Below, piece after piece: positions 1-34,002 of a DNA stretch of 34,002 nt. The stretch is taken from NCBI GenBank assembly GCA_027483245.1, contig JAIXVB010000645.1, positions 1 through 34,002 of the forward strand. Reading direction: 5' to 3'. The stretch is from Verrucomicrobiaceae bacterium. Its GTDB lineage: Bacteria; Verrucomicrobiota; Verrucomicrobiia; Verrucomicrobiales; Verrucomicrobiaceae. How positions within the stretch are numbered: the stretch's first letter is position 1; every line of letters begins with the position of its first letter. A program made the position numbers and the translations under genes. The notes under the pieces are model-generated. The model saw only the letters and a list, made by a program, of their open reading frames with translations. It ran no database searches and was not told where the DNA came from.

Positions 1-1
1 G

Positions 2-1009
2 GAGCCACATCGCGGCTACGAAGCTGAATCCGGCGTCACCAAAGGGGGAAAAAAGCTCAGCGACATCGACCGCGTGCCTGCCTACTGGCCTGACACACCC
101 ACCGTCCGTCATGACATGCTGGACTATGCCCTGGAGGTGGAGCACACGGACCAGCATCTCACCCGCATGATCGCCGAGCTCGAAAGGCGGGGTGAACTGG
201 ACCGTACCATCATCATCGTGACCAGTGACCACGGCATGCCCTTTCCTCGCGTGAAAGGTTACGCTTACCATGACTCCAACCGCATCCCCCTCGCCATCCG
301 CTGGCCGGGTGGGATCAAAAAGCCAGGACGCGTGATCGATGACTTCGTCAGCTTCATCGACATCGCCGCGACCCTTTTGGATCTAGCCGGTATCCCGGAA
401 AAAGACAGCGGCATGGCCCCCATCACTGGCCAGAGCTGGCGGGAAATCTGGGAGAGTGAAAAAAACGGCCAGGTCATCCCCAGCCGCGACCACGTCCTCA
501 TCGGCAAGGAGCGCACCGACGTGGGCCGCCCTCACGATTGGGGTTATCCCATCCGAGGAATTGTCACTCATGAGGCACTGTATTTAAAAAATCATGAACC
601 CACCCGCTGGCCCGCCGGGAACCCCGAAACCGGTTACCTGGACACGGACGGCAGCCCAACGAAGAGCCTCATCCTGGAAGCCGGACGCAAAGACCGAAAA
701 GATCGTTTTTGGCAGCTCAACTTCGGCCTGCGCCCAGCTGAGGAGCTCTATGACCTGCGGACCGACACCGACTGTGTGCGAAACCTCGCCCTCACAAACG
801 ATCACACCGCTCAGCTAACGACCCTGCGCTCGCGACTGGAAACCGAGCTCAAATCCCAAAACGACCCTCGCATGGCCGGTCAGGGCGACATTTTCGATGT
901 TTACCGCCCCACGAATGGAGCTGGTTTTTATGAAAAATACATGCGCGGTGAAAAACCCAAAGCGGGTTGGGTGAATGAGACGGACTTCGAGCCAGCCCCT
1001 GTGCCGTGA
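2..1009 (+). CDS. Sulfatase, C-terminal part (5' end outside window)
   Basis: The reading frame is open from base 2 to a TGA at 1007-1009, about 335 residues, so only the C-terminal part is present. The alkaline-phosphatase/sulfatase fold is shown by [10 protein letters not shown] (around 203-232), whose Asp-His pair normally binds the catalytic metal, then [11 protein letters not shown] and a [15 protein letters not shown] helix that is conserved in arylsulfatases and heparan N-sulfatases. The formylglycine signature (C/S-x-P-S-R) should lie upstream, so activity cannot be judged here. The family hydrolyses sulfate esters or sulfamides, usually on polysaccharides, and is normally exported. 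The DUF1549/DUF1553 and DUF1501 genes 1.1 kb downstream fit a polysaccharide-degrading context. The exact substrate is unknown. Confidence 0.9.
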
Positions 1010-1019
1010 TTAGCTGATT

Positions 1020-1080
1020 GTTGATGGCTGATGGAGGCAGAATTTCACAATGCCATCAACCATTCGCTATCAGCCATCCA
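1020..1080. repeat. Intergenic inverted repeat (TGATGGCTGAT-type)
   Basis: The spacer between the sulfatase and folD contains GATGGCTGAT at 1023-1032 and its exact reverse complement ATCAGCCATC at 1069-1078. An alternative 9-bp stem pairs GTTGATGGC (1020-1028) with GCCATCAAC (1052-1060). The two pairings share the left arm and exclude each other. There is no T-tract, so a standard intrinsic terminator is unlikely. It may be a copy of a small dispersed palindromic repeat or an mRNA-end structure. Confidence 0.55.
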
Positions 1081-1129
1081 CCACCCCATCGTCTTGACTC
1101 CAGAGCTGCCCTGATTCATCGGAGAGGGC

Positions 1130-2002
1130 ATGAAGCTCATCTCTGGAACTGTGGTCGCTGAAAAAGTCATCGAAGAATGTCGCCAAGACATCGCCGCATT
1201 GGCGGCTATGGGGAAAAAACCAGGACTGGCGGTCGTGCTCGTCGGAGATGATCCCGCCTCCCGCGCTTATGTGCGGTCCAAGGACAAAAAATGCCGCGAG
1301 CTAGGCCTGCACTCGGTCAAACTGGAATTGCCCGCCACCACGACTCAGGAGGAATTGCTGGCACATGTTCAGACTCTGAACCATGACCCTGCCATCCACG
1401 GCATCCTGGTCCAGAGCCCACCACCGCCCCACATTGATGAGGCCGCGATCGTTCGAGCGATCGACCCAGCGAAGGACGTGGACGGTTTTCACCCGGTGAA
1501 TGTGGCCAAACTGGCGCTGGAAGACCCGACCGGCTTTGTCCCTTGCACGCCTCTGGGGTGCCAGCGACTGCTGGTCGAGGCCGGGATCGAGACCAAGGGT
1601 GCCCATGCCGTGGTCCTGGGCCGAAGCATGATCGTCGGGAAGCCGATGGCACTGCTGCTCATGGCCAAGGGTCCTGGTGGAGACGCCACGGTGACGGTAG
1701 CCCACTCTCGCACCCGTGATCTGGGTGCCATCACCCGGCAGGCAGACATCATCATCGCCGCCATCGGCCGCCCCGAATTCCTCAAAGCCGAGCACGTGAA
1801 AGAGGGGGCTGTCGTCATCGATGTGGGCATCAACCGCGTGGAAGCTCCCGACACGCCCAAGGGCTACAAACTCGTCGGGGATGTCGCTTTTGACGAAGTC
1901 GCACCGAAGTGCAGCGCCATCACTCCCGTGCCTGGGGGAGTCGGGCCGATGACCATCGCCATGCTGATCGCCAACACGGTGAAGGCCTGCAAACAGAGCT
2001 AA
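1130..2002 (+). CDS. folD: Bifunctional methylenetetrahydrofolate dehydrogenase/cyclohydrolase FolD
   Basis: FolD interconverts 5,10-methylene-, 5,10-methenyl- and 10-formyl-tetrahydrofolate in the cytoplasm, using NADP, and so supplies one-carbon units for purines and formyl-Met-tRNA. The protein is 290 residues, normal for the family. YVRSKDKKC holds Tyr47 and the catalytic Lys51. Gln95 lies in QSPPPPHI, where E. coli has a QLPLP sequence. DVDGFHP (116-122), [11 protein letters not shown] and the C-terminal [16 protein letters not shown] signature are all present. The ATG is preceded by GGAGAGG (1121-1127), the only strong Shine-Dalgarno sequence I found in the window. It seems to be a single housekeeping gene with no functional link to its neighbours. 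Confidence 0.98.
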
Positions 2003-2083
2003 CGCGCCCCGCTCAGACGTAATCTTCCTGGATTCATCAGGGCCGCCCTGCAAGGTGGCACTGATTTTGCACGTAACTTTTTC

Positions 2084-2100
2084 AGCGGGACTTCCCCGCT
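2084..2100 (+). terminator. Short GC-rich hairpin downstream of folD
   Basis: AGCGGG (2084-2089) and CCCGCT (2095-2100) form a 6-bp stem with a 5-base loop, followed by only TTTC. It lies 80 bp after folD and 19 bp before the next start codon. It could be a weak terminator or a leader structure of the next gene. Confidence 0.25.
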
Positions 2101-2119
2101 TTCATCGAAGCCCCCTCAG

Positions 2120-5100
2120 ATGACCCCAAAGACCCTCCATTTCCTCCGGTTCCTCGGCGGCAGCCTCGCCGTCGCCGGGTCGCTCGCCTCCGCTGCAGAC
2201 ACCTTTCCGCCTGAACAGATCGAGTTCTTTGAAAAGAACGTCCGCCCTGTGCTAGCCAACAATTGTTATGACTGCCACGGCGCACACAAGCATGAAAACG
2301 GCCTGCGTCTGGATCTGCGCAGTGCGATTCTGCGCGGCAGTGACTATGGAAAAGTGGTGGAAGCAGGCAATCCGGCCATCTCGAAGATGATCAAGGCCAT
2401 CAACCATGCCCCTGGGGTGGAAGCGATGCCAAAAAAGGGCGACAAACTCAAGGCGGCAGACATCGCGGCGCTGGAAAAATGGGTGCAGATGGGCATGCCC
2501 TGGCCCGAGGAGAAAGAAGTGGCTCATGAGACCAAGGCCGACCCCAAGTCGCACTGGTCCTTTCTGCCCGTCAAGGCCAGCGCTGAAATCGCCGGGCCCA
2601 ACCCTGAAGGCGCGGTGGATCGTCTCGTCGGCGCGAAGCTGAAAGCTGCCGGACTGGATTTTGCGCCCGCCGCCGATGCCGCCACTCTTTGCCGCCGCCT
2701 GCACGTGACCCTCACCGGTCTGCAGCCGACCTTTGAAGACGTGGAAGCTTTTAAAAAAGCCCACAGCGCGAATGCCGCCGCTAGCGTCAAAGACTTGGTC
2801 ACCAAGCTGCTCGCCAAGCCAGCTTATGGAGAGCGCTGGGGCCGCCACTGGCTGGATGTCGCACGTTATGCGGATACCGATGGTTATCAGGTCGCCGGAC
2901 GCAACATCAACTACCCCTATGCCTACACATATCGCGACTGGGTGGTGAAGGCGCTGAATGAAGACATGCCGTATGACCAGTTTCTGAAGTATCAGCTCGC
3001 AGCGGATAAGATGACCGCCGCTACGCCGGATTCACCGCACCTCGCCGCGCTAGGTTTCCTGAATGTGGGCGACAAATTCATCAGCGATCGCCACCTGCAA
3101 ATCGATGACCGAATTGATGTCGTGGCGCGTGGCATGATCGGCCTGACCGTGGCCTGCGCGCGCTGTCACGATCACAAATACGACCCGATCCCCAGTCGCG
3201 ATTATTACGCGATGTATTCGATCTTTAACAGCAGCCTGGAACCCGAGCCCAAGGAACTGCCGATCATTGGCAAAACAGCGGATGAAGCCGCCTTCAATGA
3301 GTATCAGACCAAGATTGCCGAGATCGCCAAGAAGGAACTCGAATTCAAACGCGAGGTCTATGAAGAAGTGCGCAAGCCCGACGCCATTGCCAGTTACCTC
3401 GTTTTCGCCCAGGAAGCGCAGACGATCACGGACCGCAACACCCTCAAAGGCCGCGCGGGTGCACTCAAACTCCGGGACAAGGTTGCTGATGACTGGCGTG
3501 ACTTTTTAAAGCGCCATGCTCTGAGCGCCAAACCCCACCCGGTGATGCTGGCCTGGAAAGAATTCGCCACGCTGCCGGCTGCTGACTACGCCGCGAAGGC
3601 ACCCGAAATCATCCAGCGCCTGACCCAGCCTGCTGCTGGACTCAATGCCGTGCCGCGCAATGAACTGGCCAAGCGCCCGGTGCCGAAGTCGCTGAATGAA
3701 GTCGCTGCCATGTATGCTGACATTTTCCTGACCTGTCTCGATGGTAAGGAACCTGACAATGCGGACTGGAAACAAGTGCGTGAGGTGATCACCGTCGCGC
3801 CTTCGCCAATGTCCCTGCCGGTCGAGCGTGCGAATGAGTTCTTCACACGCAAAGACCTGGATCGGCTCACCAAAATGTCCAACGAACGCGTCACGCTGGA
3901 TGCCTCCCATCCAGGTGCTCCGCCACGGGCCATGGTCAGTTTGGACAAACCCAAACCGGCCGATGTGCGTGTCTTCATGCGCGGCAATCCAGGTCGCCAG
4001 GGCGATCCTGCTCCTCGCGGCTGGCTAACCGTCTTTGGTGGCGAGAAATTCTCCAATGGCAGCGGCCGCCTGGAGTTGGCTGAAAAAATCGCCAGCAAAG
4101 ACAATCCCCTCACCGCCCGAGTCGTGGTGAACCGCGTGTGGACGCAGCACTTTGGCCGCCCCCTGGTCGGACAGACGAGCGACTTCGGTGTACAAACCCC
4201 GAAACCAGCGCAGGCAGATCTGCTGGATTATTTGGCCGCGTCTCTGGTGGAAAGTGGCTGGAGTTTGAAAAAACTGCACACCCTTATCCTCACCAGCCGC
4301 ACCTATGCTCAGAGCACCCAAAGCACGCCCGAGAAGGATCTCAAAGACGCCGAAAACGATCTTCTGAGCCGCCAGAGCCGCCAACGTCTCGATTATGAAT
4401 CCATGCGGGACGCGATGCTTCAGGCTGCGGGTGAACTGGATGTGACCCAAATCGGCGGACGCGCCCTTGCCCCCAACGCCAAAGACGGTGAAAAGCGCCG
4501 CACGGTCTATCAACTCGTCAATCGTTACGATCAGCCCACGGTGCCTGCCATGTTTGACTTTGCGAACCCAGACAGCCACAGCCCCATACGCTACGTGACC
4601 ACCGTGCCACAGCAGGCGCTCTTCCTCATGAACAGCCCCTTCATGAAACTGCGCGCCACCCAGACCGCCACCAAAGTGCCTCTGGCTGGCAGCACCGTCG
4701 ATTCCCAGGCCATCAAGTCTCTCTACCAGCGCGTGCTGCTGCGCGATCCCACCGCCCGTGAGTTGGATCTGGCCCAGCATTTCTGCTCGGATGCAGACAC
4801 CCTGAGCCGTGAGTCAGCCTCTTTCATCTGGCGTTATGGATACGGTCAGGTCGAAAAAGACGCGGCGAGCGGCAAGGTGAGCCTCGGTGGTTTCACCCCG
4901 CTGGCACACTTCGGCAAAGTGGGGCAGAGCACCCATCGCTGGACCCCTGCGAAAGAGCATCCTAGCAAAGAATTCGGACATCTCTTCATGGGTGCAGGCA
5001 ACGGTCATCCCGGTCACTCCTGGCCCGTGGTCATGCAATGGAAAAGCCCCCTGAGCAAAGAACGCCTGCGCATCACCGGTGCCCTCAAACGCAGCAGCGA

Positions 5101-5458
5101 ACGTGGCAACGGCGTGCGCGCCTGGATCATCTCAAGCCTCCACGGCAAGCTGCGCGAAGAGCTCATCAAACCCGCCAGCACCGTGGAAATGAGCGCAGAA
5201 GTCGAAATCACTGCAGGTGAGACCCTGAGTTTCGTCGTCGAGTCCGAGAACAATAACACTGACAGTGACAGCTTCACCTGGGCACCACGCATCGAACGCC
5301 TCAATGCCCAGAGCGGCCAAGCAACCTTGTTGACCAAAGCCGACACCGATTTCTGCGGTCCTGACGCCTGGCCCCTCAACCGCGCCAAACCCCAAAAACC
5401 CCTCGAGCAGCTTGCCCAAGTGCTGCTGATGTCGAACGAGTTTCAGTTTGTGGATTGA
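2120..5458 (+). CDS. Secreted PSCyt1-DUF1549-DUF1553 domain protein
   Basis: This 1112-residue exported protein belongs to a family expanded in Planctomycetota and Verrucomicrobiota. A signal peptide (about 1-26, ending near ASAADTF) is followed by a planctomycete cytochrome c domain with a heme motif, CYDCH (Cys49, Cys52, His53). DUF1549 follows (about 160-380), containing RWGRHWLDVARYADTDG and a second heme-type motif, CARCHDHKYDP (Cys346, Cys349, His350). DUF1553 (about 625-1112) contains NPLTARVVVNRVWTQHFG and RLDYESMRDAMLQAAGELD, and the protein ends in the usual LAQVLLMSNEFQFVD. Residues about 900-1065 are an unusual insertion just before that tail. The next gene encodes its usual DUF1501 partner. 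The biochemical role of the family is not established; electron transfer coupled to polysaccharide or desulfation chemistry has been suggested by context. Confidence 0.93.
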   Translation: MTPKTLHFLRFLGGSLAVAGSLASAADTFPPEQIEFFEKNVRPVLANNCYDCHGAHKHENGLRLDLRSAILRGSDYGKVVEAGNPAISKMIKAINHAPGVEAMPKKGDKLKAADIAALEKWVQMGMPWPEEKEVAHETKADPKSHWSFLPVKASAEIAGPNPEGAVDRLVGAKLKAAGLDFAPAADAATLCRRLHVTLTGLQPTFEDVEAFKKAHSANAAASVKDLVTKLLAKPAYGERWGRHWLDVARYADTDGYQVAGRNINYPYAYTYRDWVVKALNEDMPYDQFLKYQLAADKMTAATPDSPHLAALGFLNVGDKFISDRHLQIDDRIDVVARGMIGLTVACARCHDHKYDPIPSRDYYAMYSIFNSSLEPEPKELPIIGKTADEAAFNEYQTKIAEIAKKELEFKREVYEEVRKPDAIASYLVFAQEAQTITDRNTLKGRAGALKLRDKVADDWRDFLKRHALSAKPHPVMLAWKEFATLPAADYAAKAPEIIQRLTQPAAGLNAVPRNELAKRPVPKSLNEVAAMYADIFLTCLDGKEPDNADWKQVREVITVAPSPMSLPVERANEFFTRKDLDRLTKMSNERVTLDASHPGAPPRAMVSLDKPKPADVRVFMRGNPGRQGDPAPRGWLTVFGGEKFSNGSGRLELAEKIASKDNPLTARVVVNRVWTQHFGRPLVGQTSDFGVQTPKPAQADLLDYLAASLVESGWSLKKLHTLILTSRTYAQSTQSTPEKDLKDAENDLLSRQSRQRLDYESMRDAMLQAAGELDVTQIGGRALAPNAKDGEKRRTVYQLVNRYDQPTVPAMFDFANPDSHSPIRYVTTVPQQALFLMNSPFMKLRATQTATKVPLAGSTVDSQAIKSLYQRVLLRDPTARELDLAQHFCSDADTLSRESASFIWRYGYGQVEKDAASGKVSLGGFTPLAHFGKVGQSTHRWTPAKEHPSKEFGHLFMGAGNGHPGHSWPVVMQWKSPLSKERLRITGALKRSSERGNGVRAWIISSLHGKLREELIKPASTVEMSAEVEITAGETLSFVVESENNNTDSDSFTWAPRIERLNAQSGQATLLTKADTDFCGPDAWPLNRAKPQKPLEQLAQVLLMSNEFQFVD

Positions 5459-5532
5459 ACCTCAATACCCCTTTCACAGCACCCCACTCATGGACTCGAC
5501 CGAGTCTGGACCTAACTTCTGATTCCACTGCC

Positions 5533-6972
5533 ATGTCTCACCACGCCCCCAATCTCGAACATCACTTTCTCACGCGTCGTCAGCTTCTCACGAAGATGGG
5601 CATGGGTTTTGGCAGCATGGCGCTAGGAGATTTGATGGGCACCGGCAAAGCTCAGGCAGCGATTGACGGCACCAATCCTTTTGGGGTTCGGCAGCCGCAT
5701 TTCGCGCCCAAAGCCAAGCGCGTGATCCATTTCTTCATGAACGGTGGCCCCTCGCAGGTGGACACGTTCGATCCGAAGCCGATGCTGACCAAGTATGATG
5801 GCAAGCAACTGCCCAACGTGCTGAAAACGGAGCGGCCCACGGGCGCTGGATTAAAATCTCCCTTCAGCTTCAAAAAGTATGGCGAGTGCGGTTTGGAGGT
5901 GAGTGAAATTTTTTCCCGGACCGCCAACTTTGCCGATGATCTCTGCGTGATCCGTTCCATGAAAGCGGATGTGCCCAATCATGAGCCCTCCCTCGGGCTG
6001 ATGAACACGGGTGAAAGTCGCCAACATCGTCCCAGCTTTGGCTCGTGGGTCACGTATGGCCTAGGCTCTGAAAACGAGAACCTGCCGGGTTACATTTCCA
6101 TGTGTCCCAAAGGCATGCCGACACGCCGGGCGAAGAATTGGCAATCAGCCTTTCTCCCGAGCATCTATCAGGGCACCTACATCAACACGGAAGACACGAA
6201 TGTGGACAAGCTGGTGGAGTTCATCAAGAACACCTCGCTTGATCTCAAACAGCAGCGTCGTCAGCTCGATCTCCTGTTTGAACTGAATCACAATCACCTA
6301 CAACAGCGCCAAAATGATCAGCAACTGGATGCGCGCATTCAGAGCTACGAACTGGCCTACCGCATGCAAATGGAGGCCACGGATGCCTTTGACATCACCA
6401 AAGAATCCGAAGCTACCCGCCAAGCTTACGGCAACAATGACTTTGGTCGCCAAACGCTGATCGCCCGTCGTTTGCTGGAGCGTGGCGTGCGTTTCATCCA
6501 ACTCTGGACAGGCGCAGGTCAACCCTGGGATAGCCATGATGAAATCCTCGATCACGCTCGACTCGCCAAAGATGTCGATGGTGCCATCGCGGCTTTCATG
6601 GCGGACATGAAGCAGCGCGGTCTTTTCGATGACACCCTGATCATTTGGGGAGGTGAGTTTGGCCGCACTCCAGCGGTGGAATTGCCCACCCCAGGCTCCA
6701 ATGCTGGAAAACAACGCGGTCGCGATCACAATCACTACGGCTTCAGCATGTGGCTAGCAGGCGGTGGCACGCGCGGGGGTTACACCCACGGAGCCACCGA
6801 TGAGTTCGGTTTTGCGGCGGTGGAGAAACCCGTCCATGTGCATGAGCTGCACGCGACACTTCTGCACACGCTGGGCTTTGATCACACGAAGTTCAGCTAC
6901 AGATACGCAGGCCTCGACTTCCGCCTCACAGGCGTGGAAGACTGCAAAGTTGTTTCTGACCTGCTGGCGTAA
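5533..6972 (+). CDS. Tat-exported DUF1501 protein
   Basis: DUF1501 proteins are sulfatase-fold-like exported proteins of unproven reaction that accompany PSCyt1/DUF1549/DUF1553 proteins. The product is 479 residues if it starts at ATG 5533. That start places a twin-arginine signal, LTRRQLLTKMGMG, near residue 15, with a likely cleavage after GKAQA. A TTG at 5455, overlapping the previous stop, would add 26 residues with no family similarity that I can see. Family landmarks are HFFMNGGPSQVDTFDPKP, RLLERGVRFIQLW, DDTLIIWGGEFGRTP and RDHNHYGFSMWLAGGG, all in order. It is probably co-transcribed with the upstream DUF1549 gene. Tat export suggests folding, and perhaps metal loading, before secretion. 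Confidence 0.92.
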   Translation: MSHHAPNLEHHFLTRRQLLTKMGMGFGSMALGDLMGTGKAQAAIDGTNPFGVRQPHFAPKAKRVIHFFMNGGPSQVDTFDPKPMLTKYDGKQLPNVLKTERPTGAGLKSPFSFKKYGECGLEVSEIFSRTANFADDLCVIRSMKADVPNHEPSLGLMNTGESRQHRPSFGSWVTYGLGSENENLPGYISMCPKGMPTRRAKNWQSAFLPSIYQGTYINTEDTNVDKLVEFIKNTSLDLKQQRRQLDLLFELNHNHLQQRQNDQQLDARIQSYELAYRMQMEATDAFDITKESEATRQAYGNNDFGRQTLIARRLLERGVRFIQLWTGAGQPWDSHDEILDHARLAKDVDGAIAAFMADMKQRGLFDDTLIIWGGEFGRTPAVELPTPGSNAGKQRGRDHNHYGFSMWLAGGGTRGGYTHGATDEFGFAAVEKPVHVHELHATLLHTLGFDHTKFSYRYAGLDFRLTGVEDCKVVSDLLA

Positions 6973-6995
6973 ACCGAAGTTAGGACAGACGATTC

Positions 6996-7025
6996 AAGGC
7001 GTGCTGGAACCTTCCGACACGCCTT
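6996..7025. terminator. Hairpin between convergent genes, possible bidirectional terminator
   Basis: AAGGCGTG (6996-7003) pairs with CACGCCTT (7018-7025), and the loop holds a further GGAA/TTCC pairing. It sits in the 51-bp gap between two convergent stop codons. Neither side has a good T-tract, so termination is plausible but not certain. Confidence 0.4.
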
Positions 7026-9948
7026 ACTTCTTGCCCGTCTGTTTGCTGCGCAAGCCGAGCCAAGTGGCGATGTAACAGCCGACGATCCACAGGCCCAAGC
7101 TGGCGAGCGCGACGACTGCGTGATTCAGGTCCCGGTAAATGATGCCCATGGGATAAAGCACATCGTCACGTTCCTCGACGCTCTCCTGGTATTTTTTCAC
7201 GCCACGAATCATGTCGAAACGATTCACGTGCTCACCCGCGTGACCTGCGAAGACGAGTAGATTTTGCCAGGATTTGTTGTGCGGTGAGACCTTGTCGTAA
7301 TCCTCACTCACGGTGCCATCGATCGTCTCCCACTCGATCGTTTCGCGTTCGCCACCGGGCGTGAGAAAGACCGGATACTTCGTGCGATTGGACATGCGCG
7401 GTGTGGCTTGGCCATAGAGATGCGCCACGTCCATGATTCGCTGCGCGCAGTAGCTCGGCACCACCACGCTGGCCAAGCGAACACTCGGAGTCATTTCAGG
7501 CCGAGTCACCACAAAACCGCCGAACAAAATTTGCGGAATGAGCACCAGTGGCACCCATAGCACCGCCTGTGTGCTGTTACGAACCAGAGCAGAGATTGCC
7601 AGACCAATCGCCACCCCCACCGCAGCGGTCGCCAAGAGTGCCAGCAGCTTCAGCACAAGATTGGAAACGAAGACACGCGTCAGGGTCATCGGAACGTCCA
7701 ACCCAGTCTCGCGAGATTCCTCACCCCGGGGTTCTGTCGCTTCCATCAGGCTATCGGCGATTTCAAAGAAGGACCCCAAATTGACCACGAGGGACACAGC
7801 CCAGGAGTTGGCTTGCTGCGTCTCCTTGGCCGCCGCTGTTTCCAAACTCGCCGCCGCGTCACCCGCTTCCGTGGGCGCTTGGCCTTCCTCAACGACGGAG
7901 AAACCATCATCGACCACAGGCGCGTCCGCCGTTGCCGCAGGAGCGGGATAAAGCCGCGCGGTCATTTTTTCACGAAACACCTCATGATCGAGATCCGCCG
8001 GATGAATGACATGGGCCACGGTCAGCGTGACCAAAAACAGCAAGAGCGCCTGAAGGCCGGTGACTGCACCCAGAAACAGATACTTGCTCTGTAGATAACA
8101 GTTCATGCCTAGACCACAGACCCGCTCGCGGCGAAAGATCGGCAGCTCACGAACAATCTGCTGAGCACCATTGCTGCACCCGAACCAAAGAGTGGCCACG
8201 ATGCAAAGGAAGGAACGCAGAACCGTGTCATCGGCCACCCAACCCACGAGCAATGCGATGAGCAGTGGCTGGGCTGCGAGAAAGACGAGATTCAGCGTGT
8301 CAGCCTTCAAAATAGCCCACTGACGGCGCAACAACACTGTGAGACTGCGCAGATACCCACCGCCACGACGGGTATTTTCAGCCGTGATGGGCACCTCTGT
8401 GTTTTGGCTACCAAAATCAGGCCGCTGATGCTGCCCCTGGCGCTTCTCAAACTCCGCTCGCCATTGCAGGCCCGTTTTTCCACCTTCCTTCAGCGGAGTG
8501 GCAAACAGCTGATAAATCTTCAGCAGCGAGGTCACGCCAAAATAATCCAGCGCCATCTCCGAGGCGGGACGCAGACGAAACTCCGAAGTGCCTGTGGCTC
8601 GACTTCCTGTGATGCTCAGATCAGTTGTCGCCTCCGTGCGACTCTCTGGACGTTCCGTGTCCATGTCACAAACGACATTCGCATCCTGGATGAAGATGAG
8701 TTTGTCAAAAAGCTGCGCGTTTTCCAAAACGTGCGTGGTGCAGACCACGGTGCAGGTTTTTGCCAACGTGTTGAGCAGGCTCATCAATGAAAACTCCGTG
8801 GCGGGATCGAGCCCTGACGAAGGTTCATCGAGAAACAAAACGGAGGGTTTGGAGAGCAACTCCGTCGCAATGCTGACGCGCTTGCGCTGTCCTCCTGAGA
8901 GTTGAGAGATGCGCTTTAGCCGATGCTCACTCAACCCCAGACGCTCAATCGTCTCATCCACCAGACTGGCGATGGCACGGTCGGGTGTCTCGGGTGGCAA
9001 ACGCAGACGGGCGCTGTAATGGAGCGCATTTTCCACCGTGATCTCCATGTGGACGATGTCATCCTGCGGCACGAATCCGATGCCTGCGGCTGCCATCTGG
9101 CGCGGATCACCGAGCGGCACGTCATTGATGTAAACTGTGCCTTGAGTCGCCGGGCTGATGCCACAGAGCGCATTCAAGAGTGTGGACTTCCCCTGACCGC
9201 TGCCACCGACGATGCCGACAAAGGTGCAGCGGTCGATGTCGAGACTCACGTCGTTTAAGATCGTGCGTCCCGATTTCAGCACCACGCTAATCTTTCGGGC
9301 CTCCACACGCCCTCCGGTCTGGCGCGGCACTCGGCGCAGCGAATGCCCCGTGAACTCAAAGGTGTAACTTCCCACCTTCATGCGGTCACCGACCTGAAGT
9401 TTCTTTTGGTGGAAAAATTGATCGTTCAGCGGCGTGCCGGCCTGACTTTTATCGGTGGCAGTCCAGTCGCCCTGCGCATCTTTTTCTAGCAACACGTGCT
9501 CACGCGAGATCGCAGAATCGGCTGCATCGAGCAGGAGTTTATCCGCCTCTGCCGCCTCACCTGCACTGCGCCCCAAGAGCACCCGGGTCAGTTTGCTCAG
9601 GCGCAGTTCATTGGTCGGCTGCCCTCGGAAGACGGGCTGATCCGGCACGCGTTGAAAGCGAATGAAGGCATCTGGCAGCTCAATCAAATCCCCATGCTGA
9701 AGGTAGGCCTTGGCCATCACCGGGATGCCATTGATACGCATGGAGCGCCCTGCGACATTGGAAAAGGGCTGAAGCGCCCAGGTCGCTGAACGCTGATCCC
9801 AGGACAGGCTAGCGTGTTCGGGCAGCAGATTCGAACCGCTCAGGCAGAGATCACAGGTCGTCGCAGAGCCGATTTTCAGAGTGGCTGTGCTGAGAAGGTA
9901 GTGGGCAGGATGAGCACCACTGGCGCAGACGGAGATATGGCCATTCAT
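7024..9948 (-). CDS. FHA-FHA-ABC exporter (ATPase and permease in one chain, Rv1747-like)
   Basis: This 974-residue half-transporter resembles ABCG/White-type exporters fused to phosphothreonine-binding FHA domains. FHA1 is about 20-100 (KIGSATTCDL, LPEHASL). FHA2 is about 120-205 (LLGRSAG, then SREH at 148-151, the classical FHA core). The ATPase domain (about 218-430) has Walker A GGSGQGKST (248-256), the signature LSGGQRKR (350-357), Walker B LFLDEP (371-376) and the switch His406. About six membrane segments follow (near 552-572, 577-597, 622-644, 763-788, 796-815 and 943-965), with acidic, Ala-rich loops between them. Mycobacterial Rv1747 has the same order and is controlled by kinase PknF through its FHA domains, so phospho-regulation is likely here. 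The exported substrate is unknown. It starts at ATG 9948 and is transcribed divergently from the lipoprotein gene. Confidence 0.93.
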   Translation of the reverse strand: MNGHISVCASGAHPAHYLLSTATLKIGSATTCDLCLSGSNLLPEHASLSWDQRSATWALQPFSNVAGRSMRINGIPVMAKAYLQHGDLIELPDAFIRFQRVPDQPVFRGQPTNELRLSKLTRVLLGRSAGEAAEADKLLLDAADSAISREHVLLEKDAQGDWTATDKSQAGTPLNDQFFHQKKLQVGDRMKVGSYTFEFTGHSLRRVPRQTGGRVEARKISVVLKSGRTILNDVSLDIDRCTFVGIVGGSGQGKSTLLNALCGISPATQGTVYINDVPLGDPRQMAAAGIGFVPQDDIVHMEITVENALHYSARLRLPPETPDRAIASLVDETIERLGLSEHRLKRISQLSGGQRKRVSIATELLSKPSVLFLDEPSSGLDPATEFSLMSLLNTLAKTCTVVCTTHVLENAQLFDKLIFIQDANVVCDMDTERPESRTEATTDLSITGSRATGTSEFRLRPASEMALDYFGVTSLLKIYQLFATPLKEGGKTGLQWRAEFEKRQGQHQRPDFGSQNTEVPITAENTRRGGGYLRSLTVLLRRQWAILKADTLNLVFLAAQPLLIALLVGWVADDTVLRSFLCIVATLWFGCSNGAQQIVRELPIFRRERVCGLGMNCYLQSKYLFLGAVTGLQALLLFLVTLTVAHVIHPADLDHEVFREKMTARLYPAPAATADAPVVDDGFSVVEEGQAPTEAGDAAASLETAAAKETQQANSWAVSLVVNLGSFFEIADSLMEATEPRGEESRETGLDVPMTLTRVFVSNLVLKLLALLATAAVGVAIGLAISALVRNSTQAVLWVPLVLIPQILFGGFVVTRPEMTPSVRLASVVVPSYCAQRIMDVAHLYGQATPRMSNRTKYPVFLTPGGERETIEWETIDGTVSEDYDKVSPHNKSWQNLLVFAGHAGEHVNRFDMIRGVKKYQESVEERDDVLYPMGIIYRDLNHAVVALASLGLWIVGCYIATWLGLRSKQTGKK

Positions 9949-10046
9949 AGCTAACAGGAAAATAGGCCAGGACTGAAGTCTGTCTCAGCATTGGCTAGGG
10001 TCTTCTGGTTTAAATCCTGCTTATGTTTTTTACAAGTCACAAGAAA

Positions 10047-10058
10047 TTGACTGGTCAA
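10047..10058. promoter_or_regulatory. TTGACTGGTCAA palindrome in a divergent intergenic region
   Basis: The 170-bp gap between the FHA-ABC gene and the divergent lipoprotein gene contains TTGAC-TG-GTCAA. Each arm resembles a -35 box in one orientation. It could be part of overlapping divergent promoters or an operator. No convincing -10 element could be assigned. Confidence 0.25.
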
Positions 10059-10118
10059 ACAATCCCACTGGTGATTTGATTCCACCGCTCGAAGCGCAAC
10101 TCATTTCAAATTCTGACT

Positions 10119-10742
10119 ATGAAGACACTGATCTCCCGACTCACCGTTTCCGCTATTCTTGCCTCCATGCTGGCTGGATGCACCAACATCAAAGATGACG
10201 GCACCCGCACACGCACGGAAGGTGCCCTTGCTGGCGCCATCCTCGGCACCGCTCTCGGAGCGGTCATCGGCGCACAATCAGGCAATGCCGCACGCGGAGC
10301 CATGCTAGGTGCTGCACTGGGTGGCGGTGCTGGTCTGGCTTATGGCAATCATGTCGCCAACAAAAAAGCCAACTATGCTTCGGAAGAGCAATGGCTGGAT
10401 GCCTGCATCGCCCAAGCCCGCGCGACGAATCAACGTGCACGCAATTACAACAGCAACCTCAGCGCCCGCATCAGCCGCCTGCGCAATGAAATCGCCGCCG
10501 CCAAAGCCACCGGAAACCGAGGCATGCTGCGTGAAAAGAAAGCTGAAATCATCAACCTCCAGAGAGAAACCTCCAGCGAGCTGAAGAAGGTGGACAACGA
10601 AATCAACAGCCAGCAAAACGTGCTGGGCCAAGCCTCTAGCTCAGGCCTGCGCCAGGAAGTCATCAGCCTGAAGGGCAACCGCAGCGCGATGTCCAGCAAC
10701 TACGACCGCCTCGCCAGCCTCAATAGCTCGATCGACGTCTGA
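10119..10742 (+). CDS. Glycine-zipper lipoprotein with coiled coil
   Basis: This is a predicted lipoprotein of 207 residues. The signal peptide ends in the lipobox LAGC, giving lipidated Cys21. Residues about 35-80 form a glycine-zipper segment (GALAGAILGTALGAVIG, then GAMLGAALGGGAGLAYG) of the kind that inserts into or oligomerises at the outer membrane. Residues about 85-195 are helical with coiled-coil character (ISRLRNEIAAAKATG, KKAEIINLQRETSSELKKV). The function is unknown; an envelope-structural or pore-like role is possible. It starts at ATG 10119 without a Shine-Dalgarno sequence. A 39-bp gap separates it from the next lipoprotein gene, so the two are probably in one operon with the S41 protease. 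Confidence 0.85.
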   Translation: MKTLISRLTVSAILASMLAGCTNIKDDGTRTRTEGALAGAILGTALGAVIGAQSGNAARGAMLGAALGGGAGLAYGNHVANKKANYASEEQWLDACIAQARATNQRARNYNSNLSARISRLRNEIAAAKATGNRGMLREKKAEIINLQRETSSELKKVDNEINSQQNVLGQASSSGLRQEVISLKGNRSAMSSNYDRLASLNSSIDV

Positions 10743-10781
10743 TCGATTGCCGCCTCCCTTCATCCTCGCCCCTTTGAGTTT

Positions 10782-11021
10782 ATGAACCGCACGATCTTCC
10801 TTAGCCTTGGTCTCGCGACCTGTGCCCTCTCCTTAACGAGCTGCGAAACCACCGGTGATCCGACTCAGGGTGGCCTCTTTGGCTGGTCCCAGAACAAGGC
10901 CGATTACCGCATCGCCGAAAGAAGAGACACGCTTTACAATCTGGATCGGGACAATGACCGCCAGCAGCGCCGCACGCAGTCGCTCCAGTCCGACTACTCC
11001 CGGATGAAGAACTCTCAATGA
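10782..11021 (+). CDS. Small lipoprotein, unknown function
   Basis: This is a 79-residue predicted lipoprotein. An N-terminal hydrophobic stretch ends in the lipobox LTSC (Cys21). The mature part is short and highly charged, with an Arg/Asp/Gln-rich tail (RDNDRQQRRTQSLQ). It probably forms a helix and may bind a partner. The stop codon overlaps the start of the S41 protease by 4 bp (ATGA), which implies translational coupling and suggests the two proteins are needed together. I do not recognise the family. Confidence 0.8.
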   Translation: MNRTIFLSLGLATCALSLTSCETTGDPTQGGLFGWSQNKADYRIAERRDTLYNLDRDNDRQQRRTQSLQSDYSRMKNSQ

Positions 11022-12346
11022 TGAGATGGCGTCAGCTACACCTGAGGGTGGTCGTGCCTGTGCTCTTCGCACTCAGCACGTCCACCTCCAGGCTGCACGC
11101 ACAAGCCGACGCGCGAGAGCTGGATACCGCCACCGAGATCCTCCGCGAATGCGCTAGCATGCTGGAAAAGCGCTGCTTTTACCCGCTGAATGCAGCCACG
11201 GTCCTCTCCAAGGCTCTGTCCGAACTGCACAAAGCAGGCGGTGCCCCAGGAGCGGATGCCCCGCCTCCGCCCGATCTGACCCAGCTCTCTGAAGCCGAGG
11301 CGATCCAAACGACACGTGCCCATCTCAGCGCCCTGACCGCCCTACCTGGTCAGCGGCTCAGTGCCCTCGAACTCGCTGAGGCTGCCTTAGAGGCTTACTG
11401 CCGGACCATCGACCCCTACACTCGTTATTCCACCGCGGAGGATGCGGCTCGCCTGGACAAAGCGCGCACAATCCAAGGCAGTGGCATCGGCATGACCTTG
11501 CAGGAAAAAGACGGCTTTTTCTACTGTTACCCCTTCCCAGAAAGTTCCGCAGCGCTCGCAGGCATCCGCCCTGGAGACAAGCTCCTCACCGTCGATGGGC
11601 GCCCACTCCAGGGAAAATCGATCAATCTGATCGGCACCTGGATTAAAGGCGCACCTGGCACTCCGGTGAATCTGCGACTCGAAAAAGGCGGCACGGGCAG
11701 AGCCCAACTGCTCGCTGTCACACGTGAAGCTGCGGTCGCCCAGCCCATTTACAAAATCGAACGTGACAGCGGTGGAGTTGTCATTCGGTTGAGGCGTTTT
11801 GAGCCCGGCTTGGCCGAAAAAATTCGCGAAGAACTCGCCGCCCAACCTTCCATTCGCCTCCTTACCCTCGACTTGCGCGGCAACCAAGGCGGCAACGCGA
11901 GAGCTGCCATTGAGGTCGCCCAACTCTTTTTAGAATCCGGCAAAAAGATCCTCACCATCCTCGAACGAGGCATGAAACCGTTGGATTTCACTTCTGAAAA
12001 CGCCAGCCCCTTCAGACCCACCCAGATTTCCATTCTGCAAGATGAAGGCACTGCAAGTGCGGCCGAGATCGTCATCGCCGCGCTGGCGGAAAACCTACCT
12101 GGAAAAGCTGCCAGCCAGGGAGAGAAGTCGTATGGAAAAGGGGTGGTTCAAGATGAAGTCGCGCTCAGCAGCGGCGGCAAACTCATCGTGACGGTGGGCA
12201 TGATGTTCGGCCCCGGCGGTCTTTCCTGGAATGAAACCGGCCTCCTTTCCTCCACGACCGCCGATGGCAAAATTTACAGTGATCGAGCCATTTCCATCAC
12301 CAAACCCACCGCAGGTCCGAAACCCGTGGTGAAATTGGTCGATTAA
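11018..12346 (+). CDS. S41 (CtpA-like) carboxyl-terminal processing peptidase with PDZ domain
   Basis: This is a 442-residue exported serine protease. After a signal peptide (about 1-30) comes a helical N-terminal domain containing DPYTRYST, which matches the DPxTxY stretch of CtpA/Prc proteases. A PDZ domain spans about 153-235 (GSGIGMTL, GIRPGDKLLTVDG). The S41 catalytic core has the nucleophile Ser347 in DEGTASAAE and the general base Lys374 in SYGKGVVQ, so the Ser-Lys dyad is intact. Such proteases trim or degrade periplasmic and envelope proteins and are often regulated by lipoprotein adaptors. The overlapping small lipoprotein gene is a candidate adaptor; that link is inference. The gene ends 11 bp from the convergent kinase gene. 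Confidence 0.93.
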   Translation: MMRWRQLHLRVVVPVLFALSTSTSRLHAQADARELDTATEILRECASMLEKRCFYPLNAATVLSKALSELHKAGGAPGADAPPPPDLTQLSEAEAIQTTRAHLSALTALPGQRLSALELAEAALEAYCRTIDPYTRYSTAEDAARLDKARTIQGSGIGMTLQEKDGFFYCYPFPESSAALAGIRPGDKLLTVDGRPLQGKSINLIGTWIKGAPGTPVNLRLEKGGTGRAQLLAVTREAAVAQPIYKIERDSGGVVIRLRRFEPGLAEKIREELAAQPSIRLLTLDLRGNQGGNARAAIEVAQLFLESGKKILTILERGMKPLDFTSENASPFRPTQISILQDEGTASAAEIVIAALAENLPGKAASQGEKSYGKGVVQDEVALSSGGKLIVTVGMMFGPGGLSWNETGLLSSTTADGKIYSDRAISITKPTAGPKPVVKLVD

Positions 12347-12357
12347 AAACTCCCCCA

Positions 12358-14826
12358 TCAGGGAAGCAGCACATCGGTTTCCTTGGTGTTGCCTTCGAAG
12401 GTATTGCCTTCCATCACAGGCTTGGCTCCGCTGGCGATCAAGATGGCGGTGCTGTTGAAGGCGCAGTGATTGCGCAGCACTTGAGGAGCGAAATCCAGCC
12501 CATCGATCGCGATGCCATGTCGCCCGCCCTTCACGCATTGATTTCCTTCGATTAGCACGCTCTGACCCGCAGAACCGAGGGCGATGATGTTGCTGTGGGC
12601 ATTGCCGATGAATTTAGCGCCCCGAGCCAGCGATCCCGGCCCACAGTCCAGGAACTGAACTCCATACTTGGCGTTTTCATTCACTTCCCCGCCCTCGATC
12701 TGAGCGATGGCAGCCGACTCAGCGACCACACCACCGCCACCCGTCCCGCTTTCCGTGCCTTTGCTGGCACCTCCTGCGAAGACAAATCCATTTTTATTGA
12801 AACGCCCTTCTTTGACTTCCGCCTTGGAATCCTGCCCCAAGATGTAAAGTCCATTCAAGACATTCTCACTGGCGCTCAGGCGCTCAGCCTTGAGCAGAGC
12901 TGCCTCTTGTACTGCCGTTCCATTTTGTTGATTGCGGAGGCATTCCAGACCTTTCACTTCCGCAGTCGTGGCACGACCCGTGACCAGCAGGCCGTCCGTG
13001 CCATTGCCAAGAGCTTTGCAGTCTTCCAAGAGGACTGAGGCTCCGCGCCCGACCTGAAAACCGGCAGCTAGATTTCGCTGAGCCGTGCAGCGGGTAAAAG
13101 TCACACGACTACTGCCTTCGACCTGCACTCCACTGCCCAGACCGCTTTCAAAAAGACAATCCTCAAAGGTGACTCGACTTGAGAGAATGCTGACCACCGC
13201 AGCACCCGCAGAACCTGGGCTGAGATCACCATCGCCATGCGTGAAGGTGATGCCGCTGATTTTGAGCTGAGTTTTGAGCTTGTCTGCCTCCATGGCATTG
13301 CCCAGCTTTCCATCCACGCTGATCAGCACGCGCGCTCCAGCCTCTGCGGCCAAAGAGACGCCGTCCACCAAACGCACCGTTTCTTCATAGGTTCCAGCTT
13401 TGAGCTTCACTGTTTCTCCCGCCTTTGCTGCGGCCAGAGCGGCCTGAATCGTCGGATAACCATCGGGGACTACCAATCCAGCCGGAGGCTTGCTGGGCAT
13501 GGTCGGTTCAACCGTGGGTTGAGAAGGTTTCGGCTTGGTCTCGGTGGGGAGCGGGTCAGGGATTGTCTGAACGATCTCAGGTGTCGGCACCGCGGCGGAT
13601 GGTCTGGAGATCAACGTTGAAATTTTCGGCCAAAACAAGGCACCCGATCCGCCTAGGACAACCACAGCGGCCCCGACCAGCACCCAAGGCAGAATGGATT
13701 TCGACTTTGGCTCCCCCCCTTGGGGTTTGGTCACGTCCGTGACACTCGCGACGGTCACTCGAGGGGGCACCGCCGTCTCCATCTGCAAAGGAGACAACGC
13801 GCTACTAGCCCGAACCGTCACGGACCGAGCTGCCGATGGGGCCGTGTCAAAACTGGCCACCGCACCGGTTGGCAGGGACGGATCACCGAAGGCAGAAGGG
13901 GATAAGGATGGAGCTGGCACGGCCCCGCCCAGCCCCAGCAACGCACGCACCTCCTCAGCGTCAGCCGGGCGCAATTCAGGATTCTTTTCCAAACAACGAC
14001 GAATCGTTTCCTCCCACTCAGGCGGAAAGGGCTGGGTGTTGGTCAGTCCGAATTCGAGACGACGCTCGACGATGCTCAGAGGTGTCTCTTCGCGAATCTG
14101 GCGGCTCAAGTCACCTGTGTGGAAAGGCGGCTTTCCAGTGAACAGCTCATAAAGCGTGCTGCCCAGCGAATAAATATCATCGGTGATGCTGGCGGACTTT
14201 CCAGAGGCCTGCTGAGGGCTCATGTAGGCCAGCGTGCCTGTCGAATTTCCCGCGATGGTGACGCGAGTCAGCGAGTCTTGGATGCTGCGGGCAATGCCAA
14301 AATCCATGATCTTAAGATCGCCCTTCGAATTGATGATCAGATTCGGGGGTTTGAGATCCCGATGAGCGATTCGGGCGCTGCGGTGTGCATAAGACAGGCC
14401 ATCCAAGATCTGCGAGACCCAGCGAGTGACCTGATGGGGTTCGAACACTTTGTTTGCTTGGCGCACACGCAGTTTGGCGAGCGTGTCACCGTCCACATAC
14501 TCCATACAAATGGCCGCGTGCTGATCGTCCAAAAAGAAGTCGTAAATCCTGACGATGTTCGGATGCGAAAGATCCTGACCGCGCACCGTCTCACCTTTCA
14601 GTTCTTCAATCGCCGCGTCATCCGAGCGCAAAGTTTCTGGGGCAAACTTCAGCGCGACTTCTCGGCTCAAGCGTGTGTCTTCTGCCAACCAGACAACTCC
14701 CATGCCACCTCGCCCGAGGACACGCTTGAGAGCAAATCTCCCAAAAGCGAGGTCTCCCGATTGATGACCACGCATGGTGGGCCCAAAATCAATATCATCC
14801 AGATTGGCGGGTGTTTTCTCGCTCAT
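12358..14826 (-). CDS. Transmembrane Ser/Thr protein kinase with extracytoplasmic beta-helix
   Basis: The product is 822 residues from ATG 14826. An in-frame TTG at 14865 would add 13 residues. The kinase domain (about 31-297) has the glycine loop LGRGGMGVVWLAE, the VALKF lysine (Lys60), HRDLKPPN with catalytic Asp157, and DFG at 175-177, so it should be active. The APE position reads SPQ. One membrane helix (about 378-399) and a Pro/Thr-rich spacer follow. Residues about 455-822 open with YPTIQAALAAAKAGETVKLKAG and continue with short repeats such as RVTFEDC, VLLEDCKALGN and NGTDGLLV, typical of a right-handed parallel beta-helix (NosD/pectate-lyase-like). The outer part may sense cell-wall or matrix glycans. 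The FHA proteins at 7.0-9.9 kb and 17.7-20.1 kb are plausible readers of its phosphorylation. Confidence 0.93.
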   Translation of the reverse strand: MSEKTPANLDDIDFGPTMRGHQSGDLAFGRFALKRVLGRGGMGVVWLAEDTRLSREVALKFAPETLRSDDAAIEELKGETVRGQDLSHPNIVRIYDFFLDDQHAAICMEYVDGDTLAKLRVRQANKVFEPHQVTRWVSQILDGLSYAHRSARIAHRDLKPPNLIINSKGDLKIMDFGIARSIQDSLTRVTIAGNSTGTLAYMSPQQASGKSASITDDIYSLGSTLYELFTGKPPFHTGDLSRQIREETPLSIVERRLEFGLTNTQPFPPEWEETIRRCLEKNPELRPADAEEVRALLGLGGAVPAPSLSPSAFGDPSLPTGAVASFDTAPSAARSVTVRASSALSPLQMETAVPPRVTVASVTDVTKPQGGEPKSKSILPWVLVGAAVVVLGGSGALFWPKISTLISRPSAAVPTPEIVQTIPDPLPTETKPKPSQPTVEPTMPSKPPAGLVVPDGYPTIQAALAAAKAGETVKLKAGTYEETVRLVDGVSLAAEAGARVLISVDGKLGNAMEADKLKTQLKISGITFTHGDGDLSPGSAGAAVVSILSSRVTFEDCLFESGLGSGVQVEGSSRVTFTRCTAQRNLAAGFQVGRGASVLLEDCKALGNGTDGLLVTGRATTAEVKGLECLRNQQNGTAVQEAALLKAERLSASENVLNGLYILGQDSKAEVKEGRFNKNGFVFAGGASKGTESGTGGGGVVAESAAIAQIEGGEVNENAKYGVQFLDCGPGSLARGAKFIGNAHSNIIALGSAGQSVLIEGNQCVKGGRHGIAIDGLDFAPQVLRNHCAFNSTAILIASGAKPVMEGNTFEGNTKETDVLLP

Positions 14827-14896
14827 GAGGTGCGCAGACTTTGGACCTGAATGAGAGGCGTTCAAGGCTCAAGTCCAGGAACCAAGATCGCCCTCC

Positions 14897-14931
14897 AAAA
14901 AAACAGGCCACCCGTTGAGGGGTGGCCTGTT
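14897..14931 (-). terminator. Intrinsic terminator of the minus-strand exported-protein genes
   Basis: A perfect 12-bp stem (14902-14913 with 14920-14931; 6-base loop) is rich in GGCCACCC/GGGTGGCC. On the minus strand it is followed at once by seven T (seven A on plus, 14897-14903). It lies 28 bp downstream of the 66-residue lipoprotein stop. Confidence 0.9.
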
Positions 14932-14958
14932 GGGTAAACCTAACAGTCGGATGACCGC

Positions 14959-15159
14959 TTAATTGCTGTAGCTGGAAGGCTTGGTGACAGCCTGGAAACC
15001 ATCCGCAGCTGTGCTCTTCGTGGTGACAGTCGCAGGTTTGGAGGGTGTCGGGCGCTTGGTCACGACCACAGGCGTCGGCTTGGGCTCGATGTAGGTGTTG
15101 TGATACGTGCAGCTGGAGAGCAGAAGACCAGTGGTCAGAGAAGTAAGAATGAGTTTCAT
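14959..15159 (-). CDS. Small Pro/Thr-rich lipoprotein
   Basis: This is a predicted lipoprotein of 66 residues. The hydrophobic N-terminus ends in the lipobox LSSC (Cys17). The mature chain of about 50 residues is rich in Thr, Pro and Lys (KPTPVVVTKRPTPSKP) and probably disordered, as in a wall-spanning or surface tether. It is the last gene before a strong intrinsic terminator and lies 45 bp after the 173-residue exported protein gene, so the two are probably co-transcribed. The function is unknown. Confidence 0.75.
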   Translation of the reverse strand: MKLILTSLTTGLLLSSCTYHNTYIEPKPTPVVVTKRPTPSKPATVTTKSTAADGFQAVTKPSSYSN

Positions 15160-15204
15160 GGATTTAAGCGATGGAAGGGATGAAGACGAAGAACGAACTG
15201 GAGA

Positions 15205-15726
15205 TTATTTCTTTTCAACCGCGCCAGGAGGCAGGGCATTGGCACCCGTGGACTCATTGCCAGGATTGCCGTCGCCATTCAGGATTCCCTCTTTCGGCAC
15301 ACCACGGCGACCGACGAGAACCGTGTAGGAGGCGAGGCCATTGGCGCGAGCCATGTGGAGATAGACCACTGCGGTGCCGTTGTAAGAAGAACGGAACTGA
15401 ACGCCTGCCAGTTTTGAGGAACGGCGATCATCCAGGATCAATTGGCCGACTTCATCATAGACGTAAATGTCAGCGTCACGAGCAAAGTCGTCGGTGCCGA
15501 CGAGGAAGACGTAATCCAATCCACGGGTCACTGGGATGAGGAATCTTACCGCTTGGCCACTGCCGAGCACGCCGGAGTGATCAGTTGGAGCCATTTGGAA
15601 TGACTTCGCGATGTAATCGCGCGCCATACGATAAGCCACGTCTTCTGCCTGAGCAGGGTCAGCGTGGAGGGGGTTGAGAGATCCAAAGAGGACGGCAGCA
15701 ATGAGGAGATGGCAGATGGGCTTCAT
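15205..15726 (-). CDS. Exported beta-rich protein, unknown function
   Basis: The product is 173 residues with a signal peptide (about 1-22, likely cleavage after PLHA). The mature protein has alternating hydrophobic strands (AVRFLIPVTRGLDYVFLVG, ADIYVYDEVGQLILDD, AVVYLHMARANGLASYTVLV). The pattern resembles the small beta-sandwich domains of the pre-peptidase C-terminal type, but I cannot assign a family. The C-terminal 30 residues are Gly/Pro/Asn-rich and probably disordered. It sits in the middle of a minus-strand run of three exported-protein genes with gaps of 45 and 57 bp. Confidence 0.75.
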   Translation of the reverse strand: MKPICHLLIAAVLFGSLNPLHADPAQAEDVAYRMARDYIAKSFQMAPTDHSGVLGSGQAVRFLIPVTRGLDYVFLVGTDDFARDADIYVYDEVGQLILDDRRSSKLAGVQFRSSYNGTAVVYLHMARANGLASYTVLVGRRGVPKEGILNGDGNPGNESTGANALPPGAVEKK

Positions 15727-15783
15727 AGCGGGCGAAGATTACGCGACTAATTTCAAGGACTGCAAGAAAAATGAGCGTGCCAA

Positions 15784-16587
15784 CTATTGAACAAATTCTC
15801 CAGAAAGTTTTTGGGCAAGATCAGCCATTCGCTGAACATCTGGCTTCGCGATGGTTCCATCCAAGGGGATATTGACGATGGAATAGATATCCCCCAGGGC
15901 AGAAGAAAGCTTGGCCACTCGTGCATTTTGCTGAGTCGCCGTCGGCAGGGCCTGCATTTCCTTGCTCATTGCTTTGACGAGCATGGGCTCGCGCAGGTAG
16001 TTAGAAAGTTCAGGTGTGTAACGTTGATTGATCACATGAGCTGCGTAATGCGCTCCCTGAAGCCAACCCGAAGCGATGATCAAAGTGCGGCGTTTCTCGT
16101 TTCCTTTTTCACTCAGTGACTGGAGGATGTCCACCTGGAGGCAACCCATTTCCCAAAACACCAAGAGCCACTGCCCTTTATTCGCCAATGCTCGGGTCTT
16201 TTTAGCGCGCTCGAGTTGGCTCTCAGCGACCTTCAATTTCTTAGCCAGCGCTTCGATGTCACTCGCGCATTCGTTCAGAGCATTCGCATCCTGGGCCTTC
16301 ACCGCCATGATGCCATCCGCGATTCTCACGCCGAGGGCAAGGCAGACATCGGTTTCTGCGGTCAGGCTCTTGAGGTCAGCATTGCTGGCCACTTCGCGAT
16401 AGACGTCTCCCCACTTCACACCCTTGCTACCCAGGGCTGCGTCAAGGCCCAAAAACTTATCCATGGGGCTGGGTAAACCGAGCTCTGAATCCTGCGCTTG
16501 GGAAATGTCGAAGGCAGCTTTTTGCTCCTGCGCAGGTAAGGACAAGGAGATAAAAATCAGGGCGATGACTGGGAGGATTCTTTCCAT
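15784..16587 (-). CDS. Exported helical protein, unknown function
   Basis: The product is 267 residues with a short signal peptide (about 1-19, cleavage near LPAQEQ). The rest is predicted to be mainly helical, with a charged amphipathic segment (ASDIEALAKKLKVAESQLERAK) and a Trp-rich patch (GQWLLVFWEMGCLQ). No catalytic motif stands out. It is the first gene of the minus-strand run of three exported proteins and is divergent from the lipoprotein gene at 16692, with a 104-bp shared upstream region. I do not recognise the family. Confidence 0.75.
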   Translation of the reverse strand: MERILPVIALIFISLSLPAQEQKAAFDISQAQDSELGLPSPMDKFLGLDAALGSKGVKWGDVYREVASNADLKSLTAETDVCLALGVRIADGIMAVKAQDANALNECASDIEALAKKLKVAESQLERAKKTRALANKGQWLLVFWEMGCLQVDILQSLSEKGNEKRRTLIIASGWLQGAHYAAHVINQRYTPELSNYLREPMLVKAMSKEMQALPTATQQNARVAKLSSALGDIYSIVNIPLDGTIAKPDVQRMADLAQKLSGEFVQ

Positions 16588-16621
16588 GACAAGATGCGGT
16601 TCTGATTTACTTTCGCCAGTT

Positions 16622-16662
16622 TGTAGGGTTCACGAAACTGTCTTCAAAGCTAACGCCCTACA
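16622..16662. promoter_or_regulatory. Inverted repeat in a divergent intergenic region
   Basis: TGTAGGG (16622-16628) is the exact reverse complement of CCCTACA (16656-16662), and flanking TT and AA could extend the stem past a small bulge. It lies in the 104-bp gap between two divergent genes, ending 29 bp before the lipoprotein start. It could be an operator, an attenuator-like leader or a dispersed repeat. Confidence 0.3.
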
Positions 16663-16691
16663 GCCCTGAATGGTCAAGCCAGATTCTCACC

Positions 16692-17651
16692 ATGAAAGCA
16701 AAAACATCTTCACCCAACGCACAGGCGGGCAGACGCTTGTGTAGTCTTTTATTGGCTGTCTGTTGTCTCCTGCCCAGTTGTCTCGAAGAGGAGGGTCAGG
16801 TGCGTGAACTGCGCCAACTGAGAGAAAAACTGGTTTTGGCTGAAAAGAAAGCGGCCGAGTTGGCTGAGGCCGCCGCAGAAGCCCAAAACCAAGCCCCTGC
16901 CGCCCCCAGTGTTCCTGTCTCCGATGATTCTGGGACAGCGGCTTTGAAGAGGCAGTTGAGCGAGCTGGAATCCAAACATGAGGCTCTGCAGAAGGAACTG
17001 CAAGCGGCCAAGTCAATGGCCAGTGCGGCAAACGAAACGAGCTCGAAACCCGCCGATGCCGGTCAGTTCAAAGACTTTGTCAAAGGCATCGAACGAGACT
17101 TGATGGAACAAGCCAGCACCCTTCAACAGCAGCTTCAAGAAGCGGCCCCCACCGTGGCCATTGAGGGCATCACGGTGAAACGAATTGCCTCCGGTTTCAG
17201 TTCTGAGATCGTGTTCAATGTGGCCGATGGCAGTGGCCAAACACGGCCCTACGCTTTCCCTGTTCAAGCCATGCTCGATGGCAAATGGCGCGTGCCCAGC
17301 GTGGCGGATGTGCAGCGCAATTTGGCTTCGGCAACCCAGGCAGCGCCTGTGCGGCCAGCGGCCCCAGCCTACGCTCAAGCTCCTTCCCCAGCACCCACAC
17401 CTGCCGTGCCACAGGCAGCTCCAGCACCGGCTTCACCGATGAGTGCGCAAGAAACGGTCACGATCCGCTGGGATTCGGCCAATCCAAACGCGGCACGTCC
17501 CGCAGCACCGCAAGCGACGCAGACCACTGCAGCCGTCCCCCCACCTGCGCCAGCTCCGACGCGGCCCGCACAACCGACAGCCCCTGCTGCGCCACGTGTT
17601 CCTGCTCCGGTGATGCCCGTAACCCAGGATGTGCAGATCCGCTTCGAATAA
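16692..17651 (+). CDS. Coiled-coil lipoprotein with Pro/Ala-rich tail
   Basis: The product is 319 residues. The signal ends in the lipobox LPSC (Cys30). The mature chain starts with a charged coiled coil (about 34-65) and a second helical stretch (about 80-110), then a small folded region (about 140-200, VAIEGITVKRIASGFSSEIVF). The last 115 residues are Pro/Ala-rich and low in complexity, with two similar strand motifs, ETVTIRW and the terminal QDVQIRFE. The layout suggests an anchor, a spacer and a short partner-binding tail. The next gene starts 9 bp downstream, so this is the first gene of an operon with the pseudokinase/FHA protein. The function is unknown. Confidence 0.8.
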   Translation: MKAKTSSPNAQAGRRLCSLLLAVCCLLPSCLEEEGQVRELRQLREKLVLAEKKAAELAEAAAEAQNQAPAAPSVPVSDDSGTAALKRQLSELESKHEALQKELQAAKSMASAANETSSKPADAGQFKDFVKGIERDLMEQASTLQQQLQEAAPTVAIEGITVKRIASGFSSEIVFNVADGSGQTRPYAFPVQAMLDGKWRVPSVADVQRNLASATQAAPVRPAAPAYAQAPSPAPTPAVPQAAPAPASPMSAQETVTIRWDSANPNAARPAAPQATQTTAAVPPPAPAPTRPAQPTAPAAPRVPAPVMPVTQDVQIRFE

Positions 17652-17660
17652 GGCCGAGAC

Positions 17661-20117
17661 ATGTCACATCTCTCGCGTTTAGAGCAGGAACTAACACGAC
17701 GGTTCGTTTTGCAAAGTCGTGTTCAAGCTCCTTCCGGGCTGCACCGCCGTTTTCTGGGCAAGTTTGCCGGACAGCCGCAGTCGAACCCTGTCATCATCAC
17801 CTGTGCCACTTACCCGGCGCTGCCTGATGAGTCGGTGGAATTGCAAACGCGGCTGGCCAAACGGATGCAGGCACCAAAGTCTCCCACACTGACAACGGTG
17901 CGTGATTTTCAATTCGATCCCGAATTTCACTGGATGGCGGCGGAGATGCCTTCGGACAGAGACTTGCGCGACATCCTGCGTGTGCAGCAAAGGCTCAATG
18001 TGGAGGACGTCGGTTGGCTGATGGGCGCTCTGAGTGAGGCGCTGCAAAGTGCGGTCGAACAAGGCTGGCCACGCCTGTCTTTGGATGCCTCGCAAGTCTT
18101 TCTCGAACTGGAGGAACGACGCGCCAAGCTGCACATACCTGACATGCCTTTGTTTGGGTTCTCGACCCTGACCATCACGGACACCCTACACACGATGGCC
18201 TTCAATCCGGCAGCCTTTGCCAACCAAGAGGTGCAGGTGCCGGATTCCACACGGGATTATGTGACCCCTCTGGCCGCCCTCTGCTGCGAGGCCCTGGGTG
18301 CAGCGGCTCCTTCGGGTGGCGGTCAAAATGAGCGCTTCCGTGCCATCCCGGTTCTGACCACGCATCAAAACACGCTCTTGCGCACCGCTCTTGCCGGAGC
18401 ACAGCGACACGGCTTTGATCACGTCGATGATTTTGTGGCTCAATTCCTCAGCGCTGGCGAGGCCCCAGGCACCCATCACACACACCCGACTCACCGACCG
18501 ACGGCTACCGCGAGCACCGCGTCCACCCCACCGGCTACCGCAGCTCCGGTGGCCCAATCAACCATCACTCCACCGCCGCCACCGACGGCTCCCCTTTCAC
18601 GCTGGGAGGCCTTACCCATGGGTTACCAGCTCATTCGTGAACTGCGCACGGCGGAAAATTGGCGTCTTTGCAAAGCCAAGCATCATGCGCAGGGCGAGGT
18701 CCTGATCACGACCTTCGATGTCTCCACGGAATTGGCGGAGTCTCAGCGGCGTTTGGCGGGTATCCTTCAGTCACTTCAGCAGACTGCGAATACGACCCTG
18801 ATTCGCCCTCTGGAAATGCTTGGAGACAGCCGAAGCCTGCATGTCGTCCGCACTCAACCGCCAGGTCGCACACTTTTAGATGTGTTGCGTGAACATCGCA
18901 GTTTTAGCCGACCCGCGACCGCTCGCTTACTGGCGGCGATTCATTCGGCCTATGAGGCCTTATGGGCCTGCGTGCCAGGCCGCCCGATGGCCACTTCTCT
19001 GGATCAATTCTGGCTTCCAAATGAAGGCGGCGATTCAGAGAATAAAAATCTGCTGCTCCTTGATGTGTCACAGCTGGTTGTGGAGTCCTTTGCTGACCTC
19101 ACCGCAGCGAACTCCTATCCGGTCAATCATTTCGCGCGGCTCACCCTTTCGCTTTTGGGGCAAGATGGCGGCACCCTCACAGGCGCGGGCCCTTCTCGAT
19201 TCACTCCCGTGCCAGAGCTGAGTTCGGAGGTGAATGGTGTGCTCCGGCGCGCGCTCATGCCTGACCCGACGGGTGAACTCACCCTGCCCTGGCTTCTCTC
19301 TCAGGTGACGGCGGCACTCGCAGGTCACACCGCTGTCGCCCATGCCAGCCGTCAAGTGATGCAGGTGCCTGAAGCCATGCGCGATCTGCCCCTGAAGCCT
19401 GCCAAGCGCATTCGGCTCCAACCCAAGTCGGCAGATCGCCCCATCATCGCCCTCATTGCAGATGACACCTTTTGGTTAGGCCGAGTCGGCACACACAGCG
19501 ATTTTGTGGCTCAATTTCGCCCGCGCAGCCCGGTGAATGACAACCGCACCAAATGCATCAGCCGCACTCAAATGCGCGCTTACTTGCACAATGGCCAGGT
19601 GCAGCTCGAGGAAAAAAGCAGCACCAATCCCTCCCACTCCGGTGGGCGAAGATTAGCCGAGACCGAGGTGGTGCAGCTGCCCATCACCATCGTTCTTGCG
19701 GGTGAATATCCCATCGAGATCCGTGCCCTGAAATCCGCTTACGCTCCCCCTGGACCTGCGGTCGTCGGCTGGGCCGCCCCCAGTCAGCGACCTCTGCGAC
19801 GCGGAGCCTGTTCGTTTCAAGCCCTGGAACGTGGGGTGCTGCCCTTTGAAGCGGCCTGGATTTTTACCGATGCCAGCCTGATTTCAGATGTGAATGGGCA
19901 GCTGATTTTTGACGATTATTCTCCCAAGAACAGCGCGGCCAGATTCCATCACCATGCCGATGTTTTCTGGGTCGAGGCCACCTCAGTCTCCCGCATCATC
20001 CTCAATGGACAGCCCCTCAAAGAAGGTGAAGTCGCGCCGATTGGCGATGGTGACGAGCTGCGACTCGCGGAGGAAGTATATATCGTCACCGCCTGCGCCA
20101 TTGAGGCGGCCAGTTGA
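17661..20117 (+). CDS. Cytoplasmic twin pseudokinase-like and FHA domain protein
   Basis: The product is 818 residues, with no signal or membrane segment. Two regions (about 40-265 and 318-560) follow the hydrophobic rhythm of a protein-kinase fold (RDFQFDPEFHWMAAEMP; GYQLIRELRTAENWRLCKA, then IRPLEMLG and GRTLLDVLREHRSFS) but lack the glycine loop, HRD and DFG residues. I read them as degenerate kinases. A Pro/Thr/Ala linker (about 268-312) joins them. An FHA domain (about 595-690) shows LGRVG and ISRTQ around Ser634-Arg635, with Gln637 where SRxH has His. Residues 715-810 form another beta-rich domain, possibly FHA-like (SVSRIILNGQPLKEGE, IGDGDELRL). It could be a phospho-dependent scaffold. 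It is packed between the lipoprotein and anchored-protein genes (gaps of 9 and 12 bp). The kinase-fold assignment is inference from pattern only. Confidence 0.75.
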   Translation: MSHLSRLEQELTRRFVLQSRVQAPSGLHRRFLGKFAGQPQSNPVIITCATYPALPDESVELQTRLAKRMQAPKSPTLTTVRDFQFDPEFHWMAAEMPSDRDLRDILRVQQRLNVEDVGWLMGALSEALQSAVEQGWPRLSLDASQVFLELEERRAKLHIPDMPLFGFSTLTITDTLHTMAFNPAAFANQEVQVPDSTRDYVTPLAALCCEALGAAAPSGGGQNERFRAIPVLTTHQNTLLRTALAGAQRHGFDHVDDFVAQFLSAGEAPGTHHTHPTHRPTATASTASTPPATAAPVAQSTITPPPPPTAPLSRWEALPMGYQLIRELRTAENWRLCKAKHHAQGEVLITTFDVSTELAESQRRLAGILQSLQQTANTTLIRPLEMLGDSRSLHVVRTQPPGRTLLDVLREHRSFSRPATARLLAAIHSAYEALWACVPGRPMATSLDQFWLPNEGGDSENKNLLLLDVSQLVVESFADLTAANSYPVNHFARLTLSLLGQDGGTLTGAGPSRFTPVPELSSEVNGVLRRALMPDPTGELTLPWLLSQVTAALAGHTAVAHASRQVMQVPEAMRDLPLKPAKRIRLQPKSADRPIIALIADDTFWLGRVGTHSDFVAQFRPRSPVNDNRTKCISRTQMRAYLHNGQVQLEEKSSTNPSHSGGRRLAETEVVQLPITIVLAGEYPIEIRALKSAYAPPGPAVVGWAAPSQRPLRRGACSFQALERGVLPFEAAWIFTDASLISDVNGQLIFDDYSPKNSAARFHHHADVFWVEATSVSRIILNGQPLKEGEVAPIGDGDELRLAEEVYIVTACAIEAAS

Positions 20118-20129
20118 TCCTCTCTCCTG

Positions 20130-21035
20130 ATGAAATCGTTCTTTTTCACACTTCTCATTCTTGGCTCTGCCTTTGTCGCCTACGACTACTTCCTCGCAGC
20201 ACCGTGGGAACGTGTCATCTTTAAAAAAGGGCCTCCGCCCGCGACGGCGAAACCCAAATCAACGATCCCCGACCACGTGATCGAAGACGACGGGCCTCCC
20301 GTGCCCAAGTCAAAACCCGTGGCAACGACGACCTACACGCCGACGATCCCCGCGCTTCCATCCGAGGCGTTCGTGCCGCCAACCATCCCTTCTGTCGAGG
20401 CCCTCACTCAAAATTGGACCGTCATCCCACCCCAGGCTTTTCCACGTTCAGTCACGCTGAAAAAGGATTTGCTGATCAAGATGAGCGTCGGTGCTTCCAC
20501 GCTCAAAGCCGGCGCAACAGCCTTCGCCCTGAGCTCCCAGGGCCCATTGCTCACACTCGCCCCGACCGAAACCTCGGCCGCTCGTGGCACCCTGGCAGTG
20601 ACTGACACTGATTTCCCTGAGCAAATCCAAGCCACCTATGCCAAATGGAAGGTTGATCAAATTGAGCGCGCCAAAGCCGCCTGGACCGCACGGAAGACGA
20701 TCAAAACAGGTACCGCCATCGACAAAAGCACCGTCTCCAATGGACAAGGCATCAACTTCACGGCCGAAGGTAAACCGGTCCAGAATGCCAATGGCAGCTA
20801 CAACCTGCTGCTCGCCGTCATCTCTGCCGGTCACATCAGCGATGTGGACCCCAATAAAGTCGTCCACTGGAGCGAGCCCAGCCTGCAAACCATCGACGAA
20901 AAACCCACCTGGGTGATCGATGTGCGTTATCTCGCGAGAACGATCTTTGGGCCGATGGAGGTGGATAGCCACGCTCATGTCCGCGAGGGCCGACTTGTGC
21001 GTTGGGTCTATGATTCGGGTGAACCTTTGCCTTGA
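20130..21035 (+). CDS. Membrane-anchored periplasmic protein, unknown function
   Basis: The product is 301 residues. One N-terminal hydrophobic helix (about 3-22) is followed by a Lys/Pro-rich linker (about 30-95) and a folded domain (about 100-301). That domain includes PRSVTLKKDLLIKMSVG, a strand-rich part, an amphipathic helix (ATYAKWKVDQIERAKAAW) and a C-terminal beta region (TWVIDVRYLARTIFG). The helix may be an uncleaved signal anchor. It starts 12 bp after the pseudokinase/FHA gene and is very probably in the same operon, so it may be the membrane-side partner of that scaffold. I do not recognise a named family. Confidence 0.75.
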   Translation: MKSFFFTLLILGSAFVAYDYFLAAPWERVIFKKGPPPATAKPKSTIPDHVIEDDGPPVPKSKPVATTTYTPTIPALPSEAFVPPTIPSVEALTQNWTVIPPQAFPRSVTLKKDLLIKMSVGASTLKAGATAFALSSQGPLLTLAPTETSAARGTLAVTDTDFPEQIQATYAKWKVDQIERAKAAWTARKTIKTGTAIDKSTVSNGQGINFTAEGKPVQNANGSYNLLLAVISAGHISDVDPNKVVHWSEPSLQTIDEKPTWVIDVRYLARTIFGPMEVDSHAHVREGRLVRWVYDSGEPLP

Positions 21036-21088
21036 GATTCACTTCGAGGCTTGTCTCTGTCTCAGAGCCGGGCACTCTCAGGGCTCGC

Positions 21089-21991
21089 ATGTCCGCCGCG
21101 CCCATTCAGTTTTACAATCGACTCACTCAATCTCTGGAAACCGAAGCCGTTTATGGCGAAGGTCCTCTCCGTTTTGTGTATGAGAACCCCGTGGGCAAGC
21201 TCGCCCTCGAAGTGCTGGTGAAACGCGCGCTGTTTTCTCAATGGTATGGTGCCCGCATGGACACCCCCGCTAGCGCTGAGAAAATCCTGCCCTTCCTCGC
21301 CGAGTTCGGTGTCGATGCCACTGAGTTCGCAGAGCCCGTGGAGAGTTATCAGAGCTTCAATGACTTCTTCTATCGCAAACTCAAACCCTCCGCACGGCCC
21401 ATCGTGGCTGCGCCCGACGCCATCGCCCTGCCCGCGGATGGACGTCATTATGTGATTCCCGATGTCTCCGAATGTCGCGACTTTTTCATCAAAGGCGTGC
21501 GCTTTGATCTGCCTGCGCTGCTAGGGGATAACACCCTGGCGGAGTCGTATGCACGGGGCTCTCTGCTCATCTCGCGCCTTTGCCCCACGGACTATCATCG
21601 CTTTCATTTCCCCTGTGATGGCACCCATGATACACCGCGTGAGATTCATGGCCCGCTGTATTCCGTGAGCCCCATCGCCCTCATGCGCCGCCCCAGCATT
21701 TTGTGGGAAAACAAACGCTGCATCACCCAGCTGCAAACGCCAACCTTGGGAAAGGTCCTGCTGCTCGAAGTCGGAGCCACCTGCGTCGGTTCCATCGTTC
21801 ACACCTCATCCCCTCAGCGACCAGTGCGAAAGGGCGATGAAAAAGGTTATTTCCGCTTCGGCGGTTCTTGCTTCATCACCCTCTTCGAACCAGGCCGGAT
21901 GCGCTTTGCCGAGGATTTGCTGGAAAACAGCGCTTCGGGCCGTGAAGTCTATGCACGGATGGGCGATGTCGCAGGCTGGTCCACACACTAA
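21089..21991 (+). CDS. psd: Phosphatidylserine decarboxylase proenzyme
   Basis: This pyruvoyl enzyme makes phosphatidylethanolamine from phosphatidylserine at the inner membrane. The 300-residue product has the family core: FNDFFYRKLKPSARP, LPADGR (Asp of the self-cleavage triad), YHRFHFP (His) and FRFGGSC, where Gly259-Ser260 is the expected self-cleavage site. This yields a beta chain of 259 residues and an alpha chain of 41. Most family members have GGST or LGST here, so the Cys after the Ser is unusual. ATG 21089 is chosen over a TTG at 21032 that overlaps the previous stop, because the family region begins at IQFYNRLTQSLETE. RecQ follows after 18 bp. No phosphatidylserine synthase gene is in the window. 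Confidence 0.95.
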   Translation: MSAAPIQFYNRLTQSLETEAVYGEGPLRFVYENPVGKLALEVLVKRALFSQWYGARMDTPASAEKILPFLAEFGVDATEFAEPVESYQSFNDFFYRKLKPSARPIVAAPDAIALPADGRHYVIPDVSECRDFFIKGVRFDLPALLGDNTLAESYARGSLLISRLCPTDYHRFHFPCDGTHDTPREIHGPLYSVSPIALMRRPSILWENKRCITQLQTPTLGKVLLLEVGATCVGSIVHTSSPQRPVRKGDEKGYFRFGGSCFITLFEPGRMRFAEDLLENSASGREVYARMGDVAGWSTH

Positions 21992-22009
21992 CTTCGCTTC
22001 TTCACTCCC

Positions 22010-24169
22010 TTGTCCGATACCGACACCATCGCCACTCACACACCGATCCACGATGCCCGTGAAGCATTGCGGAAATACTTTGGTTTTCGCGAGTTCTTGG
22101 ACGGTCAGGAAACGGTCATGGCCAACATTCTGAGTGGGCGAGACACGTTGGTCATCATGCCCACGGGCGGCGGTAAGTCGCTGTGTTATCAACTCCCGGC
22201 CATGGTGATGGAAGGTGTCACCCTCGTGGTCAGCCCCTTGATCGCCCTGATGAAAGATCAGGTCGATGCCTTGGAGCGACGCGGCATTCCCGCCACGGTG
22301 ATCAATAGCACGCTGTCTCTCTCCGAGCAGACACAGCGAATCGATGCCCTGCGTCGCGGCGAATATAAGCTGGTCTATGTCGCTCCTGAGCGCTTTCGCA
22401 GCCGCATGTTTGTGAACACGATGCGCCAAGTCGAGATCGCCCTCTTTGCCGTTGATGAGGCTCACTGTTTGTCGCAATGGGGTCATGATTTCAGGCCCGA
22501 TTATTTTCGGTTAGGCGAGGCCTTGGAACAACTTGGCAGACCGCAGGTCGTCGCACTCACCGCCACCGCGACCCCGGAGGTGCGTGATGACATCGCCCGT
22601 GTCTTGGACCTGCGGGATCCCTTCATCACGATCCGTGGCTTTCAGCGCCCCAACCTCAGCCTTAACGTCACACACACCAAAAAAGCCGACGAGAAGTATC
22701 AGCGTCTCAAGAAGATCATCGAAGACTACAAAACGGGGATCATCTACTGCTCCACCCGCAAGCGAGTCGAAGAAGTCGGCGACACTTTGCGTGAGCTAGG
22801 AGTGAAGGCCATCCAGTATCACGGCGGGCTGGATGACAAAGAGCGTGAGGATCGGCAAAACAAATTCATCTCCAAAAAACACGATGTCGCGGTCGCTACG
22901 AATGCCTTTGGCATGGGCATCGACCGCTCTGATGTGCGCTTCGTTGTCCACTATGACATCCCGGGCAGTGTCGAGGCGTATTATCAAGAAGCTGGGCGCG
23001 CCGGGCGTGATGGTGAGCCCTCCTGGTGCGAGTTGTTCTTTAACTTCGCTGACACCAAGACCCAGGATTTCTTCATTGAGGGCAACAACCCGACGGTCGA
23101 GACCATTCAAAGCATTTATCAAACCCTGCAAAACTGCTCGAACAGTCAGCATGAAGTGGAACTGAGCATTGATGACCTCACTGAAAAAGCCGGGGTCAAA
23201 AACAGCATGTCAGTCGGTTCTGCCCTCAGCCATCTCTCACGGATCGGTTACATCGAGCGCTTTGACATCCCAGGCAAACGCATCCGCGGCACGCGACTGC
23301 TGCAGCCGGAGGTTTTGACGCGAAGCCTCAAACTCGACACCACCGCCATGCGGGAAAAAGATCGTCGAGATCGCAGCAAGCTGAAGTCGATGATCGACCT
23401 TTGTTACGATGAGCAGCGTTGTCGGCAACAGCAGATCCTAGCCTACTTTGGCGAGACCGAGAGCCAGCCCTGCGGCACCTGCGACATCTGCCGCCGCAGT
23501 GGGGTTCAGGTCGTTCGTGAAGGCACTGCCTCAGAGGTCACGCTGCTCCGCCAGGCCCTCAGCGGCATCGCCCGTATGTCAACCAAACGCGCGGATGGCA
23601 GTTGGGAAGGTCGGTTTGGCAAAGGGCGGATCATTCAAATGCTCGTCGGCAGCAAATCCAAGGAGATCGTCGATGCGGGGCTCGACCAACTCAGCACCTA
23701 CGGTTTGCTGAAACACCTCGGCACGAATGCCTTGCACCCCTTGTTTGCAGAGATGGAAAAGCAGGGCCTGATCGAAACCAGCACCGGGGACTACCCCATT
23801 GTTTCGATCACGGTGAAAGGTGCCCAAGTCATGAAGACGGGAGCCAATGTGCGCATGATGTGGCCTGACACCTCGCCCAAAATGGAGCAACCGCTCAAAC
23901 CTGGTGCCCAGCTCACCGCAGCGGAGGTTTCGACACGTGAGCTTGGTTTCGACGATGCCTTGTTTGAAAAACTCAAGCGTCATCGCGGCGTGCTCGCCAT
24001 GGCAGAAGGAGTCCCGGCGTATCTCATCTTCAGCAATCAGACGCTGGAGTTTCTCACTCGACTGAAACCCACCAGCGTCGAAGCGGGTTTAAAAATCCGA
24101 GGTGTCGGGGAAAAGAAAGCTCGGCAGTATCTCCCCGAGTTCATTCAAGTGATCAAAAAGCACGGTTAG
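22010..24169 (+). CDS. recQ: ATP-dependent DNA helicase RecQ
   Basis: RecQ is a 3'-5' DNA helicase of recombination and replication-fork repair. The 719-residue product has Walker A MPTGGGKS (Lys56), [15 protein letters not shown] and the helicase C-terminal motif [11 protein letters not shown] zinc site follows with Cys471, Cys488, Cys491 and Cys494, spaced as in E. coli RecQ, then a winged-helix (RQC) domain and a C-terminal HRDC domain (about 645-719). Compared with E. coli, about 90 extra residues lie between the helicase core and the zinc site; part of this ([20 protein letters not shown]) reads like a winged helix. The TTG start at 22010 is the only reasonable one, as the next Met lies inside the helicase core. 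It is close to psd (18 bp) and probably co-transcribed with it. Confidence 0.96.
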
Positions 24170-24179
24170 AATCCTGACC

Positions 24180-24214
24180 AAAAAAAGCCTCACTCCATTT
24201 CGGGAGTGAGGCTT
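24180..24214 (-). terminator. Intrinsic terminator of the repeat-protein gene
   Basis: A 12-bp perfect stem (24185-24196 with 24203-24214; 6-base loop) is followed on the minus strand by seven T (seven A on plus, 24180-24186). It lies 45 bp past the stop of the minus-strand gene and 10 bp after the recQ stop, so it may also hinder recQ transcripts. A second small hairpin (ACCTAAC 24230-24236 with GTTAGGT 24242-24248) lies between it and the stop. Confidence 0.9.
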
Positions 24215-24259
24215 GAAGTAACCTCCGTGACCTAACGCGAAGTTAGGTTCGGCTTGCGT

Positions 24260-27200
24260 TTAAGGAACCAGGAAGACAAAGGAACCCGTGGTGCCATCCG
24301 TGAACGTGATGTGCGCCAAAAGGTAACCTTCACCCGTGAAGGACTTGTACACGTTCGCACCGCCTGTGCCGCCGGTTCCAGGAATGCTGAAAGCAGAGAT
24401 CGTGGCATTGCGAGTGCCACCACCTGCGATAGGCACGGTGAACACTTGGCCTTCGCGGGAAACCAGAACCAAGTCACCGGAGGAATTTTCAGCCCAGAGG
24501 CCTTTATCATTCGCAGCCGTCACACCGCCAGTACCGATGAGCAGGTCACCGACGAAGGCAACACGACCCGATTGGCTGATGGTCTGAACAGTGAAGGCAC
24601 TGAAGACCGCAGTGGTTGCAGCACCGTTGCCATCGGGTGCAAAAGCACCTTCACGAGCGACGAGACGAGCAACAGTCGAATTGTGAGACCAGACACCAGT
24701 GTCTGTCGAAGCCGTGACTCCACCCAGACCGACCGTCAGTCCGCCTGTGAAAGCAACATGGGAAACGGAACCAACATTGCCCAGAGCTGGACCACCAATG
24801 GAGTTAAACGTCGCGGCAGGATCGACACCTTGAGGACCAAAGCCTGTGGATTGTGCCTGGCCGGTGCGAACCAACAATGTCGAGGTCGTCGAATTGCTCA
24901 GGTAAAGCGTGTTGTTGTTGGTCGAATCCACTCCAGGGCCTTGAATCGTGGACAAGAAGGCAATGCGATTGAGGTCATTGAGCACTGGAGACGTTGGCTT
25001 CAGGAACGTCGCGCCGGCAATTCCTGGAGCTGGCTGAGAGAACCCAGAGCTGTGACCTGCAGCGATCACGCTCAAGACGGTGCCATTGTGAAACCAGATC
25101 CCAAACTGATTGGCCGCTGTAATGCCATCGGCGACGCTGATGCGGCGTTTGCCAGGGAAGACCACACGACCCGTGTTGTTGATGTAAACGCGCTGACCCG
25201 TGGCCAAGCGAACGTCATCAAAAACAGCGGTGCCTGTTGCGGAGGAAGAACCTTCGCGGGCAATCAGACGTGGGGCCGAACCCAAGCGAACCACGACGGA
25301 GTCGTTCAGACGAGTCACACCGAGGGTCGTGTCAGTTTGGAGCGGCAGCGTTGTCGCCACTTGCAGAGAATCATTCAGAGCCAAGCCTGCACGAGCGCTG
25401 TCAAAAACCACGCCCACAGGAAGGATTGGGCTGCCTGAACCACCGGCCTGAATCCGGGTAAGCGATCCTGGCTCACCTGCGTAGATGCCGGTCGTGCCAA
25501 AAGGTCCACCCGCGATTTCAGCAGAGAAAGCCACTTGATTGTTCACATTGAACATCGGATTCACTGACAGATCCGTGAAAGTACCGCCGCCAGGAGCCGA
25601 ATCACCTCGACGTGCCACTAAGGTCAGGATGGGAGCACCACCGGCAGGATCAGGCAATTCAGCCCAGATGCCTTGCTCGTTTGTGCCGGCCACCGTGTCG
25701 CCGAGTTCGAGGAAACCACGAAAGGCACCCAGACCATTTTCATTGAGGGTACCCGAGCTTCGAATCGATTCGAAAGTTGAACCCACCGTGCCAGGAGCCG
25801 AGTCATCGGCAACGGCGACCAGATAAGTCAGGGCACCCGTCGTTGGGAAAAACAGACCTGCGGCTGCACTGTCCAAGGAAAGGCTCACCAAAGGTTGGCC
25901 AGAACTGTTGACCATGTTTTGACGACCCACAGGACCACCACCCAAAGCAACAAAGAGATTTTTCTCAGGGATTGTAATCGCCGTGATGGATTTTGAAGTT
26001 CTGCTTTCGTCATAGATGACGTCGCCAGTAGCTAAGTAGGCGACGGTGAGTTCAGCAGCGCCGACCGGACGAGTCAGCAGCACTTTCGTGGGAGCAGTGG
26101 ACATCGTCACCAACACGAACAGGGTTCCGTCGCGTGCCATGGTCACGTTGTTGATGGTTTGGATCGTGCCAGGAAGAGGCGTCACGCCATCTTTGTTCAG
26201 AGCCGTGCCACCTTCGAGAGCCACAAGTTCAAGGGGGCTTGCACCTGTGCCATCGGCATCGACCCAAACGCCTTTGCCCATCGCGACTTCAGCAGCATTA
26301 CGAACATTGGCGACAAAAGCCCAACCGCCCGTGTTTGGAAGAAAGATTTCTGTGAAGTCAGAAAATTCAGTGCCCGCAGGTGCTCCTGGAGCGCTTGCGT
26401 CTTCAATGGCCACCAGACTGGTCACACCGCTGTCGTTGAACCAAAGTCCAAGATTGGCATTTGCAGGAGCAGCACCACCCAAAGTGGCTTTGAAAAGGAC
26501 ATCCGAGTTGTCATTGATCAGGAAGTTCGGGAAGGTCGCGAATGCAAAGCCAGCACCGGGTGCAACACCAGTGTTCATCGCCACCACAGTGGGTGCACCC
26601 GCGATCGGATTCGCGGAGAAGGCTAGCATCTGAGTGGCTGTACTACCGGTCACCGCAGAAGCGAAGGCAGTCACTCCCAGATTATTCGTCGCGGGAGTGA
26701 GTCCGAAGGTTGAGAAACTCGATCCAGCCAAGTCTCCTGCGGCGATGCCAGTGGAAGTTCCTTGCAACACGAACAATTCCAAAGCTGCGCCCGTGTAGAA
26801 ATGGATGGTGCGGAGCGAAGGTGTTCCCGTGGCACGTCCAACGGTGGCGAACTGCCCACTGTCATTGGTCGTAAAGTTACTGAACTGTGAAAAGGTCTCT
26901 CCGGGAATCCCAGGAACAGCGCCACCCACTCGGCCCAACAACGTTGGAACGCCGGCCGTGAAGGACCAAGCACTGAAGATGGTGCCATCAAGTCGAAGGT
27001 AAGCCAAGCCTACTCCACCTGTGGCAGAGTGCACGTTATCCAAGGTGCCATACGTGAACCCAGGCAGAGTGCTTGGTGTGTCACCCGCCAAATTGGACAA
27101 GGTTAATGAGCCGGGCGAGCCCGACCACATGCCGATCGGATTGCTAGGTGCACGAGTAATGCTAGCAGCAAATGAAACGCTGCCGTCAGAGCCAACGCTG

Positions 27201-27373
27201 GCGTCATTCACGATGCCACGCCAAGTGTTTCCGCCGGTGCCAGGAGCGACGGATCCGAGTTCGGCCACGGGTTGCAAAGAGACGATCGTTTGTGCCATCC
27301 CAGGGGATGACAGCGCAGCCAGGGCAAAAAGCCTGACCACCCACTTTATTTTCGAGAGCACTGTTAGTTTCAT
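24260..27373 (-). CDS. Large secreted protein of about 15 beta-rich repeats (DUF7453/VAREG-like)
   Basis: The product is 1037 residues with a signal peptide (about 1-27, cleavage after GMAQ). The rest is about 15 degenerate repeats of 55-75 residues. Each has a central N-x-x-G-x-V-A-F strand, a G-[IVL]-W/Y strand and a closing L-[IV]-A-R-E-G type strand followed by APG. Clear examples are VNNQVAFSAEIAGG, QSGRVAFVGDLL, RLVAREGAFAPDG and LTLVARRGDSAPGG. The pattern fits a beta-propeller-like or solenoid surface protein seen in Planctomycetota, Verrucomicrobiota and cyanobacteria. No C-terminal PEP-CTERM or cell-wall anchor is visible. The gene stands alone, with its own terminator and a long upstream region. 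The function is unknown; adhesion or surface display is possible. Confidence 0.88.
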   Translation of the reverse strand: MKLTVLSKIKWVVRLFALAALSSPGMAQTIVSLQPVAELGSVAPGTGGNTWRGIVNDASVGSDGSVSFAASITRAPSNPIGMWSGSPGSLTLSNLAGDTPSTLPGFTYGTLDNVHSATGGVGLAYLRLDGTIFSAWSFTAGVPTLLGRVGGAVPGIPGETFSQFSNFTTNDSGQFATVGRATGTPSLRTIHFYTGAALELFVLQGTSTGIAAGDLAGSSFSTFGLTPATNNLGVTAFASAVTGSTATQMLAFSANPIAGAPTVVAMNTGVAPGAGFAFATFPNFLINDNSDVLFKATLGGAAPANANLGLWFNDSGVTSLVAIEDASAPGAPAGTEFSDFTEIFLPNTGGWAFVANVRNAAEVAMGKGVWVDADGTGASPLELVALEGGTALNKDGVTPLPGTIQTINNVTMARDGTLFVLVTMSTAPTKVLLTRPVGAAELTVAYLATGDVIYDESRTSKSITAITIPEKNLFVALGGGPVGRQNMVNSSGQPLVSLSLDSAAAGLFFPTTGALTYLVAVADDSAPGTVGSTFESIRSSGTLNENGLGAFRGFLELGDTVAGTNEQGIWAELPDPAGGAPILTLVARRGDSAPGGGTFTDLSVNPMFNVNNQVAFSAEIAGGPFGTTGIYAGEPGSLTRIQAGGSGSPILPVGVVFDSARAGLALNDSLQVATTLPLQTDTTLGVTRLNDSVVVRLGSAPRLIAREGSSSATGTAVFDDVRLATGQRVYINNTGRVVFPGKRRISVADGITAANQFGIWFHNGTVLSVIAAGHSSGFSQPAPGIAGATFLKPTSPVLNDLNRIAFLSTIQGPGVDSTNNNTLYLSNSTTSTLLVRTGQAQSTGFGPQGVDPAATFNSIGGPALGNVGSVSHVAFTGGLTVGLGGVTASTDTGVWSHNSTVARLVAREGAFAPDGNGAATTAVFSAFTVQTISQSGRVAFVGDLLIGTGGVTAANDKGLWAENSSGDLVLVSREGQVFTVPIAGGGTRNATISAFSIPGTGGTGGANVYKSFTGEGYLLAHITFTDGTTGSFVFLVP

Positions 27374-27689
27374 AGATGTCGGGAGATTACTTTGCCCGGA
27401 GAAATACTCCGAAAAGCGGTGCGAGTTACAGGAAGAGGGGAGAAGCCAATGTTGAAAGCGCTATTTAGTGACAGGATTTTTTGAAAATGCCATCACGAAC
27501 TGACTAAGTTTCTGTATGAAGTCCTGATCTTGTTATGGTTTTTACACTAGCGCTAATGCTTCAATGCGAAGACTTTTTTCATTCTCGGAGATTTTAGTTC
27601 GTGCGGAGTGACCTCTGGACATGAAAAGTTCTCTTGAGTCGATGAATTAGACGCAAAGACCATGCCAAACAGGACAATGACTCTGCGCG
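27374..27689. other. 316-bp divergent intergenic region
   Basis: This AT-richer gap separates the minus-strand repeat protein from the plus-strand CHASE2-like gene and holds no supported gene. It contains a small hairpin, CGGAG-AAATA-CTCCG (27397-27411), in the repeat-protein leader. It also has TTGTTA (27530) with CTAATG 17 bp later, a poor promoter-like pair for the rightward gene, overlapping the 8-bp palindrome TAGCGCTA. Promoters for both genes should lie here. Confidence 0.5.
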
Positions 27690-29030
27690 ATGCCTGATTG
27701 GAATGTTCGACAAATGAGATATCCTCTTCCAAGCTCACCCCCCGCTGTTTCACGAATGATGTCCCGACTGATTTTTTTGCTCATCTGCCTAGCCCTCACT
27801 GGCTGGACCCTCGATCAGCAACAGCAGTCAGGACGCTTTCAAGAAGTGGACGAGGGCTTTCTCGATTTCTTAGTCGCCAACGGACGAGAGCGACTGACAC
27901 AACTGCGTGCTGACGCGGACTCACAAGTTGCCTTCATCGCCCTCAACGAACAAGACCGTGCCGAATATGAAACCTGGCCACCTTCGCCCTTGGACTGGCA
28001 AACACTGCTCAATGGATTGCGCGCGCATGAACCGAGCGTGGTGCTGATCGCCACACCTCTGAACTGGGGCCGACCTTCACCTGAGTTTGTTCCAGCCGTC
28101 GCGTCAGCCTTGCTACCCTATTCTAGCGTTGTCATGGGGATCGAGACCACGCTGACCTCACCAGACGCTCCGAAGTCCCCCGCCTTTCTCGGGGATCTTG
28201 GGGAGTCGTTGCCCCGGTTTGAGCACGTTCGGGGTGAGTTTTTGGCCCTTCCACGACTCAGTTCACTGATTTCAGCGCCAGACGCCTCTTTGCGGGGCCT
28301 GGGGGAACTGGGGCTCATGGCGACACGCCGCGAAGAAAACCAGCCGCTCCTACCTTACGCGTTGGATGAAGAGGAAGGGATGATCGCTTCCGTCCTCGCC
28401 CAGACTTTAGCCCGATGGTCTCGCACGCCCTTCAGTCGGCATCGTCTGCGTTTGGGGCCCGGAGCAGGTGCCTATCTCGAAGGCGGCGTTTTTGTGCCAC
28501 TGGAGCCAACGGGGGATTTTAAAGTGAATCTCGACCGCAAGCTGCCCAGTGTGAATGCTCTGCACCTTATGATGGGGAATCTGGCCGATGGGACCACGGA
28601 GGAGGACAAACAATCCCTGGGACAAGGCAAAATCATCGTGATCGGTGTGGATCAGCCGAGCCAAGGGGATGAAGGTCAACTCGGGCGCTTGTATGCACGG
28701 GCGCTCGATCAAATCATGGCTCTACCGCGACTTCAGCGACTGACGACTGAGCAGCAATGGATCGCCTGGGGATTGGCCACTCTCGGCGCCGCCTGGATCG
28801 TCATCTCTGGCCGACGGCAACAGGCTTTATGGAAAGGGCTGGGCCTGATCTTTGGTGCCTTGATCCTCAGTTATCTGGTTTTTGAATCCTCTCTCATCTG
28901 GTGTCCGCCGACGATTCCCTCGGCCTTGATTGCGTGTGGAGCGTTCTTTGGGAGGCTATTCGGTCAAAAATCGGCCGTGCTCATGCCGCCCATGCCCGTC
29001 AAGGAAGGCACTGAGAAACTCGCATCGTGA
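27690..29030 (+). CDS. CHASE2-like membrane protein without an output domain
   Basis: The longest form has 446 residues. ATGs at 27756 and 27759 (residues 23 and 24) are good alternatives because the first membrane helix begins right there (MMSRLIFLLICLALTGW). About 310 extracytoplasmic residues follow the CHASE2 sensor pattern: VAFIALNEQDR, DWQTLLNGLRAHEPSVVLIA, a strand ending DFKVNLDR, and KIIVIGVDQ before a region leading to three C-terminal membrane helices (about 366-432). CHASE2 normally feeds a cyclase, kinase or phosphatase after these helices, but here only about 20 residues remain. It may signal through a separate partner. The beta-CASP gene lies 83 bp downstream. The family assignment rests on topology and motif order. 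Confidence 0.7.
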   Translation: MPDWNVRQMRYPLPSSPPAVSRMMSRLIFLLICLALTGWTLDQQQQSGRFQEVDEGFLDFLVANGRERLTQLRADADSQVAFIALNEQDRAEYETWPPSPLDWQTLLNGLRAHEPSVVLIATPLNWGRPSPEFVPAVASALLPYSSVVMGIETTLTSPDAPKSPAFLGDLGESLPRFEHVRGEFLALPRLSSLISAPDASLRGLGELGLMATRREENQPLLPYALDEEEGMIASVLAQTLARWSRTPFSRHRLRLGPGAGAYLEGGVFVPLEPTGDFKVNLDRKLPSVNALHLMMGNLADGTTEEDKQSLGQGKIIVIGVDQPSQGDEGQLGRLYARALDQIMALPRLQRLTTEQQWIAWGLATLGAAWIVISGRRQQALWKGLGLIFGALILSYLVFESSLIWCPPTIPSALIACGAFFGRLFGQKSAVLMPPMPVKEGTEKLAS

Positions 29031-29113
29031 CCCCGGGGACATCATAGCCTCAGCGCTTGCAGTTTCAGCAGACGCCCCTAAACTCCATTTCCCCCTGATC
29101 CTCATTCGAACAC

Positions 29114-30481
29114 ATGCGATTCCGTAATCTTACCCGCCGCCGCGAGATCGGGGCCAACTGCTACCTCCTCGAGTCAGGTCAACAACGCGTGGTTCTAGAT
29201 GCCGGTATGCACCCGAAAGAAGTGGGATTTGATGCCCTGCCGGACTTCGGTCCTCTACCTCATGACAGTGCGCAGGCCATTTTGATCAGTCACGCGCATC
29301 ACGACCACATCGGCGCGATGCCTGTCCTTCAACGGAAGCAGCCCAAGGCACCTGTCATCATGACCGAGCCCACCGGCGAGATCGCCAGTGCCATGCTGCA
29401 CAATTCGGTCAATGTCATGACCGCTCAGCGTGAAGAGGAAAGCATCCACGAATACCCTTTGTTCACTCATCGTGAGTTGGATGAAAACCGTGCTCAATAC
29501 AGTTATCGTGATCTGGAGCGCGCTTTTGAGATCCCTGACACGGACATGACGGCCAGTTTTCATGATGCAGGGCACATCATGGGGTCAGCAGGCATTTTGC
29601 TCCGCGAAAATGGCAGCACGCTCTTTTACACCGGCGATGTGAACTTTGAAAATCAGACCATCGCCCGTGCGGCTGACTTCCCAACGACGGGGATCGATGT
29701 GCTCGTTGTCGAAACGACCCGCGGCACCTACACCCGTCCCGCCGACTACTCCCGCCGCGCTGAAAAGGAACGTCTGGCAGCGCTGATCCGGGATACTTAC
29801 GATGCCAATGGCTCCGTGCTGATTCCCGTGTTCGCCCTCGGCAAGACCCAGGAAGTCATGCTGATGCTGCATGAACTGCGTGAGGAAAATCTGATCCCTG
29901 AAATGCCTCTGCAAATCGGGGGGCTGGGCACCAAAGTCACCGTGCTTTACGATCACTACGCCGACCGTGTGCGCCGCAGCTATCCAGGCTTCCGGTTGCT
30001 GGAAGACATCAAAATGCTCGTCGCGCCCCGCCGCCCACGCCGCGGAGCCCGCCGTCAGTTTGAATACCAACCGCGCACGATTTATGCCCTCTCCAGTGGC
30101 ATGATGACCGAGGGCACCACCTCGAATCAATTCGCGAGTCGTTTCATCGACAATCCACGCAATGCCGTGGCCTTTGTCGGTTACACCGATCCCCTCTCCC
30201 CCGGCTACAAACTGCGAATGGCCAAACCAGGCGAGATGGTCAAACTTTCCAAAGACCTGCCTGCCGCTGAGCTCAAAGCGCGCATCGAAAGCTACGATCT
30301 CAGCGCCCATTCCACCCGCGAATCCATTGCCGAATACGTCGAAAAGGTGCGTCCGAAGAAACTGCTCATGGTCCATGGGGAAGAACCTTCCCAGGCATGG
30401 TTCAGCGCTCGTTTTGCGGAGACCCTGAGCGGCACGGAGATCATCCGACCCGACACTCATTCACCCATCGACCTCTGGTAA
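29114..30481 (+). CDS. Metallo-beta-lactamase fold beta-CASP RNA hydrolase (YSH1/CPSF73-like)
   Basis: The 455-residue cytoplasmic product has the two-zinc site of the fold: HAHHDH (His60, His62, Asp64, His65), DAGHIMGSAG (His154) and FYTGDVN (Asp175). The beta-CASP inserts are present, with VLIPVFALGKTQE and SSGMMTEG. The final motifs are SAHS (His399) and LLMVHGEEP (His421) in the RMMBL region. This arrangement is that of RNA endo- or exonucleases related to CPSF73/archaeal aCPSF1 and bacterial RNase-J-like proteins, so RNA cleavage is the likely role. There is no N-terminal KH domain. It starts at ATG 29114, 83 bp after the CHASE2-like gene on the same strand. Confidence 0.93.
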   Translation: MRFRNLTRRREIGANCYLLESGQQRVVLDAGMHPKEVGFDALPDFGPLPHDSAQAILISHAHHDHIGAMPVLQRKQPKAPVIMTEPTGEIASAMLHNSVNVMTAQREEESIHEYPLFTHRELDENRAQYSYRDLERAFEIPDTDMTASFHDAGHIMGSAGILLRENGSTLFYTGDVNFENQTIARAADFPTTGIDVLVVETTRGTYTRPADYSRRAEKERLAALIRDTYDANGSVLIPVFALGKTQEVMLMLHELREENLIPEMPLQIGGLGTKVTVLYDHYADRVRRSYPGFRLLEDIKMLVAPRRPRRGARRQFEYQPRTIYALSSGMMTEGTTSNQFASRFIDNPRNAVAFVGYTDPLSPGYKLRMAKPGEMVKLSKDLPAAELKARIESYDLSAHSTRESIAEYVEKVRPKKLLMVHGEEPSQAWFSARFAETLSGTEIIRPDTHSPIDLW

Positions 30482-30486
30482 GGAGG

Positions 30487-31845
30487 TCAGTGAACGATTT
30501 GAACCTCGTCCCCAACTCGGACGAGGCCGAAGAACTTCTTCGCCTTGTCATACGGCAGGCGAATGCAGCCGTGAGAAGCAGGGCGACCCGTCACGTAACC
30601 ACTGTGCAGGCCGATTGCGCTGCAATTCAGGCGCATGAAAAACGGCATGGCCACATGATAAAGGGTAGAAGTCCAAGACCGATGTTTGTCCGTGATGACA
30701 TAACGTCCTGCCGGGGTGGAGTAACCCTCACGACCGGTGGAAACAGGGCAGCTGTCGATGATTTTGCCTTCTTGAGTGACCCAAGCGCGTTGTTTGCTGA
30801 GATCCACCGTGACGAGAATTTCAGGCTCAGACTCAGGCTGACGACCGAGGATGATGCGCATCAGGAATAAGTAACCCTGAGTGGCGGCAAAGTTGATGGG
30901 ATACCGTTTGTAGCGTGTGGTGCAAAAGGAGGTCTTGGCCCCGGCACGCAGCAGTTCGGCGGCGCCTTCCACATCACCGCGCGCAGCGCAGGCAATCAGC
31001 GGCGTGACGCCTCGATCATTTTCCAGGGAATGCTTCAAATCTTTGATCAAAACACGATCCAAGATGGATTTGGAAACCGGGGAATTGAAACGCGTATTCG
31101 GGTCCGCGCCTGCCACGGTCAGAGCCCGGAGAATGTCGGGTCCACGACGCAGAGAAGCGAGCACAAGCGGTGGCTGTTTCTCAAGACCCACCGTTTTCAC
31201 CTCGGCCCCCCCATAGAGGATTGCCCGGACTGCCGGAGCCGACATGCAACGAACCGCCGCACACAGCGCGGTGTCGCCACCGGGAGTGACTTCATTGGCA
31301 TCAGCCCCATGACCGATCAGCTGGCCAATCCACTCGGCATCATCCACGAGCACTGCGTATTGCAGCAAAGGCAGGCCCCCGAGATCGGGAACATCCGTTT
31401 TGAAACGTTCGCTCACCGGGTCCACCAGAGGTTGCCATTGCCAGGGACGCAGTTCGGGTTCAGGAGCGGGCGTTGGAGCCTTCACCACCACGGGCTCAGG
31501 AGCAGGAGCCGGTATGGTTTTTGAGGGATTAGGCGCTGGAATCACGCGCGCAGGAGCAGGCATGGCTTCAATGCCCAACGGCACAGATTTCACACTCGCC
31601 ACCAATTGCCGCGCCGGCGGGTTCAAATCCGCCATATCCGTCATGGGGGAGCTCTGAATCGGCTGACCCAAGAATGTGATGATCCCTCCGCCAACGGCAG
31701 CTCCCACACCGGCGGGAAGCAACCAGGCGAAAACGCTTTGAATCCAACTGGATTTTCGGGTCATCGGGGCGCAATGCTTAGCGGGCTCAACCGTACTGTC
31801 GAGCGCCATTTTTCTACAGCGAGAATCCTGCCAAACTTGCGTCAC
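30487..31845 (-). CDS. Membrane-anchored ankyrin-repeat L,D-transpeptidase (YkuD)
   Basis: The product is 452 residues from GTG 31845, which has AAGG about 9 bases upstream. ATGs at 31809 and 31764 are alternatives. One membrane helix (about 36-60) is followed by a Pro/Ala-rich linker (about 95-132), ankyrin-like repeats (about 155-335, e.g. LIGHGADANEVTPGGDTALCAAV and RGVTPLIACAARGDVEGAAELLRAGA, each a helix pair) and a C-terminal YkuD domain (about 341-452). The catalytic motif is intact: His414 in GLHSGYV and SHGCIRLP with His425 and nucleophile Cys427. YkuD enzymes make 3-3 peptidoglycan cross-links or attach proteins to the wall. The fusion to ankyrin repeats, all on the periplasmic side, is unusual. 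Confidence 0.93.
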   Translation of the reverse strand: MTQVWQDSRCRKMALDSTVEPAKHCAPMTRKSSWIQSVFAWLLPAGVGAAVGGGIITFLGQPIQSSPMTDMADLNPPARQLVASVKSVPLGIEAMPAPARVIPAPNPSKTIPAPAPEPVVVKAPTPAPEPELRPWQWQPLVDPVSERFKTDVPDLGGLPLLQYAVLVDDAEWIGQLIGHGADANEVTPGGDTALCAAVRCMSAPAVRAILYGGAEVKTVGLEKQPPLVLASLRRGPDILRALTVAGADPNTRFNSPVSKSILDRVLIKDLKHSLENDRGVTPLIACAARGDVEGAAELLRAGAKTSFCTTRYKRYPINFAATQGYLFLMRIILGRQPESEPEILVTVDLSKQRAWVTQEGKIIDSCPVSTGREGYSTPAGRYVITDKHRSWTSTLYHVAMPFFMRLNCSAIGLHSGYVTGRPASHGCIRLPYDKAKKFFGLVRVGDEVQIVH

Positions 31846-31890
31846 ATAAATGCACCTTAAAAAGCCAACCTTCTGACATTTCTAAAAACC

Positions 31891-33303
31891 GTGAAAAACA
31901 CTGACATCCACCTCACTGCCGTTTCCGTCTATTTTTTACCCGTCACGATGCGTGTGCCTTTGAAGTTCGGTCCCGAGACCGTGACCAGTACCGTGTGCCT
32001 ACGCACCAAGGTCACCGTGGCTGATCGCCAAGGACGCGAAGCCAGTGGTTGGGGAGAAACGCCCCTGAGCGTTTCCTGGGTCTGGCCGAGCACACTGCCA
32101 GTCGCCGAGCGCGCACAACGCATGGAAGATTTTTCGCAAAGGCTCGCCACACGACTGCTGAATTCAGGTCTCGAAGGGCACCCGATGGAGATCGGTCATG
32201 ATTTCATGCACCACCACTTGGCGGATGAACTGGCGCTGGCAAATGCTCAGGCGGCGGCTGGAAATGGCAACTCTGACATGCCCTACCTGGGTTCACTTGT
32301 GGCCTTCAGCGCCTTTGACATCGCCATCCACGATGCCTATGGCCAGCTGCTCCAGCGCGATGTTTACAGCACCTACGGACCGGAGTTCATGAATCGTGAC
32401 CTGTCTGCTTATCTGCAACCCGAAGAGGGCAGCGGGCTGAGTTTCGCGGGCCTTTATCCTCACGATTTCCTGCTCCGTGAAGCGCCTCGGACCCTGCCTG
32501 TCTGGCACCTCGTCGGCGGTGTGGATGCGCTGGAAAAAGCCGATCTGACTGGCAGTGAACCTCAAGATGAGCACCCTCTGCTGCTCGCCGACTGGATTCA
32601 GCGGGATGGCCTCAAGTGCCTGAAAGTGAAACTGCGTGGCACCGATGCCGCCTGGGACTATGAGCGCATGGTGCGGGTGGGTCGGATCGGGCTGGAAAAA
32701 GGTGTCCGCTGGCTCAGTGCGGATTTTAACTGCACGGTCAAAGACCCTGCCTATGTCAATGCGATCACCGATCATTTGCTGGCCGATGAACCGGAAATTT
32801 ATGCCCGCACACTTTATGTGGAGCAGCCCTTCCCGTATGATCTGGAAGCGAATCAAATCGACGTCCGCAGTGTCTCCGCACGCAAACCGCTGTTTCTGGA
32901 TGAAAGCGCGCATGACTGGGAGTTTGTGCGCTTGGGTCGCCGATTGGGCTGGTCCGGGGTGGCGCTGAAGACTTGTAAAACCCAGACCGGCGCTCTGCTC
33001 AGCCTTTGCTGGGCCAAGGCGCACGGCATGCCGCTGATGGTGCAAGATTTGACCAACCCGATGCTGGCCATCATCCCCCACGTGAAGCTGGCCGCCCATG
33101 CCGGCACGATCCAGGGGGTCGAGTGCAACGCCATGCAGTTCTACCCAGATGCCTCCCTGGCTGAGGAGAGGGTGCATCCCGGTCTGTATCGTCGGCGTGG
33201 CGGTGTGGTGGACCTCAGCACCCTGGGCGGCGCGGGTTTTGGTTATCGGGTCGATGAAATCCTGCGCGAGTTGCCCGAGCCACGCATCGCTTCACGGGCT
33301 TGA
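31891..33303 (+). CDS. Enolase-superfamily enzyme (muconate cycloisomerase/mandelate racemase-like)
   Basis: The 470-residue product has the expected barrel residues: Lys245-Val-Lys247 (KVK, general bases), metal ligands Asp278 (ADFN), Glu311 (YVEQPF) and Asp337 or Glu338 (LDES), and Lys360 on the opposite face (VALKTCKTQTG). This arrangement fits the muconate-lactonising group rather than the His-Asp dyad of mandelate racemases. The N-terminal capping domain is long, and the protein is about 80-100 residues longer than typical members. The substrate cannot be inferred. It starts at GTG 31891, divergent from the L,D-transpeptidase gene (45-bp gap). Its stop overlaps the convergent right-edge gene by 12 bp. 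Confidence 0.88.
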   Translation: MKNTDIHLTAVSVYFLPVTMRVPLKFGPETVTSTVCLRTKVTVADRQGREASGWGETPLSVSWVWPSTLPVAERAQRMEDFSQRLATRLLNSGLEGHPMEIGHDFMHHHLADELALANAQAAAGNGNSDMPYLGSLVAFSAFDIAIHDAYGQLLQRDVYSTYGPEFMNRDLSAYLQPEEGSGLSFAGLYPHDFLLREAPRTLPVWHLVGGVDALEKADLTGSEPQDEHPLLLADWIQRDGLKCLKVKLRGTDAAWDYERMVRVGRIGLEKGVRWLSADFNCTVKDPAYVNAITDHLLADEPEIYARTLYVEQPFPYDLEANQIDVRSVSARKPLFLDESAHDWEFVRLGRRLGWSGVALKTCKTQTGALLSLCWAKAHGMPLMVQDLTNPMLAIIPHVKLAAHAGTIQGVECNAMQFYPDASLAEERVHPGLYRRRGGVVDLSTLGGAGFGYRVDEILRELPEPRIASRA

Positions 33304-34002
33304 CGGTGAGTGAGCGGTCAGCGTCTGTTTCAAGATGTGACGGATGTGACGCCGCTCACTCTCGCCGAGGTAAGCGTAGCGCTCCGTGTCTGCTTCCCCC
33401 TCCAGGACCGCAAACAGACGCGCAAGGACCGTCTCTTTCAGGGCAGGAGTGAGGTGGGTGAAGCTGAGGGAATGAATCATGAAACTGCAGCGGTATTTGA
33501 AGAGCCTCGTCAGCAATTGGAAATCCTTCAGCGAGCGGCCCTCCTCACTGCGCGGCGCTGACTTGCCAAAGGCCGTTTGAAAAGCCTCATCTCCCTCGAT
33601 GCCACCCTCGGGCAAAGGGGCCTCATCTTTAAATAGCAGTGCGTCCAGAACATCCTCCGCACTGTGATCGATCATGCGCCGGGCCGTGCCAGTGGGGGTA
33701 TCCAAGACAGGCTCCCCCAGCTCTCGTTGCAGGCTGGTCTGCATGTGAATTGCGCGCAGCGCCGTGTGATTGGCCCGAGTGAGCACATTTTGCACAAAGG
33801 TCTGATGCTCCAGCACCATGAGCGCCACGATGTCACTGGTCTTCCGCGGGTAAGGTGTCGTGTCAAAAAAGCGCTTCAGCGCGGTCACATTCGCCCCTTT
33901 CTCCACCGGCAGATCACAGGTCTGATCTGCCCGCTCGGTGGCGATCACATTGCCACGATGAAAGGCGCTGCCATGCCTGCCCGTGACATACCAGCCGCCC
34001 CA
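33292..34002 (-). CDS. Partial gene, probable exported protein of unknown function
   Basis: The minus-strand frame is open to the window edge. About 236 residues are seen and the 5' end lies outside. The N-terminal part visible here reads WGGWYVTGRHGSAFHRGN. I recall a similar Trp-Gly-Gly-Trp-Tyr-Val-Thr stretch in planctomycete proteins that carry heme c motifs, but no CxxCH is in the part seen. The rest is largely helical (ALMVLEHQTFVQNVLTRANH, RLFKYRCSFMIHSLSF, ending in ESERRHIRHILKQTL). A GTG at 33948 is not a likely start because the frame runs on upstream. The family is uncertain. Confidence 0.7.
   Translation of the reverse strand, partial: WGGWYVTGRHGSAFHRGNVIATERADQTCDLPVEKGANVTALKRFFDTTPYPRKTSDIVALMVLEHQTFVQNVLTRANHTALRAIHMQTSLQRELGEPVLDTPTGTARRMIDHSAEDVLDALLFKDEAPLPEGGIEGDEAFQTAFGKSAPRSEEGRSLKDFQLLTRLFKYRCSFMIHSLSFTHLTPALKETVLARLFAVLEGEADTERYAYLGESERRHIRHILKQTLTAHSPSSP

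Follow-up and report, generated by a model that had tools for sequence, protein, structure and literature searches.

Three ORFs lie close together on the forward strand of the window, the whole stretch of 34,002 nucleotides analyzed here. The initial annotation had read them as one possible signalling module, made up of an outer lipoprotein, a cytoplasmic protein with two degenerate kinase-like regions and an FHA domain, and a protein anchored in the inner membrane. The ORFs, at 16692-17651, 17661-20117 and 20130-21035, and the gaps of 9 and 12 bp between them were confirmed; we term their products LIPO, PSK and ANC. Next to them is a larger cluster of genes, mostly on the strand opposite to LIPO and PSK, the cores of which recur in at least 5 families of Verrucomicrobiota. 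The features are as follows.

7024..9948 (-): FHA-FHA-ABC half-transporter (exporter), 974 aa; Pfam FHA twice (4e-14), ABC_tran (8e-29), ABC2_membrane (2e-14)
10119..10742 (+): glycine-zipper lipoprotein, 207 aa; Pfam Gly-zipper (4e-7), lipobox LAGC
11018..12346 (+): S41 (CtpA/Prc-type) protease with a PDZ domain; Pfam Peptidase_S41 (5e-22), PDZ_6 (3e-8)
12358..14826 (-): PKN, active Hanks-type Ser/Thr kinase; Pfam Pkinase (2e-52), Beta_helix (2e-25)
14959..15159 (-): sLIPO, small lipoprotein, 66 aa, ending F-Q-A-V-T-K-P-S-S-Y-S-N
15205..15726 (-): p173, secreted protein, 173 aa; no Pfam match
15784..16587 (-): p267, secreted protein, 267 aa, with no convincing Pfam assignment; the cluster's best marker
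16588..16691 (no strand): divergent p267/LIPO intergenic region, 104 bp, presumed shared control region
16692..17651 (+): LIPO, lipoprotein with coiled coil, small domain and Pro-rich tail, 319 aa; ORF and profile matches in relatives
17613..17648 (+): conserved LIPO C-terminus, MPVTQDVQIRFE
17661..20117 (+): PSK, pseudokinase-pseudokinase-FHA-FHA protein, 818 aa; profile searches, model and fold comparison
17676..18470 (+): PSK pseudokinase 1, residues 6-270
18618..19340 (+): PSK pseudokinase 2, residues 320-560
19407..19730 (+): PSK FHA-1, residues 583-690
19806..20093 (+): PSK FHA-2, residues 716-811
20130..21035 (+): ANC, 301 aa, with one N-terminal hydrophobic segment

PSK has no predicted transmembrane segment, and its matches to Pfam and NCBIfam were all below threshold (Pkinase, E=0.31; VI_FHA, 19 bits). 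When an alignment of 15 PSK homologues was used as a profile against the PDB, the first region matched ULK3 (E=2e-5) and DAPK3 (2e-3), and the C-terminal region gave a weak match to FHA domains (0.1). The AlphaFold2 (AF2) model of PSK has two two-lobed kinase-like regions and two beta-sandwiches (pLDDT 74); its pTM of 0.40 means that the relative placement of the domains is not readable from it. By structure comparison, residues 4-279 of PSK align with PknA (4x3f) at Z 19.6 and an rmsd of 3.5 over 245 residues, and bacterial Hanks kinases match the first region of the model at Z 18-20. The second region, whose strands and helices follow a kinase-like order in the model, is a homologue of the first by hhalign (96.8%, E=2.7e-10; negative controls with ABC ATPase and S41 profiles, at most 1%). 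Single-step profile comparison of pseudokinases 1 and 2 with the kinases of the cluster is weak (51% and 7%), so the kinase fold of PSK is argued from the profile matches in the PDB, from the AF2 model and from the relatedness of its two regions. These agree with the two degenerate kinase-like regions first proposed, region 1 being matched in both the PDB and the model and region 2 through its homology to region 1.

A motif search found no glycine loop, VAIK, HRD or DFG in PSK, and the catalytic residues are also absent from the profile alignment. Lacking the VAIK lysine, the HRD aspartate and the DFG aspartate, PSK does not belong among the active Ser/Thr kinases; it belongs to the Hanks-type kinase fold as a pseudokinase, with copy 2 included by way of copy 1. 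A distant homologue, in G071, retains an aspartate at the HRD position, and the lysine and asparagine of that motif are not kept. The good preservation of the fold could be taken to mean that PSK is not a scaffold and has kept some non-canonical transferase activity, since other chemistry is possible on such folds; SidJ is reportedly a pseudokinase fold that catalyses another reaction. We consider this improbable, as no conserved polar active-site set stands out in residues 1-270 and the invariant or near-invariant columns of the alignment are mostly hydrophobic or structural.

The FHA domain attributed to the middle product is present, but there are two FHA-like sandwiches rather than one. 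Modelled alone, the C-terminal 249 residues of PSK gave a pLDDT of 88.7 and a pTM of 0.88, and the top PDB matches of the pair are FHA domains, including both FHA-2 and FHA-1 of the mycobacterial exporter Rv1747. FHA-1 aligns with the second FHA domain of the window exporter (hhalign 78%, E=1.8e-5), and FHA-2 aligns with FHA at 39%. Measured against the family pattern (11-strand sandwich, G-R, S-x-x-H and N), FHA-1 is an FHA domain, with G607 R608, S634 and N656 invariant in 15 homologues, but with a caveat for the histidine of S-x-x-H, which is glutamine in Verrucomicrobiaceae and histidine in G071, G065 and G422. FHA-2 shares the fold only, without the G-R and S-x-x-H signature. Judged by these residues, FHA-1 has the pattern expected of a phosphothreonine reader. 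The VI_FHA match, which falls on FHA-2 at 19 bits against a cut-off of 120, might point to a TagH/Fha-like regulator of a type VI-like secretion system. No T6SS gene was found among the window proteins scanned, and we attribute the match to general FHA resemblance; the TagH identity was rejected, and a role of this kind is hardly credible.

The unit first delimited left out PKN, which lies 2.8 kb away on the other strand, and the FHA-FHA-ABC exporter; the actual set is larger. PKN has complete catalytic motifs (GRGGMGVV, VALK, HRDLKPPN and DFG), one transmembrane segment at residues 391-409 and an extracytoplasmic right-handed beta-helix. Its frame is open to a TTG at 14865, but the ATG at 14826 agrees better with relatives. 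The exporter has two N-terminal FHA domains, an ABC ATPase and an ABC2 membrane part, with six hydrophobic segments at 554-962, and its orthologues adjoin p267 and kinases in many genomes. The gene for the glycine-zipper lipoprotein adjoins FHA-ABC or S41 genes in G149, G056, G183, G118 and G071, and the S41 protease is syntenic in these five genomes as well as in G100 and G049. A kinase gene near the gene for a two-FHA ABC exporter, the layout of PknF and Rv1747, is thus found in the window and is repeated in other families. An Rfam scan of the window gave no match. Elsewhere in the window are genes for a 446-aa CHASE2-domain protein with no output domain recognised in Pfam (27690-29030, +) and for ankyrin repeats fused to an L,D-transpeptidase (YkuD) domain (30487-31845, -).

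LIPO carries the lipobox LPSC at residues 27-30 and a Pro/Ala-rich tail, which bears out the initial call of a lipoprotein with a long tail. A motif of the form MPVxxDVxIRF[ED] closes many of the LIPO proteins, and the motif at the C-terminus selects 10 of 2661 ORFs, all of them LIPO relatives. A LIPO profile built from the f1 family alone matched, in the first round, proteins of G113 (2.9e-20), G118 (1.7e-18), G062 (3e-13), G422 (9e-12) and G064 (2.5e-6), and all five lie inside the cluster. PDZ domains of the S41 protease family can recognise C-terminal tails. Since the same cluster encodes a PDZ-bearing S41 protease, the LIPO tail may be a target of this protease or a docking strand. The window has a single copy of LIPO; in G100 and G183 the gene is duplicated in tandem (L031 10679-12617, L032 6527-8499).

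The divergent arrangement of p267 and LIPO is kept in G100, G183, G149, G049, G140, G056, G066 and G063; a promoter scan of the 104 bp between the two genes found no sigma-70-like site. The gene for the small lipoprotein sLIPO was too short to enter the first ORF lists. At least eight genomes (G100, G183, G149, G118, G056, G066, G063 and G422) encode relatives of it, 61-128 aa long and sharing its tail, whose conserved pattern is F-x-A-V-x-x-P-x-S-Y-S; their genes lie either between p173 and the kinase or directly after p173. A strong terminator-like hairpin of 12 pairs with a T tail lies between sLIPO and the kinase gene (14902-14931, -), so the kinase and p267-p173 may be separate transcripts.

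FHA-ABC was found in 28 of 180 genomes of the order and strong p267 in 22, and 21 genomes have both (Fisher p=2e-20, kinship ignored). FHA-ABC and PSK also co-occur (p=1e-8, again with kinship ignored). A scan of another genome collection with p267 only yielded 22 loci, of which at least 8 belong to genomes already examined. They come from Prosthecobacter, Verrucomicrobium, Chthoniobacteraceae, Terrimicrobiaceae, Akkermansiaceae and unnamed Verrucomicrobia, with one faint case labelled Kapaibacterium. Within at most 10 kb on each side of these loci we found p173 at 17, FHA-ABC at 16, LIPO at 14, a PKN-type kinase at 12, the small lipoprotein at 5, PSK at 2 and ANC at none. Its presence at 14 of the 22 makes LIPO a core member of the cluster. 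The labels of two records call for caution. In L218, labelled Candidatus Kapaibacterium, weak homologues of p267 and FHA-ABC lie within 10 kb, which could be a distant cluster or a binning error. L205, labelled Akkermansia muciniphila, has a full cluster much like that of the Chthoniobacteraceae record L202, and its label may be wrong.

PSK is a narrower addition to the cluster, mostly of Verrucomicrobiaceae and often near a PKN-type kinase. Its homologues read uninterrupted and in frame in 14 relatives; short matches in G114 and G064 were dropped as homologues, and PSK alone as a query found no relative among the contigs of another genome collection. Besides the window, a full PSK is encoded in three genomes of the same genus (G100, G183 and G149), where the LIPO-PSK order is kept and p267 is divergent from LIPO. 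The synteny extends into p173, PKN and S41 in G100 and G183, and in G149 the halves of the cluster are on separate contigs, both of which end inside it. Other genera of Verrucomicrobiaceae, and G071 from a different family of the order, have shorter homologues that combine a single pseudokinase with the FHA pair; G065, of the family of G071, keeps the FHA pair behind a different N-terminus. Homologous copies of a DUF1549/DUF1553 and DUF1501 gene pair, found in the window at 2120-6972 (+), lie directly upstream of PSK in L034, L035, L045 and L040. Because pairs of this kind are believed to be frequent in this group of bacteria, we left them out of the cluster even though they stand beside PSK in several genera.

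In 6 of the 8 genera PSK has a PKN-type kinase nearby, sometimes at 50-250 bp, and this is unlikely to be due to chance, as only 0.03-0.10 kinase genes are expected within 5 kb on either side. The distance varies in the genus of G056 and G066, from 2.8 kb in the former to about 8 kb in the latter. In several genera PSK is found apart from LIPO, p267 and the exporter, and in those of G049 and G056 it is near a PKN homologue and far from p267, LIPO and FHA-ABC. G422, from another family of the same class, encodes a 933-aa protein composed of an active kinase, a pseudokinase and a PSK-type FHA pair (L184 5264-8065, +), with a PKN homologue 53 bp away. The kinase part of this fusion is intact, with HRDLKPAN and DFG, and elsewhere in its genome G422 also has a p267-p173-lipoprotein-kinase-FHA-ABC cluster. 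The fusion suggests, on architecture rather than a tree, that PSK may descend from active kinase-FHA fusions through loss of kinase function.

PSK could instead be an adaptor of PKN-type kinases only, binding and tuning one or several of the roughly 10-50 kinases of the cell, with its adjacency to the exporter module in this genus being secondary. The fused active kinase of G422, the kinase neighbours in the genera of G049 and G056 and the two genomes, G163 and G065, that have PSK and no full FHA-ABC match all favour that reading. Against it, however, FHA-ABC is present in 11 of the 13 PSK genomes tested, and LIPO and PSK are adjacent in all 4 PSK genomes of the genus; on balance we regard it as rather unlikely. 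Still, the module does not require PSK, which may act with kinases alone: it occurs at only 2 of the 22 p267 loci, and in G163 and G065 it is present although no full match to FHA-ABC is.

ANC has one N-terminal hydrophobic segment (residues 4-22), in keeping with the single membrane anchor first ascribed to it. The short gaps make co-transcription of LIPO, PSK and ANC likely in this genome, and they were the ground for proposing a dedicated three-protein signalling module. Synteny largely refutes that proposal, and we consider it very improbable: the LIPO-PSK half stands within the genus, but ANC is beside PSK in no relative examined and at none of the 22 p267 loci. Of 180 genomes of the order, 132 have an ANC homologue, and the closest (61-66% identity) come from genomes that lack PSK and have unrelated genes around them. 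In G100, G183 and G149 the gene that follows PSK is in the opposite orientation, and the ANC homologues of G100 and G149 are on other contigs. With its best orthologues elsewhere, ANC looks like a neighbour brought in by rearrangement in this lineage. A faint ANC-like ORF (2.5e-5) near p267-p173-FHA-ABC in G104 (L158 13346-14239, +) is the sole such case encountered.

Of the known systems, that of Mycobacterium tuberculosis is closest in layout: PknF is encoded in an operon with the FHA-FHA-ABC exporter Rv1747, which it phosphorylates and positively modulates (PMC3908365). In both cases a membrane Ser/Thr kinase is encoded with an ABC half-transporter bearing two N-terminal FHA domains, a likeness of architecture only. 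The cluster described here differs in that its kinase has an outer beta-helix, its host is diderm, and p267, p173, lipoproteins, an S41 protease and, in some genomes, PSK are added. Mycobacterial envelope synthesis likewise has a dead kinase domain that acts with an FHA protein under a real kinase: the phosphorylated pseudokinase of MviN (Rv3910) recruits FhaA (PMC12599244). There the pseudokinase belongs to a membrane protein and FhaA binds it as a separate protein, whereas PSK has both in one soluble chain. In the T7SSb export machine, the pseudokinase YukC/EssB binds the tandem FHA domains of YukB/EssC (PMC9600267), again as separate chains, with a transmembrane pseudokinase and in a different machine. 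That the MviN-FhaA and YukC-YukB pairs are known to act in envelope or export control, albeit as separate chains, makes an adaptor role for PSK a reasonable proposal, not a proven one.

The bacterial pseudokinase families of a 2025 review (ActPs1-3, GLW, DLHK, CP1 and DYD) share with PSK the Hanks fold and the loss of catalytic motifs; a text search of that review found no FHA-fused family and no mention of Verrucomicrobiota. Neither the cluster nor the pseudokinase-FHA fusion was described in the literature searched, which excluded most subscription journals, and the mycobacterial exporter was the only kinase-regulated FHA-ABC exporter studied at the bench in the literature found. The best-supported placement of the cluster is as a variant of the kinase/FHA-ABC exporter kind, extended by a pseudokinase-FHA fusion.

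We favour, at roughly even odds (about 0.5), the reading that PSK is a cytoplasmic, catalytically dead phospho-adaptor of a PknF/Rv1747-like envelope kinase-exporter module to which ANC does not belong. The computations establish composition, folds, the lost catalytic motifs, the conserved FHA-1 residues and which genes co-occur; from these we infer all interactions, the direction of control and the exporter cargo, and gene clustering is no proof of physical contact. The strongest ground for doubting this reading is that PSK is missing from most genomes with the module, and that a few genomes with PSK have no full match to the exporter. PKN would span the inner membrane, its outer beta-helix sensing some feature of the envelope, and its cytoplasmic kinase would phosphorylate threonines on PKN itself, on PSK and on the exporter. 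The FHA domains of the exporter and FHA-1 of PSK would then bind these phosphothreonines, and PSK could either bridge the contact of kinase and exporter or compete at it, its pseudokinase domains docking kinase or exporter without phosphate transfer. These contacts would set the activity of the exporter, which may move an envelope lipid or glycolipid. The cargo would be handled further by LIPO, the remaining lipoproteins and the secreted p267 and p173, and the S41 protease would provide quality control. The link from a cytoplasmic phospho-reader to the envelope, as first suggested for this locus, is therefore plausible, albeit through other partners than ANC.

More tentatively, the cluster may represent an undescribed trans-envelope export system of Verrucomicrobiota, in which a kinase-gated FHA-ABC exporter passes cargo to dedicated lipoproteins and secreted proteins whose C-terminal tails are conserved, and PSK is an evolvable phospho-switch that arose from the fusion of an active kinase to FHA domains. 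The analysis gives this diderm phylum, which has seen little molecular study, a larger conserved kinase/FHA-ABC exporter set, holding at least 3 protein families that Pfam does not name (p267, p173 and LIPO) in addition to a small lipoprotein. PSK itself offers a tractable case of dead kinases built into envelope signalling, with a possible origin from an active fusion visible in a relative.
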